DNA of 61,206 bases, taken from the IMG/VR virus record IMGVR_UViG_3300030109_000544, positions 481-61,686 of that record. One strand, written 5' to 3'. The translations under genes were made by a program, and so were the position numbers. The notes below the pieces were generated by a model. The model was not told the origin of the DNA. It searched no databases and saw nothing but the letters and a program-made list of their open reading frames with translations. The DNA is from a virus. Positions 1 to 61,206 of this stretch are shown here, piece after piece (the stretch's first letter is position 1; each line of letters opens with the position of its first letter).

Positions 1-2391
1 ATTTTCTGCGAAGGCCATGTATATGAAAGTTGCAGAGGAGTTTACACCGGGGTCTGTGCCTCTCAACTTAAAACCATTACTAAGTAAGTCGGCATATTGA
101 CCACCACCTGACGTTGCTTCTGCGGCGTTTGTATTAGGAACCAAAATTTCTTTGGTAACATTAAACACATCACGTTTATTATCTCTTAAATTCCAACTTT
201 CAGCGGCGTCTATATTTTTTATTAGAAGCCAAGAGGGCCGAAATCCTGTATAGATAAAACTACCATCAGCATTTCCATTTCCTTCGTAACTGCCTATAGA
301 ACTATAGCCAGCAACTTCTGCAAAGCAGTAGGCAACAAATGTTTTGGTGTTTTGATTAGTGCCGTTTGATGCCCCAACGGAAAAAACAGACGACGTTGGA
401 AGCGTATTATTCCAATAATTTACCGATGTATCCTTTGCGCCGGTATCGTTTAAATTAAGATAGTAGTTAGCACCCGGTAGCTTTGTGTGCCAAACAACCC
501 ACGCATCATCTGTACCGGAATCTCTTTTCTTTACAAATATCATTGAAGGAGTAACGCCTAATCCATGTCCGATTGTTGCTGCTGAACCTGTGCCAGTGTA
601 TGTGCTAATACTAAATCCAGCCGTTGTGTTTGCTGATGTAGCAGTAGTATTTATAGAACCATCTTCATTGCTGCTGCCAGAGCCGTTAGCAAGCCACTGC
701 CATGCAACATTGCTGTCTCCACTTGTGTTTACCTCGCCTCTCGATCCTACCGCAAATCCATCTGACTCAAAGGCAGTTAGACCAGTAGATTGTGTGTGTT
801 CGGCACCGGTACTCGAAGAATTTATTTCTTTTGTTGCGCCACGAACTGCGTCATACAGAGCGTGTTCGTTTCCAGCACTATCTCTATTTTTAATCCAGAC
901 AAAATCCGGTTGAAATGTTGAGTTTTCTCCTGATTGACTGATCGACTGCGTTGATCCATTGCCGGTATATACCGTGGATTGGAAATGGGCTGATGGATCG
1001 GCAATGGATGGGGCGGCTAAATTAGCTAAAATTAAGTTCTTAAATCCTGTAACTGTAGTTTCCCAACCGCTTTGACCGGCATCTACAATTACTCCAGAGC
1101 CAGCACTTACGCCAGAAAATGCTTGCACAAAAGGCTGTCGTGCCGTCTTTAATGCCGCCCCATTCAAGTCCAAGGCTGAATACGTTGAAATATCAGCAAA
1201 CGTACCTGATGATGCGCCATCTGCCGCTACTCCTAATTTGCCATTATCCATATCAAACAGAAGTTGAAAGAACGTCTGGGCAGCGGTTGTAGGTGCGCCG
1301 GTATCATTTACTAGAGAGCCACCTACTCTTGTGACAAAGTTGCCATCAAACGTGTTATACCGAACTTGGACTACGTCATTTACATCAATATCTGTGTAAG
1401 GACATGCACTGTCTGGCGCACATAGACCAACGAGAATTTGTTGGTAGCTGTCCGTTGATTTCATTCTCAATGCCCACTTACCTGTATCAGGCACAAGCAG
1501 ATTTAATCTAGAGTTAGACCAGTTTCCAGATACCCCTACATATTGTAAATTGCCATCGGATACAGTTCCTGTGCCGCTAGATAACGGGTTTAGAGTGGGC
1601 ATGTTATTAGTCGGACTATCCGTAACCTGATCTGCCGCTGCCAAGCCACTACTAGTAAAGTCGTTACCATTGCCGCTGGTGTCATCACCAAGTGCGGAAC
1701 TGTCCTGTCCTTTTAGGTAAAAGCCGTTGGTTCCAAACGTCAGGCTTGACGGATTTTTCGGTATCCACACACCATCATCGTTGGTTTCACCAAAACTAGA
1801 TGGGGTTAGTGCTTGCCCATCAATAAAAACAATGTCAGCCAGATAGCCGTCAAAATGTTGAGAATCTGGCCCTGACCCTTCATACGCATTGGCACCAACA
1901 ACATGAGCAACTCCAGATGCTCCTGATGTAAAGTTGGTTGAATAACTCGAACTTGGATAATTCTCTGTAGCAAAAGAAGTAACCTTAGAACCATTAACAT
2001 AGAGTGCGGCTCTACTGCCCTCAGTTCCGTTATTAGTATCTAGAACAGCAACTATATGATACCACGCCGAAGAGTCTCTAAAAACTTGAGTTGTTACTAA
2101 ATCATAATCACTTGATGCTTGACCAAACTGAAGTTGATTGCCTGTGCCAAAACGTAACGATTCGGAGGTCGAACCAGTTGGGTCGCCCCCATAAAGGATA
2201 CAGGAATTTGATCCAAAATTATTTCCGCGTTTAACCCAAACACTAAACGTACAATCTGTTGAAGATGTTGGGCTAGCACTAAAACTTGTATCGTAAAGAT
2301 GTGAGTCATCGTCATCGTTGAAACGAATAGACTGATCTATCTCATAAGTCGTATCAGGTGCGGCGAACCACTGTGAGCCAAACATCGTCAT
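1..2391 (-). CDS. Tail spike/fibre protein with LamG-like N-terminus (3' end outside window)
   Basis: The minus-strand frame is open from an ATG at 2391 to the left window edge (797 codons, no stop). The first ATG overlaps the TAA of the upstream fibre gene (TAATG); a second in-frame ATG lies at 2385. The N-terminal ~220 residues look like a concanavalin A/LamG jelly roll: FSVWVKRGN, WYHIVAVLDT, ALYVNGSKV and FDGYLADIVFIDG are typical strand motifs. The rest holds repeated beta-rich segments (FVWIKNRD, MIFVKKRD, WLLIKNID) resembling the DUF7483-type C-terminal region of marine phage tail proteins. Probable role: receptor-binding or glycan-binding tail fibre. If the molecule is circular, the frame continues without interruption into 60940-61206. 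Confidence 0.8.
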   Translation of the reverse strand, partial: MTMFGSQWFAAPDTTYEIDQSIRFNDDDDSHLYDTSFSASPTSSTDCTFSVWVKRGNNFGSNSCILYGGDPTGSTSESLRFGTGNQLQFGQASSDYDLVTTQVFRDSSAWYHIVAVLDTNNGTEGSRAALYVNGSKVTSFATENYPSSSYSTNFTSGASGVAHVVGANAYEGSGPDSQHFDGYLADIVFIDGQALTPSSFGETNDDGVWIPKNPSSLTFGTNGFYLKGQDSSALGDDTSGNGNDFTSSGLAAADQVTDSPTNNMPTLNPLSSGTGTVSDGNLQYVGVSGNWSNSRLNLLVPDTGKWALRMKSTDSYQQILVGLCAPDSACPYTDIDVNDVVQVRYNTFDGNFVTRVGGSLVNDTGAPTTAAQTFFQLLFDMDNGKLGVAADGASSGTFADISTYSALDLNGAALKTARQPFVQAFSGVSAGSGVIVDAGQSGWETTVTGFKNLILANLAAPSIADPSAHFQSTVYTGNGSTQSISQSGENSTFQPDFVWIKNRDSAGNEHALYDAVRGATKEINSSSTGAEHTQSTGLTAFESDGFAVGSRGEVNTSGDSNVAWQWLANGSGSSNEDGSINTTATSANTTAGFSISTYTGTGSAATIGHGLGVTPSMIFVKKRDSGTDDAWVVWHTKLPGANYYLNLNDTGAKDTSVNYWNNTLPTSSVFSVGASNGTNQNTKTFVAYCFAEVAGYSSIGSYEGNGNADGSFIYTGFRPSWLLIKNIDAAESWNLRDNKRDVFNVTKEILVPNTNAAEATSGGGQYADLLSNGFKLRGTDPGVNSSATFIYMAFAEN

Positions 2392-4325
2392 TAGCTGAAT
2401 GCCTTCTGTATAGCCCCTAACTGAATTGAGCCAGAAGCCTTCACAAAATAAGGCACCACATCCACGGCTGAAGCTGCCGTGGATAGTGTAATCCCAGCCC
2501 CGCCTGCCGTTTCGTAGTCCGTTCCAAGGCTAAGGGTTCTCGAACCCGTCCCATCTTGAATAAATACAAACACGCCAGCCTGACCTACTGATTCCGTAGA
2601 TGGGTTGGCTAAAGTTACATTGCCTGTAAGTGTTAGCACGAAGTTCTGATGAGCCGAGAAGTCAATCGTCACACTGCCTGTGTTTGATGTGTCGGTGTCT
2701 GTCTCTGCAAGAATGATCGTGCCACCGTTAAGCTGCCCAGCAACCGTCACGTTCGTGGTGCCGGTCGGTATTTCAATAACATCCGCATCAGCATCGTTCT
2801 TGATCGTGACATCGTTGGTCGAGCCTTGTCCTGTTAGGATCAAGCCCTCCGCAGCGGTGTAACCAATCGCGGCATTGTCTCCGGCAGCGGTGTCTCCGGC
2901 AGGCTCTACTGTTCCAGTAGCCGTTACGTTACCCGTGGCAGCTACTCCAGCACTTGCGGTAACCAAGCCTGTTACACCAAGTGTGCCAGCCATTGTGACG
3001 TTCTGTGTTCCCGTAGGAATTTCAATTACATCAGCGTCAGCGTCATTCTTAATCGTGACATCGTTAGTGCTGCCCTGCCCTGTAAGAATCAGACCTTCGG
3101 CAGCCGTGTACCCCATCGCAGCGTTGTCGCCAGCAGAGGTATCACCGTCAGCGTTCACGGTGGAAGCAGTTACATCTCCTACAATGTCAACGCTAGTGCC
3201 ACCTGTCGCAATCGTAATTACATCAGCATCAGCATCGTTCTTGATGGTAACGTCATTCGTGCTACCCTGACCGGTTAGGATTAGCCCTTCGGCAGCGGTG
3301 TATCCAATCGCAGCGTTGTCGCTAGCAGAGGTGTCTCCATCAGGCTCAAAGGTTGCTGCTGTAGCGACACCAGTTACATCAACAGATGCTAGCGTGGAAG
3401 TCCCTGAAACATCTACGTTACCATTAATATCAATAGCCGTTGCCGTAAGGTCAATCTCATCGGTGGCCCCGAGCGAAAGGACGGTGGCACTTGAACCGTG
3501 GATAAACTGGCTAGCATCATTAAATTGAATTTTACGGGTACTGTTAAGCAGAACCCCCGTATCGGCCACATGAGTAAGAGTAGTGTCTGTATCGACACCA
3601 AACCCCAGAATCGCTGCGTCGGATTTAAGGGTTAGATCGTCCCCAACAGTAACATCACCGGCCATATCCACTTGCGTTGTACCGGTGGGGATCTCGATTA
3701 CATCAGCATCTGCATCGTTTTTAATGGTAACATCATTAGTTGAACCCTGTCCGGTAAGGATAAGACCTTCAGCAGAAGTATATCCCATCGCGGCATCATC
3801 ACCCGCAGCCGTATCACCCGTAGCAAGAAGGGTTCCTGCAGCAGTAATATCGCCCGTGGAGGTGATAGCGCCCGAAGCGGTTATAGCAGCAGTCGTAAGC
3901 GTACCAGTGACGTTGGTTATCGCCTCAAGAACATTAGTGCCATCGCAAAACAGGATAGACGTGGTACCATTGGGTATGGCAATTCCGGTACCAGAAGCAG
4001 TCTTCAGGGTTGCTGCCTGACCTACAGCGTTTTTCACAACATATATCTTGGAGATAGCGGGGCAGATAACCGTTGCGGCATTGGTGCCTAACTGATCTCC
4101 CGTGTCAGTAAGACTAAGCATCGCTGCCCTAGACTCTGCGGTGGTGCCGTTCGCTGTCGTGAGAGTGTGGGAGTTACTAGACCAACTATTGATAGTGCTG
4201 TAGCCAGCAATAGCCTCCTCAATCATGGTGGTTATGTTGTCGTTTACTACAGTACCCCAAGATCCATCTAGCTCCCCTTGAGTAGGTTTAGCTAGAGCCA
4301 GTTTAGGTGTATATGTTGTTGCCAT
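2391..4325 (-). CDS. Repetitive tail fibre protein
   Basis: A 644-residue protein starting MATTYTPKLALAKPTQGELD, an N-terminus typical of phage tail fibres that attach to the tail by a short adaptor domain. Residues ~171-530 contain four copies of a ~53-residue module with the invariant core GLILTGQGSTNDVTIKNDAD. The C-terminus (FVLTLTGNVTLANPS, GVFVFIQDGTGSRTLSLG) resembles a compact beta tip domain seen in marine phage fibres. Composition is rich in T, A, G and D with no Cys cluster or signal peptide, as expected for a trimeric beta-structured shaft. The gene is followed, with overlapping stop and start, by another tail protein. Assignment is by composition, repeats and position. Confidence 0.8.
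   Translation of the reverse strand: MATTYTPKLALAKPTQGELDGSWGTVVNDNITTMIEEAIAGYSTINSWSSNSHTLTTANGTTAESRAAMLSLTDTGDQLGTNAATVICPAISKIYVVKNAVGQAATLKTASGTGIAIPNGTTSILFCDGTNVLEAITNVTGTLTTAAITASGAITSTGDITAAGTLLATGDTAAGDDAAMGYTSAEGLILTGQGSTNDVTIKNDADADVIEIPTGTTQVDMAGDVTVGDDLTLKSDAAILGFGVDTDTTLTHVADTGVLLNSTRKIQFNDASQFIHGSSATVLSLGATDEIDLTATAIDINGNVDVSGTSTLASVDVTGVATAATFEPDGDTSASDNAAIGYTAAEGLILTGQGSTNDVTIKNDADADVITIATGGTSVDIVGDVTASTVNADGDTSAGDNAAMGYTAAEGLILTGQGSTNDVTIKNDADADVIEIPTGTQNVTMAGTLGVTGLVTASAGVAATGNVTATGTVEPAGDTAAGDNAAIGYTAAEGLILTGQGSTNDVTIKNDADADVIEIPTGTTNVTVAGQLNGGTIILAETDTDTSNTGSVTIDFSAHQNFVLTLTGNVTLANPSTESVGQAGVFVFIQDGTGSRTLSLGTDYETAGGAGITLSTAASAVDVVPYFVKASGSIQLGAIQKAFS
2736..3815 (-). repeat. 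Four protein-level repeats in the tail fibre shaft
   Basis: Residues ~171-223, 331-383, 395-446 and 478-530 are near-identical in protein sequence (GDTxAxDxAAxGYTxAEG, then an invariant core through DADADVI). The DNA copies differ at many third codon positions: the codons for the GYTxAEG and NDADADV segments differ between all four. The repeats are therefore maintained as protein modules and not as recent DNA duplications. Confidence 0.85.
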
Positions 4326-4375
4326 TTATCTTACCCTCTACGATCACTGCTACTGTAACATATCATCACATACAG

Positions 4376-4720
4376 CTATAATACAGCAGCATTTTGCCAA
4401 TTCGGTGTTTGAGAAGTACTTATAGCCGCGTAACTAGGTGTCTGACTTACGTCTACATCAGACCAAACAAGAACAGTGCCAATAGCGCCCGTTGCAGCTA
4501 CCCCAGTAGCCGGAACGTCTACCGCCCCTACCGCCGCTACGCTCGATAAAGCAGAAGTACCTACAACTCCGGTTACAGAAACATTAGCTTCCGCGGAAAC
4601 TGTTACAGTGCCTAACCCTGTAGTTCCCGCTAGTCCTGTAGTGGTGACCGGAAGTGCGGTATTCCAAGCACCTTGGCCCCAAGTACCTCTTCCCCAACCT
4701 CCTAAATTAGTGTTCGACAT
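4376..4720 (-). CDS. Small virion-associated protein with Gly/Trp-rich N-terminus
   Basis: A 114-residue protein that begins MSNTNLGGWGRGTWGQGAWN and continues with Ala/Val/Thr/Gly-rich sequence in an alternating, beta-like pattern. The GWGxGxWGxGxWN motif also occurs in related form in the gp10-like protein of this window (GWGAGSWGESTWS), which suggests a shared tail-associated motif. It lies between two probable tail genes in the same direction. No catalytic motif is visible; function unknown, structural by context. Confidence 0.65.
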   Translation of the reverse strand: MSNTNLGGWGRGTWGQGAWNTALPVTTTGLAGTTGLGTVTVSAEANVSVTGVVGTSALSSVAAVGAVDVPATGVAATGAIGTVLVWSDVDVSQTPSYAAISTSQTPNWQNAAVL

Positions 4721-4733
4721 TGCTTAGACATAC

Positions 4734-5174
4734 TTATGCGATTCGTATAATGGCTGCGCTGTTTGTAGCGTTCGGGAATTGGATGACGAAGTTACCCCCC
4801 GTAGAGGATTTGTCCGCTCCAAAATCCAACACAGCTACAGCAGGATTACCAGAACCAGAATTACGGTAGATCAAAGCACCCCGAGCAGTTATCGTTGCGT
4901 TACTCCACGTAACATCAGCAAAATCAAGAAATGCAGTAGTACCAGATCCCCCATCAGTTGGAGCGGTAGAGATAGTAAGGCTTTCGCCTCCCGCTGTGTA
5001 ACCAGTACCGGATACCTCGTTACTCGTACTGTAAGCGGTTGTAGCTGCACTTAACGTGGCGCTAGACGTATACAATGCCACTTTGAACGTATCGCTCGTA
5101 TCAGCACTGAAATCCATTTCGCCGTTTAGAATTGCTACCTTGAACGAAGTAGCCATTGCCTGTGTTATTGCCAT
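4734..5174 (-). CDS. Probable tail/virion structural protein
   Basis: A 146-residue protein, MAITQAMATSFKVAILNGEMDF, followed by DTFKVALYTSSATLSAATTAYS, FLDFADVTWSNATITARGALIY and AVAVLDFGADKSSTGGNFVIQFP. This is a recognisable small beta-rich family frequent beside tail fibre genes in marine phages; I cannot assign an exact role. It lies in the minus-strand tail operon with a 9-nt gap to the upstream adaptor gene. No signal peptide or transmembrane segment. Confidence 0.65.
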   Translation of the reverse strand: MAITQAMATSFKVAILNGEMDFSADTSDTFKVALYTSSATLSAATTAYSTSNEVSGTGYTAGGESLTISTAPTDGGSGTTAFLDFADVTWSNATITARGALIYRNSGSGNPAVAVLDFGADKSSTGGNFVIQFPNATNSAAIIRIA

Positions 5175-5183
5175 AATATGCTC

Positions 5184-5813
5184 CTAGCTTACCGCTTGTC
5201 GGTACTGACCTGAACGGTATGTATCCTCTCGTAGTTTACCATCAGCAAGATTCTTCAACAGGCCAATAGATTGCGCGTACAACTTCTCATAGTTAGTTAT
5301 AATGTCTGGTTCGCCTTTCATAAACCGAATTGCTTCGATAAGCGCCCCGTTTAACAACGCAGAATCAAAGTTATCGCCTAGCCACGTTGTGCTAGCTGTA
5401 ACAATAGATGCTGGGTAATACCCATAATGTAATTCTACCGTGTAACCGCTATCTGGTGTTGGCCCTAATATAATTGCATCTTCAGAGAAAAGAGCGTAAT
5501 GCGCGGGTGTACCAGTTGTAGCAGGGTTAGGGTATGCCTCACGTATAAAATTAACATCTTTATTTAGAAGATACGTGTAGACACTACTACTATCTAGTAC
5601 AGCTAAACTATATACATACAGAAAATCTGAAGGGACAGTTAAATACTTGTTGGATGCAGTTAAAGTTCCAGTTTGGTTTCTACGCAAAGCGGGTATCTGT
5701 ACAGAATTAAATATTTTCTGTTCTGCCTGTTTCGTAAACATAGCAAGCTGATCGTCTGTAAAAGTCATCTCACAAACGTCTTGTATGTTAGTTTTTAGCT
5801 CTGTGTAGTTCAT
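5184..5813 (-). CDS. Phage adaptor (head-tail connector) protein
   Basis: A 209-residue protein with a helical N-terminus, TELKTNIQDVCEMTFTDDQLAMFTKQAEQKIFNSVQIPALRR, then a beta-rich middle (LTVPSDFLYVYSLAVLD, VELHYGYYPASI) and a C-terminal helix (GALIEAIRFMKGEPDIITNYEKLYAQ, quoted here as separate parts of one stretch: residues ~155-180). This layout is that of the adaptor/gatekeeper family placed between portal and tail in podoviruses. Context fits: it lies two genes downstream of a gp4-like tail accessory factor. Assignment is by pattern recognition, without a database match. Confidence 0.65.
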   Translation of the reverse strand: MNYTELKTNIQDVCEMTFTDDQLAMFTKQAEQKIFNSVQIPALRRNQTGTLTASNKYLTVPSDFLYVYSLAVLDSSSVYTYLLNKDVNFIREAYPNPATTGTPAHYALFSEDAIILGPTPDSGYTVELHYGYYPASIVTASTTWLGDNFDSALLNGALIEAIRFMKGEPDIITNYEKLYAQSIGLLKNLADGKLREDTYRSGQYRQAVS

Positions 5814-5827
5814 GTCTTACCAAACTC

Positions 5828-6193
5828 CTAAGAAACAGCCACTACAACATCGCCCACGGACCCGCTAGCTTTCAGGTCATTCGGGGTTAGTCCATATTGG
5901 TCGTCGCTACGACCGACGGGGTTCCACCCCCACTGTATGCCTCTGCTACTGCTGTCACCGGATGCCCCAAGACTTGTATCAGGTCTTGGATCTCGTAGAG
6001 CCTGCGGATCATCTACAGGATATTCCCCCTGACGATTTTGAGGATGATCTGGGTCAACAACATCTTTGCCGACACGCAACCCGGTCTTAACTCCCTTGCG
6101 AACTTCATAAACAAGGTCTTTTAGAGGGTACCGAAACCCCGTACGGTCACAAAACCCAAAAGCATTTTTACCGGATGCAAATCTACTGGACAT
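5828..6193 (-). CDS. Small tail-region protein, unknown function
   Basis: A 121-residue protein. The N-terminal third has FCDRTGFRYPLKDLVYEVR followed by GLRVGKDVVDPDHPQNRQG; the remainder is polar, Gly/Ser/Pro/Asp-rich and probably extended (DPRPDTSLGASGDSSSRG, IQWGWNPVG). The CDRTGFRYP segment is familiar from small proteins encoded beside gp4-like factors in marine phages, but I know no function for it. It lies 2 nt from the upstream gp4-like gene and is probably cotranslated with it. Likely a minor virion or head-tail joining component. Confidence 0.6.
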   Translation of the reverse strand: MSSRFASGKNAFGFCDRTGFRYPLKDLVYEVRKGVKTGLRVGKDVVDPDHPQNRQGEYPVDDPQALRDPRPDTSLGASGDSSSRGIQWGWNPVGRSDDQYGLTPNDLKASGSVGDVVVAVS

Positions 6194-6195
6194 CG

Positions 6196-6882
6196 CTACA
6201 CCCTAGCCATACGAGGCACAAAACGTGCGGAGGTCTTATCTCTATCTTCCCCTGCGGCTAACTCAAATTGTGCCTCATACTCCGCCTTTAACATAGGCAA
6301 CCTAGGAGCAAGTTCGGGGTCTTTCATAGCGTTCTGGTAAGCTAGACCAGCTACCAAACAAGGCAGAAACCGGAAGTTCATATCCGCAGTTTCTATACCG
6401 TTGCCCGCATCTTCAATGCGGCGCATACGCCAATATATAAACGTGTAATCGTTTGAATCGGGTACAGGCCAGACATTTATACGGGGGGCATCAACTAAAC
6501 GCTCTATCCAGACCTGTATGGGCCTACCACGTGTTAATTTGTTAGGGATCGAAGCATACGTACTCACACTAATCCGACTTATGTTAATATCAGACTGTGT
6601 GTTGGTGTTTCCCGCATTAGTGCGAATAGACTGCTCTAGCAGGTCAATAGTGTCGGCAGGGAGAGTATATTGGGAGGTACCCGTTGTAAGAGAGACGGTC
6701 TTTTCTTCTATAGTCCATAGGTTTATGCCGCGATTCTGCCACTCGATAGTAAGCAGGTTCATAGATCTACGAGCAGTACGTAGATCGTAACCAGAACGCA
6801 TCTCACGGCCCGCACGCTCCCACGCTTCTTCAGCAATCTCTGTGAAGTTCATATCAAACGCGGTTGTGTTAGACGTAGCCAT
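6196..6882 (-). CDS. P22 gp4-like tail accessory factor
   Basis: A 228-residue protein. Its N-terminal half, MNFTEIAEEAWERAGREM and then RRSMNLLTIEWQNRGINLWT, matches the helical pattern of P22 gp4-type packaged-DNA stabilisation/tail accessory proteins, which bind under the portal and close the head after packaging. The second half is beta-rich (TGTSQYTLPADTIDLLEQS, RINVWPVPDSNDYTFIYWRM) and ends with a helical segment (AYQNAMKDPELAPRLPMLKAEY). The start ATG overlaps the stop of the next gene upstream. Together with the gp10-like protein at 55072-56940 this supports short-tailed morphology. Confidence 0.75.
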   Translation of the reverse strand: MATSNTTAFDMNFTEIAEEAWERAGREMRSGYDLRTARRSMNLLTIEWQNRGINLWTIEEKTVSLTTGTSQYTLPADTIDLLEQSIRTNAGNTNTQSDINISRISVSTYASIPNKLTRGRPIQVWIERLVDAPRINVWPVPDSNDYTFIYWRMRRIEDAGNGIETADMNFRFLPCLVAGLAYQNAMKDPELAPRLPMLKAEYEAQFELAAGEDRDKTSARFVPRMARV

Positions 6883-7148
6883 TATGCTTTCCTGTACCTA
6901 GCCGTCTTCTTTGCGATCTTCTTGGGCTGCTTTACGAACTGCTTCCCGGCAGCAGTCCCCCGGCGCTTTGCTCGCGTGGTCGCTGCATACTCCTGTGGGG
7001 ACAGAGACTTGATGGCGCTTTCCGGTAGATACCGTTCGCCTGTTTTCCCCGATGGTTTCCCCGATTTTGTGCGCCATTTCTGTTTTGTCCAATTCTTCAA
7101 TGACCGTTGAGACTTCTTCAAACCACCCGATTTGTAGTACCTACGCAT
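6882..7148 (-). CDS. Small basic DUF5872-like protein
   Basis: An 88-residue, very basic protein. After an N-terminal MRRYYKSGGLKK it reads LKNWTKQKWRTKSGKPS, GERYLPESAIKSLSPQEY and AATTRAKRRGTAAGKQFV, the sequence pattern of DUF5872. Function is not known; small size, charge and position in the head-tail operon suggest a nucleic-acid-associated virion component. It shares the MRRYYKxGG N-terminus with two neighbouring small genes. Its stop and start codons overlap those of the adjacent genes by one base (TAATG), so translation is coupled. Confidence 0.65.
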   Translation of the reverse strand: MRRYYKSGGLKKSQRSLKNWTKQKWRTKSGKPSGKTGERYLPESAIKSLSPQEYAATTRAKRRGTAAGKQFVKQPKKIAKKTARYRKA

Positions 7149-7351
7149 TACGACTTGTAGCCCCCACCAGCTTTTTTGTACCGCTGGGCTAACATTTGCG
7201 CTTTACGGGCGGACCATTGACCGGGGTTTCCCCCTTTGCCACCAGCCTTGATACTGTTAAACAAGCGTTTCCTCATACCCGGTTTGGTATAATTACCAGC
7301 CTCATTAACCCGAGACTTAGTTTTCCCACCTGTTTTATAGTATCTACGCAT
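7148..7351 (-). CDS. Small basic virion-region protein with MRRYYKxGG N-terminus
   Basis: A 67-residue basic protein: MRRYYKTGGKTKSRVNEAGN, then YTKPGMRKRLFNSIKAGGKG and GQWSARKAQMLAQRYKKAGG. The GQWSARKAQ(M/L)L segment is familiar from small marine phage proteins of unknown function. It overlaps the flanking genes by one base at both ends. No known domain; probably a minor structural or DNA-associated protein, as for its basic neighbours. Confidence 0.6.
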   Translation of the reverse strand: MRRYYKTGGKTKSRVNEAGNYTKPGMRKRLFNSIKAGGKGGNPGQWSARKAQMLAQRYKKAGGGYKS

Positions 7352-7827
7352 TACGCGCCCTTCATCTTTACCATCTTGGCATTACGGACACCTTGACGAG
7401 CTACGCCGCAACCACGAGGTTTACCACCTTTAACGCCGCCGCCATGACCGTACTTCATCATACCGCCGCCCCTCATATTCTTTTTCTTTTTCTTCTTCTT
7501 GGGACGCTCTGATGGAGGTAAGTCCATACCTTTGAGGCCTTCTTCCCGCTCTTTAGCGGTGGGTCGGCGTTTCATCGGCCCTTTCGGTGGCTTGATAGTA
7601 GGAACAGCACCAGCCGCCATACCTGCACCCGCGCCAGCCATACCAGCCATCTCACCCATATCAACCATATCGCCTTCGGCGTACCGCATAACTTTGCCGC
7701 CGCCCATCATCTTGCCTTTGCCGTCAGCAGCAAAGAAAGGAACTTTCTTGCCGTCTTTTTCGACCATCTTGAGGCCACCAGTTTTATAATTCTTGCGGCC
7801 TTTCTTCTTCTTCATGTCTTTCTTCAT
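7351..7827 (-). CDS. Lys/Gly/Met-rich basic protein, unknown function
   Basis: A 158-residue low-complexity protein. The N-terminus is highly basic (MKKDMKKKKGRKNYKTGGLK, with a KNYKTGG element resembling the YYKTGG tag of the neighbours). The middle is Ala/Gly/Met-rich (GEMAGMAGAGAGMAAGAVP), followed by PPKGPMKRRPTAKEREEG, poly-Lys, MRGGGMMKYGHGGG and GCGVARQGVRNAKMVKMKG. Probably disordered and nucleic-acid binding or capsid-internal. No enzymatic motif. Same operon and same overlapping-codon arrangement as its neighbours. Confidence 0.6.
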   Translation of the reverse strand: MKKDMKKKKGRKNYKTGGLKMVEKDGKKVPFFAADGKGKMMGGGKVMRYAEGDMVDMGEMAGMAGAGAGMAAGAVPTIKPPKGPMKRRPTAKEREEGLKGMDLPPSERPKKKKKKKNMRGGGMMKYGHGGGVKGGKPRGCGVARQGVRNAKMVKMKGA

Positions 7828-7828
7828 T

Positions 7829-7984
7829 TTATCTTCCTACTTTCTTCATGGCTTTGTTGTGAGCACTTTTGAACGAACTACCCTTACGCATGTCTTTCTT
7901 CATCTGCGCCATGTGTTTCGCAGTATGGTGTTTGGCGTGTTTCTTTAATGTAGCTTTCTGCCTAGCACTCATCTTCTTACGCAT
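7829..7984 (-). CDS. 51-residue basic peptide
   Basis: A short open frame that fits exactly between its neighbours: ATG at 7984 immediately beside the stop of the upstream gene, TAA at 7829 two bases before the next ATG. The peptide is Lys/His/Met-rich (MRKKMSARQKATLKKHAKHH, then HMAQMKKDMRKGSSFKSAHN) and predicted helical. The tight packing and compositional match with the adjacent basic genes make it likely to be real. Function unknown; probably a DNA-binding or internal virion peptide. Confidence 0.6.
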   Translation of the reverse strand: MRKKMSARQKATLKKHAKHHTAKHMAQMKKDMRKGSSFKSAHNKAMKKVGR

Positions 7985-8293
7985 TTAACAATTCCACTTC
8001 CGTAAACTTTTGTTAATACGGCTATTTGGGTCGTTTGCTGTTTTCGCGCTGGTGTTACGCTTTTTCATACCCTTCATGCGAGCGCAGAAAGACTTACGAC
8101 GTTTTGCCGCTTTGGAGCCTTTCTTGAGCTTGCTTGGCTTGGTTGTGACGGCAGTTTGCAGCTTGCTACCGGGGTTTTGTCTCCGATAACTAGCAACACC
8201 TTTCTTGTTAAGACCACCAGAGGGATCTTTACCTGCTTTGCGTTGCCAAGCGGGGGATTTAACTCCCCCGCCTCGCTTGTAATACCGTCGCAT
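7985..8293 (-). CDS. DUF6321-like small basic protein
   Basis: A 102-residue basic protein. After MRRYYKRGGGVK it has SPAWQRKAGKDPSGGLNKKG, RRKSFCARMKGMKKR and a C-terminus DPNSRINKSLRKWNC. The SPAWQRKxGK(D/N)PxGGLN start, KSFCxRM middle and SRINxSLRKWNC end are the hallmarks of DUF6321, found in many phages and in some viruses of algae. Conserved Cys residues sit in the middle and at the extreme C-terminus. Function unknown; co-location with capsid genes suggests a virion role. Confidence 0.75.
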   Translation of the reverse strand: MRRYYKRGGGVKSPAWQRKAGKDPSGGLNKKGVASYRRQNPGSKLQTAVTTKPSKLKKGSKAAKRRKSFCARMKGMKKRNTSAKTANDPNSRINKSLRKWNC

Positions 8294-8298
8294 AACTA

Positions 8299-8703
8299 CT
8301 AGCCAAACTTCTTACGAAGATACAAAATAATAGTATAAGTATCACCCGATGATGCGCCCACAGTCGTGAACTGGATATCACCAGTTTTACCTGAACCAGC
8401 GTTATTAGTGAGACCGCCAAAGCTACGGTAGTCGTGATTACCACTTTGGTTCTCACCAAGCTCAATACAAAAAGCGTCTGACGTAGCGTCCCAAAGAATC
8501 TGGACCTTCATACCGATGCACTGCCACCAAATACGTTCAATAGTAACGCTAGAACAGGCAATACCATTGTAGGTAGATTCTAGGGCGCTGACATCTACTT
8601 TTGTGACCGCTGATTCTCCGGTGCCATCCGAAACATTAGTTAATTTAAGCACCGCATGGGCAGGACCATCAGACAGGGTTTGAGAGGTTACTGCATCAGC
8701 CAT
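8299..8703 (-). CDS. Virion structural protein (marine phage family)
   Basis: A 134-residue beta-rich protein: MADAVTSQTLSDGPAHAVLK, LTNVSDGTGESAVTKVDVSA, then IERIWWQCIGMKVQILWDAT and a C-terminus TYTIILYLRKKFG. The LTNVSDGTGE(S)xVxKVDVSAL motif is recurrent in small virion proteins near the capsid gene of marine podoviruses and cyanophages. No enzymatic feature. The start follows a clear Shine-Dalgarno-like GGGGG tract just upstream of ATG at 8703. Confidence 0.65.
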   Translation of the reverse strand: MADAVTSQTLSDGPAHAVLKLTNVSDGTGESAVTKVDVSALESTYNGIACSSVTIERIWWQCIGMKVQILWDATSDAFCIELGENQSGNHDYRSFGGLTNNAGSGKTGDIQFTTVGASSGDTYTIILYLRKKFG

Positions 8704-8715
8704 GAGTTACCCCCT

Positions 8716-9264
8716 TTATGCAACCTGCACGTACTCAATGATGAACGTAAAGGAACCAGCGGTGGTTGCATCCACAGTATTGGTGATGTTGCAGTAGATG
8801 GTCCGCTCTGCCGAGGTATACTGAGCAGAAGCAGGGGCGGTGGTTGCATCCTGAGTTTGAAGAACCAACGAAGTAACGGTCACGTTACCTACAACAACTG
8901 TGGTGCCGCCATCTAGTATTTCGTCGGTCTGGGCCGCAACAATCTGAGCGCCAGAGCTAGACGTTCCAACCTCATACCCGATATCACCAGTCCCAATGGT
9001 AGGGGCCGTAACACAAAAAATCTTAATGTCGGTGATAATGGTGTTGGCGGGTTGGGTAAACTCACCAATGTTGTCGCTGTCACCAGCCGTGGTGTTAACC
9101 GTAACACCGGTAGCAAAACCAACATGCTTAACGTATTTGTCGGTTACAATACCCGTCGAGGCAACGTCAAAGACCGTCGTCTCAACACCCGTGCTGGCTG
9201 CTTTATTGATTACTTCAAACCCGTTCTCCGAACGTACGGGTCCGTTAAAAGTCGTGTTAGCCAT
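8716..9264 (-). CDS. Probable capsid-associated/decoration protein
   Basis: A 182-residue Thr/Val/Ala-rich protein with strong beta character: MANTTFNGPVRSENGFEVI, YVKHVGFATGVTVNTTAGDS, ANTIITDIKIFCVTAPTIG and a C-terminus SFTFIIEYVQVA. The opening TTFNGPVRSENGF is familiar from virion proteins encoded just downstream of the major capsid gene in marine phages. It lies after the intrinsic terminator that follows the capsid gene, so its level may be set by partial read-through. Exact role not determined. Confidence 0.6.
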   Translation of the reverse strand: MANTTFNGPVRSENGFEVINKAASTGVETTVFDVASTGIVTDKYVKHVGFATGVTVNTTAGDSDNIGEFTQPANTIITDIKIFCVTAPTIGTGDIGYEVGTSSSGAQIVAAQTDEILDGGTTVVVGNVTVTSLVLQTQDATTAPASAQYTSAERTIYCNITNTVDATTAGSFTFIIEYVQVA

Positions 9265-9331
9265 GTGTATCTCCTGTCTTGGCTAATGTCAGCCACACAA
9301 CGCGGCTGTCAGGGATAAGTTATTATATAAT

Positions 9332-9361
9332 AAAAAAAGGGGGGTAGCAAGTACCCCCCTT
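9332..9361 (-). terminator. Intrinsic terminator after the major capsid gene
   Basis: On the minus strand the transcript reads GGGGGGTA, a CTTGC loop, TACCCCCC, then seven U residues: an 8-bp perfect stem followed directly by a U-tract. It begins about 12 nt after the capsid stop codon. It should insulate high capsid expression from the downstream small structural genes, with some read-through. Confidence 0.85.
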
Positions 9362-9373
9362 CTAGTACCCGGT

Positions 9374-10276
9374 TTAGGCTCCGGGCGAACCAAAGACCCC
9401 AAGAGGATCAGAGACACCGAACGAATAACGTTCCCGAGCCTTGTAGCGGCTGTTGCCCGTATCGAAGTCAGCATCCATAGATGTAGACATCGGAGCACGA
9501 ACAAAGTGCTTCAGACCGTTTGGTACGTCAGTCATAAGGAACCACGCATCCGTATCCGTCAGATAGTGGTTAACCGCGTAGCCTTCAGGGATCGAACCGT
9601 TATTACGCAGTGCGTTAACGTCGTTATCCGCCGTGCTTACGCGACCCTCAGTCTCCAACAACCGCGTTGCAACAAACTGCAAGTTGGAAGGGATAACAAG
9701 TTTACGAGGGCGTGCGGCAATCAACAGACCACGTTCGTCCGTCCAACCACCAATCTGAATAACAGCCGCCTCAAGAGAGGTTTCGTTAAGATCAGCAGCC
9801 GTGGCGGGCGTGTTGGAGTTGGTACCGCCCGAAACAAGCGGGTGAGCCGTGGAGCAGAGTGCTACACCGTCACCATAAGTCGTGGAGAAGGCATCGTTAA
9901 GGATAGCCGCTCCTTTAACTTGTTTCGTATAGGCCATAGCGCGGGCAAGAGCCTTCGTATAACGAGCAGACAAAGAGTCATACAGGTTATCTTCAACGGC
10001 TTCCTCAGTGACTGAGAATCCCATCGCAACGGTTTCGTGCGTGTAACGAGCCGTCCACGCTTCCTGTGCGTTGTCATATTCGATGGCAGAGCCTTCGTCC
10101 TTGACCGGTGCAGCAGAAAAGCCTGACAGTTTCGTTTCTTCCTCAAAAGAACGATCAGAGGTTTCCTGTTCGAAAATCTCTTTGTGTTCTTCACCGTACT
10201 TAGCATACTCCATACCAAACAGAGCGTTGAGGCCGGGGAGGAGTTCTTTAAGTAGTTGGGCGCGTGAAATAGCCAT
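9374..10276 (-). CDS. Major capsid protein (HK97-like fold)
   Basis: A 300-residue protein beginning MAISRAQLLKELLPGLNALF, followed by EYAKYGEEHKEIFEQETSDR and EETKLSGFSAAPVKDEGSA, the start of the Mu gpT-like major capsid group. Features include the TARYTHETVAMGFSVTEEAVED spine-helix region (residues ~76-97), CSTAHPLVSGG, RKLVIPSNLQFVATRLLET and YRARERYSFGVSDP-like C-terminal strands. It has the strongest ribosome binding site in the structural region (AGGAGGTGA at 10280-10288), as expected for the most abundant virion protein, and is followed by an intrinsic terminator. Confidence 0.9.
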   Translation of the reverse strand: MAISRAQLLKELLPGLNALFGMEYAKYGEEHKEIFEQETSDRSFEEETKLSGFSAAPVKDEGSAIEYDNAQEAWTARYTHETVAMGFSVTEEAVEDNLYDSLSARYTKALARAMAYTKQVKGAAILNDAFSTTYGDGVALCSTAHPLVSGGTNSNTPATAADLNETSLEAAVIQIGGWTDERGLLIAARPRKLVIPSNLQFVATRLLETEGRVSTADNDVNALRNNGSIPEGYAVNHYLTDTDAWFLMTDVPNGLKHFVRAPMSTSMDADFDTGNSRYKARERYSFGVSDPLGVFGSPGA

Positions 10277-10286
10277 TGTTCACCTC

Positions 10287-10922
10287 CTACAGTCCAACAG
10301 GGTTACGATAGGCGTGTCCACCGATGAACACGTTACTACCATTGTCAGTATGAGCACTGTAGATCACAAGCACTTCTTGGAAGGTATCAGTACCCGTAGC
10401 AGTGCTGTCAACCACATCAATAATCTGAAATGGCAGTGTTGAAGTCGTAGCAACACTATTATTGATAGCCAGCTTAGACCGCCCATTAGCAGTGTTTAAC
10501 GTATTGCTAATGATTGAAGCCTTGTTACCAATAACAGTTCTTCCCAGTGTTGCCATCGTCGTACCTGAAGAACAGATAGCAGCTTTCAGGATGATATCAG
10601 GGTCATCAACAACGAACGCTTCAATATCACTAGCAACAATGCTGCCCGGATACTGGTTGTTGAATGTCGTCTGACCGCTGTTTGGGTCCGTATAACTGCA
10701 ACCCATAAAAACACCTAGCGTCCCAGTAGCTGGGAAAGCCGTAGTGCTTCCGTCACGCTCAATGGTTCCATCGTTCACACGCTTGACTAGATCGCCTTTT
10801 CCGATAGCTGTACCGTAGTTACTAGCAATCTTCATAGAGCGAGTAGCACCTGCGAACGAACGACCACCAATCAAACCGACGGGTACTAGCCCATAGGGGG
10901 CGTCGATAGTTGGATAAGCCAT
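10287..10922 (-). CDS. Capsid-associated structural protein
   Basis: A 211-residue protein, MAYPTIDAPYGLVPVGLIGG, RSFAGATRSMKIASNYGTAI, with Gly/Thr/Ser-rich beta segments and a C-terminus VFIGGHAYRNPVGL. The APYGL(V/K)P(V/I)xLxGG opening is typical of a small virion/decoration protein encoded immediately before the major capsid gene in many marine phages. Its stop overlaps the capsid ribosome binding site, so the two are probably translationally linked. Proposed role is capsid decoration or minor capsid protein, by context. Confidence 0.65.
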   Translation of the reverse strand: MAYPTIDAPYGLVPVGLIGGRSFAGATRSMKIASNYGTAIGKGDLVKRVNDGTIERDGSTTAFPATGTLGVFMGCSYTDPNSGQTTFNNQYPGSIVASDIEAFVVDDPDIILKAAICSSGTTMATLGRTVIGNKASIISNTLNTANGRSKLAINNSVATTSTLPFQIIDVVDSTATGTDTFQEVLVIYSAHTDNGSNVFIGGHAYRNPVGL

Positions 10923-10943
10923 AGTTTATAACTCCCGAGCTTA

Positions 10944-11393
10944 TTAAGTTCCGTTACCAAAAGTGACCTTCGATTTCCGATCATTAAAGAGCGGCATACG
11001 CGGGTCGTTTTCTCTCATCAGGTTGTTGTCAACCGAAGAAATTTGCGCTTTGGCTTGCGTGTTAAAGTAGTCATTGCGCTCTTCGACCAACTCTTTCGGA
11101 GCTTTGCAAAGCATTAGACCCCCAATCACAACATTATCAGAGAACTTCTCTTGTTCAATGGTAACCATCGTGATCTCTGGATGATCCGCCGCTTTAACCG
11201 GCTCCCAACCTTCACGTAGTTTTGAGGAAACATTAGTAGCATCAACCTGACCTAACGTAGCTACACGGACCCAATGAAATTCATAACCCGGCTCGGGAGT
11301 AGGTGAGGGAAGCACCTCGGGGCGCTGCCAAGCTCTTTTACGGGTCGTTTTTTCTCTGGTCGTCTGCTCACGGTTAATTCGATTATCAGCCAT
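10944..11393 (-). CDS. Unknown capsid-region protein
   Basis: A 149-residue hydrophilic protein: a very charged N-terminus (INREQTTREKTTRKRAWQRP), a Pro-rich linker (VLPSPTPEPGYEFHWVRVAT), then LREGWEPVKAADHPEITMVT and GGLMLCKAPKELVEERNDYF. A Pro-linker followed by YEFHWVR is familiar from small proteins between scaffold and capsid genes of marine podoviruses. It overlaps the upstream scaffold gene by 8 nt. Function unknown. Confidence 0.6.
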   Translation of the reverse strand: MADNRINREQTTREKTTRKRAWQRPEVLPSPTPEPGYEFHWVRVATLGQVDATNVSSKLREGWEPVKAADHPEITMVTIEQEKFSDNVVIGGLMLCKAPKELVEERNDYFNTQAKAQISSVDNNLMRENDPRMPLFNDRKSKVTFGNGT

Positions 11394-12405
11394 TTGCTTC
11401 TTTCCTCATTTCGATTGCAACCTGTTTGGCGTAGTCTTCGACAGAAATTCCTAAACGTTTCGCTAGGTTTACCTGTGTTTGCGTTAGTACGACCTTTTTA
11501 GGGGAAGTACTCCGCGTAGCGGGTGCAACAACATTGGCCTGACGTTTAGGTGGTTCCTCCTCTTCAACATCCCCAAAATACTCGGGGAATACTTTGTGCA
11601 TACGAGAATCAATAGTCTCGTAGTACTCATCACTTTGCGGGTCTACACCCGATTTGACAAGTTTATTATGCAACCCCAGTACATAACTTGTCATTTCATC
11701 ATCCGAACCAAACCACGTATTGGCTTTCGCCCATTCGTTAGCTCGTTCATCAATCGGCACTGGGGCGGATTGTTCCGTATTAACTTGTTCTACAGCAGTT
11801 TCTTCCTCCTGTAAAGCAGGTATCTGTATATTGCTCAATCTGTCAGCTTTTATCTTGGCTGCAGTCAATTTCTCTTGCGCCTCAATAACCGCGTCTGAAT
11901 CACCCGCTTCGTACGCTTCTTTGTACTCGCGTTTGGCTACTTCCAGTTCAGAACCGGCGCTGCGCTTTGCCTGATCCAGCAAAACAGTCTGATTTTTAGT
12001 TTGCGATTCTTTAAGCCCCTTGTTCTCACTAAGGAGTTGTTGGGTGTACCGCTCAAGCTCCTCACGCTCACGCATTGCCTGTTCTTTGGCCCTACGCTCG
12101 TCGTGATAACCCTTACTAAAATGTTTGATTCGCTTACGAACTTTATCAGAATAGTCCTCAAGCTCTTCGTCCGTTACGTCTTCCGGTGGTTCTGACGCCT
12201 TACGACCTCGGTCAGCTTTAGGGGTGTCATCAACAACCTCGACTTCAAAGGCATCGGGTTCAGAAGGAGTTTCCTCAACTTCTACCTCTGGCTGCTTACC
12301 AGAAGTATCAACCTTCATGGCACTGGAAGGTTCAATCTCTATCTCCGTGTTGGTATCTTCACCATCAGGGGTAGGAAATTCAAACTCAACTTTCTCAAAA
12401 GGCAT
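11386..12405 (-). CDS. Capsid assembly scaffolding protein (probable)
   Basis: A 339-residue acidic protein. The N-terminal ~100 residues are Asp/Glu/Pro-rich and disordered (EIEIEPSSAMKVDTSGKQPE). Residues ~95-205 form a long charged coiled coil (RKRIKHFSKGYHDERRAKEQ, AMREREELERYTQQLLSENK, LEVAKREYKEAYEAGDSDA). The C-terminal ~60 residues carry a short basic helix (RLGISVEDYAKQVAIEMRKE), which in scaffolds usually contacts capsid protein. Coiled-coil composition and position between portal and capsid genes fit a scaffold; there is no obvious protease motif. Confidence 0.75.
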   Translation of the reverse strand: MPFEKVEFEFPTPDGEDTNTEIEIEPSSAMKVDTSGKQPEVEVEETPSEPDAFEVEVVDDTPKADRGRKASEPPEDVTDEELEDYSDKVRKRIKHFSKGYHDERRAKEQAMREREELERYTQQLLSENKGLKESQTKNQTVLLDQAKRSAGSELEVAKREYKEAYEAGDSDAVIEAQEKLTAAKIKADRLSNIQIPALQEEETAVEQVNTEQSAPVPIDERANEWAKANTWFGSDDEMTSYVLGLHNKLVKSGVDPQSDEYYETIDSRMHKVFPEYFGDVEEEEPPKRQANVVAPATRSTSPKKVVLTQTQVNLAKRLGISVEDYAKQVAIEMRKEANG

Positions 12406-12415
12406 CTATTATCTC

Positions 12416-12796
12416 CTAAACTTTGCAGATACCACGAGGGTCAGCAATAACTGCCTCGATGGAATCGTCATTCATAAGGCGGAACTCTTTGCCATTAACT
12501 TTAAAGCGTGTCCCTGTATTCATACGGAACATAACATAATCTCCTACCTTGCACCAAGGACCATCAGGAAACCGCTCTTTGTCAGTATACGCACCGCCAC
12601 CCATATCTACTACGATACCCATAATGGACAGTATGTATTCCCGTTGTTTCTCTGAATCTGTCTTGAGAAGCGAAGTACCCTGATAATGATCGTCGATATC
12701 GGGTAATGCTACTAGGAGCCTGTACCCCACAGGGACAGGTAGTTGGGCTTCAAAGTCTGTCTCGCTAGCAATAGGTTGTACTGCTGTTTTAGCCAT
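12416..12796 (-). CDS. GroES-like co-chaperonin
   Basis: A 126-residue protein from ATG at 12796, preceded by GGTGAG; an in-frame ATG at 12808 would add four residues. The core matches the Cpn10 beta barrel: PVGYRLLVALPDIDD, a mobile-loop-like insert (DHYQGTSLLKTDSEKQ), GIVVDMGGGAYTD, WCKVGDYVMFRMNTGTRFKV and RLMNDDSIEAVIADPRGI. Cellular GroES is about 95 residues; the extra length is in the mobile loop and the N-terminus. Phage co-chaperonins such as T4 gp31 replace GroES on host GroEL to fold capsid protein, and its position between portal and scaffold supports this role here. Confidence 0.75.
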   Translation of the reverse strand: MAKTAVQPIASETDFEAQLPVPVGYRLLVALPDIDDHYQGTSLLKTDSEKQREYILSIMGIVVDMGGGAYTDKERFPDGPWCKVGDYVMFRMNTGTRFKVNGKEFRLMNDDSIEAVIADPRGICKV

Positions 12797-12992
12797 TAAA
12801 CTCACCATCTTCCAAATAGTTGCGCGAAAGGTCTGTTATTTGAAATAATGCGGCGTCTAGACCTCGTATAACACCACATAGTTCTTTGTACTCGGCGTAG
12901 TCTTTAGGACTACCATTTGACAAGAACTCTACCGCAGAGGAACGTTGTTCCCCGATACGTTCGTTAAGCACGTCAAAGACGGTTTTTGCCAT
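12789..12992 (-). CDS. Small conserved phage protein, unknown function
   Basis: A 67-residue helical protein, MAKTVFDVLNERIGEQRSSA, VEFLSNGSPKDYAEYKELCG, VIRGLDAALFQITDLSRNY. The TVFDVLxxxI start and GxIRGLxxA motif are familiar from short marine phage proteins encoded next to portal genes. It overlaps the GroES-like gene by 8 nt. No enzymatic motif; possibly a small head-assembly factor. Confidence 0.6.
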   Translation of the reverse strand: MAKTVFDVLNERIGEQRSSAVEFLSNGSPKDYAEYKELCGVIRGLDAALFQITDLSRNYLEDGEFNG

Positions 12993-12994
12993 AG

Positions 12995-13156
12995 TTAAAT
13001 TACACCTTTCTCCTTCAGGACGAATCCTACGGCACCGCCTACGATACCAATGACAACCAGAATCGGCTGACTAATAACTACACCCACGCCCATCACAGCT
13101 ACACCGGCGGCTGCATAGGACGAAGGCTCCTGCATTCGATCTTTAATCCACTTCAT
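12995..13156 (-). CDS. 53-residue membrane protein
   Basis: An ATG at 13156 opens a 53-residue frame: MKWIKDRMQEPSSYAAAGVA, then hydrophobic VMGVGVVISQPILVVIGIVG and GAVGFVLKEKGVI. It has an amphipathic/basic N-terminus and two closely spaced hydrophobic stretches (residues ~14-28 and 31-47), with a charged end. It fills the space between the portal and small 67-residue genes exactly. Holin-like size and topology are possible, but similar small membrane proteins with no known role are common next to portal genes. Confidence 0.6.
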   Translation of the reverse strand: MKWIKDRMQEPSSYAAAGVAVMGVGVVISQPILVVIGIVGGAVGFVLKEKGVI

Positions 13157-13168
13157 ACTTTAGCTCCT

Positions 13169-15610
13169 CTAGGATGATTGACCCTTGTTAGAGTCAGTTA
13201 CGGCCTTGAAAATATCAAGGTCTAGTTTGTCAGACTCAGCGTCCAACTTAACTTTCGCTTTCTGTGCGTCCACCACAACACCCGCCTGCTCGTTCTCTAC
13301 TCGCTGGGCGTTTATTGCTGCATCTGCCAGATCTTTCTGTGCCTTACGCTGTAAGTCAGCCTGTTCCAGTGCAATATCGGCTTGATCCTTCTGTGCCTTA
13401 CGCTGCACCTCTGCCTGCTTGACGGCGACCTCTTCCCGCCGTAGCTGGAGAACAGGATCTTGGGCCTGCTGCTGTGCCTGCTGTTGTGCTGCCTGTTGCT
13501 TGTGGGCCTCTGTAAGTTGTTTACCTGCATCCGCAACAAGTCTGGCAAGCTGCACCTCGACCTCTTCAGACAAGGGCTGATCCGGGGGCGGAAGTTCCAC
13601 ACCCATACGCTCTTCTATCTGCTTGCGGTAACTGAACCCTAGATGTTCTGCTATATGGGCCTGTAGAGACGCCATGATCTGCTGTGCTTGCGGGTTCTGG
13701 CCGATAGACTGGGCAACCATAGGATCTTGCATGAACGCCATATGCGTAGCGATGTGAGCATCGTGGTCCTGATACAGGAACGCTTTCATTGGCTTGCCTA
13801 CAAGTGCCGCCATATTCTCGCTTACTGGATCGACTGGCGTTGCATCGTCTTCGGTAGGAACAAGTTTATCAGCGTTCTTAACACCCAACACCTCGATCAT
13901 CTGCCTATGTAACTGGGGCAGGTCGTATATTTGTGGTGCGGACTGGGCCATCTGCAGTACAGCCTGATACTGCACAACCCGCTGGGCCATAGTAGAGCTG
14001 TTAGGATCACTGACAGGGATTACCTCTACAGAGTCATAATCGCCTCTGCGAGCGTTAATCTCACCCCGATACGGCTGATAAGAATACTGGTCCGGTGCGT
14101 ACTCGGCCATAATAGCCTTGAGGAGCTTGAACTCCTGCTTCATAGCGTAATGCACGCGGGCCTGAACTGCAGCCATAGGCTTGAGAGTCCGCTCAAGAAG
14201 AGCCAGCGTCGTGCCAACCGGAGCGTTTGCCGACATATCAGAGATGTTCATGTCGCTGATAGCGCCGAGTCTACGACCCTCCTGCGTGATCTGATTCAAA
14301 AGCGCGAGAAGTGTCTGTGACGGTTCCTTGTACGGAAGCGGCATGATGTTGTCGCGGATGCTACCTGATGGCACATCTACGTCACGCCACTCGCCCGGTT
14401 CAATCGGCGTGTCGTCACCCTTAATACGTAGGCCACGTGATTTTATGCCGCCGGGGAGATTCGACAGGGTACCCGCGTCTACGAGTTGTCGGATAAGGCT
14501 GGTACCGGCTCGGGCGTAACCGCCAATGATATGGATCAGGCCAAGACCATAGAACCCAAACCCCGGCACATATACGTAATGCACGAAGTGCTGGCGCTTC
14601 TGCATAAGAGCGTCATCAGGGTTCCAGTTCCTGCGTACCGCAAGTACGTGGTTAGTACCGCGCTCAATGGTAACTACGTACGGTTTCGCAATCTCGTCTT
14701 CTGAGTCATCAATATCGTCGATTACAAGATCCGCGTGTATCTCGTATATCGCATAACGGTCGTCATCGGTAATGGAATAACCGCCCTCTTCGGCCTTACG
14801 TTCCTCAATATCCGTGTGGTAGGGCTGGGGTTCCCCAAGCTCCGTGTCTACATAAAAACCACTCGCCTGAAGTTTCTTCAGTTCGTTCTTGGTCTTACGC
14901 ATCACATGCGTAACACGCTCCGCACTTTCAATATGAGAAGCACCGTAAGGAACAATAACATCTTCAGCCGGTATGTAGATTGCTGTCTGACGATCCATAT
15001 TAGGATCAAAATAAACTTTCTTAAACGCAGACCCTGCAAGGCCCAGACTGTACAGGAGACGCTCATGCTCGGGGCGATACTCTACCATGCGCTCGGTTAG
15101 CTCATAGTTCATATCTGCCTTTACACGAGCAGCAGCCTCGTCTTTCTCTTTGGTTTCCTCTCCAAGCACCTTGGTCTTTACTGGACCTGACGCCGGGAAA
15201 GTCTCACTCATGGTCTCCGCTTGAAAGCGGATAGCCGCCTCCGCAAGCACTGTAGAATAGACGCCGCACGAGCCATCCCACGGATCAGTGCGCTCTTCAT
15301 ACTTGAACCCAAGTACATCCAATCCTTTAACGAACGTATCTGCCCAATCCTTGCGAGAATCAATGTCACCATCAACGGCCCCCACCAGATCATCTGCGAG
15401 CTTCTCAAGAACACCTTCATCAAGAGACTCGGCTAGGTTAGCGTCGAAAGCGTCATCATCACTACCCATCTTTCCGGGTATCAATGTAACCTCGACACTT
15501 CCATCATCCAGAGTAACCATATCTGGATTTACAATCTCTATCTCAAGACCCTCTTCAGAAGATTCGTCGTCCATCCCAAGTGCGGGCGATAGTGCTTTTT
15601 CAATAGCCAT
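13169..15610 (-). CDS. Portal protein
   Basis: An 813-residue protein. Residues ~80-650 show portal features: DSRKDWADTFVKGLDVLGFK, TDPWDGSCGVYSTVLAEAAI, LLYSLGLAGSAFKKVYFDPN, a crown/stem region (AVQARVHYAMKQEFKLLKAI) and IMPLPYKEPSQTLLALLNQI. The C-terminal ~130 residues are a Gln/Ala-rich coiled coil (EVAVKQAEVQRKAQKDQADI and a partial second copy of that heptad block), resembling the barrel extension of long podoviral portals. The size is in the range of N4-type and P22-type portals. It is directly downstream of the large terminase gene, 8 nt apart. Confidence 0.9.
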   Translation of the reverse strand: MAIEKALSPALGMDDESSEEGLEIEIVNPDMVTLDDGSVEVTLIPGKMGSDDDAFDANLAESLDEGVLEKLADDLVGAVDGDIDSRKDWADTFVKGLDVLGFKYEERTDPWDGSCGVYSTVLAEAAIRFQAETMSETFPASGPVKTKVLGEETKEKDEAAARVKADMNYELTERMVEYRPEHERLLYSLGLAGSAFKKVYFDPNMDRQTAIYIPAEDVIVPYGASHIESAERVTHVMRKTKNELKKLQASGFYVDTELGEPQPYHTDIEERKAEEGGYSITDDDRYAIYEIHADLVIDDIDDSEDEIAKPYVVTIERGTNHVLAVRRNWNPDDALMQKRQHFVHYVYVPGFGFYGLGLIHIIGGYARAGTSLIRQLVDAGTLSNLPGGIKSRGLRIKGDDTPIEPGEWRDVDVPSGSIRDNIMPLPYKEPSQTLLALLNQITQEGRRLGAISDMNISDMSANAPVGTTLALLERTLKPMAAVQARVHYAMKQEFKLLKAIMAEYAPDQYSYQPYRGEINARRGDYDSVEVIPVSDPNSSTMAQRVVQYQAVLQMAQSAPQIYDLPQLHRQMIEVLGVKNADKLVPTEDDATPVDPVSENMAALVGKPMKAFLYQDHDAHIATHMAFMQDPMVAQSIGQNPQAQQIMASLQAHIAEHLGFSYRKQIEERMGVELPPPDQPLSEEVEVQLARLVADAGKQLTEAHKQQAAQQQAQQQAQDPVLQLRREEVAVKQAEVQRKAQKDQADIALEQADLQRKAQKDLADAAINAQRVENEQAGVVVDAQKAKVKLDAESDKLDLDIFKAVTDSNKGQSS

Positions 15611-15618
15611 GATCTATC

Positions 15619-17184
15619 CTAATAGTATCCACCCTGTCGGTGCTTAAAGTATATTATCTCATCCGGCTCATCAGAGGGCAGGCGTAGGAAGCCACCCTGC
15701 CTGAATCTCATAAGCGCCATAACTGTAGAGTCAACCAAGTCATCATGGCTCATAAAAGGAAATCCGGCAATCTCTTCTATAAGTTCCTCCGCCCAGCGGG
15801 TAGAAGGAACCCATACCAACTCGGAGGCCACGATATCTGCTACAGAGTTTAGACGAGCAAGTTTATCCCCCGATCCTCTATGTGGGGTGTACTCCTGTAC
15901 AGGAAGCCCCATCCTACGCATCTCCTGATACAAAGCCGTACCGGAACTCTTTTTCTCAACTATAAAAGAATCCGGTTGCCATGACTCGTATTCTTCAAAT
16001 GCCAAAGCCTTTAGTTCAGGAAACTCCAAACGCTTCTTTATACTATTTAGCAGTATTATATTGTGAGCACCAGTCTCTTCATTTAAGAAAACACCCCACG
16101 TGGTAAGTGCTGTGAAGTCAGCGCGGTTGTGAGACTCTGCCGCAGCATCAAGAGACATGATAATATATTCACACAGGGGGGCATCATTATCGCCCCACTT
16201 CTGCCACCACTCACGTTTTACAATAGACGCTTCTTCTGCCGTGGGTTCCTGCTGATACTGTGCGTTCCACTGAAACGTAGGCATGGACGCCTTGGTTCGC
16301 ATGAGTGCGTCAAGATCGAAGAACTCCGGCCACAAAGGCTTTTCGGTGTAGCCTGAACCCTTCTTGTTGGGTATCTCAAGCACGGCGGGGAACTCTACAA
16401 TCTCATACTGGTCCGCTTTCTCGTTCTGGGCCATATCACCAACAACGCGACCAGTCAGGTCGTCCATATGCCAGCGAGTCTGGATGATAGCTACGCGGCC
16501 ACCCGGCATGAGCCGAGTACGGGCACCGTACGTAAACCACTCGTAAGCCTTGTCAAATACCTCGAAGTTACCGTTGATAACGTCCTGTTCCGAGTGTGGA
16601 TCGTCAATCAATAGTAAGTCTGCACCACGACCAGCAATGGATGACCCGATACCACATGCGTAGTACTCACCGCCCGAGTTTGTGTTCCATCGACCGGCGG
16701 ACTTGGAATCCACGGCCAACGCTACAGTAGGAAATATGGCCTTGTAGTCTTCTGTAGATATGAGGTTACGAACCTTACGACCGAAGTCCACCGCAAGATC
16801 GGTGGTATGCGACACCATCATAACCTTCTTGTTGGGGTTACGCCCCAAAAACCAAGCCGGGAAGAATATGGATACTAGCTGGGACTTACCGTGTCGTGGT
16901 GGGATGTTAACGCAGATACGGTCTTTCTTGCCTTCTGCGATATCCATAAGCATGTCGGCAAGAATACGGTGATGCTTCCCCACTATGTAGTCAGGCTGCA
17001 TACGTTTACAAAACTCAATCAGATCATCGTAGGCCTTCTGATTTCTGTCTCTTGCAGAAAGCTCCTCAACAAGTCCGTTTATCTCGACTAACTCATCTTG
17101 ATTAAAGTCGTCCAGATTGGATAGCAGAGCCTGAATATCCAGATCCTCAAAATCACCTTCCAGTAACGAGTTACTACTTGGCAT
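15619..17184 (-). CDS. terL: Terminase large subunit
   Basis: A 521-residue protein starting MPSSNSLLEGDFEDL (ATG at 17184, overlapping the small-subunit gene by 11 nt; an upstream in-frame start at 17211 is less likely). The ATPase part has a Walker A-type loop PPRHGKSQ (residues ~95-102), an adenine/Q-motif region upstream, and a Walker B segment LLLIDDPHSEQD. The C-terminal RNase H-fold nuclease begins with MSLDAAAESHNRADFTALTT, whose Asp residues fit the metal site, followed by FIVEKKSSG and FPFMSHDDLVDSTVMAL. It translocates DNA into the prohead and cuts the concatemer. Confidence 0.93.
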   Translation of the reverse strand: MPSSNSLLEGDFEDLDIQALLSNLDDFNQDELVEINGLVEELSARDRNQKAYDDLIEFCKRMQPDYIVGKHHRILADMLMDIAEGKKDRICVNIPPRHGKSQLVSIFFPAWFLGRNPNKKVMMVSHTTDLAVDFGRKVRNLISTEDYKAIFPTVALAVDSKSAGRWNTNSGGEYYACGIGSSIAGRGADLLLIDDPHSEQDVINGNFEVFDKAYEWFTYGARTRLMPGGRVAIIQTRWHMDDLTGRVVGDMAQNEKADQYEIVEFPAVLEIPNKKGSGYTEKPLWPEFFDLDALMRTKASMPTFQWNAQYQQEPTAEEASIVKREWWQKWGDNDAPLCEYIIMSLDAAAESHNRADFTALTTWGVFLNEETGAHNIILLNSIKKRLEFPELKALAFEEYESWQPDSFIVEKKSSGTALYQEMRRMGLPVQEYTPHRGSGDKLARLNSVADIVASELVWVPSTRWAEELIEEIAGFPFMSHDDLVDSTVMALMRFRQGGFLRLPSDEPDEIIYFKHRQGGYY

Positions 17185-17755
17185 CTTCAATACCAAGTTC
17201 AGAGTTAACATCCATAGCTTCGCCGTCTATAATAATAGCATCATCCACTTCGGGGTTGACTAACTTGGCTAGCTTGGACCTTAAACGATTCTTCAGATCC
17301 TCTGTGGACTGATGTGTTATGGTTACCTCTGACTTCTCGGCAAACAGCCCAACGTCAGATATCTTGCCTAACAGCTCCAGCGCACGAATACGTACTCGTG
17401 GGTCAGGATTATCTGTTTCCAACACCAACTTGTTCGTAACCATGTGCCGTATCTGCACGGCGCTGTCTGCCACAGACTGCCCAAACTCCTGCAGAATACT
17501 GTTTGTCATAAGCAATGAGGCAGGGGTAAGTGTCGCTGCCTTCTTCGATGTTACCTTCTTGGAGGTTTTCTCAGGATCTTCGGCGTACGCCATAGACAGC
17601 TTGGCTGCTACGTCCTTGTCTTCTTTTGAAGGGTCCGGTTCCAACCCCAGTTTGGCTGCGGTGTTACAGGCGTACTCCGCCCGTGCCTTCAAATCCAGAT
17701 ACGGAGTATCAGGGGAAATGGGCACCCCAAACTCTGGTTCGACAACCAAACTCAT
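17174..17755 (-). CDS. terS: Terminase small subunit (probable)
   Basis: A 193-residue acidic, helical protein encoded immediately upstream of the large terminase with an 11-nt overlap. It contains LDLKARAEYACNTAAKLGLE, LLMTNSILQEFGQSVADSAV and RVRIRALELLGKISDVGLFA, a helical pattern that recurs in small terminases of marine phages. A Lys-rich segment (TSKKVTSKKAATLTPAS, residues ~64-80) could be a DNA-contact linker. Identification rests on position and pattern. It is the first gene of the late minus-strand unit. Confidence 0.7.
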   Translation of the reverse strand: MSLVVEPEFGVPISPDTPYLDLKARAEYACNTAAKLGLEPDPSKEDKDVAAKLSMAYAEDPEKTSKKVTSKKAATLTPASLLMTNSILQEFGQSVADSAVQIRHMVTNKLVLETDNPDPRVRIRALELLGKISDVGLFAEKSEVTITHQSTEDLKNRLRSKLAKLVNPEVDDAIIIDGEAMDVNSELGIEDAK

Positions 17756-17852
17756 ATAATTTGCCCGCAGGTTTTAACCGTTATGCCACATATACCAACA
17801 AAATACGAAGTATACAAGTAGTTTGGGACTCCAAAGGGGGGTACTTCTATAT
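17756..17852. promoter_or_regulatory. Divergent control region between late and early units
   Basis: This 97-bp AT-rich gap separates the minus-strand terminase gene from the first plus-strand gene, so at least one promoter for each direction should lie in or near it. TA-rich -10-like elements are present on both strands (for example TATACAAG and CATATACC), but I cannot pick a convincing -35/-10 pair. AAAGGGGGG (17832-17840) lies upstream of the plus-strand start codon. Confidence 0.45.
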
Positions 17853-18170
17853 ATGGACAAACGACATACAGAAGGCCAAATCTGCGAAACAATCTTGGTA
17901 GAATATCTTTTACGCCTTGATTTGTATGTATTCCAGCCTGTGTCTGCACACGGACCCGTAGATGTAGTCGCTATAAGTGCCGAAGGTGAGATGTACCTGT
18001 TTGACGCAAAGAAAAACGCCAAACGATATGTGCCGGAACGCGGAACCAACCACCGAATACACCGGGTACTATCCCCCCTGCAGAAAACTTTGGGGGTACG
18101 GATGGCTTACGTGGATATAGCCACGAGAGAGGTTCACATAGTGCCAGCGTTGCCCGAACTCAAAAAATAG
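17853..18170 (+). CDS. Putative PD-(D/E)XK family nuclease
   Basis: A 105-residue protein from ATG at 17853 (a TTG 30 nt upstream is possible). It begins MDKRHTEGQICETILVEYLL, a helix with a conserved Glu, followed by HGPVDVVAISAEGEMYLFDA and KKNAKR. The pattern PVD-(x)12-FDAKK fits a PD-(D/E)XK active site (Asp, Asp/Glu-x-Lys) with a preceding helix as in small archaeal-type resolvase-like and restriction-like nucleases. Probable role: DNA cleavage or recombination, or a packaging-related nuclease. It is the first gene of the plus-strand unit. Confidence 0.65.
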   Translation: MDKRHTEGQICETILVEYLLRLDLYVFQPVSAHGPVDVVAISAEGEMYLFDAKKNAKRYVPERGTNHRIHRVLSPLQKTLGVRMAYVDIATREVHIVPALPELKK

Positions 18171-18237
18171 CAGAATTCTCGTGCAAATTAGTATTTATAT
18201 AGGTGCATGTCACTAACATTACGTCGCGGGGTCATGG

Positions 18238-18288
18238 GGGTAGGGTAGGGTCTAAAATATCTCGCCCCAGAAAAAGACCCCCCTACCC
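18238..18288 (+). terminator. Strong G/C-rich stem-loop after the nuclease gene
   Basis: GGGTAGGG-(TA)-GGGTCT (18238-18253) can pair with AGACCC-CCCTACCC (18275-18288), giving a 14-bp stem with a 2-nt bulge and a 21-nt loop. There is no U-tract, so it may attenuate, stabilise a 3' end, or insulate the next promoter. It lies 67 bp after the stop of the nuclease gene, in a 252-bp gene-free stretch. Confidence 0.55.
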
Positions 18289-18316
18289 ATTGCTGCTAGA
18301 TAATGACATATCTTGT

Positions 18317-18420
18317 CAGATACTGTCAAAACATCTATGGCAATTCACGTCTAAATATGTTTTAGTATAATCATCGAACGGGGCAATCAAGCCCCTCGAT
18401 ATGATCTTGAAAGGATCACA
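18317..18420 (+). promoter_or_regulatory. Promoter and leader, copy 1 of 2
   Basis: It contains an upstream box (18317-18337, core ACTGTCAAAACATCTA), 28 bp, then a perfect TATAAT -10 (18366-18371) with no good -35, suggesting an activator-dependent promoter. The leader folds as ATCATCGA...GGGGC-AATCAA-GCCCC...TCGATATGAT, followed by the ribosome site AAAGGA and ATG at 18423. A second copy with the same spacing lies at 19270-19378. Confidence 0.7.
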
Positions 18421-18422
18421 CT

Positions 18423-18590
18423 ATGCTAGAACGTCTCTTACCTATCATCTGCGCCCTGATCGGTGCGGTGATGCTGTATGTGTCCCTCGACAACACCATC
18501 GGATACGTCGGTCACCTGTGGATCGTCGGCCTTATCGCTGGGTCTCAGTTAGTTGTCATGGCAATCCGCTCGGCGGTGCGACATGGGTGA
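18423..18590 (+). CDS. 55-residue membrane protein
   Basis: ATG at 18423 follows the duplicated leader and its AAAGGA ribosome site. The peptide is MLERLLPIICALIGAVMLYV, SLDNTIGYVGHLWIVGLIAG, SQLVVMAIRSAVRHG: two transmembrane segments (residues ~4-20 and ~32-48) joined by a short polar loop, with a basic C-terminus. No family recognised. It overlaps the next gene by 8 nt. It may act at the host membrane early in infection, but this is inference from topology only. Confidence 0.65.
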   Translation: MLERLLPIICALIGAVMLYVSLDNTIGYVGHLWIVGLIAGSQLVVMAIRSAVRHG

Positions 18591-18777
18591 CATGCAGCGG
18601 GCGCTAGCGCCGTACCAGATACGGCGGCATTTCGACGGCTCGGAAGTAATGTGGCTCATCACAAAAGAAGGTGATCCACGATGTGCTGTCGATCATTTCG
18701 AGACGAGAGAAGAAGCCGAGGCAGAACGCAATCGTCTCAATTCGACATATATCCTCGACACGCTCGGGATATCCTAA
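18583..18777 (+). CDS. Small soluble protein, unknown function
   Basis: A 64-residue protein, MGDMQRALAPYQIRRHFDGS, EVMWLITKEGDPRCAVDHFE, TREEAEAERNRLNSTYILDT. The first strand-loop-strand (IRRHFDGSEVMWLI) and the helix with TREEAEAERNRLN look like a compact alpha/beta fold of small phage proteins. It begins inside the preceding membrane-protein gene (8-nt overlap), so they are likely cotranslated. Start chosen for the overlap; an upstream in-frame ATG at 18553 would be deeper inside the neighbour. Confidence 0.6.
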   Translation: MGDMQRALAPYQIRRHFDGSEVMWLITKEGDPRCAVDHFETREEAEAERNRLNSTYILDTLGIS

Positions 18778-18783
18778 TCAACC

Positions 18784-18803
18784 GGGGGAGCTTCGGCTCC
18801 CCC
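18784..18803 (+). terminator. UUCG-capped intercistronic hairpin
   Basis: GGGGGAGC-TTCG-GCTCCCCC is a perfect 8-bp stem closed by a UUCG tetraloop, located 6 nt after a stop codon and 7 nt before an AGGAGA ribosome site. No U-tract follows, so a processing or stabilising role, or factor-assisted termination, is likely. Confidence 0.7.
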
Positions 18804-18818
18804 ACAAAGGAGAACGAT

Positions 18819-19106
18819 ATGTCTACCACTATCCGTTACAAATGGGGCCAGCAACGTGCTGCCCTGACAGATGCCCTGCATTGGCTGGGTTACGACAACT
18901 TCAAGAGAGTGGCAAGGCTACTCAAGGCTAACGCCGATACCGAAGACGCACGGCGAACATATGGTATTCAGTTAGAGATGTTCGCTGGAATATCCGGCGC
19001 ACCAGTGGAAGCCATGTTCGACAGGTATCTGAGTGAAGGTCGCGAAAGACTTCCACACCTGAACAATCTCTCTAAACACCAATGGAGAGAACTCCACAAC
19101 AAGTAA
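18819..19106 (+). CDS. Unknown 95-residue protein
   Basis: ATG at 18819 is preceded by AAAGGAGAACG, an excellent ribosome site. The protein reads MSTTIRYKWGQQRAALTDAL, HWLGYDNFKRVARLLKANAD and GISGAPVEAMFDRYLSEGRE. It is mostly helical and mildly basic; no family recognised. It is enclosed between two UUCG-type hairpins and followed by the first pair of 30-bp direct repeats. Possibly a small regulatory protein; no clear helix-turn-helix is visible. Confidence 0.65.
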   Translation: MSTTIRYKWGQQRAALTDALHWLGYDNFKRVARLLKANADTEDARRTYGIQLEMFAGISGAPVEAMFDRYLSEGRERLPHLNNLSKHQWRELHNK

Positions 19107-19112
19107 CCAATC

Positions 19113-19134
19113 GGGAGGGGCTTCGGCCTCTCCC
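19113..19134 (+). terminator. UUCG-capped hairpin after the 95-residue gene
   Basis: GGGAGGGGC-TTCG-GCCTCTCCC folds as a 9-bp stem (one G-U pair) with a UUCG loop, 7 nt after the stop codon, followed by CTTTGATG. It is similar in design to the hairpin at 18784-18803 and precedes the first 30-bp repeat pair. Confidence 0.7.
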
Positions 19135-19138
19135 CTTT

Positions 19139-19216
19139 GATGCCAGTTCTCAAGGGCGCGGCGAGCCAAGGACCATCCAGCCATGCGATGCCAGTTCTCA
19201 AAGGCGCGGTGAGCCA
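19139..19216 (+). repeat. 30-bp direct repeats, family B, copies 1-2
   Basis: Two 30-bp copies (19139-19168 and 19187-19216) separated by an 18-bp unrelated spacer. They share CCAGTTCTCAA and GGCGCGG(C/T)GAGCCA and differ at only two positions. The same family recurs at 19943-20082 with the same 48-bp period. Non-coding; probable protein-binding or RNA element. Confidence 0.8.
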
Positions 19217-19222
19217 ACGAAT

Positions 19223-19240
19223 GTTAGTCCACGGACTAAC
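19223..19240. repeat. 18-bp inverted repeat, family A, copy 1
   Basis: GTTAGTCCACGGACTAAC: 8-bp arms around a 2-nt centre, 6 bp after B repeat 2 and just upstream of the second promoter/leader. Likely an operator or RNA hairpin shared by at least five downstream genes. Confidence 0.9.
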
Positions 19241-19269
19241 AAAATATATCAGATAATGCGCCCGCGTAG

Positions 19270-19378
19270 CAGATACTGTCAAAACATCTACAGACAAACG
19301 CGCTGAAATATGTTCTTATACAATCATCGAAACGGCCAATACCGGCGAATTCGATATGATCTTGAAAGGATCACACAA
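19270..19378 (+). promoter_or_regulatory. Promoter and leader, copy 2 of 2
   Basis: The upstream box (19270-19290) is identical to that at 18317-18337. The -10 is TACAAT (19319-19324), again 28 bp downstream. The leader keeps the outer stem ATCATCGA...TCGATATGAT and the identical GATCTTGAAAGGATCACAC ribosome-site block, but its inner stem sequence differs (CGG/CCG instead of GGGGC/GCCCC), which supports RNA structure. ATG follows at 19379. Confidence 0.7.
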
Positions 19379-19888
19379 ATGGTTGATACCATTTATACGG
19401 CTGCGAAGGCATATGGCTCCGCAGAAAACAAAAGCGCCAACAGCAAAAAGGCGCTTGTTGATACCCTAGTCGCCGAGGGCGTGAAACCGGGGTTTAACAA
19501 ACAGCAAGATTTGGGCGATGGCAAAAAAGGCTATATCCCTGCTGCTGTTTCAGTACGCGAGGGTCTGGTTGCTAGTTGGGGTAAATCAGCCGTTCGCTTA
19601 TACAATACGGACACGAAAGAACTGTCCGATGTGGAAAGCGCCGAGAAACGCTATATCACGAAACAGCTCGGCACTCGGATGCGAAAACTTAACATCGCGC
19701 TGGATGAACGCCTTAATCCGGTCGAGCGTGGACCGGTCGAGCGTAAACCGGATGATGTTTGGTTGCGCGATGCCTTCAACGCTTTCGTCAAACGCGTTGA
19801 AAGTTCCGAAGGCGCGGGTGATCTTGATCTTGTCGAGATCATGGAGTGGTTGAAGAAATCGCCGCTCAATACTTTCCAACCAAAATAA
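19379..19888 (+). CDS. Unknown 169-residue protein
   Basis: ATG at 19379 follows the second leader and its AAAGGA site. The protein begins MVDTIYTAAKAYGSAENKSA and contains ALVDTLVAEGVKPGFNKQQD, GYIPAAVSVREGLVASWGKS, YITKQLGTRMRKLNIALDER and a C-terminal helix DLDLVEIMEWLKKSP. It is helical, soluble and charged. No family recognised; DNA binding is possible but not shown. It is a single-gene transcription unit: own promoter and a strong intrinsic terminator directly after. Placed between the two B-repeat clusters, it is a candidate to act on the adjacent repeats (inference). Confidence 0.65.
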   Translation: MVDTIYTAAKAYGSAENKSANSKKALVDTLVAEGVKPGFNKQQDLGDGKKGYIPAAVSVREGLVASWGKSAVRLYNTDTKELSDVESAEKRYITKQLGTRMRKLNIALDERLNPVERGPVERKPDDVWLRDAFNAFVKRVESSEGAGDLDLVEIMEWLKKSPLNTFQPK

Positions 19889-19901
19889 CTCTCCACAAAC
19901 T

Positions 19902-19932
19902 GGGTCGGCCCTTCTGGGTCGGCCCTTTTTTT
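19902..19932 (+). terminator. Intrinsic terminator
   Basis: GGGTCGGCCC-TTCT-GGGTCGGCCC followed by seven T. In RNA the two arms pair over 10 bp (two G-U pairs) with a 4-nt loop and a U-tract: a textbook terminator, 13 nt after the stop codon. Confidence 0.88.
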
Positions 19933-19942
19933 GTGCCTTTTT

Positions 19943-20082
19943 GAAACCAGTTCCTACGGTCGCGGCGAGCCAACGCGCTGTGTCACGTTTGACGCCAGTT
20001 CCCACGGTCGCGGTGAGCCACACACTTGTTAGTCCGTGGACTAACATCTTTTGAAACCAGTTCTTTCGGTCGCGGTGAGCCA
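19943..20082 (+). repeat. 30-bp direct repeats, family B, copies 3-5
   Basis: Copies at 19943-19972, 19991-20020 and 20053-20082. Consensus GA--CCAGTTC, five variable bases, G-CGCGG(C/T)GAGCCA. Copies 3 and 4 are separated by exactly 18 bp, as are copies 1 and 2. Between copies 4 and 5 the gap is 32 bp and holds an 18-bp inverted repeat (20028-20045). No coding potential. Confidence 0.82.
20028..20045. repeat. 18-bp inverted repeat, family A, copy 2
   Basis: GTTAGTCCGTGGACTAAC, the copy with a GT centre, placed between B repeats 4 and 5. Confidence 0.9.
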
Positions 20083-20096
20083 CTACACGCACACGT

Positions 20097-20114
20097 GTTA
20101 GTCCACGGACTAAC
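20097..20114. repeat. 18-bp inverted repeat, family A, copy 3
   Basis: GTTAGTCCACGGACTAAC, 14 bp after B repeat 5 and directly bordering the octamer array. Its first bases overlap a 14-bp element CGCACACGTGTTAG (20088-20101) that recurs at 20442-20455. Confidence 0.9.
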
Positions 20115-20115
20115 A

Positions 20116-20482
20116 TAATGTTCGCACCTAACACGTTGATATATAAGCAATGTTCGGGTTTTCGCGTGTAATGTTCCGTAATGTTCTGTAGCGTGAGTAC
20201 ATTATGTATACGTAGCAATTCATAACTGCGTGTGACAGCTATTAGCAATACATGCCTATTAATATATAGCAATCTGTTACATATCTTAATAGTAGTTGTA
20301 ATGTTCTCTTTTAGAAATAGGATAAAACTTTATTTGAAAGGGGGTGGCGCGGATTCCTCAAACCACCCAACCCAAAATATGACCCTCCAATTTCTCCAAA
20401 AACAGAACATTAGAACATTCCAAGCATTACAAAGGCTTACGCGCACACGTGTTAGAACATTACAGTACATTACAGAACATTG
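20116..20482. other. Candidate replication origin / iteron array
   Basis: This is the core of a 705-bp gene-free region (19889-20593). TAATGTTC occurs at 20116, 20169, 20179 and 20299 (CAATGTTC at 20148). The reverse form GAACATTA occurs at 20405 and 20455, with one-base variants at 20413, 20465 and 20475, plus GTACATTA at 20197. Neighbouring copies are often exactly 10 bp apart (20169/20179; 20455/20465/20475), one helical turn. The forward copies lie left and most reverse copies right of an AT-rich segment (20310-20345). CGCACACGTGTTAG flanks the array at 20088 and 20442. This is the arrangement expected for an initiator- or regulator-bound origin; function is inference. Confidence 0.6.
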
Positions 20483-20518
20483 CGCGTTTACTCACAAACT
20501 AACACCTTTACACATTAC

Positions 20519-20547
20519 TTGACTTAGATAGCTATATTTGCTATTAT
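20519..20547 (+). promoter_or_regulatory. Sigma70-type promoter for the DUF3150-MoxR-VWA operon
   Basis: TTGACT (20519-20524), 17-bp spacer, TATTAT (20542-20547): near-consensus boxes at ideal spacing, 46 bp upstream of the ATG at 20594. It is the clearest host-type promoter seen in the window and should fire early. Confidence 0.75.
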
Positions 20548-20593
20548 ATTGATAGTTGATGAATTGGTCATCAACACATACAGGAGAAGACAG

Positions 20594-21571
20594 ATGAACA
20601 CACTTGTTAACACGTTACCACAAACCGACGAGAATCTCGGCGGGGCGGCAGCTATGGGTACACAAGAAGATGTTAGTCCACGGACTAACAATGTTCCGCA
20701 GGTGGACGCACCTTCTATCGCATCCAGCGCGATGTTGTCAGAACTGTCCATATCGCAGTGGACCGGTCGCAAGAAAGACCGCAAGGCATCCAAAGATGTG
20801 ACCGCCGACAACAATGCCGAAACCGGTGTAGCCAACGTCAACAAGAAGTTGCTGGGCAACTGCGCCGAACTCGAAGCGGTACACAAGCTGACGGGTAACA
20901 TCCGCAACATCCACTATGGCATGACAATGCCGTGGTCGGACACGGGGTTGCGTCTGCTACCGACAGCGCAGTACTTCAAGTACCACAACGCCATGACTGA
21001 CCTAGAGAACCAGTGGCGTGCGGCGACTAACACGTTCCTGTCATCATATCAGTGGGAGATCAGCCAAGCGCAGGCCAAGCTGGGTGATCTGTTCGACGTT
21101 AGCGAGTACCCGACGACCGACGCGCTGACCACCAAGTTCGGGTTCAACCTCAACTATATCCCGCTACCCGACGCGGGTGACTTTCGTATCGACGTTGGCA
21201 ACGACGCGGTGGCCGAGGTCAAGTCCAGCTACAACGACTACTACAGCAGGCAACTGACCAAGGCAATGAACGACGTGTGGACACGTTTACACGATGCGCT
21301 CACACGCATGTCGGAACGGTTGGACTACGGCGAGAACGACGACAAGCGGGTGTTCCGCGATACGCTCGTCAGCAACGTGACCGACATGGTTGACTTGCTC
21401 GATGTATGTAACGTCACGGGCGACACGCAGATGACCGCCATGCGTGAAAAGTTGTCTGACGCCATGTACGGCGTGACCGCCGAGGTGCTACGCGAAGATG
21501 CACACACGCGCATCGAAACCAAGCGCACGGTGGATGAGGTTATATCGTCGCTTCCTAGCTTGGAGGTGTAA
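20594..21571 (+). CDS. DUF3150-like protein
   Basis: A 325-residue protein with AGGAGA 6 nt before its ATG. From residue ~55 it follows the DUF3150 pattern: LSISQWTGRKKDRKASKDV, VNKKLLGNCAELEAVHKLTG, MPWSDTGLRLLPTAQYFKYH, AKLGDLFDVSEYPTTDALTT, FNLNYIPLPDAGDFRIDVGN, then a helical region (DVWTRLHDALTRMSERLDY). The N-terminal ~50 residues are low-complexity, and codons 27-32 consist of an 18-bp inverted repeat. DUF3150 genes typically sit beside MoxR ATPase and VWA genes, exactly as here. Biochemical role unknown; probably a partner or substrate of the AAA+ module. Confidence 0.8.
   Translation: MNTLVNTLPQTDENLGGAAAMGTQEDVSPRTNNVPQVDAPSIASSAMLSELSISQWTGRKKDRKASKDVTADNNAETGVANVNKKLLGNCAELEAVHKLTGNIRNIHYGMTMPWSDTGLRLLPTAQYFKYHNAMTDLENQWRAATNTFLSSYQWEISQAQAKLGDLFDVSEYPTTDALTTKFGFNLNYIPLPDAGDFRIDVGNDAVAEVKSSYNDYYSRQLTKAMNDVWTRLHDALTRMSERLDYGENDDKRVFRDTLVSNVTDMVDLLDVCNVTGDTQMTAMREKLSDAMYGVTAEVLREDAHTRIETKRTVDEVISSLPSLEV
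20672..20689. repeat. 18-bp inverted repeat, family A, copy 4 (inside coding sequence)
   Basis: GTTAGTCCACGGACTAAC is in frame and encodes V-S-P-R-T-N at residues 27-32 of the DUF3150-like protein, within a low-complexity N-terminal extension. Confidence 0.9.
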
Positions 21572-21572
21572 C

Positions 21573-21743
21573 GTGCGAACCTTCCAGAACTTCCTGATTG
21601 TGATCGCGGTCGGCGTGTTGCTGGCCGTGGTCATGTTGGAGACACTAACCGGATGCGGTGAACGCACCTACTTCGAAAACCGCACTTGGGTGACGGGCGA
21701 GTGCCTGTTCATCCCGTACACCCCGACAGTGGGTCGGTGGTAA
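21573..21743 (+). CDS. 56-residue membrane protein
   Basis: A GTG at 21573 follows a strong TTGGAGG site (8-nt spacing) at the very end of the DUF3150 gene. The peptide, (M)RTFQNFLIVIAVGVLLAVV, MLETLTGCGERTYFENRTWV, TGECLFIPYTPTVGRW, has one transmembrane helix (residues ~6-24) followed by a short external tail with two Cys residues. LTGC resembles a lipobox, so lipoprotein processing is conceivable but unproven. It lies inside the DUF3150-MoxR operon and ends 4 bp before an inverted repeat. Confidence 0.6.
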   Translation: MRTFQNFLIVIAVGVLLAVVMLETLTGCGERTYFENRTWVTGECLFIPYTPTVGRW

Positions 21744-21747
21744 ACTT

Positions 21748-21765
21748 GTTAGTCCGCGGACTAAC
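21748..21765. repeat. 18-bp inverted repeat, family A, copy 5
   Basis: GTTAGTCCGCGGACTAAC (GC centre), 21 nt upstream of the MoxR start codon. The sequence after it, ACACAGCAATAGGAGAACTA, closely matches that after copy 7, so the palindrome and ribosome site form one repeated unit. Confidence 0.9.
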
Positions 21766-21786
21766 ACAGCAATAGGAGAACTACCA

Positions 21787-22881
21787 ATGACTACCGCAGA
21801 AACAATGTACGCTCTGAACCTCGACCAGATCGCCACCGCCATACGTACAGGTGGCAACAAGCGCACTATCTTGGTGCAGGGGCACATGGGTACAGGCAAG
21901 TCATCACTGCTGAACATGCTATCAGATGAGTTGCCAGATCATGCAGCCTGTTACTTCGATTGTACCACCAAGGATTTGGGCGACATCACAATACCGAATC
22001 TTGCCAAGATGGAGGATGGCACGGGGTATGTGTCGTACCTGACCAACGAAGAACTCGGCGCACACCTCGACAAGCCAATCATCCTCATGGTTGACGAGTA
22101 TGGCAAGGCCAACCCAGCGGTCAAGAACGCGATGCTGCGCCTCATGCTGGAGCGCAAGATCGGTAGCTACACGCTACATCCTGACTCGTTAGTATTTGCC
22201 ACTACCAACCTCGGCGCGGAGGGTGTCGGTGATCTGTTGCCGCCACACGCACGGAACCGCATCACCGTCATCACCATGCGTAAACCTGACAACATGGAAT
22301 GGATAGAATGGGGGATTAACAATGAGATCGACCACACGCTACTCGGGTGGTGCAAAGATAACCCACAGTTATTCGCGGGATTTGAGGGCGTCAAAGACCC
22401 CGAAGAAAACCCCTACATCTATCATCCCCGCGAACAACGGACAGCGTTCGTCACACCCCGCTCGTTGGAAGCAGCCTCGGACTGGCTCAAAGAAAGGGCA
22501 TCGTACGACGACCAAACGCTGACCGGTTTGCTTATGGGTACCATCGGCGCACGTGGTGCGATGGACCTGATGGCTTTCGTCAAGCTGGCCGATCAGTTGC
22601 CATCACTCGAAAGTATCAAGCAAGACCCGCAGAACGCCAAGGTTCCCGAAAGCGCGAGCGCCGTCTGCATGGTGGTGTATCGCACACTGGCAAGTCTGGA
22701 GAAAGATTGGGTCAACCCGTGGATGGACTACATGGTGCGTCTCGACAAGGAAGCGCAGGGTATGTTCGCCAACGGTGTCCGTGCGCCCAAGTACTCCAAG
22801 CAATCAATGGTGATGACCAACAAGAAGTTCACCGATTGGGCTATGGCGAACAACTATATGTTCGCGGCGGACAAGAAGTAA
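21787..22881 (+). CDS. MoxR-type AAA+ ATPase
   Basis: A 364-residue AAA_5/MoxR-like ATPase. Walker A is GHMGTGKSS (residues ~38-46), Walker B is IILMVDEYGKA (residues ~99-109), and sensor 1 is LVFATTNLG (residues ~136-144), followed by HARNRITVITMRKPD, a possible arginine-finger and linker region. The C-terminal lid reads FVTPRSLEAASDWLKE. MoxR ATPases work as chaperone-like motors with VWA-domain partners, and this gene is directly followed by a VWA gene. An AGGAGA site lies 7 nt upstream of ATG. Substrate unknown. Confidence 0.88.
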   Translation: MTTAETMYALNLDQIATAIRTGGNKRTILVQGHMGTGKSSLLNMLSDELPDHAACYFDCTTKDLGDITIPNLAKMEDGTGYVSYLTNEELGAHLDKPIILMVDEYGKANPAVKNAMLRLMLERKIGSYTLHPDSLVFATTNLGAEGVGDLLPPHARNRITVITMRKPDNMEWIEWGINNEIDHTLLGWCKDNPQLFAGFEGVKDPEENPYIYHPREQRTAFVTPRSLEAASDWLKERASYDDQTLTGLLMGTIGARGAMDLMAFVKLADQLPSLESIKQDPQNAKVPESASAVCMVVYRTLASLEKDWVNPWMDYMVRLDKEAQGMFANGVRAPKYSKQSMVMTNKKFTDWAMANNYMFAADKK

Positions 22882-22894
22882 GGAAGGATAAATT

Positions 22895-22915
22895 AGGGCT
22901 AACCGGGTTAGCCCT
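22895..22915 (+). terminator. Hairpin after the MoxR gene
   Basis: AGGGCTAACC-G-GGTTAGCCCT: 10-nt perfect inverted repeat, in RNA an 8-bp stem with a 5-nt loop, 13 nt after the stop codon and abutting the next 18-bp inverted repeat. No U-tract. Probable attenuator or processing site within the operon. Confidence 0.65.
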
Positions 22916-22916
22916 A

Positions 22917-22934
22917 GTTAGTCCACGGACTAAC
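22917..22934. repeat. 18-bp inverted repeat, family A, copy 6
   Basis: GTTAGTCCACGGACTAAC, immediately after the MoxR hairpin and 59 nt upstream of the VWA gene start codon. Confidence 0.9.
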
Positions 22935-22993
22935 ACGTGCTGGTGTGGGGTGGTACCCACACCGGCGGAAAGTCACCCACTAGGAGAATGACA

Positions 22994-24187
22994 ATGTTAT
23001 CAATAGGTAAAGAACTAACCACGGAGCAGCGTGTATCCAAGTCCGTGGTCGATATCATGGGCAACGACAAGTATGTTGCGTTGGCCGGTATCCTGATGCT
23101 CGGTGAGCGCACGGTGGTGGACGACATACCCACCGCTTGCACGAATGGTCGTGATGAGATGTACGGCAGGGAGTTTGTGGATGGGTTGACTGACCCCGAA
23201 CTAAGGTTCCTCGTACTGCACGAAAGTTACCACAAGCTGTACCGACACCTCACCACGTGGCAGCATCTATACAAGCAAGACCCGCAACTTGCAAACTCAG
23301 CCTGTGACTACGTTATCAACCTCAAGATCGCGGACGACAATACGGATGGGTTCGCGGTCATGCCTAAAGACGGGTTGCTGGACAACAAGTTCAGAGGCAT
23401 GGACAGCGCACAGGTCTACAACATCCTCAAGCAAGACCAAGATGAGAACGGAGGTGACGGTGGGGGTGGTTCCTCCGGTGGCTTTGACGAGCATGATTGG
23501 GATGGCGCACAAGAACTCAGCGAGACAGAACAACGCGAACTCGCCCGTGATATTGACGAAGCCATACGTCAGGGTGCGTTGATCGCTGGCAAGCTGGGCA
23601 ACGGTGCCGACCGTAGCATCACCGATCTACTCAAGCCACAGATAGATTGGCGCGAAGTCATGCGCGAGTTTATCACCACGACGTGCGCGGGTAATGACTA
23701 CTCCACATGGAAACGTCCTAACAGGCGCTACATCTCCTCGGGAGTCTATATGCCGAGTGGTATCTCCGAGAGTGTCGAGGGGATCGTGGTTGCCGGTGAT
23801 ATGTCTGGCTCCATTGGGCAACGTGAGCAAGCGGTCATACTCACCGAGGCCAAGTCGTGCTTCGATACCGTATCACCCAACTGGGTGCGTATGATGTACT
23901 GGGACACGGAAGTGTGTTCTGACGAGATGTACGAGCAGCACGAACTCGACGACTTTATCAAGTCTACCAAGCCGGTCGGCGGTGGTGGCACCAATGTCGA
24001 GTGTGTACCAGCGCACATAACCAAGCATGGCATCAAGGCACAAGCCGCGATTGTTATCACTGACGGATATCTTGGTGGTTCGTGGGGTCGTTGGGATTGC
24101 CCCGTGTTATGGGTTATACTTGACAATGAGAACGCCAAGCCAGATCACGGTACAGTGATCCATGTCAAAGGGAGGGACTTAGTATGA
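22994..24187 (+). CDS. Metallopeptidase-like and VWA-domain protein (DUF2201 type)
   Basis: A 397-residue protein; the ATG at 22994 is 7 nt after AGGAG (an ATG at 22988 is too close). The N-terminal ~130 residues hold LRFLVLHESYHKLYRHLTTW with an HExxH motif typical of zinc metallopeptidases, followed by NSACDYVINLKIAD. A Gly/Asp-rich linker (residues ~150-170) leads to a C-terminal VWA-like domain: GIVVAGDMSGSIGQREQAV contains the DxSxS MIDAS motif, with later GGGGTNVE (MIDAS Thr) and IVITDGYLGG. This two-domain arrangement is that of DUF2201 proteins, partners of MoxR ATPases. It overlaps the next gene by 4 nt. Confidence 0.85.
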   Translation: MLSIGKELTTEQRVSKSVVDIMGNDKYVALAGILMLGERTVVDDIPTACTNGRDEMYGREFVDGLTDPELRFLVLHESYHKLYRHLTTWQHLYKQDPQLANSACDYVINLKIADDNTDGFAVMPKDGLLDNKFRGMDSAQVYNILKQDQDENGGDGGGGSSGGFDEHDWDGAQELSETEQRELARDIDEAIRQGALIAGKLGNGADRSITDLLKPQIDWREVMREFITTTCAGNDYSTWKRPNRRYISSGVYMPSGISESVEGIVVAGDMSGSIGQREQAVILTEAKSCFDTVSPNWVRMMYWDTEVCSDEMYEQHELDDFIKSTKPVGGGGTNVECVPAHITKHGIKAQAAIVITDGYLGGSWGRWDCPVLWVILDNENAKPDHGTVIHVKGRDLV

Positions 24188-24600
24188 TGGAGGCACTCGC
24201 CTGTATCGCACTTGCTGTGTACTTCGAGGCGCGGGGTGAACCCATAGCGGGGCAGCTAGCTGTAGCCAACGTGGTTATGAACCGAGCTAGATCCAGCAAG
24301 TACCCTGACACACCGTGTGAAGTTGTCACGCAAGGTCCAACCTATGTTGGATCTACGCATCCAGTAAAGCATCGGTGTCAGTTCAGTTTCTATTGTGATG
24401 GTAAGCCAGAGAAGATAACCGACCACGATGCTTGGCTTACCGCCATGCGGGTAGCTACCGCTGTCAGGGATACCAGTTCCCAACACCTCGACGTGTCAGA
24501 AGGTGCTACCCATTATCATACTACCGAAGTATCTCCGAGGTGGAGATACACAATGCGTGTGACTGTCCAGATCGGCCAGCACATATTCTACAAGCCCTAG
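24184..24600 (+). CDS. SleB-like cell wall hydrolase
   Basis: A 138-residue protein matching the Hydrolase_2/SleB catalytic domain: ALAVYFEARGEPIAGQLAVA (with the catalytic Glu in FEARGE), NVVMNRARSSKYPDTPCEVV, CQFSFYCDG, then HDAWLTAMRVATAVRD and GATHYHTTEVSPRW. Such enzymes are lytic transglycosylases cleaving peptidoglycan glycan strands. No clear signal peptide is present, so access to the wall would need a holin or virion incorporation. It is translationally coupled to the VWA gene (ATGA) and lies in the early plus-strand operon, far from the lysis cassette. Confidence 0.85.
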   Translation: MMEALACIALAVYFEARGEPIAGQLAVANVVMNRARSSKYPDTPCEVVTQGPTYVGSTHPVKHRCQFSFYCDGKPEKITDHDAWLTAMRVATAVRDTSSQHLDVSEGATHYHTTEVSPRWRYTMRVTVQIGQHIFYKP

Positions 24601-24612
24601 AAGGAGGCAAAC

Positions 24613-24831
24613 ATGAAAGACCTAAAGACCCACAGTGAGAAAACCTCACACGAAATCACCGTCGAAATGGCAAGAGAGGTGACCAGAGATTGGTCCGAGG
24701 CTTGCCGTTGGGTGGAACACGCAGTCAAGCGTGAGGCCGAACGCCTCATGCACGAAGGTAACCTATCACCCGAAGCGTTCCTGAAGGCCGAGACACTACG
24801 TGCCGCATGGAAACGTGTTCAACACGGTTAG
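24613..24831 (+). CDS. Small helical protein, unknown function
   Basis: A 72-residue protein after AAGGAGG: MKDLKTHSEKTSHEITVEMA, REVTRDWSEACRWVEHAVKR, EAERLMHEGNLSPEAFLKAE. It is amphipathic, helical and charged. No family recognised. Its stop codon TAG is formed by the first half of the 18-bp inverted repeat at 24827-24844, so the repeat cannot vary freely on that side. Confidence 0.65.
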   Translation: MKDLKTHSEKTSHEITVEMAREVTRDWSEACRWVEHAVKREAERLMHEGNLSPEAFLKAETLRAAWKRVQHG

Positions 24832-24844
24832 TCCACGGACTAAC
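24827..24844. repeat. 18-bp inverted repeat, family A, copy 7
   Basis: GTTAGTCCACGGACTAAC; contains the stop codon of the upstream gene and ends 19 nt before the next ATG. Followed by ACACAACAAAGGAGAACTA, nearly the same unit as after copy 5. Confidence 0.9.
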
Positions 24845-24863
24845 ACAACAAAGGAGAACTAAA

Positions 24864-25751
24864 ATGGATACATTCACAGAAGTAGCGGCTCGATACAAAA
24901 CGATCCAACCGCTGGTAAGTAAACACCACACGCGGGAGGACGACATCCGACCGTTGGGTAGTCGTAGGCGTAAGTGGGAGCGTATCGCCAAGGTAGATGA
25001 GAACACATACATACTGCACGACAACCTAGGGGGTAGCTGGGGAGATCGGTATGTAGCGCGTCCACCGATAACGTGGCGTCGGAGAGGAGCGAACGAAGAA
25101 GTGACAATCCGCCCTGCCATTCGACCAGCTTACGACACATCACGTTTTCAGTTCTTGCGGAAGTATATGCCTTGGGGGTTGGACTTCGACAACCAAAACA
25201 CGTGGGGCCGACACAATGTCAATGGTGTGTTCATACCGCGACCCGAGTCCGAGTACGATACAACCGATTATCATCTTACGTTCCAACGTGTCGAAAAGAA
25301 GTCCGCGAAGAATGTATCCATAGAGAGTTGGGTGTGTATCACCGACCCGTGGCCCGAGATGCGCCCCACCGTGGACAAGGAGAAGAAGAAAGCCCTGCGT
25401 GGTGATATGGAGCAGTTCTATGAGTGGATGTGTTCGGTTGGTCCGTTGCTTGCAGTCAACGACTACAGTTTCTTACAACGCATCCGCGAGGAACTACAGG
25501 AACACGCTATACCACCTGATGTTTTCTCACAGTATGGTATAGAGTTTAACCCAAGACTTGCAACAGAGATTGTAAAGGATTATAATCATCCATTACGTAC
25601 GCATCTAGCTACTAGCTTTTTGCAACGGGAAGACATAAAATCTATCAGAACGATAGAAGATAAAAAGAAGTTCAGAGGACGATACAACAGTTGGGCAAAC
25701 AAGACGTTTGACCTTATGACCATGACCGCAAAGGAGGTTACCAATGACTAA
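24864..25751 (+). CDS. Unknown 295-residue protein (palindrome-linked)
   Basis: ATG at 24864 follows AAGGAGAACTAAA. The protein is soluble and charged: MDTFTEVAARYKTIQPLVSK, RRKWERIAKVDENTYILHDN, LGGSWGDRYVARPPITWRRR, FVPR-like beta segments and a C-terminal helical part (KKKFRGRYNSWANKTFDLMT). The N-terminal half looks like a small beta-rich domain (strand-turn-strand, residues ~35-75). No family recognised and no catalytic motif evident. Its C-terminal end overlaps the next gene by 8 nt, whose strong AGGAGG site is inside this gene, so the two proteins are probably made together. Confidence 0.7.
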   Translation: MDTFTEVAARYKTIQPLVSKHHTREDDIRPLGSRRRKWERIAKVDENTYILHDNLGGSWGDRYVARPPITWRRRGANEEVTIRPAIRPAYDTSRFQFLRKYMPWGLDFDNQNTWGRHNVNGVFIPRPESEYDTTDYHLTFQRVEKKSAKNVSIESWVCITDPWPEMRPTVDKEKKKALRGDMEQFYEWMCSVGPLLAVNDYSFLQRIREELQEHAIPPDVFSQYGIEFNPRLATEIVKDYNHPLRTHLATSFLQREDIKSIRTIEDKKKFRGRYNSWANKTFDLMTMTAKEVTND

Positions 25752-26649
25752 TTACAACCAAACCCCTACGGACGATCTTATCCCTATCACTGACATATCG
25801 TTAGCCCCTAGTTCTGCTCATCTTAGGATGTTTATGGGAAAGGTACGCGAGGTATACCCCCGCTGCCAATTTTCGTACGGTTCGAAAAACGGACCCAGCA
25901 GTGGGCGCGATCATCCCGGCAAGACCGTCTATGTCTACCATGATTGGAAGCCGCTCACTATGGGCAAAATAGGGTACGGCAATTTTCGTAACGAGGGGGG
26001 CGAAGATAACTTTATGGTCGCCTCCACGCAGATATCCAATGAGAAGTATGCGAGTTATAGCGACCAACATCATATGAAGATGACGAAAAACCATGAGGTG
26101 GCTATAGCTAATGCTAAGAAGTTTCTGCGTGATGTGCCTACTAAGGAACTTGCACAACACTTCGCACAAAACGTCCGTAACCAATGGTCCGAAACTAATA
26201 GTGGCCTAGAACAAACTATACAACAGACCTTCAACCAAGCCTTTGACTACTACAAAACCAAGGACACGGTGATCCGAGAACTGGAACACTTGGCGTCCAT
26301 TGGGCATGAGTGGTTAGCCCCAGAGTTTGCCGAAAAGATAAACCTGTTGTTGCGGACATACGCTGAGAAGATGGAAGCCGCACGGGAGCGATCACCTAAG
26401 ATTGTGATGGTGTCGGCAGAGAACCGCCCGTCCGGTGTTCGCTATGAACTCGCCAGCACGGAGGACATATCTGTGTATCGCGGAGACATAGAGTGGGTGC
26501 CTATTGCTAGTGTCGGTGAAGATGCGTTGTCACAAGAGTACCCTGATATTGTCGGTAAGCTAGCCATGCTACAGATGTGCAACGTAGATCAATGGGTAGA
26601 CGGTGTGGGGTGCCGAGTTACTTCTACGGTTCACTATGTTGCTGCTTAA
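25744..26649 (+). CDS. Unknown 301-residue protein
   Basis: ATG at 25744 follows AAGGAGGTTACCA, one of the best ribosome sites in the window. The N-terminus, ITDISLAPSSAHLRMFMGKV, leads to a region with HPGKTVYVYHDWKPLTMGKI and EDNFMVASTQISNEKYASYS. The middle is helical (AQHFAQNVRNQWSETNSGLE, FAEKINLLLRTYAEKMEAAR). The C-terminal ~90 residues look beta-rich (RYELASTEDISVYRGDIEWV). No family recognised. Translationally coupled to both neighbours. Confidence 0.7.
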   Translation: MTNYNQTPTDDLIPITDISLAPSSAHLRMFMGKVREVYPRCQFSYGSKNGPSSGRDHPGKTVYVYHDWKPLTMGKIGYGNFRNEGGEDNFMVASTQISNEKYASYSDQHHMKMTKNHEVAIANAKKFLRDVPTKELAQHFAQNVRNQWSETNSGLEQTIQQTFNQAFDYYKTKDTVIRELEHLASIGHEWLAPEFAEKINLLLRTYAEKMEAARERSPKIVMVSAENRPSGVRYELASTEDISVYRGDIEWVPIASVGEDALSQEYPDIVGKLAMLQMCNVDQWVDGVGCRVTSTVHYVAA

Positions 26650-26899
26650 TACGCCAGATGATAAGTTATACCGTGTTCAAGTACACGGTGTCACGAACGC
26701 TATCGAAGTATCATGTATTGGCATAGATAGGGTTGACGCGGAAGCGGAAGGCATGTATTGTTCCGCCGACGATCTGCCTTTGTGGCTTCAAGAACGGTTG
26801 GCGGTGCTGATGGTATCAAGTGCCAAACCGGTAACCAACATGATAGAGGGCGTAGGACGGCGTATAGATAAAACCACGTACTGGGTTATCAAACCCTAA
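26636..26899 (+). CDS. Unknown 87-residue protein
   Basis: ATG at 26636 lies inside the end of the preceding gene (14-nt overlap). The protein, MLLLNTPDDKLYRVQVHGVT, NAIEVSCIGIDRVDAEAEGM, YCSADDLPLWLQERLAVLMV, ends GRRIDKTTYWVIKP. It has an alternating strand/helix pattern, and its start shows no signal peptide. No family recognised. It is followed within 5 bp by an 18-bp inverted repeat. Confidence 0.65.
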   Translation: MLLLNTPDDKLYRVQVHGVTNAIEVSCIGIDRVDAEAEGMYCSADDLPLWLQERLAVLMVSSAKPVTNMIEGVGRRIDKTTYWVIKP

Positions 26900-26903
26900 C
26901 CAC

Positions 26904-26921
26904 GTTAGTCCACGGACTAAC
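26904..26921. repeat. 18-bp inverted repeat, family A, copy 8
   Basis: GTTAGTCCACGGACTAAC, the last copy, 59 nt upstream of the SspB-like start codon (the same distance as between copy 6 and the VWA start codon). Confidence 0.9.
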
Positions 26922-26924
26922 ACC

Positions 26925-26980
26925 AACCAGAGGGCTGCGGCTCTCTGGTTGAAACCAGTTTTTACAGACGGGGAACGGTT
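26925..26980 (+). promoter_or_regulatory. SspB leader: hairpin plus degenerate B repeat
   Basis: AACCAGAG (26925-26932) pairs with CTCTGGTT (26943-26950), with an inner GGC/GGC-rich loop. Directly after it, 26951-26980 (GAAACCAGTTTTTAC then GACGGGGAACGG) resembles the first half of the 30-bp B repeat. GGGGAACGG just upstream of the ATG is the only ribosome-site candidate. Confidence 0.5.
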
Positions 26981-27484
26981 ATGGAAACATTATACAACAA
27001 AACCATAATGCAAGAGGGATACCATCGTCGTATGAGGGCCGCGTTCTGTTCGGTGATAGCGGGTTCGGTGGAGTGGATTGCAGAGATGGGCCTCAATAAA
27101 GATAGCAACGGCGTGTTTATAACCTTTGATGTAGATGCCAAGGGTGTGGAGATACCCGAATATCTGGGGGAGCAGTTTCCCGAAGGCATGACAATCATTC
27201 TACAACACCAATACGAAGACTTAAAATGTGATGATAACGGTTTTTCCGTTGTCCTAGTTTTCGACGGACAGCCGGTAAAAGTGCGCGTCCCTTGGGCCAG
27301 CATAATGGTGTATGCGGATGAAACATCAGAGTTCGCAATAGATATGACCGCTTACTTTGACGAGACCGGTCCAGTTAAGACCTATGGTGCGGCTATTTTG
27401 GCGACTGATTCCGGTGAGGATGAAGAAGCGGAGAGTAAGTACAAGAATAACGTGGTTCGATTGTTCCCAAGGGAGGGCGAGTAG
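26981..27484 (+). CDS. sspB: SspB-like ClpXP adaptor protein
   Basis: A 167-residue protein matching the SspB fold: an N-terminal helix (QEGYHRRMRAAFCSVIAGSV), GVFITFDVDAKGVEIPEYLG, EQFPEGMTIILQHQYEDLKC, GFSVVLVFDGQPVKVRVPWA, SIMVYADETSEFAIDM. The MTIxLQHQxxDL and VPxxxxxxxxDxSxxFxI patterns are characteristic, closest in style to alphaproteobacterial SspB. A ~35-residue acidic linker (DSGEDEEAESK) ends in NNVVRLFPREGE, placed like the C-terminal ClpX-binding tail of SspB. Host SspB delivers ssrA-tagged and other proteins to ClpXP; a phage copy could redirect proteolysis. Confidence 0.85.
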   Translation: METLYNKTIMQEGYHRRMRAAFCSVIAGSVEWIAEMGLNKDSNGVFITFDVDAKGVEIPEYLGEQFPEGMTIILQHQYEDLKCDDNGFSVVLVFDGQPVKVRVPWASIMVYADETSEFAIDMTAYFDETGPVKTYGAAILATDSGEDEEAESKYKNNVVRLFPREGE

Positions 27485-27485
27485 A

Positions 27486-27785
27486 ATGGCAATGACACCG
27501 GAAGCCAAGGTCAAAAAGGTCGTGGTTAAACAACTTAAAGAACTTGAGGCGTATTATTTTTTCCCCGCAACGGGTGGCTACGGTAAAAGCGGAGTGCCGG
27601 ATGTGGTAGGATGCTACAAAGGGATGTTCTTCGGGATTGAGTGTAAGGCAGGAAACAACGTGCCGACACCGCTACAGGAGAAGAACCTACGAGACATACG
27701 TAACGCCAGCGGGTTTGATCTGGTTGTTAACGAGGAGAACATGGGTAGAGTTTCAGAGTTACTCCGCACGGCCATATACGGTTAA
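27486..27785 (+). CDS. VRR-NUC domain nuclease
   Basis: A 99-residue single-domain protein: MAMTPEAKVKKVVVKQLKEL, FFPATGGYGKSGVPDVVGCY, MFFGIECKAGNNVPTPLQEK. The PD-(D/E)XK core GVPDVV...GIECKAG gives Asp, Glu and Lys catalytic residues, and the PTPLQxKNLRDI helix is typical of phage VRR-NUC proteins (usual length 80-120). Related phage enzymes act as Holliday-junction or structure-specific nucleases. It begins 2 nt after the SspB-like stop codon. It opens the replication/recombination block. Confidence 0.85.
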   Translation: MAMTPEAKVKKVVVKQLKELEAYYFFPATGGYGKSGVPDVVGCYKGMFFGIECKAGNNVPTPLQEKNLRDIRNASGFDLVVNEENMGRVSELLRTAIYG

Positions 27786-27987
27786 CCGGAGCGGCTAAGT
27801 GGGAGAGAGGCCGAGTATTATCCTTCCACAGTGTGAGGGCGAATTTTTTTGCGGCCTGTTTGACATTGCGGGTTGTTCCTTTCATCGCGGCTTACACCGG
27901 AGAAGCACGTTATGCTAGCCCTCCCTCCAGCTAGGTATGCGAAACATAGCTGGAGGGGGGCAACCTTTGTAAACATGGAGAACGAAA
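27786..27987 (+). promoter_or_regulatory. 202-bp intergenic leader with stem-loop
   Basis: No gene seen. A TTGACA hexamer (27860-27865) lacks a good -10 at 17 bp. CCCTCCAGCTA (27923-27933) pairs perfectly with TAGCTGGAGGG (27947-27957) around a 13-nt loop that can itself form TATG/CATA; no U-tract follows. GGAGAA sits 6 nt before the next ATG. Probable attenuator or mRNA-stabilising leader for the polymerase operon. Confidence 0.5.
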
Positions 27988-28278
27988 ATGAAGTTTTTAG
28001 ATTGGTTATTCGGTAAGGGCTGGGACGGCCCCGAGGATAATATCGAACAAGAGTTTAAGGCTGATCTCAAGAAGTTTAGACCCGTCCCTAAATGGACCCA
28101 CGCAGGTAAAGCGGGTAAGTCAATATACTGCCCCGAGTGCGGTAACTGGACACACGTCCACAACTTCGCTTGGTCCGCGCTGGTTTGCGGTCATTGCAAG
28201 GCAGAAGTGAAGAAGTACGATTGGCTTCTGCCAGTAAAGTGGGAGTCGAAATATCTTAGGAGGAAGAATAATGGCTGA
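27988..28278 (+). CDS. Small zinc-ribbon protein
   Basis: A 96-residue protein: MKFLDWLFGKGWDGPEDNIE at the start, then YCPECGNWTHVHNF and LVCGHCKAEVKKYDWLLPVK. Two CxxC knuckles (CPEC and CGHC, ~18 residues apart) form a zinc-ribbon-like site. It could bind nucleic acid or the host transcription machinery; no closer assignment. It overlaps the MazG-like gene by 8 nt and is the first gene after the leader at 27786-27987. Confidence 0.7.
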   Translation: MKFLDWLFGKGWDGPEDNIEQEFKADLKKFRPVPKWTHAGKAGKSIYCPECGNWTHVHNFAWSALVCGHCKAEVKKYDWLLPVKWESKYLRRKNNG

Positions 28279-28603
28279 ACAACTGGAGTTGCCGTTTGGC
28301 GATAATGTCGTTTTTGGTCCCGCCCAAAAGAAATCTAAACGCGCTGATATACTACGCACCGCCGAGGGATACATTACTCAGGATCGGGCGGCGCAACATG
28401 GCAACATGGAGGATAACTTCTCTACGATTGCCGTGTATTGGTCAGAGCATCTGGGGATCAAGGTAACCGCTATCGACGTAGCGGCCATGATGGCGTTGCT
28501 AAAGGTTGCACGGCTCAAAAGTAGCGAGGGCAACGAGGACAACTGGGTGGATGCCTGTGGGTACCTAGCTTGTGGTGGTGAATTAGCTTGCGGGGACAGG
28601 TAG
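28271..28603 (+). CDS. DUF6378 / MazG-like protein
   Basis: A 110-residue protein: RADILRTAEGYITQDRAAQH, GNMEDNFSTIAVYWSEHLGI, DVAAMMALLKVARLKSSEGN, EDNWVDACGYLACGGELA. The order RxxIL..A......DR...YG/HG..EDNF..IA..W, then the K(I/V)AR and D...D..GY helices matches DUF6378, a MazG-like all-alpha NTP pyrophosphohydrolase family common in phages. Asp/Glu residues in EDNWVDACGY would ligate Mg2+. It likely adjusts nucleotide pools or alarmones during replication. It lies immediately before the polymerase gene. Confidence 0.8.
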   Translation: MAEQLELPFGDNVVFGPAQKKSKRADILRTAEGYITQDRAAQHGNMEDNFSTIAVYWSEHLGIKVTAIDVAAMMALLKVARLKSSEGNEDNWVDACGYLACGGELACGDR

Positions 28604-28604
28604 T

Positions 28605-30452
28605 ATGGACCTCATAACAGTTGATTTTGAGACATATTATGACCGTGAGTATTCTCTATCTAAAGTTACTACAGAAGAGTATGTGCGCGATCCCCGCTTC
28701 GAAGTCATCGGAGTGGGGGTCAAACTCAACAATAACGAGACGGAGTGGGCTAGTGGATCGAAGGAAGAAATCAAAGCGTTCTTACAAACATTCGACTGGG
28801 ATGAGGCTATGTTTCTTGCCCATAACACTATGTTTGATGGGGCTATTGCTAGTTGGCTGTTCGATATTCATCCTCGCGTGTATACCGATACTCTTTGTAT
28901 CGCCCGTGCTGTGGACGGGGTGGAAGTTAGTGGAAGCCTCCGTGCGCTGGCTGAAAGGTATTCTCTCGGAGTTAAAGGCACAGAAGTTATAGAAGCACTG
29001 GGGAAGCGGCGAATTGATTTCACACCAGAGGAACTATCTCGGTACGGCGATTACTGCATCAATGACGTTGATCTGACCTACGAACTGTTTAAGGTTTTCG
29101 CCCCCGCTTTTCCAAGAGACGAACTAAAGTTGATAGACCTTAGTCTACGCATGTTTGTCGAACCCACCTTAGACCTAGATCTTGGGTTACTAGAACAACA
29201 TCTTGTGGAAACACGTGACCACAAAGACAAGCTACTTCTCTCCGCCGGAGTGGACAAGCAAGACCTTATGAGCAATGCCAAATTCGCTGCCCTACTAGAA
29301 GGTTTGGGGGTAGAGGCACCCACGAAGATAAGCCCTACCACAGGAAAACGCACCTTTGCTTTCGCCAAAACGGACGAGGCATTTACGGCTCTGAAAGACC
29401 ACGATGATCCACAGGTGCAGTCGTTGGTGGCCGCTAGGCTAGGCAACAAGAGTACTCTGGAGGAGACTAGGACGCAGCGGTTCATAGATATATCGAAACG
29501 CGGTCTGCTGCCCGTGCCGGTTAAGTATTACGCTGCACACACTGGAAGGTGGGGTGGTGACGACAAGATCAACCTACAGAACCTACCGAGCAGGGGCGTA
29601 GCGGCTAAAAAGCTAAAGAGCAGTATCATAGCCCCCGAAGGCTACACTCTCATAGAGGCCGATTCCGCGCAGATTGAAGCACGAATACTCGCTTGGCTTG
29701 CCGAGCAAGAGGATTTGGTAAGCGCGTTCGCCAACGATGATGATGTTTATATCAATATGGCGTCCCGCATCTACGGGGTTGCCGAGGAAGACGTAACCCC
29801 CGAGCAACGCTTTGTTGGTAAGACTACTATCCTTGGGGCTGGTTATGGTATGGGCGCAGTTCGGTTTCGGGAGCAGCTAAAGAACTTTGGCACTGAAATA
29901 GACGAGTGGGAAGCACAGAGGGTTATAAAAATCTACAGGGAAGCCAACAGAGACATATTTAACCTGTGGAGGGCCGCGCAAAATATGCTGGTGTACCTCT
30001 CTCGTGGCGATGCGCTGTCCTTTGGTCGTAATAACTTGTTACAGGTTGACGTAGACAACAGTGCTTTGGTGCTCCCGTCTGGTTTGTTGCTGAGATACGC
30101 TGATTTACAAAACGAGAAAGGTTATGCGGGTCAAGCTAATTTTGGGACGGGGTTGGAATTATCTTACCAAACACGGCGGGGCCGCACCCGCATCTACGGC
30201 GGTAAGGTCATAGAGAACGTATGTCAGGCGTTAGCTAGGTGTGTTATTGGCTATCAGATGCTAGAGGTAGCTAAACGATATAAGGTTGTTTTAACTGTGC
30301 ATGACTCTATAGTGTGTTGTGTGCGGGATGAGGAAGTAACCGCCGCTCGTAATTACGTAGAAACTTGTATGCGTATGGTACCTCACTGGGCGGCGGATCT
30401 TCCGATTGACTGTGAATCAGGAGTAGGTAAATCATACGGAACCTGTGAATGA
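28605..30452 (+). CDS. Family A DNA polymerase with 3'-5' exonuclease
   Basis: A 615-residue replicative polymerase. The DEDD exonuclease covers residues ~1-165: TVDFETYYD (Exo I), LAHNTMFDGAI (Exo II), YCINDVDLTYELF (Exo III). The polymerase domain has HTGRWGGDDKINLQNLPSR, motif A EADSAQIEARILAW (residues ~350-363), motif B VGKTTILGAGYGMGAVRF (residues ~404-422) and motif C VLTVHDSIVC (residues ~561-570). There is no 5'-3' exonuclease domain. It replicates phage DNA, with the primase-helicase and SSB-like proteins encoded downstream. Confidence 0.93.
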   Translation: MDLITVDFETYYDREYSLSKVTTEEYVRDPRFEVIGVGVKLNNNETEWASGSKEEIKAFLQTFDWDEAMFLAHNTMFDGAIASWLFDIHPRVYTDTLCIARAVDGVEVSGSLRALAERYSLGVKGTEVIEALGKRRIDFTPEELSRYGDYCINDVDLTYELFKVFAPAFPRDELKLIDLSLRMFVEPTLDLDLGLLEQHLVETRDHKDKLLLSAGVDKQDLMSNAKFAALLEGLGVEAPTKISPTTGKRTFAFAKTDEAFTALKDHDDPQVQSLVAARLGNKSTLEETRTQRFIDISKRGLLPVPVKYYAAHTGRWGGDDKINLQNLPSRGVAAKKLKSSIIAPEGYTLIEADSAQIEARILAWLAEQEDLVSAFANDDDVYINMASRIYGVAEEDVTPEQRFVGKTTILGAGYGMGAVRFREQLKNFGTEIDEWEAQRVIKIYREANRDIFNLWRAAQNMLVYLSRGDALSFGRNNLLQVDVDNSALVLPSGLLLRYADLQNEKGYAGQANFGTGLELSYQTRRGRTRIYGGKVIENVCQALARCVIGYQMLEVAKRYKVVLTVHDSIVCCVRDEEVTAARNYVETCMRMVPHWAADLPIDCESGVGKSYGTCE

Positions 30453-30706
30453 AGTTTATGATTGCCATAATCATAATGTTTGCTCCCCCTAACTATCCCG
30501 AGGTGGATATGTTAATCGTGGATAAGAAGGGGGAAGAGGAACTTCGTTTTGATACTTTTGAAGATTGTGCTGTGTACGTCCATCAAAATATAAGGGCGCT
30601 CCACATTTTTGCTTTTGAATCTTACGCGCCTAAACAGGTTGGGGTAGATCATGTAGCTTGTTTGGTGGACCCTACGACTACAGGAAAGATTGCAACTAAA
30701 AAATGA
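30449..30706 (+). CDS. Unknown 85-residue protein
   Basis: An ATGA overlap links this gene to the polymerase stop. MKFMIAIIIMFAPPNYPEVD begins with a short hydrophobic segment, then LIVDKKGEEELRFDTFEDCA and VDHVACLVDPTTTG. It could be exported or simply a small alpha/beta protein; the first segment resembles a short signal sequence without clear cleavage site. It overlaps the next gene by 4 nt. No family recognised. Confidence 0.6.
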   Translation: MKFMIAIIIMFAPPNYPEVDMLIVDKKGEEELRFDTFEDCAVYVHQNIRALHIFAFESYAPKQVGVDHVACLVDPTTTGKIATKK

Positions 30707-31368
30707 CTATAGTTCCGTGGTCTTTCAGTAAGATTAAAGCCTTTGAGCAATGCCCAAAGCAATTTTACCACATGAAAATACTCAGGCAGTACGAAGAGAA
30801 AGAGACCGAGGCCATGCTTTACGGCACTCACTTTCATTCGGCAGCGGAAGAGTACATAAAGAACTGCGCCCCAATGCCAGAGCGGTTCAACTATGCGGTT
30901 GACGTTCTTGATAGTCTTCAAGCCAAACAGGGTAAGAAGTTATGCGAGTACAGGCTGGGCCTAACGTCGGAGCTGGAGCCTTGTGGGTTCACAGACAAAG
31001 ATGTTTGGTTTCGCGGCATAGCAGACCTGATAATACTAGACGATAGTCTGGCGTGGGTGGTCGATTACAAGACAGGTAAATCTGCGCGGTACGCCGACAA
31101 GGGACAACTAGAACTTATGGCGTTGGCTACGTTCAAACATTTCCCCGAAGTGGAGGAGGTACGGGCGGGGTTGCTGTTCGTGGTGTCCAAGAACCTCATA
31201 CGAGATACTTACTATAAGGACGATGAGGCTAAACTCTGGGAGAAATGGCTGTCTAATTATGGTAAGATGGAATTAGCCGCAGATAACGATGTGTGGAACC
31301 CTCGTCCCAGTGGGTTATGTAAGAGACATTGTGCGGTTCTTGAGTGCGCTCACAACGGGAGGAACTAA
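30703..31368 (+). CDS. Cas4/RecB-like PD-(D/E)XK exonuclease
   Basis: A 221-residue protein. It starts VPWSFSKIKAFEQCPKQFYH, the RecB/Cas4-family entry helix; YGTHFHSAAEEYI follows. The active site is FRGIADLIILDDSLAWVVDY and KTGK (Asp, Asp and Lys of PD-(D/E)XK). A Cys in FEQCPKQF plus a C-terminal cluster CKRHCAVLEC could ligate a 4Fe-4S cluster, as in Cas4 and AddB. Proposed function: DNA end processing for recombination-dependent replication. There is no adjacent cas gene or CRISPR array. Confidence 0.85.
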   Translation: MTIVPWSFSKIKAFEQCPKQFYHMKILRQYEEKETEAMLYGTHFHSAAEEYIKNCAPMPERFNYAVDVLDSLQAKQGKKLCEYRLGLTSELEPCGFTDKDVWFRGIADLIILDDSLAWVVDYKTGKSARYADKGQLELMALATFKHFPEVEEVRAGLLFVVSKNLIRDTYYKDDEAKLWEKWLSNYGKMELAADNDVWNPRPSGLCKRHCAVLECAHNGRN

Positions 31369-31628
31369 TGCCGTATACAAAATCCCCGCGTCCGTATAAG
31401 CACGAGTATCAGCTACAGAAGAAACGTGGCGAACACGCAAACCGTATGGAGCGGCAGAGGGCTAGACGCGAACTAGATAAAAAAGGTGTCAACCGTAAAG
31501 GGAAAGATATAAGTCACAACAAACCGCTACGTGACGGCGGCACCAATGCGGATGGATACAAACTAATGAGTCCCAGTAAAAACCGCGCCAATAACGGAAA
31601 GAAGAAACAGAAGACGCGGACAGCATAA
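31368..31628 (+). CDS. Basic protein related to HNH-type phage proteins
   Basis: An 86-residue, very basic protein starting at ATG 31368, overlapping the exonuclease stop (TAATG). It reads MPYTKSPRPYKHEYQLQKKR, ANRMERQRARRELDKKGVNR, and KDISHNKPLRDGGTNADGYK, ending SPSKNRANNGKKKQKTR. The spacing H-N-K-P-L-xxGGxN...L.S.S.NR resembles an HNH core with part of the metal site missing, so it may be an inactive or minimal HNH-like DNA-binding protein. The basic tails support nucleic acid binding. Confidence 0.65.
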   Translation: MPYTKSPRPYKHEYQLQKKRGEHANRMERQRARRELDKKGVNRKGKDISHNKPLRDGGTNADGYKLMSPSKNRANNGKKKQKTRTA

Positions 31629-31644
31629 GACTAGGAGAACGGTC

Positions 31645-33180
31645 TTGGAGATTATTAAGAACAAGGCGCTGCTGCTCAAGCTGCGGCACCCGAAGCAAGT
31701 AACTACGGCTATTCCGAAAAGCCACAAAGTTGACGACAACAACGTGCTTGTTAAGTGGGGCGTTGATGAAACCCATGTTCTAAGGAATATGAATATCAAT
31801 GTGCCGTCCCCCATAAAGGGGCAATACGATTGGCCGGGTCAACACAAGCCCTTCGAACACCAGAAAGACACGGCTGCGTTTCTGACCATGAACCGCAAGG
31901 CGTTCTGCTTTAACGAACAAGGAACAGGTAAGACCGCATCCGCAATATGGGCTTCGGACTTTCTGATGAAGCAGGGAGCCATAAAGCGGGTGTTAGTTAT
32001 CTGCCCGCTCTCGATCATGGACAGCGCATGGCGTAGTGACTTGTTTAGTTTTGCTATGCACCGAAGTGTGGATATAGCGTACGGCTCCCCAGACAAACGC
32101 CGCAAAATAATAAACGGTGGCGCAGAGTACATAATTATCAATTATGACGGCGTTGCCATAATTAAAGACGAGATAATAAACGGTGGGTTTGACCTGATAA
32201 TCGTTGATGAAGCTACCCACTACAAGAACGCCCAAACTACGCGCTGGAAGACACTCAACAAAATACTGAAGCCCGATACGTGGTTGTGGATGATGACGGG
32301 AACTCCCGCCGCACAAAGTCCTTTGGACGCCTACGGGTTGGCTAAGTTCGTAAACCCCACAGCGGTGCCGCGTTTCTTCGGTTCGTTCCGCGATATGGTC
32401 ATGTACAAGGTATCTAACTTTAAGTGGATACCCAAGGAGAGCGCCATAAGCACGGTGTTCAACGCACTACAACCTGCCATACGGTACACTAAAGAAGACT
32501 GTTTGGATCTACCGGATATGGTCTACACAAAGCGAGAGGTCGAACTTACACGGCAGCAGAAGAAGTACTACAAGGAACTACGGAACCGCATGGTAGTTCA
32601 AGCTGCGGGGGAAGAAATCACCGCTGTGAATGCTGCGGTTAACATGAATAAACTTCTGCAAATAAGTTGTGGCGCAATCTATACCGATAAAGGCGATACG
32701 CTAGAGTTCGACATAAAGCACAGATACAAAGTGCTGCGCGAGGTCATAGACGAGTCAAGCCATAAGGTACTCGTGTTTGTCCCATTCAAACACGCCATAA
32801 GTGTGTTATCCGAGAAACTTACTTTGGATGGCATAAGTAACGCTGTCATACAGGGCGATGTGTCGGTCGGCAAGCGGACCAACATATTCAAGGCGTTCCA
32901 AGAACAGGATGATCCCCAAGTCCTGATTATCCAGCCAGCCGCCGCTGCCCACGGTGTAACACTGACTGCCGCAAACACGGTGGTCTGGTGGGGTCCGACA
33001 AGTTCTCTGGAGACGTACGCCCAAGCCAACGCCCGAGTGCATCGTACAGGGCAGAAGCATAAGTGTACCATTGTGCAGCTACAAGGTTCCCTCGTAGAGA
33101 AACACGTTTACCGTTTGTTAGATAGTAAAATAGACGTTCACTCTCAAATTGTAGATTTATACAACAAACTGCTTGACTAA
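31645..33180 (+). CDS. SNF2-family DNA helicase/translocase
   Basis: A 511-residue SF2 enzyme. The start is a TTG at 31645 with AGGAG 7 nt upstream; no ATG lies near. Motif I is NEQGTGKTASA (residues ~91-101), motif II is IIVDEATHYKN (residues ~185-195), motif III is MMTGTPAAQS, and the C-terminal RecA domain has VFVPFKHAISVL, AAAAHGVTLTAANTVVWWGP (motif V) and QANARVHRTGQ (motif VI). This is the compact SNF2/RapA-like form usual in phages. Probable role: remodelling DNA-protein complexes or branch migration during replication and recombination. Confidence 0.9.
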   Translation: MEIIKNKALLLKLRHPKQVTTAIPKSHKVDDNNVLVKWGVDETHVLRNMNINVPSPIKGQYDWPGQHKPFEHQKDTAAFLTMNRKAFCFNEQGTGKTASAIWASDFLMKQGAIKRVLVICPLSIMDSAWRSDLFSFAMHRSVDIAYGSPDKRRKIINGGAEYIIINYDGVAIIKDEIINGGFDLIIVDEATHYKNAQTTRWKTLNKILKPDTWLWMMTGTPAAQSPLDAYGLAKFVNPTAVPRFFGSFRDMVMYKVSNFKWIPKESAISTVFNALQPAIRYTKEDCLDLPDMVYTKREVELTRQQKKYYKELRNRMVVQAAGEEITAVNAAVNMNKLLQISCGAIYTDKGDTLEFDIKHRYKVLREVIDESSHKVLVFVPFKHAISVLSEKLTLDGISNAVIQGDVSVGKRTNIFKAFQEQDDPQVLIIQPAAAAHGVTLTAANTVVWWGPTSSLETYAQANARVHRTGQKHKCTIVQLQGSLVEKHVYRLLDSKIDVHSQIVDLYNKLLD

Positions 33181-33230
33181 GATATTCGTTGCTACTAGAT
33201 TGCACACCCTACAAAGATTTGGAGGTGCAA

Positions 33231-33620
33231 ATGAGCGGTAACCTAGACAAGTTGGTTAAGGTCTACCAAAAAATAAAGGCGAAGCGGAGCGAACTATCCG
33301 CTGAGTTCAAGGAGAAAGACGGTGAACTGCGAGAACAGCAGGACACCATAAAGAAGGCACTCCTAGACCACTGCAAAGAGCATGAAGTCGAGAGTGTACG
33401 AACCTCTGAGGGATTGTTTTACAGAACCGTTAAGACCCGTTATTGGACGAGTGATTGGGAGTCTATGTACAACTTCATTGAAGAGAATAATGTACCAGAA
33501 TTTCTCGAAAAGCGTCTAAACCAAGGCCACGTAAAGCAGTTTCTAGAAGAAAACCCCGAGTCTGTTCCACCGGGGCTAAACGTGGACAACGAATATATAA
33601 TTTCTGTTAGGAAGAAGTAA
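33231..33620 (+). CDS. Coiled-coil phage protein
   Basis: ATG at 33231 follows GGAGGTGCAA. The 129-residue protein begins MSGNLDKLVKVYQKIKAKRS, ELSAEFKEKDGELREQQDTI, KKALLDHCKEHEVESVRTSE: a long charged coiled coil (residues ~5-58) followed by a globular C-terminus (RYWTSDWESMYNFIEENNVP, FLEKRLNQGHVKQFLEENPE). This coil-plus-small-domain pattern recurs near phage recombination genes, with a weak resemblance to Gp157-type proteins. Function unknown. Its stop overlaps the next ATG. Confidence 0.65.
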   Translation: MSGNLDKLVKVYQKIKAKRSELSAEFKEKDGELREQQDTIKKALLDHCKEHEVESVRTSEGLFYRTVKTRYWTSDWESMYNFIEENNVPEFLEKRLNQGHVKQFLEENPESVPPGLNVDNEYIISVRKK

Positions 33621-33835
33621 TGAGCGGACCTTACGTACCCATCGAAAAGTTAGCTAACCACCTACACGTATCGGTATCTACCGTGCGGGGGTGGGTTAGA
33701 AACAAACACATCCCTGAGAACACCTACATACGTGTAGCCAACACCTACCGGTTCTGTATTGACGATGTTACCGCCGCGCTCTCTGCGGACAAAGGTGACG
33801 CCGGATCAGACGACGAGGTAGATCAGGATCTATGA
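33620..33835 (+). CDS. Helix-turn-helix (excisionase/MerR-like) DNA-binding protein
   Basis: A 71-residue protein: YVPIEKLANHLHVSVSTVRG, WVRNKHIPENTYIRVANTYR, FCIDDVTAAL. The pattern helix-turn-helix (LANHLHVSVSTVRGWVR), then a wing (HIP..TYIR...TYRF) and DDV..AL is that of the winged HTH_17/excisionase-like family. The C-terminus is acidic (GDAGSDDEVDQDL). It is the only clear sequence-specific DNA-binding protein recognised in the window, and so a candidate for binding one of the repeat families (inference). It overlaps both neighbouring genes. Confidence 0.8.
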   Translation: MSGPYVPIEKLANHLHVSVSTVRGWVRNKHIPENTYIRVANTYRFCIDDVTAALSADKGDAGSDDEVDQDL

Positions 33836-34494
33836 AGCGTGTAAGTATACGGGATAAGCTGTTCACCGAGTGTTTTGGTGAGGAAGAAGTTCTAGTAGAC
33901 GACGATGAATATAACATGGTTGTGGTCAACGCAGCCGCTATATCCCGTGCGTTCTACGAGAACGATTACGATCCAGATAAGTTGATGCTACCCACCTGTT
34001 GGTCAGCAGATACACAAGTCCCATCCCCCGATGTGCCTCAAGAACAACGACAGGCTACTAGGTGCATGGACTGCCCACATAACATCCGTGGGTCAGGATA
34101 TGGTAGCAGTCGCGCCTGTAGGTTTTCGCAACGTCTAGCGGTAGCACCGGAGGACAGACTACAAGAGGTGTACCAACTACGACTCCCCGCTACGTCTATC
34201 TTTGGGGAAGCGCGTGACGGACACATGCCTATGCAAGCGTATGCTAGGTTTCTTTCGAACCACGACACACCGGCTATCACTGTGCTTACGAAGATGTATT
34301 TTGATGAGAACAGCGATACCCCAAAACTATTCTTCAAACCTAGTCGCTCTCTGAGGGATGAAGAATTCAGTGTAGCTTCAGAGATGATTAACCACCCCGA
34401 TACAATACGGGCCATCACTCTGGAGTACACACCATTTGAGGGCAGCATGGAATCACCGTTTGTGGAAACAGACGGGTTTCAACATCAACATTAG
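33832..34494 (+). CDS. Conserved phage protein with Cys cluster
   Basis: A 220-residue protein. A central motif, LPTCWSADTQVPSPDVP, then RQATRCMDCPHNIRGSGYGS and SRACRFSQRLAVA, has four Cys residues that may bind zinc. The C-terminal half carries TKMYFDENSDTPKLFFKPSR and EFSVASEMINHPDTIRAITL. This Cys-motif family is common in marine podoviruses immediately before the SSB-like gene; no function is known to me. The position suggests a replication accessory protein. Confidence 0.65.
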   Translation: MKRVSIRDKLFTECFGEEEVLVDDDEYNMVVVNAAAISRAFYENDYDPDKLMLPTCWSADTQVPSPDVPQEQRQATRCMDCPHNIRGSGYGSSRACRFSQRLAVAPEDRLQEVYQLRLPATSIFGEARDGHMPMQAYARFLSNHDTPAITVLTKMYFDENSDTPKLFFKPSRSLRDEEFSVASEMINHPDTIRAITLEYTPFEGSMESPFVETDGFQHQH

Positions 34495-34503
34495 GAGAAG
34501 TAA

Positions 34504-35190
34504 ATGGCTGATAAGCCCAAATCCATACCTTTTATGATTGGTCAGGTAGAAGCCCTGTGGCCGCGCTTGAACACTACATACAGGTTCGATAACAAGGAAA
34601 AGCGTTCCGTACCCTGTGATGTGTTTGAGGACGGCGCTAAGTACGAGTTGAGTTTCCGTATGTCCAACGCACAAGCCAAGAAGTTGTACTCGCAGATGAA
34701 AGCGGCGTACACAGAAAAGGCTGCGGACGACTGGCCTGAGAAGTTCGACAACCCTTTCAACAAGGAAGAAGAAGGCACGTATACCTTCAAAACTTCTTTG
34801 AAGGGGGCGTATGGTAAGGACGCAACTAGGAAGCCGACACAGTATGACGCTTCCAATACCAAGCTGCCAGAAGACTTTATGCTTACTACAGGTAGCACCG
34901 TGAACATCGCGGGTGTATGTGTCCCATATCACGCTAAAGGCGTAGGCACGGGCGTATCTCTACGGTTGAATGCCGTGCAGGTGACCAACTACGTACCTAT
35001 GCAGATGTCGTCTCCCTTTGAGGTTACCGAAGGCTTTGAAGCCGATGGTGCCAACCCCTTCCAGAGCGCGGGGGAGCCAGAGGTGGCGGAAGATGAGATT
35101 GACGAGCCGAAGAAGGTGGCTAAGAAGTCTGCTTCCGCAAAGGCTAAAGATCCCGAATTAGACGCTATTGTGGATGATTGGGACGATTAG
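34504..35190 (+). CDS. DUF2815-like single-stranded DNA-binding protein
   Basis: A 228-residue protein. The body (residues ~1-165) is beta-rich and compatible with an OB fold: IPFMIGQVEALWPRLNTTYR, FEDGAKYELSFRMSNAQAKK, TYTFKTSLKGAYGKDATRKP, GVSLRLNAVQVTNYVPMQMS. After a linker and Lys/Ala-rich stretch it ends LDAIVDDWDD, an acidic tip like those used by SSB proteins to recruit partners. It lies directly before the primase-helicase gene. This fits the DUF2815-type phage SSB. Confidence 0.75.
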   Translation: MADKPKSIPFMIGQVEALWPRLNTTYRFDNKEKRSVPCDVFEDGAKYELSFRMSNAQAKKLYSQMKAAYTEKAADDWPEKFDNPFNKEEEGTYTFKTSLKGAYGKDATRKPTQYDASNTKLPEDFMLTTGSTVNIAGVCVPYHAKGVGTGVSLRLNAVQVTNYVPMQMSSPFEVTEGFEADGANPFQSAGEPEVAEDEIDEPKKVAKKSASAKAKDPELDAIVDDWDD

Positions 35191-35204
35191 TTCTTTTAAC
35201 ATAA

Positions 35205-35231
35205 CCCCGGCTGCGCCCAGCGTGGCCGGGG
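35205..35231 (+). terminator. GC-rich stem-loop between SSB-like and primase genes
   Basis: CCCCGGC (35205-35211) pairs with GCCGGGG (35225-35231), with an inner CGC/GCG pair. It lies 14 nt after the SSB-like stop and has no U-tract; likely attenuates or stabilises the upstream message. Confidence 0.6.
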
Positions 35232-35252
35232 ACTTCTCTCGGGTAAGTGATA

Positions 35253-38075
35253 ATGGAAACAAAAGAATTCTTACAGAGAGCGTTAGGAGAAGGTGGCTTT
35301 TATTGTGTGTTCGCATCCCTAGGTTCGGAGAACCGCAGGGTACAAAAGTTCTACAACTCCATAGACGCTGTTCTGACGAAAGCGCAGGAACTAGACGAGG
35401 CTGGGTTTGATGCGTACTTCGCGCTAGCTACCTTTGAGGAAGCTGGATCACGCAAAGTAGCTAACGTGAAAGAACTCAGGGCGTTCTTCCTAGATTTAGA
35501 TTGTGGTCCCAGTAAGGATTACGAAAACCAAAACGAAGCTATGCTGGCTCTGCGGGAGTTCTGCAAGAAGCTGGACCTACCGAAACCGCTGTTGGTTAAC
35601 TCTGGTCGCGGCATACACGTTTATTGGTTCTTGTCAGAACCTGTTAGCATGAATGAGTGGTTACCGGTAGCCGAGACTCTCAAGCGGTTGTGCGCGGACC
35701 ATAACTTGTTAGCAGATCCGGCAGTAACTTCTGACGCAGCGCGGGTGCTTCGTGTACCCCATACCCACAACCACAAAACAGACCCGCCTGTATCGGTGAG
35801 TTTCTTTGGTACGGACGTGCCGAAGCCTGTAGATATAGATGTCTTCAAGGAATATCTTGGTGCTGAGTTGATACCAGTACCTACGAGACATATACCCTCT
35901 GGTAGTAATGCAGTCATGGACGCGCTACTGGGCAACAAGAAGAACACCTTCAAGGATATTGTCCTTAAAACCCGTGCCGGTAACGGGTGTGAACAGCTAA
36001 AGAATATACTCGTTAACCAGCAGGACATAAGTGAACCACTTTGGAGGGCGGGGCTGTCGATAGCCAAGTTCTGCGAAGACGGCCAGAAGGCCGCTCATTT
36101 GATGTCCAAGAACCACCCTGAGTACAACATAGCAGATACGACAAAGAAGATGGACCTCATCAAGGGTCCGTATCTCTGTGACACGTTTGACGAGTTCAAC
36201 CCCGGCGTATGCAACGAGTGTCCTAACAGGGGGAAGATAAAATCGCCTATAAGTCTAGGCAGCAGCATACGAGAAGCTACCGAAGCAGATAATATAGTAG
36301 AGGCACCGTCGATAGACCTACCCGACGCGCCATTGAACACCTACACAATACCCGCTTACCCCGCACCATACTTTAGGGGCGCTAACGGTGGCGTATATAC
36401 TCGGGTGACGCTCCCTGACGGTGACGTTACGGAGAAGCCCGTATACCACAACGATTTGTATGTGGTTCGGCGCTTGTGGGATGGAGAACTGGGTGAGGCC
36501 ATAGTTATGCGGCTACACCTACCGAAAGACGGCGTACGGGAGTTTACAATACCCTTGACCGCCGTAAACTCCAGAGAAGAGTTCCGCAAACAGATGTCTA
36601 TGTACGGCGTAGCCGTGAGTAAGATGGACGAGATAATGCACTACACAACAACATGGGTTAACGAATTACAGGCAAATAGCGTGGCAGATGAAGCACATAA
36701 GCAGTTCGGTTGGACAGACGACGAGTGTAAGTCGTTTATCTTGGGTAATCAGGAGATATTCGGGGATCGCGTAGAATTTAATCCCCCGTCAAATCAGACT
36801 ATGGGCCTGTTCCCCGCCTTCGAACCGAAAGGCACGTTGGAAGAGTGGAAGGAAACCATAAACTTCTACAACCGTGAGGGCTTCGAACTACATCAGTTTG
36901 TGGTCGGTTCGTCTTTCGGTTCTATCCTTATGAACCTGTCTCCCGTCAACTGTGCGGCACTGCATATACATAGCAAGGAGTCCGGTGTGGGTAAGACCAC
37001 AGCGATAGCTGCGGCAGTTTCGGTGTGGGGAAGGCCGGAAGAACTGATTATAAACGAGCGTGACACGTTTAACACGAAGATGCACAGGGGTGAGATCTAC
37101 CATAACCTACCTTTGTACATGGACGAACTTACCAACAGCAGCGCCAACGAACTCAGTAACCTTGCCTACCAGCTAACGGGCGGTAGGCAGCGGGGGCGCA
37201 TGACCAGCGGTGGTAACGCTGAGAGGTACCGTGGGGATGCGTGGAAGCTGTTGTCGGTAACTACGGGCAATACAAGCATCATTGAACGGGTCAGCATGGC
37301 GAAAGCTATGCCGAAAGCAGAAGCACAGCGCATTTTGGAAGTTAAGGTGGATCGCCTGTTTAACGAGGCGGAAGAGAAGGAGGAACAGGATAGGTTTAGT
37401 GCCGCGCTGAGTAACCACTACGGAACTGCAGGTAAGGAATATGTACAGTACGTGATAAGTAATTTAGATGCGGTCAAGAAGTTAGTGGATGATGTCAGAA
37501 TTAAGGTAGACACGGCAGCGGGGCTTACATCTGAGAATCGGTTCTGGTCCGCATTTACCACCAACACTATGGCTGGGCTGATACTGGCAAAACGTGCGGG
37601 ACTTATAAACTACGACATAGGCAGCGTGTTTAAGTGGGCTGTGTCGATGTTGAAACAGAACAAGCACTACGTGTCGGACATGAGTGCGTCGGTCGAGGAG
37701 GTGCTTAACGACTACATCCACGAACACTGGGGTAATGTATTGTGGATCAAAAGTACGGACGACCTACGTAAACAGAACCAGAATGGTCTTGATTCTCTCG
37801 TTGTGCCGGAAGCACTACCAAGAGGTAAGCTGGTTGCTAGGTACGAGACAGACGTGAAGAAAGCCTATCTCATACCGAAACCTCTTAGGGCATGGTGCGG
37901 AGAACACCAAATAAATTACGCCGCGTTCGTGCAGGATCTCAAAACCAATATGGGCGCTACCAAGACCAAAATGAGGCTTAGTAAGGGTACGCACATGCAG
38001 TTGCCGCCGACTGATGTCATCGTTGTGAGTTGTTCTATAGAGGGAAGTGATGAAGCAGCCGGTATTGAAGACTGA
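35253..38075 (+). CDS. Primase-helicase (AEP primase, DUF927-type ATPase)
   Basis: A 940-residue protein from ATG at 35253 (a GTG at 35247 is possible). Residues ~75-170 contain AEP primase motifs: RAFFLDLDCG (metal-binding Asp pair), LLVNSGRGIHVYWF and SDAARVLRVPHTHNHKTDPP. A Cys/His region, YLCDTFDEFNPGVCNECPN, near residue 315 may bind zinc. The C-terminal part is a DUF927-like helicase: HSKESGVGKTTAIAAAVS (Walker A, residues ~570-587) and NLPLYMDELTN (Walker B, ~620). It primes and unwinds DNA for the family A polymerase. The gene ends by overlapping the next start. Confidence 0.88.
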   Translation: METKEFLQRALGEGGFYCVFASLGSENRRVQKFYNSIDAVLTKAQELDEAGFDAYFALATFEEAGSRKVANVKELRAFFLDLDCGPSKDYENQNEAMLALREFCKKLDLPKPLLVNSGRGIHVYWFLSEPVSMNEWLPVAETLKRLCADHNLLADPAVTSDAARVLRVPHTHNHKTDPPVSVSFFGTDVPKPVDIDVFKEYLGAELIPVPTRHIPSGSNAVMDALLGNKKNTFKDIVLKTRAGNGCEQLKNILVNQQDISEPLWRAGLSIAKFCEDGQKAAHLMSKNHPEYNIADTTKKMDLIKGPYLCDTFDEFNPGVCNECPNRGKIKSPISLGSSIREATEADNIVEAPSIDLPDAPLNTYTIPAYPAPYFRGANGGVYTRVTLPDGDVTEKPVYHNDLYVVRRLWDGELGEAIVMRLHLPKDGVREFTIPLTAVNSREEFRKQMSMYGVAVSKMDEIMHYTTTWVNELQANSVADEAHKQFGWTDDECKSFILGNQEIFGDRVEFNPPSNQTMGLFPAFEPKGTLEEWKETINFYNREGFELHQFVVGSSFGSILMNLSPVNCAALHIHSKESGVGKTTAIAAAVSVWGRPEELIINERDTFNTKMHRGEIYHNLPLYMDELTNSSANELSNLAYQLTGGRQRGRMTSGGNAERYRGDAWKLLSVTTGNTSIIERVSMAKAMPKAEAQRILEVKVDRLFNEAEEKEEQDRFSAALSNHYGTAGKEYVQYVISNLDAVKKLVDDVRIKVDTAAGLTSENRFWSAFTTNTMAGLILAKRAGLINYDIGSVFKWAVSMLKQNKHYVSDMSASVEEVLNDYIHEHWGNVLWIKSTDDLRKQNQNGLDSLVVPEALPRGKLVARYETDVKKAYLIPKPLRAWCGEHQINYAAFVQDLKTNMGATKTKMRLSKGTHMQLPPTDVIVVSCSIEGSDEAAGIED

Positions 38076-38277
38076 TGACCTCAACCCCGATGGGGTGCGG
38101 ATCGTGGTTAACTGGGACAATATGGCTGTAGGTACTTCGGTGTTTATACCCTGCATAAATACGGAAGAAGCAATGCGCCAATCAGCCAAGATATTGGTCA
38201 AGAAAGACTATAAAACCGAAGCAAAAGTAGTTGTGGAGAACGAGATATTAGGTATTCGCATATGGAGAACGGTATGA
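38050..38277 (+). CDS. Small conserved protein, unknown function
   Basis: A 75-residue protein, starting ATG 38050 inside the end of the primase gene (26-nt overlap). It reads MKQPVLKTDDLNPDGVRIVV, NWDNMAVGTSVFIPCINTEE, AMRQSAKILVKKDYKTEAKV, ending VENEILGIRIWRT. The ending V(I/V)EN..LG(V/I)R(V/I)WR is familiar from short phage proteins; probably a small alpha/beta fold. It is the last gene of the plus-strand unit. Confidence 0.7.
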   Translation: MKQPVLKTDDLNPDGVRIVVNWDNMAVGTSVFIPCINTEEAMRQSAKILVKKDYKTEAKVVVENEILGIRIWRTV

Positions 38278-38322
38278 TACTGTTTACGGGACAGCCACCT
38301 CCCTGTCTGTCGTTCTCCTAAT

Positions 38323-38375
38323 GGGGCACAAGCTGCCCCAAACTTGCCCCCGCCCTAACCGGTGGGGGCTTTTTT
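38323..38375 (+). terminator. Terminator region between converging transcription units
   Basis: First, GGGGCA-CAAGC-TGCCCC (38323-38339). Second, a 9-bp stem GCCCCCGCC (38346-38354) pairing with GGTGGGGGC (38361-38369), followed by six T: an intrinsic terminator for the early unit. The stop codon of the opposing 2,296-residue gene lies in its T-tract, so on the minus strand it may act as a weaker, U-poor terminator. Confidence 0.85.
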
Positions 38376-41300
38376 ATGGGAAAATGTTAGTTAGGTTCCA
38401 CTCGTTCCTGCCCCAATAATCGTCTCGGTGGTTTTCAAGGGGGGCGCGTAGTTTTGGACTAATGGTGATGCCGTTATACATACCGGCTGTGGTATCGTAG
38501 TGCTTTAATAACGATTTAATAGCCGCTTTATTATCTATCATAAAGTAGGGGTGTCGCTCGTTGAAAGCATTCATTTCATCTAGCGCGTCTTGATACCCCT
38601 CACTATCACCCGTGTTATAGCTTATGTAGAGTTGTCTCAGTATGTTGGTCCTACGCTCGTTTGTAGCACGGTCTATATTTTTGGTACTCATGTTCCGTTC
38701 TTGTTCAAACGTCACCTTAGTAGGCGCGAAGCCAAAGAACTGGAACAGTAACTCCCCGCTGGTTATATCATCAGCAATAATATCCCCGCGCCGCGTTTTG
38801 GCCGCTCCTTCATCCCAATACCTGTAGGTCTTAAAGGCATTACGAACGGCGCTCGGAGACATGGTCTCTACACCACGGTAGAAACCCTTGCCGTCTATAA
38901 TATCGTTAAAGCCCCGGTACATTTGGGATGCAACGCTAACACCCGGTCCAGCAAACAACTCTGCGCCAACCTCAACCAGAGAACGATCTTTGTTGTACGG
39001 GTTCATTCGGAAAAGTAAGTTAGACAGACCAATACGATTAGCCACATCTACACCAAACAACGCATTAACGCCGCCTTTATACAGACCTTCCCCAAGGTAT
39101 TGACGAGCCGAAGTCTCGAAGTCTTCTTCATCTTCGTCACGGAACGCATTAGCTATCATGGCTACCGCCCCGTATATCGGCATCCCCTGCACACCAGCAA
39201 GCAAAAGCGAAGACGCCATTATACCTTTAAGTTGTCGGAACGCTGTTTGACTCATAGTTTTAGCTACGCCGTCAGATATACCCTGCTCTTTCAAGTTCCT
39301 AGGTAGATCCACAAGGAATGATTGGCGTGCGATCTTGAACATGGTGGCGTACATCTGGACCCCGAAGGTCTTGTACATCATTCCTATACGACCAAGCCCC
39401 TGTTGAGCGATGCGGGGGGCTGTAGCTAAGAACGCACCACCGTTCATTTCCTGCGTTCTAAATACTGCTTCGTTTGCAGCGGCAACTTCTTTTTCTCTCG
39501 CAGACATAGCTTTCTCGGCTTTGGTGGCTTTATCCGAGTTTAACCTGTTAAGTTCTAGGTTGTATGTTGCTACAAGGGCGACTTGGCGGTTGTACCGTTC
39601 TGCGTGGTGGAATATCCAAGCGGAGCCTGCGCTAATATAATCCATAGTTGTCTTGTCTCTACCAGACGTTTCTACGCCCATAGTGTCATAGAACATAGAG
39701 CGATTTAGTTGCCCTCTTGCCCCCGCAACTTCAACTAGGGTTTTGAGACTGTTAAGCCGGTCTATTTTCTTCTTGTCTTCCGGCTTGTTGGGGTCCAACC
39801 CTTTTAGCTTTTCGGGGCGTACAACAAGACTTCCATCTTCCATTGTGTCGAAATAGTTATCCATAGACCATGCAGCTTTAGCTTCTACGTCTGTCTTTGC
39901 GCTGCCTATGGTGCCTATTTTTCTCGTGCCGCCACTACCAGAGAACACAGTACTAGCGTCTCTTAGTGCGTGATAAGTTTCTGTGTAACCGTACTTACCG
40001 CCAAGAATAGGAGCCATCATAAGAGGTATTTGCGAGAGGTTTACCACAGCGGAAGATACGTTAAGACCTAGAGTACCCAAGAAAGCAAACCGGTTAACTT
40101 GAACTGCGAAACGGTTCATAGCATTCTTAGGTGGATTCTTTGCAAAACTGGCTCGCGCCATAAGTTCGTCAAAGATTATCTTTGTGTTTTCCTGATCCGT
40201 TGGGTTGTTCTCTTGGGCTGTACGGTACTCTTCATCCAAGCGTGCGGCTATCTCATCTATACTATTACCAGCCTTCATGCGTTGTATCTGAGCGGCCATG
40301 TTATAGCCTTTTTGCCGGAAAGCATCTTGTGCGTCCTGTATGAACCCGGTAGTACCCGCGCCTTCGTTACCTCGCCGAGATAACGATTTAGCGAAAGAGG
40401 ATTCCGGCAGGGCGTTCAAGAATAACTCCATGAACTCATTCTGCACATCAGCATCTACTTTATTGGCCTGAAGGGTCGCAAGAACTTGGCCTACAAACGC
40501 TGTGGCTGGTGCATCTTTACCAATGTTCTTAACAAGTTGGTCAGCGTTTTGATATTCGTTTATGGTAGAGACCTTTACGCCGCCGGGGCCATACCCATCA
40601 GCATCCTTGGTCTTGTTATCTTTCATAAGCTGCGCGACAAAGGATTTTCTGGCAGACGGACTTTCGAACGCCATCTGTACCATCTCTGGGTTACCTTGGG
40701 CATCTTTCGCCTCGAAACTAAGCCACAGATCGCCTTTACGTGTTAGTGGGAAGTACGGCTTTAGTCTGCCTTTCTCAAACAGCTTATCAAATATGTTCTT
40801 CTGTAGCTTCTCTTTCTGCGCGTCCGGTATGTCCAGATTGTTAATGCGTTCCGACAACACCGTTTTTAGCTCGTCAAACTGAGATAAATACGCATTCTCT
40901 AGGAGCTTGTACATTTTAGCCCCTTCTTTGCCTATCAGATCTTTATCTTTCTCCATGGCATCGTAGGCATCTCTTTCGGGCGTTCCCTTTTTGGGAGGCG
41001 TTTCGTATGGATGCACTTGGGCGCGGGTGCTTGCGTATACTAACCTGTCAAAAGCCTCTTTATGCTTCCTACCGGCAGATTTGAAATAGGCAGTTAGCTG
41101 CCTCATGGTGCCGTCTACGCGGGTTTCGGCGTTATTTATGTCCCCCTGAAGCCTATCTATGGCTTCGTATAAAGCCGGTCCAGAGTTTAGACCGAATGCA
41201 GGGGCGACATCTTGAGCGATAAGCTGCATGGGGGATACGTAGGCAAGAATCTTCTTCACCCGTGGCGAAGTAGTCCTGAGAAGGAATATATCCTTAAACC

Positions 41301-44300
41301 TATCTACAGTCCTTTGTCTGTCCGCTTTAGTGAATCTGTCGTTAAACGCTTGCTGTATAGCGTCTATATTCTTTCCTAACTTAGCTCGATTCAGGTACAG
41401 CATCCCGGCCCCACGAGACGATGGTGCGGGAGCGAGCATGGCTTCAATGAATATATCAGCTTGGTTTAGCGCCGAATCTATCGGTTTAGTTTGCATACCC
41501 AACATACGCCGTACAAAATTGCCGACCGTGTTGAAGAACCTTTGCAGCGCCGAAATCTGCGAGCCATCGGGCCTTAGTCCCGCAAGTTTTGTTTGGAACT
41601 CTGAGTTGCCAAAGGCTTCTGCTACAAACTCATCTAGGCTTTGTGCTCCGTAGAAAGTGTCTATCTGATCCTTAACACTATCGAATAGTTTCTGTAGCTG
41701 TTTGGTGACGGGGTGTGACTTATTAGCCAGTGTTGCAGAAGTCAGCGCGTGTGTAGTCTCATGTAGAATTGTATGCGGGTTGATACCAGTGTTTTCGTCG
41801 ATATAGATAGTGTTAGTTTTGGGATCAAACACACCGCTAACATCTACGTAAGTTAGCTCCGTCATGCGTTCTGTGGATAAAACCTCTACCTTGGTGTCAC
41901 CTAGCCTCTGCGCTAGTTTGCGGGCTACTTGGGATACGCGATTACTTGGGGACGTGATAGCAAGGGTTTGTAGTGCTTCTCTTAACTTGCCAGCACGCAA
42001 TAAGTTGTTGATTACCGGGTGAGCCGGTAGATCAAGACCCACAACCTCATAATCGAATAAATACTTATCAGTAGTAACGTCAATCCCTTCTTCAGCAATA
42101 ACATCATCAATGTTGATTTCGGACAGATCTTGCAGGGCGCGGTCATCTAGCTCGGCATCAACATAAGACTTAACTTGTTTCTCATTTGCTTCAAGGTAAG
42201 CGTCAGACATCGGAGAACGGCGTGGACCGGTTTCGGCAACAATATCTATGTCGGCGTCTGGGTTTAATTCGCCGCGAGTTAATGCCGCCTGTTCCGCAGC
42301 AATAAAATCATCCAGTTGTTTTACAGTAGCTGCATCAAGATTAGCCCGCGCCCAATTCAAAGCCCGCTTTGCGGTGGTTTTACCTTTGCCCGCCATATAT
42401 TGGTTTTCTGCGTCCACAAAAGCGCCTACGTCTTTCCTGTGCTGTTTGTTAGCGAACACAGCTTCGTGGGCTATTTCTTCTAGCGCCTCTATCGGATCTT
42501 CTTTCCTACCGAAGTAAGTTCTTGCTGCTGCTTTATCTTTGTCAGCGGCTGTTTCTCCTCGCTGTTCTGCGCGGGTACGTTTGGACCTAACAAGTTTGTC
42601 TACCTTGGCTACGTCGTTATCGGTAAAGGCTATCTCGCGTCTAGCCCAAGTAGGCTGTGCTTCCGTAAAGAATTTAAGATCAGACCGTTCTCCGACTTCT
42701 ATCTCAAGCTGCTTACTCTTAGGCGACGACTTGCGTTTCTTCCTACCAGAAGTACCTTCAGGCACAATGGTTACAGTGTTCCCGTCTTCGTCTACACGAG
42801 TTTCGAACGGTTTTTGAGTTTCAGCCTTCTTGGCAGCGGGCTTCTTGGCAGCGGGCTTCTTGGCAGCGGGCTTCTTGGCAGCGGGCTTCTTATCCGCAGC
42901 CTTCTTGGGTGTCGCCTTTTTGGCAGCGGGCTTCTTCTTAGGTCTTTTAGCCTCAACCTTCTTGCCGGGCTTTCTTTCGCGTTTTGCTTTAACTTGTTCC
43001 GCTGACTCTGCGCGTTCTAGTGCAACGAGTTCATCTCCCGTTCTTCTAACAGCTCCTCTAAGGTTATCCGCAGTAGTGTCCACTCCAGCGGCTGCAGGTG
43101 CTGCAGGTCCGGTGGTATCTGCGTCCACGGGAACGGCTTGTGGTACAGGATCGACATCGCCCGTTCTACCTGTTGGACGGTCAAGGCTGATAGACTCGAT
43201 TGGGTCTCCGAAAAGTTCCAGTTGCTCGACATCCTGCGTCCCTTCTGTTGCCTGTCCTTCCTGTTGTGTAGCTTGTTCTGATGTGGGTGTAGTAGCAACG
43301 TCACTTACTGGTGAAGCGGTGACCCTCTCGCCTGCAAGTAAACCTCTAATCTTTTGTTGTTTCAGTTGGTTAGCTTCTATTGCACGCGGCTGTTTAAGAC
43401 CTTGGGCATTCTTCTGTAGTGTTTCCAGTTGTTTTTGCAGCGTGTCTCGTGCGGGACCGGGGTTACCAACGTCCTGCCCCTTCAGTTCTTTTATTCTTTT
43501 CGGACCCCAAGCAAGGTCTTCTTCCGTAAGTATACGGCGGTTTCGACGTTGTTCCGCAGCAGTTTGGTCTGCGGTCTCTCTTTGGGCAGCAGCTTCAGCA
43601 CGTGCTTCTTGCCTTGTAGGCACAGGACCAACGGGGGGAGCATCATCACGTTGGGTTCGTGTAGCTGCAACAACATCTGTTGCTCTGTTAATAAGACTAT
43701 ATTCTTGTTGCGTGGGAGTGGTGTTTCCTATCCCCGCATCTGCAAGTGCATCAGAGAAACGTTGAGCAGTAGTGGTTCGACTTGCTGTTCCAAGATCAGT
43801 CAATACCGAATCTAGTACCTCACCGCGCCGTTGAGTTGTTTCTTGTTGTTGCTGAGTATCAAGTTGCCCCTCGATAGTTTGTAATTCGGATTCAGGGCGA
43901 AGCGTTTCGTCTACTGGGCCTTCTTGGGCGCGAGTAATTCTATCTTTTATCGCTTTAGCTTCAGCCGCCGCTTCCATTTCTTCTAGTTGGGCAGTTTCAG
44001 CGGCGTCAATAAAATCACCCTGCCGAGGATCAGGGGTAGTAGGGGGGCGTCTGCGGTTTTCTAGCTCTAATTCAACCTGTTCAGAAGTTAGTTCAATACC
44101 TTGAGCGGCGGCTTCTCTTTCAATATCTACACGTTCTTGTTCAACAGCAGCAGCTTCTTCGGCCCGTAGTTGCTCTACTAGACGAGCCATATCCGGGGCG
44201 CGTTCGGTTACAGTAGAAGAGGGGAACAACTCACCCTGTTCTTGACCTTCCCTAAGAGTAGGAACACCAGCGGGATCAACCGGATCAACAGAGTCATCAG

Positions 44301-45264
44301 GATCATCTTCAAAACGTTTGCGACCCCCGTATACATTACCGGCACCACGTACAGTGCCACCTACTAGACCCGCAGCTACACCAACTTCAAAGTATTCATC
44401 TAATGCTTCATCGCTGGTAAGATCTTGACCTGCTTGAAGTCGTTCTAATACCTGCTGACCAATTTCGGTGGGTACTTCTGTAACTATACCAGCGCCAACG
44501 CCTTTAGCACCTCTGGTAAATATACCTCCGCCCATAGCGGCTTTGCTTGTAAACCCACCAATAAGAAATCTATCGGCTATATAATCAAGGACGGATTGCG
44601 GTATTGCTGTAAGTGCTGCCGCGCCTTCGGATATTTCCTGTCGATTTCCTGCCTCAATTTCTTCTTTCTGGGCTTCACGGTTAGACCCATAGAAGAACGG
44701 TAGGTTAGCAGCTATACCACCTATGATAGCCCCTACACCGGTTCCGATAACCGGTATAAAAGACCCAGCAACCGCACCGGCACCGGCACCAGCCAGTGTG
44801 CTACCTAGTTGAGGAACTTGCGCTCCAAAGGTTGCAGCCGCGTAATCTGCAAGTCCACCAAGACTATCAATGTCTTTAGTACTACGGGTAGCGCCAGCGG
44901 TTTCTTCTAGCTGCCGCCTGTTTTCTTCTATTACGCTTGCGCCGTACCGCTCTAACCCTTCGAGTCCAGTGACATCGCCAACACCTTCAATCGCAGATCC
45001 GTACATTTGTTGGAGTAGATCAATACCCCTACCAACACCGGTAGAAAATAAACCCTCTTCTTGGCGAATCGAACCAAGTCGTCTTCGCCGCTCTTCTTCT
45101 GATTCTTCTGGTTCTTCTGGCTCTGTTCGGGAAGTTCCGCCAAGCGCCTTGAATTGCTCCAGTTGAACAATAGACAGGATTTCACTTTCTGAAGCGCCTT
45201 CGGGAGCTTGTACTTCGTAGATTCTGCCGTCGCCGCCATCTACTTCGTAAATACGATCAGCCAT
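38374..45264 (-). CDS. Large polyvalent internal virion protein with zincin and histone-H1-like region
   Basis: A 2,296-residue protein, the largest in the window. The N-terminal ~60 residues (IYEVDGGDGRIYEVQAPEGA) precede a Gly/Ala-rich hydrophobic segment (residues ~160-200) that may insert in the membrane. Long Gln/Glu coiled coils follow. Residues ~779-813 are PAAKK/TPKK repeats like histone H1. Around residues 1165-1185 lies ILHETTHALTSATLANKSH with an HExxH zinc-peptidase motif and a downstream Glu (SLDEFVAEAFGN). The C-terminal ~500 residues (RFAFLGTLGLNVSSAVVNLS, MYKTFGVQMYATMFKIARQS, LEDEEDFETSARQYL-like) match LPD38-type ends of polyvalent proteins. Probably packaged and injected with the DNA. 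Confidence 0.8.
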   Translation of the reverse strand: MADRIYEVDGGDGRIYEVQAPEGASESEILSIVQLEQFKALGGTSRTEPEEPEESEEERRRRLGSIRQEEGLFSTGVGRGIDLLQQMYGSAIEGVGDVTGLEGLERYGASVIEENRRQLEETAGATRSTKDIDSLGGLADYAAATFGAQVPQLGSTLAGAGAGAVAGSFIPVIGTGVGAIIGGIAANLPFFYGSNREAQKEEIEAGNRQEISEGAAALTAIPQSVLDYIADRFLIGGFTSKAAMGGGIFTRGAKGVGAGIVTEVPTEIGQQVLERLQAGQDLTSDEALDEYFEVGVAAGLVGGTVRGAGNVYGGRKRFEDDPDDSVDPVDPAGVPTLREGQEQGELFPSSTVTERAPDMARLVEQLRAEEAAAVEQERVDIEREAAAQGIELTSEQVELELENRRRPPTTPDPRQGDFIDAAETAQLEEMEAAAEAKAIKDRITRAQEGPVDETLRPESELQTIEGQLDTQQQQETTQRRGEVLDSVLTDLGTASRTTTAQRFSDALADAGIGNTTPTQQEYSLINRATDVVAATRTQRDDAPPVGPVPTRQEARAEAAAQRETADQTAAEQRRNRRILTEEDLAWGPKRIKELKGQDVGNPGPARDTLQKQLETLQKNAQGLKQPRAIEANQLKQQKIRGLLAGERVTASPVSDVATTPTSEQATQQEGQATEGTQDVEQLELFGDPIESISLDRPTGRTGDVDPVPQAVPVDADTTGPAAPAAAGVDTTADNLRGAVRRTGDELVALERAESAEQVKAKRERKPGKKVEAKRPKKKPAAKKATPKKAADKKPAAKKPAAKKPAAKKPAAKKAETQKPFETRVDEDGNTVTIVPEGTSGRKKRKSSPKSKQLEIEVGERSDLKFFTEAQPTWARREIAFTDNDVAKVDKLVRSKRTRAEQRGETAADKDKAAARTYFGRKEDPIEALEEIAHEAVFANKQHRKDVGAFVDAENQYMAGKGKTTAKRALNWARANLDAATVKQLDDFIAAEQAALTRGELNPDADIDIVAETGPRRSPMSDAYLEANEKQVKSYVDAELDDRALQDLSEINIDDVIAEEGIDVTTDKYLFDYEVVGLDLPAHPVINNLLRAGKLREALQTLAITSPSNRVSQVARKLAQRLGDTKVEVLSTERMTELTYVDVSGVFDPKTNTIYIDENTGINPHTILHETTHALTSATLANKSHPVTKQLQKLFDSVKDQIDTFYGAQSLDEFVAEAFGNSEFQTKLAGLRPDGSQISALQRFFNTVGNFVRRMLGMQTKPIDSALNQADIFIEAMLAPAPSSRGAGMLYLNRAKLGKNIDAIQQAFNDRFTKADRQRTVDRFKDIFLLRTTSPRVKKILAYVSPMQLIAQDVAPAFGLNSGPALYEAIDRLQGDINNAETRVDGTMRQLTAYFKSAGRKHKEAFDRLVYASTRAQVHPYETPPKKGTPERDAYDAMEKDKDLIGKEGAKMYKLLENAYLSQFDELKTVLSERINNLDIPDAQKEKLQKNIFDKLFEKGRLKPYFPLTRKGDLWLSFEAKDAQGNPEMVQMAFESPSARKSFVAQLMKDNKTKDADGYGPGGVKVSTINEYQNADQLVKNIGKDAPATAFVGQVLATLQANKVDADVQNEFMELFLNALPESSFAKSLSRRGNEGAGTTGFIQDAQDAFRQKGYNMAAQIQRMKAGNSIDEIAARLDEEYRTAQENNPTDQENTKIIFDELMARASFAKNPPKNAMNRFAVQVNRFAFLGTLGLNVSSAVVNLSQIPLMMAPILGGKYGYTETYHALRDASTVFSGSGGTRKIGTIGSAKTDVEAKAAWSMDNYFDTMEDGSLVVRPEKLKGLDPNKPEDKKKIDRLNSLKTLVEVAGARGQLNRSMFYDTMGVETSGRDKTTMDYISAGSAWIFHHAERYNRQVALVATYNLELNRLNSDKATKAEKAMSAREKEVAAANEAVFRTQEMNGGAFLATAPRIAQQGLGRIGMMYKTFGVQMYATMFKIARQSFLVDLPRNLKEQGISDGVAKTMSQTAFRQLKGIMASSLLLAGVQGMPIYGAVAMIANAFRDEDEEDFETSARQYLGEGLYKGGVNALFGVDVANRIGLSNLLFRMNPYNKDRSLVEVGAELFAGPGVSVASQMYRGFNDIIDGKGFYRGVETMSPSAVRNAFKTYRYWDEGAAKTRRGDIIADDITSGELLFQFFGFAPTKVTFEQERNMSTKNIDRATNERRTNILRQLYISYNTGDSEGYQDALDEMNAFNERHPYFMIDNKAAIKSLLKHYDTTAGMYNGITISPKLRAPLENHRDDYWGRNEWNLTNIFP
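42826..42930 (-). repeat. 15-bp coding tandem repeats (PAAKK units)
   Basis: Four perfect tandem copies of CTTCTTGGCAGCGGG (42826-42885) followed by three imperfect units encode alternating PAAKK and (A/T)(D/P)KKA pentapeptides. The resulting Lys/Ala/Pro tract resembles the C-terminal tail of histone H1 and is likely to bind DNA. Confidence 0.85.
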
Positions 45265-45275
45265 ACTTCGCTCTT

Positions 45276-47324
45276 TTACGGTCCTGAAGGCGCAGGTCTA
45301 CTACCAATGACTCTAGCTCCAGACCCAGAACCAGACCCAGAACCAGAACCAGACCCGGCAGGCATATTACCTAAAACACCCGACTGTCGAAGAGAGTAAA
45401 TCTTGAGCGAGTTGTAGGTTTCAAGCGTACTGTTGGCGAGGCCGCGAACCTGATTCTTTATTTGTTCTCGAAGTTGTCTTGCTTTTTCTGCACTTTCTGC
45501 ATCGTTTTTAGTCTCTAGCCTACGCAGCACAGGATTATCTCGTAGCGCGTCTTGAAGTAACTCATCGTATTTTTGGTTAATACTAGCAATATTGAGTTCA
45601 ATTTTGTCGATTACTTCTACCCAAGAGCTTCTGTTTTTAGCTCTACCAATCATGGACTTGATAGAGTTTGCTTCTGCCTCTAGCCTACCCTGCATGTTAG
45701 CAATATCGGCTTTTAGTTTATTACCAGCATTAGACGTTAACACACCTATCAGGTCTCTCCGGTATCGAGCATCCTCCGCTAGATTTTCAGTATCTGCTTT
45801 CAAGAATCCAATCGCGTCTTTAGTCAAGTTAGTCCGCATATTGTTGATTAGCTGCTGATTGTTTTTAGCCGCCTCTTTTCTAGCGTTTTCAGATAGTTCG
45901 TATTGTTTATCGCCTGAAACAAGTGACCGACCGCTAACTGCTAAGTCATCCTTAATACCCACATCTTCACGTGCAAACACGTTAGCAAGATCAACTTGCT
46001 CCTGCATCCTATCAGCCGCACGCATATCTGAGGAAGCACGCCCGATATTAGCAAGAGCGCCTTGACCCCCAGCACGAGCGAGAAGATCGTAGAACCGGTT
46101 ATTTGCCCTGCTGGCCGCATTGCGTTCGTTTAGGTCTCGTTGCTGCCGTACTTGTTCTGCGCGTATCTTGGCAATACCAGATCTGTTTTGGAATTCATCG
46201 GCCTGTGCTTGGCGAGCAAGTCTCTCTGCTTCAGAATCTCTGTTTTCCTCTGTAAGATTCCTAGCGTAGCGGCCTTGTTCTTTCCCTGCTATATCTGCTA
46301 TGCGTCCGGGCGTAACTGCTTGGCCTCTATAGGTTATGTCTCTACCCCTTTCTACGGAATCTGTAGGTATGACAGGAGCCCTAATCGGTGAGAACGCGGT
46401 AGAGATACCACCACCAGCAGGAGGAGGCACATTAAAGTCAGTAGCTCCACCTACTACATTAGGAACAGGGGGCTGGCCTGCAGGAGGTTGGCCCCCCATT
46501 GCATTTGGCTGTCGCATATCTTGAGCGACCATTGAAGCTGTGTTAACGGGGGGTTGGGCCGCAGAGGCGGAAAATGGGCCTGCGCGGGCGGCTAAAGTTT
46601 GTAGTATATTTTGGCTATCTGCAACAGCGGCAGCTTTTTGCCGGGCAAGTTCGTTTGATTCTGCGGCGGTTCCAAACGCATAAGCTAGTCCGCGTCGAAG
46701 CAGTCCCGGCCCTGCTACAGCTCTACGGCGTGCTTCATCCCTGACAGCAGCATCTGCGTTGCCTGCCGAAAATAAATCCCTACGAAGACCCGACTGCTCC
46801 GGGTCAATGGATTGCAATAATCGTGCCTGATTTTCAGCACTAAACCCTGCAAACTGCTCTTTTGTTATGTTTACGCCCCGTTCTTTTAGTTCAGCAAGCT
46901 GTGCGTCCGTAATGTCACCCCCGTTTGCAAAACTAACGATACCACCGCTCTGCATACGCATGTTTGGTGCGGGCTGGCCTGCAACGCCGGTCATTTGCTG
47001 GCGGGCGGGGGGAGCGCCTGCGGCTGCTCTCTGTATATTCTGTTGCTGTTGACGTTGGCGTTGCGCGGCAACACCACCCACCTGCTTAACAAGGTCGTCT
47101 TTTGTACGATCTACAGCCTCTACCCCACGTTGTTCGGCAATGGTCTGGGGGTTCTGCTCCATAGACATCTGCAACTCTCGGGCTGCGGCATCTTTTTCAG
47201 ACTTAATCTTCTGCAATGCTAACAGGTCCAGAAGATCTTGGTTCATCTGGTAATTCTTCTGCAGCGCGGCGGGGTTGTTCCGGTACGCATCCGCTTTTTC
47301 CTGCACCATACGATCAATAGTCAT
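45276..47324 (-). CDS. Internal virion protein, Gln/Ala-rich
   Basis: A 682-residue helical protein: MTIDRMVQEKADAYRNNPAA, then KIKSEKDAAARELQMSMEQN and QRQRQQQQNIQRAAAGAPPA. A short motif SGGIVSFANGGD occurs near residue 127, then ITDAQLAELKERGVNITKEQ. The C-terminal third has long coiled coils and ends in a GSGSGSGSGSG linker plus ARVIGSRPAPSGP. No enzymatic motif. Location between the polyvalent protein and other internal virion genes supports an ejection-complex role. AGGA precedes the ATG at 47324. Confidence 0.7.
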   Translation of the reverse strand: MTIDRMVQEKADAYRNNPAALQKNYQMNQDLLDLLALQKIKSEKDAAARELQMSMEQNPQTIAEQRGVEAVDRTKDDLVKQVGGVAAQRQRQQQQNIQRAAAGAPPARQQMTGVAGQPAPNMRMQSGGIVSFANGGDITDAQLAELKERGVNITKEQFAGFSAENQARLLQSIDPEQSGLRRDLFSAGNADAAVRDEARRRAVAGPGLLRRGLAYAFGTAAESNELARQKAAAVADSQNILQTLAARAGPFSASAAQPPVNTASMVAQDMRQPNAMGGQPPAGQPPVPNVVGGATDFNVPPPAGGGISTAFSPIRAPVIPTDSVERGRDITYRGQAVTPGRIADIAGKEQGRYARNLTEENRDSEAERLARQAQADEFQNRSGIAKIRAEQVRQQRDLNERNAASRANNRFYDLLARAGGQGALANIGRASSDMRAADRMQEQVDLANVFAREDVGIKDDLAVSGRSLVSGDKQYELSENARKEAAKNNQQLINNMRTNLTKDAIGFLKADTENLAEDARYRRDLIGVLTSNAGNKLKADIANMQGRLEAEANSIKSMIGRAKNRSSWVEVIDKIELNIASINQKYDELLQDALRDNPVLRRLETKNDAESAEKARQLREQIKNQVRGLANSTLETYNSLKIYSLRQSGVLGNMPAGSGSGSGSGSGSGARVIGSRPAPSGP

Positions 47325-47336
47325 AATTAAATCCTA

Positions 47337-48335
47337 TTAATAGGCTTCAAATAGAGTGTTTTCGTCACCAAAACCGAAGTAATCTTGTGTTGCGTTAGTT
47401 GCCGCCGCATTAAACCCACCAGTGTCCGTACCGCTATTCCCAAACAGACCGCTAATAAGGCCACCGATACCGCCTTCTCCTAAGATGCTCGTTGCTATAC
47501 CTTGTGATCCCGAAGTACCAGTAAGGATGTTAGCAAGGGCGCTAGGTTGCGCGTAGCTGTAACTCTGGGCGGCAAGAGGCAAACCCTGTAGAAGCGACTG
47601 TTGGAACTGAATTTGTTTGTATGGGAACGCTTGCTCAAAGTCGAACTGCTCTTTATCAGCTTCAATACCTTCTTGTTCGATTGCTCGTTGTTGGCGACCA
47701 AGTTCGGCTTGCCGCTGTAGCGCGTTCAAACCATACACATTTGTCTGGTTTTGCGCCTGCATTGCGCGGTTCTGTTCAGCATTGAACTGCTGTTGAGCTT
47801 TGTTGTAGGCGTCCAGATAACCTAACCCGGTAATTTCTGCGGCTTTGTCCAAGTATGCACGATCAAGCTCAGACTCCATAACAGCCTGACGACCAGCACC
47901 GTAAGCGCCTGCACGGGTTAACCTACTCGCGTTATCAATACGTTTAAGCTGCTGCTGTCGGTTTAGTTCGTCTAGTTGTGGCTGCAACGCAGTCTGCACA
48001 TACGGGTTCATGTACTGCGTAGCTTGTTCTGCGCCAAACGTCTGGGGTGTAAACGCTGTCATCTGCTCCGTAGGCACCGCTAGATTGGCAACACCTTGGA
48101 ATGCGGCGGTTTGAGCTGCGCTCTCGCCCGCCGTAAGTGGCCCCATGTACGCTTCAAACGGTGTGCTGCCTACAGCCTGTCCGCGCCCTAGCATTTCTGT
48201 TACATAGGGGCCGACCCAGTTAGAAAGAGAAGACTCCATACCAGTCTTCTTACCAATCGTGCTCTCAGGAGCCGTAGCCGTTGCGGTGCCTTGTTGTCTG
48301 TTTACACCCGCTTGTGTTTGCTGTCCGTTTGCCAT
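47337..48335 (-). CDS. Internal virion / DNA ejection protein
   Basis: A 332-residue protein: WVGPYVTEMLGRGQAVGSTP, FEAYMGPLTAGESAAQTAAF, QYMNPYVQTALQPQLDELNR, RQAVMESELDRAYLDKAAEI, then a Gln-rich helical segment and a Gly/Ala-rich C-terminus (ILGEGGIGGLISGLFGNSG) that could interact with membranes. The pattern PYxxxxLxxxQ.....YxGPLTAG.S..Q is familiar from ejection proteins of marine podoviruses. Likely part of the injected trans-envelope conduit. Confidence 0.7.
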   Translation of the reverse strand: MANGQQTQAGVNRQQGTATATAPESTIGKKTGMESSLSNWVGPYVTEMLGRGQAVGSTPFEAYMGPLTAGESAAQTAAFQGVANLAVPTEQMTAFTPQTFGAEQATQYMNPYVQTALQPQLDELNRQQQLKRIDNASRLTRAGAYGAGRQAVMESELDRAYLDKAAEITGLGYLDAYNKAQQQFNAEQNRAMQAQNQTNVYGLNALQRQAELGRQQRAIEQEGIEADKEQFDFEQAFPYKQIQFQQSLLQGLPLAAQSYSYAQPSALANILTGTSGSQGIATSILGEGGIGGLISGLFGNSGTDTGGFNAAATNATQDYFGFGDENTLFEAY

Positions 48336-48344
48336 ATCTATCTC

Positions 48345-48959
48345 CTACGCCGGTAGGAACTTGGCAGGATCAATCTCTTTACCCTGCTTCGTTGTACCAG
48401 TGCGAGCTTTGCGGACGCGATCCATCATGTCGTACAGTTCTTTTGCGCCTGCGTCAGAATTACCGTTACCAAGATGACTTACAACGTCAGCAGGGACAAC
48501 AAACTCGCCGTCGCTTAACATTGCTTCCTGCTCACCTTCAATGCTTGCAGGCACCTCATCAGCCATACCATCACTAGCGCCATCGAGATATCTACCTTCT
48601 CTCAACCCAGCGATACCCCCCGCAGCCATACCGGTGCCGACAGGTAGAGTCCTACGTGCCGGATTGTTAAGGTTTAGCGCAGCAAGCCCTTCTGCGCTCA
48701 TGGGTGCAGGTTGCGAGCCTCTCGGTACAAACCTAGCCTCAGTAAAGTAACGCTGCCCACTACTTCCGGGGCGGCGGGTAGGGTCATATGTACCCGGCAC
48801 GCGCTCTCGTACCATGTCATATTCTGGAATTTCGCCTTGGTACCCTACTTTTTGTATCTGTGGATCATTAAGGCCAAAATACTCTGCCCCGGCGCTTATA
48901 CCTAAGTTAACAAGTTTGTCGGCAGTACCACTGCTTAGTAAGTCGTCAAACCAACTCAT
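48345..48959 (-). CDS. Virion-associated protein with GGIAGLREGRY motif
   Basis: A 204-residue protein: MSWFDDLLSSGTADKLVNLG, EYFGLNDPQIQKVGYQGEIP, YDPTRRPGSSGQRYFTEARF, MAAGGIAGLREGRYLDGASD, GMADEVPASIEGEQEAMLSD, GEFVVPADVVSHLGNGNSDA. The C-terminus, TGTTKQGKEIDPAKFLPA, is a strongly conserved end in related phage proteins. This family is frequent among internal virion genes of marine phages. The MLSDGEFVVPADVVSxLG segment resembles the conserved region of intact phage tail-related proteins. It overlaps the upstream 1,701-residue gene by 4 nt. Confidence 0.7.
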   Translation of the reverse strand: MSWFDDLLSSGTADKLVNLGISAGAEYFGLNDPQIQKVGYQGEIPEYDMVRERVPGTYDPTRRPGSSGQRYFTEARFVPRGSQPAPMSAEGLAALNLNNPARRTLPVGTGMAAGGIAGLREGRYLDGASDGMADEVPASIEGEQEAMLSDGEFVVPADVVSHLGNGNSDAGAKELYDMMDRVRKARTGTTKQGKEIDPAKFLPA

Positions 48960-51900
48960 CGTCTACCTCCTAGGGCGCTTACAATCCCGCCCTGTGCTGC
49001 TGCATTACGTTGCGTAAAAGGATCGACGAACAACCCCTCTTGCTGTGGTGTGGCAAAGATACTTTCACCAAACGGATCATACACATAGTCAATGCTCGCC
49101 GGGTCTGGCGCTTTAACCTCTACAGGAGATGTTTCGAGTAGCTGCTGCATGTATGCCTGTTGGTTCTGTTGCGTCTGCCTTTTAAGCCTCTCGGCTTCCT
49201 GAGTTTGTATTTGTTGCTGCAGTTGCTGTTGCATCTGCGTTTGTTGCTGTATCTGACCTTGTATGCCTGTAGCAGCAAATTGGCTGGTTGGAGCTAACTG
49301 CGTCTGCGGTACTGTACCAGCCATAACCTGTTCTAGCATAGTTTGGTCTGCAATATCCACTACATTATCGGCATTTACGTCATATTGTAGCTGTTCTTGA
49401 GTAAACGGTGTGGGTTCTGTTAACACCTCTTGCTGCGCTATAATGTCGGCAACAAAATCTACATCGCTAGTTGTAACTTCTTGCCCCGACTTACCAAGTA
49501 TATTAGCGATGCTGTTATAGGTAGCAACGGGCAAAGCCTCTTGTGCGCGTCTGGTAAGTTCGTCTTCGGCATACTGCCCTGCCAAACGGGTTATATCGGC
49601 AGGTAACGCATCAAAGAACCCTGCCGTTTCAAAAGCAGTTCTAGCCTCGTCTTCTGTAACCGCTAGCGGGTCAAACTCTGTCGTAAGCGCCTGTTCCTGC
49701 GTTGTCTGGAACGTGGGATCGTTAGCCTGCGCTATAAACCGAGTAAGCTCGTCTTCTGTAGGCGTATAATTCTGGTCAGCAAAAAATTGTTCTGCTTCGC
49801 TTCGTGTAACCTGTCGAGGGTCTACATAAGGATCAACTGTTCCAAGCTGTGTAGTCTGGAAATCAGGACCACCTTGGCCCGTAAATAACGCTACTTCAGA
49901 CTGATCCGGTCTGTACCCAAGGCTGGCAAAGTAGTTTAACACTTCATCAGTTGTTGTCTGACGAGGGTCTACATACGGGTCGATTGTAGGAAGCTGGGTG
50001 GCATCCGGGGTTTGCCCCGTAAACTGCTGTATTTCTGTCTGGGAAGGCCCATACCCGAGGCCAGCAAAGTAGTTCGCAACCTCGTCTGCATCAGTGTAGT
50101 TCTGGTCGATAAAATCATCAATGCCCGCTCGTAGGACATCAGTGCTTGTTGCTGGTGGAGCATCTGGTGTTTGAGTTACGTCAGGTGCAGCGCCTACAAA
50201 CCGTTGTATATCCGCAGAAGAGGGTACAAACGGAATACCCGCTGTATTCTCAGCAAACCCGGACTGCACTTCACCGAGCGTGTTGTAGCTGTTGTTATTA
50301 GCAGCGTTAAGTATGTCTACAGCGGTGTTAAACCTATATACACCATCAGGATCTTGGGCTACGTCTATGGTGGTCCCGTCAAACTGATAGTCTGACTCAT
50401 ACCCAAATACCTCTCTAATCTTAGTCTCACCAGCGGCACGAACTTCTGGGTTAGACGATCCAGCGTCGTTGGCAGCTTGGTTTACCGTAGGATTAAGGTT
50501 TACAAGCGCGTTACCCAAAACGTTGTTTGTATTGTATACGTATGGTGGTCCTAGTCTTCTATCATCCTCTAACGATAGTTTCCCCGGTCCCGGTGTTGGA
50601 CCCCCACTTGGCGTATCAAGCGGTGACGGAGGTCTGGGTTCTCCTCCCGAAAGTGCGTTGTACACGCTGCCTGCAGCTACAATAGAAGTGGACGTACCAG
50701 TACCTGCCAACGCCCCTAACACAGAATTTGCGGTTAAGAGGTTACCTAAATCATCGTACGCCCCGCCCGGCTTAAATAGTTCGGAATCGGGGTTTATTTC
50801 TTTTACAGCTTGGTAATTAAAGTAGGCAGATGCACCTTCTTCTACCCCTTCCGAAACACCCTCACCTACAATACCGGCAGCTTTTTTAGCTAGATTATCG
50901 AGGGCGTACTTCATCTTTTGCCCGCCAACAACGCTCGACACAAGTTTGTCACCGGGATCAAACACACGACCAATTGTGCCTTCTATGGCCGCTGCCATAA
51001 GGCCGTTAGTTATGGCATATTCTTGCGCTCTGGCTGACGCTGCCTCCGGTGTCATCCCCGGCAACTTCATCAACTCATCAAAGGTTATAGCATACGTTTC
51101 GCCCGCAGTAGCACCAGCAGTCTCAAGCACTTGCAGGCCCGCGTTCGATCCCCACGCAGCGCGGCTACCCCATTTTCGAGAAACTTGTTTAACTGTGTCT
51201 TCCGCAAATTCTTTACCTATTTGCCTACCAACATACACTCCGCCTTTAACTCCAGCTTTAACTGCTGTGCCTATACCTGCAGAAGCAAGTAATAACGGTA
51301 CCTCTTGTATAATTTCTTTAGCTATTATTTCTCTCAACACCACACTTCGGTATTTAGGGTCAAGCAGTCCTTCACCAATAGCTTCAAGAGTTCCTACAAT
51401 ACCTTCAGCACTTTGATAGCTTTTGTTCCATTCTTTTACTAAATTATTATATTCTTCCGGCTGTGTGGCTGTAGCAATACCAATCATTGCCTGAGTAGCT
51501 TTACCCAAATTGGTTGTTCGGGCGTCTATGGGGTTATTTCGGCTGTTGCGGAAGAAACTAACAATCCCGTTAAAACCACTTAGTAGCTCCCCGCCAGCGC
51601 CCAGCACAGTGCCAGCATTTTTACGGACCCCATCTAGGTCACCTACATCAATCCCGTACTCTTCCTTAATTTTGGCTCTGTTAGTGTCTAGGTACTCAAT
51701 AGTGTCTTTAACACCTATGGAAAGATCTACGAGGCTACGAGAGAATAAGCCTAATTTGTTGTACTCTTCTTCGTTTAGTTTTAATTTACCCGCAGCGTCT
51801 ATTGCTGCAACGGGATTTATCTTGGCTACTTCGACTAGTGTAGGCGGTGGAGGTGGCAAGGGCTGTCTGTAGATTATTCCGGGTGCCTTACCTGCTTGTG

Positions 51901-54061
51901 ACATAGGAACAACAGTGCCATCAGGCAGTACATCTCCGCCAACCGCTAACCTTTGTAATTCTGCGCCACTTTCACTATCCAGCACAATGTATTGGTTTGT
52001 AGTCGGGCTGAATACCGTACGAGTTTTGGTGTTAAACTCTGGATTAAATGCAGGCTCAGTCCAATTAACGTCTTCGGTTGTAAATTGAAGGGCGCGTTGT
52101 CCGCCACCGGACGCAGAAGCCGCATACTGAAGTGACTTATTTACAGCAACTAAACGAGCTTTACCCGAAGCTATGTCGGCATCTGTAGTGCCGGGAGCTT
52201 TAGCTATTGGTTCAGCTACTGCCTCTACCGCGCTCCAAGATAGGTCAGGAGCGTCGTTGATATAAGCATTTATAGCCGCTACAACCGGAGTAAGGGTCGG
52301 ATCTGCAGATAAGTCAAGATTTCCTAAGTCAAGATTTCTGGCTGCGTTTAAATCGTCTCCGATTGCTGCTTTTGTTACAGCTACAAGACCAGCTTCAAAC
52401 TTGTCTAGATCTTCTAAACTTCGCCATTTTTTGTCTTCTTGAGAAACCGCTAAACTATAAAGTTTTTGTTTCAGTATTTCATCTACTGCTACGTTATGTT
52501 CTTGCCTGTTAACAGGGTTTGACCGACCTGTAGCGAGCCAATGCCCGTGAGCATCGGTGTCAGATGGTAGATTGTTTAGCTCTCGGTATTCTGTTTCGTT
52601 AAAGGCACCTTTCGTTATTGCTTCTGTAAATCCTTTATTAGCTACTACGTACAGAGGCTCAACAGCTTGATCCAAGTATTCTTGATCTGTAAACAACTTC
52701 TCTTGCGCTGCAGAAACTTTTTCCATTTCCGCGTTATACAAGAGCACCTGTCTATCGTACTCAGAGCGAAGCGCACCTAGTGAAGCCGTTACCTCTTTGT
52801 ATTTCGCATTCCACGCATTAAGCCTATCGTACGCCGCCCTATCGGTACGCCCACCAGCCTCGAAGGCGTCTCTTTCTTTCTCCCACTCTTCATAACTATA
52901 GAACCCCTCAACCCGCCCTTCTCTTAGAGCTTCGGCTTGATCTATCACCAAATTAACAGGTTCGGCGGCTGCATCGACTAGAATCGCTTGTGTTTCTACC
53001 TTGCCCAAAGCCTCTTCATATGCAGTCGAGCTACCCGCTATGTTGTCGAAAAGACGTTCTAGACCCCCATCAGTAATATCATCTACGGCTTTGTTAAGGT
53101 CTTCTTGGAACACACCAGAGAGACTAGCTTTATATGCTTCGTAGGGGTCTGCGCCTGTATAGGCTGTCCTAGAGACATCACTTATAACTTTAGCTACCTG
53201 TGCCGCAGACTTATCAGATATACCTGTAAGATCTGCAAGTGCCGACGACGTGGCTCTCGACGCAATGGCAGCGGACGTAACTACAGCGGCTAACTGTTTG
53301 TCTTCCGGTAGTTCGCCGGTCATAGCCAAACTGGATATGCTTGCCCCGGCAGCACTTGTTATTACGTCTTGTACTATTTCCGGTATTGAGTCCCAAGTAT
53401 CAACTATATCAGCTAGCTCAATACCAACAGACTCCGTTGCAGCGTTGAAGTTATCTACAAATTCGCTGCTTTCAAAGTACTCCATCCCAACATCGGCGGC
53501 TCCATACCCGGTACCGTCAACGGCAACTTCTGCCTCACTAGCCGCTATACCTTCTCGTATATAAGCGCCAGCTTCGGAAAAAGAAGCACGGCCAGCCCCA
53601 CTAGCTGCTCCCATCAGGGCGGCGCTAGCAATATCTCCTCCGGTAGCTACTGCTGTAATCACACCCCGAGTAGCTCCGGCAGCGGCCTCTCCGGCAATTC
53701 TACCTACTGCTTCACTACCAACGGCACTGCCTACCTCTGCCCCAACGACTTCACCTACCATAGGCCCAACTTTAGCGCCTGCATAAGACGCAGCTACCGC
53801 GAGAGCTATGTCCCCTATATTGCCGCCTTGTATGGCTGTACTAGCCCCATTTATAAGAGGAACCGCCCAAGCATTTCCGGTAGCGACGGCAGCAATAGTA
53901 GCGATAGTTGTTAGGGGGTCGGATACCATCCCCTTAACAACACCCACAGCCATATCAATGACAGGCTCAAGGATATCATCTACGGCGAAATCTACGACAC
54001 TATCTACCGCATCCCCGACCCACTTAGCGGCCTTTTTAAGAGGTTTTGTAACGGGGGCCAT
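48956..54061 (-). CDS. Giant internal virion protein
   Basis: A 1,701-residue protein. The N-terminus (WVGDAVDSVVDFAVDDILEP, GMVSDPLTTIATIAAVATGN) has Ala/Gly/Val-rich hydrophobic segments (residues ~40-170) that may form membrane helices after ejection. Middle parts are helical and charged (YEEWEKERDAFEAGGRTDRA; IIAKEIIQEVPLLLASAGIG). Residues ~1280-1496 hold about four repeats of ~50 residues, then a dockerin-like DVNADNVVDIADQTML at 1561-1576, a Gln-rich coil (~1590-1640) and the end AAQGGIVSALGGRR. No tape-measure features and no tail tube gene nearby. Probably a core ejection protein comparable in size to T7 gp15/gp16-type proteins. Confidence 0.7.
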   Translation of the reverse strand: MAPVTKPLKKAAKWVGDAVDSVVDFAVDDILEPVIDMAVGVVKGMVSDPLTTIATIAAVATGNAWAVPLINGASTAIQGGNIGDIALAVAASYAGAKVGPMVGEVVGAEVGSAVGSEAVGRIAGEAAAGATRGVITAVATGGDIASAALMGAASGAGRASFSEAGAYIREGIAASEAEVAVDGTGYGAADVGMEYFESSEFVDNFNAATESVGIELADIVDTWDSIPEIVQDVITSAAGASISSLAMTGELPEDKQLAAVVTSAAIASRATSSALADLTGISDKSAAQVAKVISDVSRTAYTGADPYEAYKASLSGVFQEDLNKAVDDITDGGLERLFDNIAGSSTAYEEALGKVETQAILVDAAAEPVNLVIDQAEALREGRVEGFYSYEEWEKERDAFEAGGRTDRAAYDRLNAWNAKYKEVTASLGALRSEYDRQVLLYNAEMEKVSAAQEKLFTDQEYLDQAVEPLYVVANKGFTEAITKGAFNETEYRELNNLPSDTDAHGHWLATGRSNPVNRQEHNVAVDEILKQKLYSLAVSQEDKKWRSLEDLDKFEAGLVAVTKAAIGDDLNAARNLDLGNLDLSADPTLTPVVAAINAYINDAPDLSWSAVEAVAEPIAKAPGTTDADIASGKARLVAVNKSLQYAASASGGGQRALQFTTEDVNWTEPAFNPEFNTKTRTVFSPTTNQYIVLDSESGAELQRLAVGGDVLPDGTVVPMSQAGKAPGIIYRQPLPPPPPTLVEVAKINPVAAIDAAGKLKLNEEEYNKLGLFSRSLVDLSIGVKDTIEYLDTNRAKIKEEYGIDVGDLDGVRKNAGTVLGAGGELLSGFNGIVSFFRNSRNNPIDARTTNLGKATQAMIGIATATQPEEYNNLVKEWNKSYQSAEGIVGTLEAIGEGLLDPKYRSVVLREIIAKEIIQEVPLLLASAGIGTAVKAGVKGGVYVGRQIGKEFAEDTVKQVSRKWGSRAAWGSNAGLQVLETAGATAGETYAITFDELMKLPGMTPEAASARAQEYAITNGLMAAAIEGTIGRVFDPGDKLVSSVVGGQKMKYALDNLAKKAAGIVGEGVSEGVEEGASAYFNYQAVKEINPDSELFKPGGAYDDLGNLLTANSVLGALAGTGTSTSIVAAGSVYNALSGGEPRPPSPLDTPSGGPTPGPGKLSLEDDRRLGPPYVYNTNNVLGNALVNLNPTVNQAANDAGSSNPEVRAAGETKIREVFGYESDYQFDGTTIDVAQDPDGVYRFNTAVDILNAANNNSYNTLGEVQSGFAENTAGIPFVPSSADIQRFVGAAPDVTQTPDAPPATSTDVLRAGIDDFIDQNYTDADEVANYFAGLGYGPSQTEIQQFTGQTPDATQLPTIDPYVDPRQTTTDEVLNYFASLGYRPDQSEVALFTGQGGPDFQTTQLGTVDPYVDPRQVTRSEAEQFFADQNYTPTEDELTRFIAQANDPTFQTTQEQALTTEFDPLAVTEDEARTAFETAGFFDALPADITRLAGQYAEDELTRRAQEALPVATYNSIANILGKSGQEVTTSDVDFVADIIAQQEVLTEPTPFTQEQLQYDVNADNVVDIADQTMLEQVMAGTVPQTQLAPTSQFAATGIQGQIQQQTQMQQQLQQQIQTQEAERLKRQTQQNQQAYMQQLLETSPVEVKAPDPASIDYVYDPFGESIFATPQQEGLFVDPFTQRNAAAQGGIVSALGGRR
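49574..50224 (-). repeat. ~50-residue tandem protein repeats in the giant virion protein
   Basis: Units follow T-x-x-E-(x)3-(F/Y)F-(x)3-GY-x-P-(x)3-E-(I/V)-(x)2-FxGQ, then a linker such as QLxTxDPYVDPRQ (two near-identical copies). The last units are divergent. Each unit looks like a small helical hairpin; possibly peptidoglycan- or protein-binding modules. Confidence 0.75.
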
Positions 54062-54553
54062 CTAGGAAACCCTCGGCATCGGGTCTTTACCGACTTTAAA
54101 GTATGTTATGTAATCACTTTCAGCGTAAGGGTCTGTATCATCTATTGCTATATAGATTCTGCTATCAGTGTTGTTTTTTACTATTCGCTGTAATAATTGC
54201 ATTAGTTTCAACACTTCTGATCCAGTAAACGAAGTACTGTAATGAGTTATACCTTTTTTCCGCAAATACTCCATATATTCAAGGCAGTTATTAAGGAAGT
54301 TTTTACCTGTATCTACATTAAAGGCACGTCCAACCATTTTGTTTTTGTTGGCTCCTACACCACGATTTGCCAAGAACACAGTATTACCAAACTGAACAGT
54401 ATCAGCAGTATCGAGCGTACCCTCTTTGGCAATAATTGCTAATGCGGTGGCAATAGGAGTATCACCAGTCCCAAGCTGATCTATCGTCTTGGTTATAATC
54501 TCACCGCTTTGTAACTGCTTATCGTTACTGTTTATGGTTTCCATCCGAGCCAT
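54062..54553 (-). CDS. Unknown tail-region protein
   Basis: A 163-residue protein, starting MARMETINSNDKQLQSGEII (ATG at 54553; a TTG 15 nt upstream is possible). Contains ALAIIAKEGTLDTADTVQFG, NVDTGKNFLNNCLEYMEYLR, FTGSEVLKLMQLLQRIVKNN and IDDTDPYAESDYITYFKVGK. The layout suggests an alpha/beta protein with the C-terminal strand rich in Asp/Tyr. No family recognised, although similar proteins occur near gp10-like genes in marine phages. No transmembrane segment. Confidence 0.6.
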   Translation of the reverse strand: MARMETINSNDKQLQSGEIITKTIDQLGTGDTPIATALAIIAKEGTLDTADTVQFGNTVFLANRGVGANKNKMVGRAFNVDTGKNFLNNCLEYMEYLRKKGITHYSTSFTGSEVLKLMQLLQRIVKNNTDSRIYIAIDDTDPYAESDYITYFKVGKDPMPRVS

Positions 54554-54560
54554 ACTAAAA

Positions 54561-54881
54561 CTACCCAATCTCTAGGAAACTAGCGACCACGTGCAGCCTG
54601 TTAGCTGTAGCTGCAGTAACTTTTAAAATCTCGCCTTCTGTAACTACTAGCGGTGCGGTCAACAACTCTACCGTGGTATTCGCTCCTATTGCTTTCACCT
54701 TAAATAAACTAAATACAGAAGCACCGTTAGTAAGCGTAACAGTTATAGTATCCGCATTACCAGAATCTTCAGATACTAATATAGACTTAAATATAGCGGT
54801 AGTAGCCGTAGGGCACGTGTACAGAGTAGTTACACTCGTAGCCGTAAGGTCTAGTTTAGCGTTTTTATAGTTATTAGCCAT
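54561..54881 (-). CDS. Small beta-rich virion protein
   Basis: A 106-residue protein from ATG at 54881, whose ATG overlaps the upstream stop (TAATG). MANNYKNAKLDLTATSVTTL, YTCPTATTAIFKSILVSEDS, TITVTLTNGASVFSLFKVKA, TTVELLTAPLVVTEGEILKV. The alternating hydrophobic pattern suggests a beta sandwich, often found for small head-tail or decoration proteins (the TATxxTTLYTCPA pattern recurs in marine phages). Function unknown. Confidence 0.7.
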   Translation of the reverse strand: MANNYKNAKLDLTATSVTTLYTCPTATTAIFKSILVSEDSGNADTITVTLTNGASVFSLFKVKAIGANTTVELLTAPLVVTEGEILKVTAATANRLHVVASFLEIG

Positions 54882-55072
54882 TAGCTCATAAACCACGCTG
54901 TAGACTCTGAGTATTCTTGTCTCAGAGCATCTTTGAGTGTGTTATCTATCTGGTTGAAGTACAGCCGCAGTGTCTCGTTGTTTTGGCTAAAGAACCCCGA
55001 ATCATACTCTTCTGGAGCAAATGACAAAGGAGGCGATACAAAATCCATACTCGTCTTAAAAGTTGATGACAT
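54881..55072 (-). CDS. Small conserved tail-region protein
   Basis: A 63-residue protein, MSSTFKTSMDFVSPPLSFAP, EEYDSGFFSQNNETLRLYFN, QIDNTLKDALRQEYSESTAW. The motif YxxxFFSQxNxxLRLYFNQ(I/L)DN is a hallmark of a small protein encoded beside gp10-like genes in many marine podoviruses. One-base overlaps with both neighbours indicate translational coupling. Function unknown; probably a tail complex component. Confidence 0.7.
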   Translation of the reverse strand: MSSTFKTSMDFVSPPLSFAPEEYDSGFFSQNNETLRLYFNQIDNTLKDALRQEYSESTAWFMS

Positions 55073-56940
55073 TACCGCCTCCCGTCAGGCCGCGTATCTA
55101 AACGGGGGGAACCCAACTGCCACTGCACTCCTGCCGCAGTAGACTCAACCTTAATAGACATCTGTCTGCCGCGCACGCGCATATCAAGCTGGCTGGTATA
55201 CTTCTCTACAGGGGAGGTGGCCGACCTTGTAATTGTCCCGCTGCTGTTACCTCCCTCTGAATTAGGGCTGTTGTAGCCGGAACCAGAGTCCTGAAGTGGA
55301 AACAACGACAACGACGCTACAGGAGAATCTGCTGTAGACCCATCAAAAGTGATGTCCGGTAGCACCTTGGACACAAGACTAAACCTATGACCATCTTCTA
55401 TGTCAAACTCTGCAGAAGTTATATACGAGCTAATCGCGGTAGTGGTTGCTGTCTCGTTATCGTCAACTCCTTCCTCGTGATTGACTAGGTTATTGCTATA
55501 AGTAGCGGCTACCGGAAAATCTCGCATACCAGAATCTAACCAAGCAGTCCTAGCTAGAGTGCCATAGTACCAAATCTTATCTTGGTGGTTGTAGATAACA
55601 TACCGATCTATCGTTTCAGAATCGCTTGAGCAGTAAAACCACCAGATTTCGTGGTACTCTTCGTTTGTGCCAGCAAATATCTGATCTGTTTGCAGGGCAT
55701 TAAAATCGTTGAATACGTGCCGTAATAGATCGCACTTCAGCGTTTGGACCCTGCTGCCATCTGAAGTGTAGAACTTGTCTTTACCCATCCAGTAGGAAGC
55801 CCCGTTAGCATAGGCTACCGCCTTATCAGAAACTATGGATATGTTCTCACCAACAAGCTGTGCGCCCCAAACTATCTGCCCCCCAACATATTGCAGGCTA
55901 TACATGGAGGTATCAGTCCATACGTTCACCGCCTGTCGAGCTTGATGAGCAGATACTATCTCCGAACCTCGTGATAACCGTAAACTACCGGCTTGGTTTG
56001 TTGCGGAAGGGGTCCAATTCAAGACATCTTCTTGATCTGACCAACGTATAAGCATGGGGTCTTGGGTTGTCGTGCTAATAATGTTCGGGCCAAAACAGAA
56101 AACAAACCGGTTTATGTCGGAGACAAGGATGAAGTTCTGGATCGTCGGTACGTCAGAAGCGCCGCCAACACCCGACAACAGCACAGCGCGTGTAGAAACC
56201 CCGTTCGTAGCGTCCCATTGGTATATCTGACCACGTTTTGGGCCAAATATGAGGTCTTCCCCAAAATTAGATTGGGTCCACGTACGCAGAGATACAGTAG
56301 AGGTGCCGCCGGAACTCCATGTGCTTTCCCCCCACGAACCAGCGCCCCAACCATTAAGAGGCACTGCTGAGTCCGTGCCTACGTTTATCTGATAGGCGGC
56401 ATCAGTAGCTGACCCGCCGTTGCCCGAATCAGAAGCGTTAGCTGCTACAGAAGAAGTTATAGTGTATGTATTGTCGCTAGGTACTGTGGCTATCTCATAC
56501 TCTTGATTTAGTATATCTGCTGTTATGTTACCACCCAAGGTCACCGCACTGCTAAAGGTGACGAAATCGCCTGCAGCCGCACCGTGGCTGTTGTCAGTAA
56601 CAGTTAGCGTAGTAGAGCCGTTAGTAGCCGCAAACGTAGCTGCGTTAGTGGTAGTTGCCCTGATAGGGGTCACGTCGTAGTAGACACCCCCCTGCTCCAG
56701 ATAAAATTTCTTGCTGGTGCCAACACCGGTTAGTTTCTGCCCCGCTAAAGTAAGCCAAGCCGACAACGATCTACAAATACCTACAAACGTATTACCGGAT
56801 ATCCTGCTCCAACCACCTATTTTCTCAGGGAACTGTTGCCTAAAACGAACTTTATCGCAGTCGTACCAACCACCCTCAGAAGAATACCTTGTAGCTTCCT
56901 TATTTATACCCGGCTTAAATTCTAATTTCCTAAACGGCAT
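55072..56940 (-). CDS. P22 gp10-like tail hub / packaged DNA stabilisation protein
   Basis: A 622-residue protein: MPFRKLEFKPGINKEATRYS, EGGWYDCDKVRFRQQFPEKI, GGWSRISGNTFVGICRSLSA, WLTLAGQKLTGVGTSKKFYL. A Thr/Ser-rich insert (residues ~100-190) includes a GWGAGSWGESTWSS motif. Later segments LRTWTQSNFGEDLIFGPKRG, QIYQWDATNG and WYYGTLARTAWLDSGMRD repeat a beta-propeller-like W/G pattern. This arrangement matches the P22 gp10-type stabilisation family. It closes the tail end after packaging, together with the gp4-like protein at 6196-6882. Confidence 0.8.
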   Translation of the reverse strand: MPFRKLEFKPGINKEATRYSSEGGWYDCDKVRFRQQFPEKIGGWSRISGNTFVGICRSLSAWLTLAGQKLTGVGTSKKFYLEQGGVYYDVTPIRATTTNAATFAATNGSTTLTVTDNSHGAAAGDFVTFSSAVTLGGNITADILNQEYEIATVPSDNTYTITSSVAANASDSGNGGSATDAAYQINVGTDSAVPLNGWGAGSWGESTWSSGGTSTVSLRTWTQSNFGEDLIFGPKRGQIYQWDATNGVSTRAVLLSGVGGASDVPTIQNFILVSDINRFVFCFGPNIISTTTQDPMLIRWSDQEDVLNWTPSATNQAGSLRLSRGSEIVSAHQARQAVNVWTDTSMYSLQYVGGQIVWGAQLVGENISIVSDKAVAYANGASYWMGKDKFYTSDGSRVQTLKCDLLRHVFNDFNALQTDQIFAGTNEEYHEIWWFYCSSDSETIDRYVIYNHQDKIWYYGTLARTAWLDSGMRDFPVAATYSNNLVNHEEGVDDNETATTTAISSYITSAEFDIEDGHRFSLVSKVLPDITFDGSTADSPVASLSLFPLQDSGSGYNSPNSEGGNSSGTITRSATSPVEKYTSQLDMRVRGRQMSIKVESTAAGVQWQLGSPRLDTRPDGRR

Positions 56941-57147
56941 TTATGTCTCCCCATACGCGGGTATAGAGGTTGCCTGTATAGTTACGCTGGTCTTTAGTTT
57001 AAGATCCACTCCGCAATCCGCACACTTGGCGGCAGTTAACTCTGCGCCATCTAGATCATAACCACAGGCATCACACACTATCTCTATACTATGAGAAGAT
57101 ACCACCGTGCCATCTGATAGTTGTTCCGCGTCTACTTCTTTTTTCAT
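56941..57147 (-). CDS. Small zinc-ribbon protein
   Basis: A 68-residue protein. Two CxxC motifs, IVCDACGYDLDG and AKCADCGVDLKL, about 15 residues apart, form a zinc ribbon. The rest is polar and the start overlaps the endolysin stop (ATGA). It lies between the lysis and tail genes; zinc ribbons at this place occur in other phages, with unknown role. Confidence 0.65.
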   Translation of the reverse strand: MKKEVDAEQLSDGTVVSSHSIEIVCDACGYDLDGAELTAAKCADCGVDLKLKTSVTIQATSIPAYGET

Positions 57148-57587
57148 GCTAATGCTTCCATACGCACAATCAACCTGCCGCTACGTTCTGGCAGTTGCAC
57201 ATGCCACCTGCTATCCTTCATCTGTCGCGCAGCCTCTGCCCAATCAGCGGCCCCTACAGCAGCAATAAATTTTACAAACTTGCTAAAACGCGGTCGGCCA
57301 AGGTTAAACATCATATTGGCGATTATAAGCTGCGCTTCCTCTGGCAGTGCGTCAAAATTCTCGAAAGCCCAATCACAATCGTTAAGGACAGCCTTCAAAT
57401 CCTCTTGTAGTAGTTCGTCACTACGTTCTTTCGTGATTGGAGCGCCTACAGGCCAACCGTATTCTGGGTCGGACTCGCGCACCATATGACCTACACCGCA
57501 CGTCTCATGCCCCGCCGTGCAGATGTATATGGACAACACTTCACCTTCATCAGCGATAAGCTCAGATATGAGAGTCTCTATGTTCAT
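57144..57587 (-). CDS. Endolysin, GH24 lysozyme (muramidase)
   Basis: A 147-residue T4/P22-type lysozyme. The catalytic signature is E-8aa-C-5aa-T: DEGEVLSIYICTAGHETCGV and GHM, with Glu in DEG, Cys in YICTAG (the place of T4 Asp20) and Thr in HETCGVGHM. Asp/Cys at that position is an accepted variant of this family. Downstream motifs include LLQEDLKAVLNDCDWAFENF, MMFNLGRPRFSKFVKFIAAV and WHVQLPERSGRLIVRM. No signal peptide, so it depends on the holin encoded 150 nt upstream. Coupled to both neighbouring genes by ATGA-type overlaps. Confidence 0.88.
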   Translation of the reverse strand: MNIETLISELIADEGEVLSIYICTAGHETCGVGHMVRESDPEYGWPVGAPITKERSDELLQEDLKAVLNDCDWAFENFDALPEEAQLIIANMMFNLGRPRFSKFVKFIAAVGAADWAEAARQMKDSRWHVQLPERSGRLIVRMEALA

Positions 57588-57733
57588 TTACCTTGGCCCC
57601 GGTACTTCTTCCACGAACGACGTTTGTGTTTGTTCTTTGGTTTTGAGTTCACACCGTGCCCAATGCTGGTCACGTGCCTAATACCAACCGGCTTCCACTC
57701 AGAGACACCAACACCCCGTGACTTACTAGCCAT
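57584..57733 (-). CDS. 49-residue basic peptide in lysis cassette
   Basis: An ATG at 57733 overlaps the stop of the holin gene, and its TGA overlaps the endolysin ATG (ATGA), so it fits without any gap. The peptide reads MASKSRGVGVSEWKPVGIRH, VTSIGHGVNSKPKNKHKRRS, WKKYRGQGK: short, basic, without transmembrane segment. Its VGVSEWKPVGI...VTSIGHG pattern is reminiscent of small conserved marine phage peptides. Function unknown. Confidence 0.6.
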   Translation of the reverse strand: MASKSRGVGVSEWKPVGIRHVTSIGHGVNSKPKNKHKRRSWKKYRGQGK

Positions 57734-58140
57734 TACTTACTCACCTTCTTGAATTTCTCAAATGTTCTAAGACCCCCTAATCCTAACATCCCCATGAGGA
57801 CGGGCATCATCTGGCTCATATCCATAGCCGGAAGCTCCACAAGATGGCCCGTTTGCGCCAGCACAAAATGTAGAATCGGTGTAGCCACGTACGTCCAACA
57901 TAGGGCTATTCCGCATGACCAACCGATGAATGGACGCCAGCCCGCTACAAAAATAGAACGATGAGCCGCCTCAGTCTTGTTAATATCCAACTGAGCAAGG
58001 TCAATTTTAGCAAGATGCGTAGTTAACTGCGCCTCAATCTCGCGCTCCGCTTTAGCCTTGGCCTCTTTATCCTCGGGCAGAAATCGTCCAATAACGTCTG
58101 TAACGGCAGGAAGGATACTGGGGAGCAACGCTTGGATCAT
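57733..58140 (-). CDS. Holin of the 3-TM (GTA/Holin_3TM) type
   Basis: A 135-residue protein. N-terminal amphipathic segment (QALLPSILPAVTDVIGRFLP), then a charged coil (KEAKAKAEREIEAQLTTHLA), followed by the conserved core SIFVAGWRPFIGWSCGIALC, WTYVATPILHFVLA and MMPVLMGMLGLGGLRTFEKF. The GWRPxIGWxCxxxLxW and LxGMLGLGGxRTxEK motifs identify the Holin_3TM family. It would permeabilise the inner membrane to release the GH24 enzyme encoded just downstream. Confidence 0.88.
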   Translation of the reverse strand: MIQALLPSILPAVTDVIGRFLPEDKEAKAKAEREIEAQLTTHLAKIDLAQLDINKTEAAHRSIFVAGWRPFIGWSCGIALCWTYVATPILHFVLAQTGHLVELPAMDMSQMMPVLMGMLGLGGLRTFEKFKKVSK

Positions 58141-58141
58141 C

Positions 58142-58453
58142 TTACTTACCTTTCGCCATATAAGCTGTCATGCCCATATAAGCACCGACAACACCTGCCT
58201 GCCCTATGTAAAACAGCCCAAATAGATCAGATAACGCTTTGATCCTCGCGTCTGGGAAGATAGGCAAGAAAACAGCAGCGGTAAAGAATAGCATGGAAAC
58301 CATTGAAACCCAAGCCATTCTTCGTTGAGCGTCTGCTTTCTCATGTTTAGATAAGGCGTCCACGACTACAAGTTCAGAATCTGACACTATACCGTCTCCG
58401 TCTAGATCTAACTCGTTATAAGCACTGTTTTTCTGTAGTTTCTTTTGAACCAT
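58142..58453 (-). CDS. EF-hand membrane protein
   Basis: A 103-residue protein. An N-terminal EF-hand-like loop, ELDLDGDGIVSDSELVV (Asp/Asp/Asp/Ser/Glu in calcium-ligand positions), is followed by a charged segment and two hydrophobic helices (residues ~48-66 and ~77-97, MAWVSMVSMLFFTAAVFLPI, IGQAGVVGAYMGMTAYMAKG). EF-hand plus two TM is a recurrent arrangement in marine phage lysis regions; its role is unknown. It lies 1 nt after the holin start region in the same direction, so it could modulate lysis timing. Confidence 0.7.
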   Translation of the reverse strand: MVQKKLQKNSAYNELDLDGDGIVSDSELVVVDALSKHEKADAQRRMAWVSMVSMLFFTAAVFLPIFPDARIKALSDLFGLFYIGQAGVVGAYMGMTAYMAKGK

Positions 58454-58454
58454 C

Positions 58455-58988
58455 TTACTTCCTCAACAAAGGATTATCTAAAGCTCGTTGTAACTTCTTA
58501 TCCTGACTTTTCTCGAATGTATCTAATTTTGCGTCTACACCGTTGATTTTGCTGTCAAATCGAGCTGATGCAGAGGATATAATGCTTCTAATAACTGATT
58601 CCGCCTGACGCATTGCTTCTCTTGTCTCAGCGTCAAGAGTCCGCGACCGTTTCTCTACGGCAGACATACCCTCATATAATTTCGTTGCGTCATCGCGCAC
58701 ATCTTGGCGCGTATCGCGCACAATTTCCTGTATCTCCTGATTTCTGACCCGCAAAGCGCCCATGTCTTGGGTTAAAAGGTCCATTTTCTCCTCTAAAACA
58801 ACCAGTTTTTTATCAAAACCGCTTAAATCAGGCGCAGTATAGGACGTAATCTTCTTTTTCATGTCCATATAGTCTTTATAAACCTCAAAAGCGCCGTATA
58901 AACCACCAATTAACGTTGATAACGCTAAAAAGACGGCTACCATTTTGCCGCCTTTGAATTTTACACCTGCAAACTCAATCTCTGCCAT
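58455..58988 (-). CDS. Membrane-anchored coiled-coil protein
   Basis: A 177-residue protein: MAEIEFAGVKFKGGKMVAVF, LALSTLIGGLYGAFEVYKDY. One transmembrane helix (residues ~15-35) is followed by a long coiled coil (LVVLEEKMDLLTQDMGALRV, RNQEIQEIVRDTRQDVRDDA) and ends LQRALDNPLLRK. The N-in membrane anchor plus periplasmic coil is the shape of i-spanins and of similar lysis-associated proteins, but no lipoprotein partner is evident beside it. Common in this position in marine phages; function uncertain. Confidence 0.65.
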   Translation of the reverse strand: MAEIEFAGVKFKGGKMVAVFLALSTLIGGLYGAFEVYKDYMDMKKKITSYTAPDLSGFDKKLVVLEEKMDLLTQDMGALRVRNQEIQEIVRDTRQDVRDDATKLYEGMSAVEKRSRTLDAETREAMRQAESVIRSIISSASARFDSKINGVDAKLDTFEKSQDKKLQRALDNPLLRK

Positions 58989-60263
58989 CTATCTACTCCA
59001 CTCAAGTCCTAAAAAGGCTTCATGGGCCGCGTTTGAGGCACCAAACACTTGGTAATCCTGAAGCGGGTTAGACAAACTACGGTTATCCGTCAGGGATTCT
59101 TTCGGGAAAAACCCTTGCGTGTCTTGTAAAGCGGGACCGGTAGCAATTTTAGCCCCAATCATGTTCATTACAACTAAAGTGGTAGTCTGAGACGCCGTAT
59201 TGTACCGTTGGCTCGGTGCGATTTTCTTTACAACCTTCTGAGCAGCAGCCTTTACCTTCTCTTGTCGCGTCTTTGGTTTGGGTGCAGGGGCTTCGGCCTG
59301 TGGGCTACTGTCTGTTTCCGGTTGTTCCTGCTCTGCTGCCTCTGCTACAGGCTGTTCTTCAGGCTGTTCCTGACGTTGCGGTTCCTCCGAAGCACGCTCC
59401 TGCGGTTGTGGTGCGGGTGCCGCTTCCATTTCAGCTTCGATCTCGGCTTCTGCCTGTGCTTCTTCGCGGCGTTGTTCCGGTTGCGGCGCTGCAACAGGCT
59501 GGATGGTTGGTGGCGGAGGTGCTTCGGGTGCCGGAGGGGGCGCTATGCTTGCCTGCATGGGGGGAGGTGGTGGCGCTTCGGGTGCCGGAGGAGGGGCTAT
59601 AGGCTCAATAGGCGGGGGCGCTGGAGGAGCCGCAACTGCCACCTGAACCTCTTGGTGAGCAATCTGGTCTAGGATCTGTTGCTCGACTACATTCTGATAC
59701 GTAAACGTAAGCGAAGGTTCTGAGAATTTTGGACCGAAAAATCCAGAGTGAAACCCGGCATCCACGCCGAATAACTCAAACTCCCCCGTTAGTATGCTAA
59801 AGCTATTTTCGGGAACGGTATCTTCGAAGTTAAATGTGCGAAGACCACTAAAATCCAGTTCAACTTCACGCTCAAACTTCTCTACGACCGTGCTTGCGTC
59901 ATCAAAAAGTGAAATGGTAAGGCGAAATATGTCCCGGCAGTCGCTGCCCTGCGTGATACTGGTACACGTAGCAAGGACCGAGTTCGACGGATGACTGTCC
60001 ACGGCTACTGAACTGTCCAATGTAAAACCGCGTCGTACTTCGGCCTCGGTCAAGGGAACATCAAAACTGCTGGTGTAGGTTCCACCGCCAGCCGTGGCAT
60101 TGCCCGTGCAGAACTCGCCAGAACTACAACCCCTCGCGGACCCGGCAGACGTTGTACTGCCGCTCGTGCTGAATTGAGACATACCCGGAACAACATTGTC
60201 CGTGGTTACTGTTTCAGCAGCCGCCGTAGAGCAAAACAAAAGGAGAATCAAAAGCCAACGCAT
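58989..60263 (-). CDS. Secreted Pro/Gln/Glu-rich protein
   Basis: A 424-residue protein starting MRWLLILLLFCSTAAAETVT (ATG at 60263, overlapping the upstream stop), a clear signal peptide with cleavage near AAA-ET. The beta-rich domain (residues ~20-210; FDVPLTEAEVRRGFTLDSSV, FEREVELDFSGLRTFNFEDT) is followed by ~150 residues rich in Pro, Glu, Ala and Gln (APPPAPEAPPPPPMQASIAP), which could span the periplasm like TonB linkers, then KVKAAAQKVVKKIAPSQRYN and a C-terminal globular end. Possible envelope-spanning or virion-secreted factor; function unknown. Confidence 0.65.
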   Translation of the reverse strand: MRWLLILLLFCSTAAAETVTTDNVVPGMSQFSTSGSTTSAGSARGCSSGEFCTGNATAGGGTYTSSFDVPLTEAEVRRGFTLDSSVAVDSHPSNSVLATCTSITQGSDCRDIFRLTISLFDDASTVVEKFEREVELDFSGLRTFNFEDTVPENSFSILTGEFELFGVDAGFHSGFFGPKFSEPSLTFTYQNVVEQQILDQIAHQEVQVAVAAPPAPPPIEPIAPPPAPEAPPPPPMQASIAPPPAPEAPPPPTIQPVAAPQPEQRREEAQAEAEIEAEMEAAPAPQPQERASEEPQRQEQPEEQPVAEAAEQEQPETDSSPQAEAPAPKPKTRQEKVKAAAQKVVKKIAPSQRYNTASQTTTLVVMNMIGAKIATGPALQDTQGFFPKESLTDNRSLSNPLQDYQVFGASNAAHEAFLGLEWSR

Positions 60264-60790
60264 CACTCGTACTCTTGCGGATCTTCGATAACGTATTCGG
60301 GGGTTTTTACGACCTTTGCAACACGGATCAAGGAACCTTCCGGTGCCCTGTCTGGATCTTTTAGCCACTCTTCTCTAGCTTCATCGCCAATCTTACCCTC
60401 AAAAGGACACGGCGTCCCCGCCATCCATAAAGCGTTCCACACACGAACTTCTTGACACAACAAGCTAATCCCAGCGACTTTCAGCCCCATACCGTAAACT
60501 GCTCGTGCTAACTTAATACGCTCACAGTTAAGATCACGTGTAGTCGTTCCACCCGACACACCAAAGATGCCTGTCTGCACGGCACCACTAACGCCTGTTT
60601 GGCAGACATCAGAGTTGTTGACGACTATCGAGGGGCTGGACGCCGTTGGCGGCGTTTTATCTACCACCGTGGAACTGCTTACTGTAGCAGATGTTACAGT
60701 ATCAACAGCGTACGCAGGTGCAATCCACGCTACATAGAGAATTACAAACCACGCTACAACAAATAAGGCATACCCTAACGTTTTAGCCAT
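60263..60790 (-). CDS. Exported or membrane-anchored protein
   Basis: A 175-residue protein: MAKTLGYALFVVAWFVILYV, AWIAPAYAVDTVTSATVSSS. The hydrophobic N-terminus ends in APAYA-VD, a plausible signal peptidase site. The mature part has Cys residues (NNSDVCQTGVSGAVQTGIFG, RDLNCERIKLARAVYGMGLK, SLLCQEVRVWNALWMAG, TPCPFEG) that could form disulphides. The CQTGVSGA..TGIFG..G..T.D.NCERIKLAR..YGMG.KVA sequence is a family seen in other marine phages. It overlaps both neighbours. Function unknown. Confidence 0.65.
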   Translation of the reverse strand: MAKTLGYALFVVAWFVILYVAWIAPAYAVDTVTSATVSSSTVVDKTPPTASSPSIVVNNSDVCQTGVSGAVQTGIFGVSGGTTTRDLNCERIKLARAVYGMGLKVAGISLLCQEVRVWNALWMAGTPCPFEGKIGDEAREEWLKDPDRAPEGSLIRVAKVVKTPEYVIEDPQEYE

Positions 60791-60936
60791 TTCTGCACCG
60801 TCTTCGTCTCATATAAACGAACGCAGGTCCACACAATGCTGAACAACGCAGCTACCGCAGGTAACCACTCTATTATGGTAGCTCCAACAACCATAATGCT
60901 GCTGAGATCTACGATTAGCTTGGATTGTTCAGTCAT
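60775..60936 (-). CDS. 53-residue membrane protein
   Basis: ATG at 60936 opens MTEQSKLIVDLSSIMVVGAT, IIEWLPAVAALFSIVWTCVR, LYETKTVQKWLKR. A hydrophobic core (residues ~13-38) spans the membrane once or twice, with an acidic start and a basic tail. The reading frame overlaps the following gene by 16 nt, and lies 3 nt after the upstream frame. Small size and the basic end resemble holin-like or pinholin-like proteins, but the clear holin is at 57733-58140. Confidence 0.6.
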   Translation of the reverse strand: MTEQSKLIVDLSSIMVVGATIIEWLPAVAALFSIVWTCVRLYETKTVQKWLKR

Positions 60937-60939
60937 TTT

Positions 60940-61206
60940 CTAGTCACCCAACACAGGCCAATCATAAAGGATGCCGGACTTATTCCCGTCATTATCATAA
61001 GTAACAAACAGTGCAGCTACGGCATCGGTATTAGCTGCATTGTCGATGGCCGTTTCCATTTCGGTTGCTTTAGTGCGGATCGCATCACGATAGGTCTGAA
61101 TGTTTGATGGAATAGCAGTTCCCTTGTCTGCCTTCCTAATAACCGCCCAATCAGTCTGTGTAAGCAACGAACCTTGTTGATTTTTAACTTCTTGTTTCAG
61201 ATTCCA
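60940..61206 (-). CDS. Tail assembly chaperone-like C-terminal segment (5' end outside window)
   Basis: The minus-strand frame is open to the right window edge (89 codons). It reads WNLKQEVKNQQGSLLTQTDW, AVIRKADKGTAIPSNIQTYR, DAIRTKATEMETAIDNAANT, ending ILYDWPVLGD. The order LLxxTDW-(x)nA-x-Y-R-x-(A/L)-(I/L)-R is typical of tail fibre assembly/chaperone-like domains (DUF4376 or similar). No ATG exists before 61167. The frame joins exactly to that of 1-2391 if the ends are contiguous, so this would be the C-terminal part of the tail fibre protein. Alternatively it is a separate gene with its start outside the window. Confidence 0.65.
   Translation of the reverse strand, partial: WNLKQEVKNQQGSLLTQTDWAVIRKADKGTAIPSNIQTYRDAIRTKATEMETAIDNAANTDAVAALFVTYDNDGNKSGILYDWPVLGD

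Follow-up and report, generated by a model that had tools for sequence, protein, structure and literature searches.

Short repressor sites dispersed over gene junctions are known from phages. Cluster A mycobacteriophages (L5, Bxb1 and TipsytheTRex) carry many copies of a short stoperator, mostly in short gene junctions, and the L5 stoperator reader is a phage-coded protein of 183 aa with sites near its own gene (PMC9283540, PMC6550527). These stoperators are 13-bp asymmetric sequences recognised by a monomeric protein that has an HTH and a second domain, their orientation matters, and the phages are temperate (PMC9283540, PMC6550527). In SPbeta, the 15-bp SPBRE motif is located in promoter regions, and its repressor, MrpR, has a tyrosine-recombinase fold (PMC10516654). 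The literature on dispersed palindromes and on the gene set reported here yielded known systems only (stoperators and SPBRE). Phage lambda has dyads, nut boxB, that are lineage-specific and pair with N, the product of its first early gene. Unlike the palindromes described below, those of lambda are RNA hairpins, occur twice per genome and do not stand at each gene start.

We analysed a 61,206-nt stretch of an uncultured viral record (IMGVR_UViG_3300030109_000544), hereafter the window, in which eight palindromes accompany a MoxR-VWA-SspB gene block (Table 1). The initial annotation considered such a regulon undescribed; stoperators and SPBRE show that the arrangement as a kind is known. With the Cluster A stoperators the array shares many copies of one site at gene junctions, a candidate reader of similar size with sites near its own gene, and a site word and putative repressor that differ together between lineages. 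It differs in that its sites are 17-18-bp dyads, that the candidate reader is helical, with no HTH detected in the sequence and fold searches made, and that the sites are confined to one early block of a window in whose scanned proteins no integrase was found. SPBRE and MrpR are similar in that dispersed, phage-specific repressor sites before several genes were later tied to one phage protein (PMC10516654), whereas our sites lie at mid-operon junctions and the candidate reader has no detected relation to MrpR.

The cultured Rhizobium phage RHph_TM3_14A (MN988472) also carries a dispersed dyad, GTTACCTNNNNAGGTAAC. It is likewise 18 bp long, present in many copies and often placed 2-6 nt before starts, and the phage encodes related MoxR, VWA and DNA polymerase genes. 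In contrast to the window array, its copies extend across 42 kb or more and also fall within coding sequences. No relative of the candidate reader was detectable in this phage (best E 0.18). KPP25 showed no comparable repeat, and the named phages included no near relative of the window by DNA.

The palindrome array in the window and in its relatives

The window contains eight exact copies of GTTAGTCC-NN-GGACTAAC, whose 8-nt arms show no mismatch (Table 1). A search permitting up to three mismatches added no further copy (shuffled sequence: mean 0.31, maximum 3), and the entire 61,686-base record held the same eight and none beyond. This count far exceeds chance expectation. The initial annotation was thus reproduced in its claims of eight copies with invariant arms, of none elsewhere in the 61 kb, and of AC (six), GT (one) and GC (one) centres. 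Its placement of copies 5-8 before start codons, two at 19-21 nt and two at 59 nt, agreed with our measurements (21, 59, 19 and 59 nt, respectively). The rule that the centre is always purine-pyrimidine applied to the window and failed in the relatives, where TA and other centres occur.

Table 1. Palindromes, genes and predicted signals in the window
Feature	Position	Strand	Remarks
Palindrome copy 1	19223..19240	.	Precedes the candidate reader gene and its likely promoter
Promoter-like leader	19270-19376		Between palindrome copy 1 and the reader gene
Candidate reader gene	19379..19888	+	169-aa all-helical protein (predicted); K103 within helix 84-112
Intrinsic terminator	19902..19932	+	Follows the reader gene; 10-bp stem with a T run behind it
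Palindrome copy 2	20028..20045	.	
Palindrome copy 3	20097..20114	.	
Predicted sigma-70-type promoter of the 20594 operon	20519..20547	+	TTGACT-17-TATTAT, TG before -10; consensus match only
DUF3150-like gene	20594..21571	+	Weak match, under the Pfam cut-off
Palindrome copy 4	20672..20689	.	Within the 20594-21571 coding sequence, 78 nt past its start
Palindrome copy 5	21748..21765	.	21 nt ahead of the MoxR start
MoxR-type AAA ATPase	21787..22881	+	phrog_1297
Palindrome copy 6	22917..22934	.	59 nt ahead of the VWA start
DUF2201 metallopeptidase-like/VWA protein	22994..24187	+	phrog_1314
Palindrome copy 7	24827..24844	.	Its TAG is the stop codon of the 24613-24831 gene; 19 nt ahead of the 24864 start
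Gene behind copy 7	24864..25751	+	No family match
Palindrome copy 8	26904..26921	.	59 nt ahead of the SspB-like gene
SspB-like gene	26981..27484	+	PF04386, 7e-22

Each of the 80 MoxR relatives retrieved from viral contigs came with a multi-copy palindrome. The build was alike throughout, with arms of about 7 bp, a gap of usually 3-4 bp and usually 4-13 copies within the early block. When 78 contigs were re-tested, a 7-bp arm recurred 3-13 times with a gap of 3-4 in 77 of them (shuffles, 0-1); the remaining contig, L092, has seven copies with TTACGGA arms and a gap of 2. The arm word differed by lineage (GTTAGTC, GTTAGTG, GTTAGGG, TTTAGGG, TTTACGG, GTTATGC, TGTAGTG or GTTATAC). A site at the start of the DUF3150-like gene, the equivalent of window copy 4, was found in 66/66 distinct genomes representing 7 word types, and the frequencies at other genes were 59/73 for MoxR, 45/76 for VWA and 0/36 for polA. 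The sites lie at gene junctions, in many cases with the upstream ORF ending within -5 to +5 nt, and they are followed by a Shine-Dalgarno sequence and a start codon, the latter mostly 12-22 nt away.

The complete relatives that were searched had their sites in one block; the genome contigs searched gave six scattered single matches and no array. The initial annotation was right to link a sequence-defined site set in a phage early block to the MoxR/VWA region, and the condition it had named as refuting, sites at random positions in unrelated phages, was not observed. Judged by these contigs, a large uncultured group of bacterial viruses marks its early-gene starts with a lineage-specific palindromic word. 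The word changes together in nearly all copies of an array while the site places stay, which requires a reader acting in trans.

The candidate reader and its covariation with the arm

The 19379 family was present in 50 of the 55 contigs covering its place, with weak matches in the other five. In the searches made, it occurred in this phage group only, always in uncultured viral contigs, and a search of named phages with one family member (L104) returned no relative. The predicted structures were helical and of high confidence (pLDDT 92 and 93), and the models showed neither a classical helix-turn-helix nor likeness to a known DNA-binding fold. When two models were compared with known folds, the only matches were weak, unrelated and helical (best Z 5.4), which is not proof of a new fold. 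Sequence searches of Pfam and PDB with the reader yielded nothing notable, and Foldseek no match; the window protein had no PHROG match and the family scattered weak ones at most. The family may represent a new type of DNA-binding protein.

Other candidate binders had been named in the initial annotation. The HTH protein at 33620-33835 is unlikely to set specificity, since its recognition helix hardly changes among the sampled palindrome types (GTTAGTC, GTTAGTG, GTTAGGG and TGTAGTG genomes). The 18819 product was rejected because, besides the window, it was detected only in near relatives (L009, L019 and L057). The 19379 product, also on that list, is strongly supported by its near-universal presence and by the covariation of a residue with a base.

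With the divergent L033 row and two TTTACGG rows set aside, residue 103 was D in 35/35 readers whose arm base 7 is G and K or Q in 12/12 readers whose arm base 7 is C. It was the only perfect column among 155. It also had the top mutual information (0.77) and the next reader column reached 0.46, compared with best columns of 0.54 for DUF3150, 0.47 for MoxR and 0.33 for VWA, proteins taken from largely the same genomes. When the tree was computed with the motif columns left out, base 7 switched three times independently, and the D or K/Q class of residue 103 followed every time. The two TTTACGG readers, of weak similarity only, carry T at residue 103, and the distant L010, L016 and L033 readers align poorly around it; therefore, the residue code is shown for the main clade only. 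Within that clade, residue 103 covaries with arm base 7 in the aligned proteins. The site positions, the word change between lineages, the universal reader gene, this covariation and the half-site logic described below are all read from sequence. We consider it quite probable that the 19379 family reads the palindromes as DNA sites; the duplex site of the window's own candidate reader would be GTTAGTCCACGGACTAAC.

DNA or RNA reading, and the mode of control

The initial annotation offered an RNA hairpin or a dimeric repressor. As hairpins, the palindromes would have a 7-bp stem with a loop of 3-5 nt close to the ribosome-binding site, and a phage RNA-binding protein would bind them for translational control, mRNA processing or lambda N-like antitermination. 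Such a stem would fold, the sites lie in leaders 12-22 nt ahead of starts, and a reader encoded by the first gene resembles lambda N, which is encoded behind nutL. The natural one-mismatch sites speak for DNA: 16 of the 18 break RNA pairing with non-GU mismatches, and the majority are hybrids of two valid half-sites, GTTAGTG and GTTAGGG. DNA reading is favoured because these near-copies lose the pairing while their half-sites stay valid. In addition, most word types conserve complementary bases at the loop edges (A..T, C..G, AATT), a feature of DNA dyads, and no known RNA family (Rfam) was found over the sites. The flanks are direction-specific overall (A follows the site in 99% and T precedes it in 70%), and this was not used as evidence for RNA since it is mostly explained by upstream coding sequence overlapping the site. 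A residual preference persists at noncoding places of the GTTAGTG group (A after, 0.99; T before, 0.80); it favours the hairpin and, being unneeded by a symmetric dimer, counts against our explanation. Taken together, a dimeric DNA-binding protein is the favoured option, and hairpins appear improbable.

A DNA hairpin is read in phage N4, where the virion RNA polymerase uses promoters with a 3-nt loop before early genes. The stem, the 3-nt loop and the position before early genes would agree with such promoters here, and the MoxR protein has N4 gp24-like relatives. We regard this as very improbable, for the large virion proteins (2296 aa and 1701 aa) contain no polymerase motifs or family matches, although a highly diverged enzyme might escape, and it is the 19379 product with which the word covaries.

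In the mechanism that we propose, the palindromes would be double-stranded DNA operators, each made of two 7-8-bp half-sites spaced by roughly one turn of the helix. A dimer of the 19379-19888 product, encoded by the first gene of the array, would read them, including the site ahead of its own gene. Helix 84-112 would enter the DNA and residue 103 would read arm base 7, with Asp for G and Lys or Gln for C, so that each lineage would keep a matched pair of site word and reader. The bound protein would most likely block elongating RNA polymerase in a stoperator-like manner, because the sites follow the likely promoter, occupying gene junctions and the beginning of the operon's first coding sequence. 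Such a block would shut down or time the MoxR-VWA-SspB early block and the reader's own gene. Binding, dimerisation, the elongation block and the biological timing are what we infer from these patterns. Four contigs count against the explanation, having GTTAGTC sites to the left of MoxR and GTTATGC sites to the right with a single reader found. The same holds for the models, in which neither a classical helix-turn-helix nor a familiar DNA-binding fold was recognised, and for the deviating TTTACGG, L010, L016 and L033 readers.

The 19379 product could instead switch on the early or middle block from these sites, as an activator or timing factor. The predicted 20519 promoter has copies 2 and 3 on its upstream side, and T4 MotA is an example of a phage middle-gene activator that uses short boxes. 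However, copies 4-8 are downstream of the same promoter, at junctions where the upstream gene reaches the site and no strong promoter match was found. We regard activation as unlikely. For the roadblock or repressor mode we see a slightly better than even chance, and the overall explanation, in which a dimeric 19379 product reads DNA operators and likely acts as a roadblock repressor of the early block, seems reasonably probable.

The covarying word and first-early-gene product point to a self-contained, previously undescribed gene-control system. Dozens of natural operator-word and reader pairs are available in one phage group, with a testable rule of one residue and one base. With such pairs one can test directly how one regulator and its many dispersed sites shift specificity in concert, and for what reason phages in which no lysogeny genes are detected would keep lineage-specific operator words. 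It is possible, if somewhat short of an even chance, that a non-HTH DNA-binding family controls the early block of a large, apparently lytic phage group, with operator arrays rewritten in every copy as specificity shifts, words serving, in phages lacking lysogeny, as regulatory types like immunity types, and residue 103 setting one letter. The reader family may also be a source of orthogonal repressors.

The palindrome array and its surroundings

All eight 18-bp palindromes lay exactly where the initial annotation had placed them. A search allowing up to three mismatches returned zero extra copies (shuffled sequence: mean 0.31, maximum 3). The window corresponds to positions 481-61686 of a virus record 61,686 bases long, and the whole record contained the same eight only, in agreement with the earlier claim that none lies outside the array. 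The annotated distances to start codons also held, at 21, 59, 19 and 59 nt from the ends of copies 5 to 8. Copy 4 was within the coding sequence of the DUF3150-like gene. The late genes were on the opposite strand, and no integrase was present among the window proteins scanned. The named phages provided no near DNA match to the window, whose DNA polymerase was at most ~37% identical to those of Rhizobium phage RHph_TM3_14A and its relatives.

Features of the window and their positions
Feature	Position	Remarks
Palindrome array	19223-26921	from just upstream of the 19379 gene to the SspB-like gene
169-aa protein without known identity (19379 product)	19379-19888	first gene in array
DUF3150-like gene	20594-21571	weak match
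MoxR-type ATPase	within array	phrog_1297
DUF2201/VWA protein	within array	phrog_1314
Cell-wall hydrolase and genes without assigned function	within array	between VWA and SspB
Gene ending in copy 7	24613-24831	stop codon is the TAG within the palindrome
SspB	right end of array	
Family A DNA polymerase, PD-(D/E)XK nuclease, SNF2-type helicase	right of array	
HTH_17 protein, gp2.5-like ssDNA-binding protein, DUF927/primase protein	right of array	
Predicted promoter	20519-20547	ahead of 20594 operon
Intrinsic terminator	after 19379 gene	
Duplicated promoter and leader	18317-18421 and 19270-19376	ahead of a small ORF and the 19379 gene; repeats of 71 nt (76% identity) and 26 nt (100%)
Second repeat family	19139-20086	five ~34-nt copies (GANRCCAGTTC...GGKCGCGGYGAGCCA), both sides of the 19379 gene, adjoining palindrome copies 1-3
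A+T-rich noncoding stretch	20115-20560	AATGTTC/GAACATT heptamers numerous on either strand, resembling iterons; may be a replication origin
Mu-gpT-DE RNA (RF03012)	9262-9314, minus strand	Rfam match, 74.8 bits; adjoins gene matching major head protein
2296-aa virion protein	38374-45264, minus strand	C-terminal part resembles DarB-like antirestriction family phrog_10089 (5.6e-46)

Site words and site places in relatives

An exact scan found the window's word in 46 stretches of viral contigs; the matches in bacterial genomes were six scattered single ones. Whether the word accompanies the MoxR/VWA/SspB genes had been posed as a check, and most of the 46 stretches encoded relatives of the window's early genes, at protein identities from ~27% upward. 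The MoxR protein was used in a scan that gave 281 relatives, and a subset of 80 was retained. A repeated early-region palindrome was present in 80/80, and its word was not common to all. The arm types were GTTAGTC, GTTAGTG, GTTAGGG, TTTAGGG, TTTACGG, GTTATGC, TGTAGTG and GTTATAC, mostly with a gap of 3 or 4. The commonest arm occurred in 3-13 copies per contig (median 6) with a gap of 3 or 4 in 77 of 78 contigs, against a top count of 0 or 1 in a single dinucleotide shuffle per contig. The 78th contig (L092) had seven copies of TTACGGA arms with a gap of 2. In another contig, L087, palindromes with gaps of 4 and of 5 were both present.

The places of the sites are orthologous across relatives. 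A site stood at the DUF3150 gene start in 66/66 distinct genomes, covering seven types, and before MoxR in 59/73, VWA in 45/76 and DNA polymerase in 0/36, the relatives being mostly fragments, many rows being related and distinct genomes being told apart by MoxR sequence only. Where a relative that was complete or long was searched, its sites likewise fell within a single block. Since orthologous places carry differing words, position predates word, and the word changes array-wide. Four contigs of one lineage (L021, L102, L005 and L100) carried GTTAGTC left of MoxR and GTTATGC right of it, with a single detectable 19379-family protein. This mosaic suggests that site blocks may be exchangeable by recombination.

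The candidate site-binding protein

Three products had been proposed as binders. The recognition helix of the 33620 HTH protein was nearly the same in GTTAGTC, GTTAGTG, GTTAGGG and TGTAGTG genomes, and the 18819 product was found in close relatives only; neither was retained. The 19379 product is the probable reader, as judged from a near-universal family and its covariation with the sites. The family was found in 50 of the 55 contigs reaching its place, with weak matches there in the remaining five. It was unrecognised in PHROGs, Pfam and PDB sequences, and a search of named phages with one member gave no recognised relative. Three genomes (L087, L088 and L073) had two family genes each.

The best-conserved stretch, KRYxQQQIG[AS]RxxDFK, lay on a long helix spanning residues 84-112 in a model of high confidence; a second member was also modelled. 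Residue 103 was Asp in 35/35 readers with G at arm base 7 and Lys or Gln in 12/12 with C, counts that leave out the L033 contig and two TTTACGG rows. Asp with C, and Lys or Gln with G, on the partner strand are ordinary protein-DNA chemistry. Residue 103 was the sole column of 155 separating G from C, and was picked from the same data that tested it. Its mutual information with base 7 was 0.77, compared with 0.46 for the next reader column and, in slightly fewer genomes, 0.54, 0.47 and 0.33 for the best columns of DUF3150, MoxR and VWA. Three further proteins gave high values that were uninformative, with two or three C7 genomes each. On a tree built without the motif columns, base 7 changed three times, a small number of independent switches, and the residue-103 class shifted each time. 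The exceptions were the TTTACGG readers, which had Thr and in which arm base 5 was changed as well, and the distant L033-type reader, whose alignment was unsure.

Mode of action

Single-mismatch sites were concentrated at arm position 6, and 16/18 had pairs impossible in an RNA stem. Most combined a GTTAGTG half with a GTTAGGG half, each a valid family word. The gap-edge bases were complementary and conserved in most types (A..T, C..G, AATT), as would be expected of two half-sites on a DNA dyad, and the half-sites were spaced 10-11 bp centre to centre, approximately one helical turn. These patterns favour action of the sites as DNA rather than RNA. Action of the palindromes at the RNA level is kept as a rival. 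A direction preference of the flanking bases was apparent overall and mostly gone where the upstream flank was noncoding (GTTAGTC, 0.87 vs. 0.83; GTTAGGG, 0.61 vs. 0.64); GTTAGTG alone retained it (0.80 vs. 0.99).

Junction anatomy was compared over 446 distinct sites. At many, the upstream ORF ended within 5 nt or inside the site, and the palindrome's TAG was the stop codon in 49. Start codons with a Shine-Dalgarno sequence clustered 12-22 nt behind the site, and no further strongly conserved element was seen within 60 nt. The predicted promoter lies upstream of the 20594 operon; therefore, copy 4 is downstream of it. With this placement, the sites would sit as roadblocks rather than as promoter-occluding operators. 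The 19379 product as an activator is kept as an alternative to such blocking.

In Cluster A mycobacteriophages, stoperator words and repressors differ between heteroimmune groups, and stoperator orientation follows transcription (PMC9283540, PMC6550527). In both systems site words differ between groups together with a protein, the repressor in those phages and the candidate reader here, whereas stoperators are 13-bp asymmetric words and the window sites are symmetric dyads. SPBRE/MrpR (PMC10516654) is a second system resembling the array. No relation of the reader to a stoperator repressor or MrpR was detected; the window system appears to work like both, with membership in neither established. 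The cultured phage RHph_TM3_14A (L135; MN988472) has its own dispersed 18-bp dyad, GTTACCTNNNNAGGTAAC. Allowing at most two mismatches, this dyad occurs at 34 places along 42 kb (none in ten shuffles), several of them 2-6 nt ahead of start codons. No reader relative was detectable in it.

The most probable mechanism is that the 19379 product acts as a dimer, which would occupy the dyads and block transcription both where genes adjoin and ahead of its own gene. Such blocking would shut off or time the early block of the phage.
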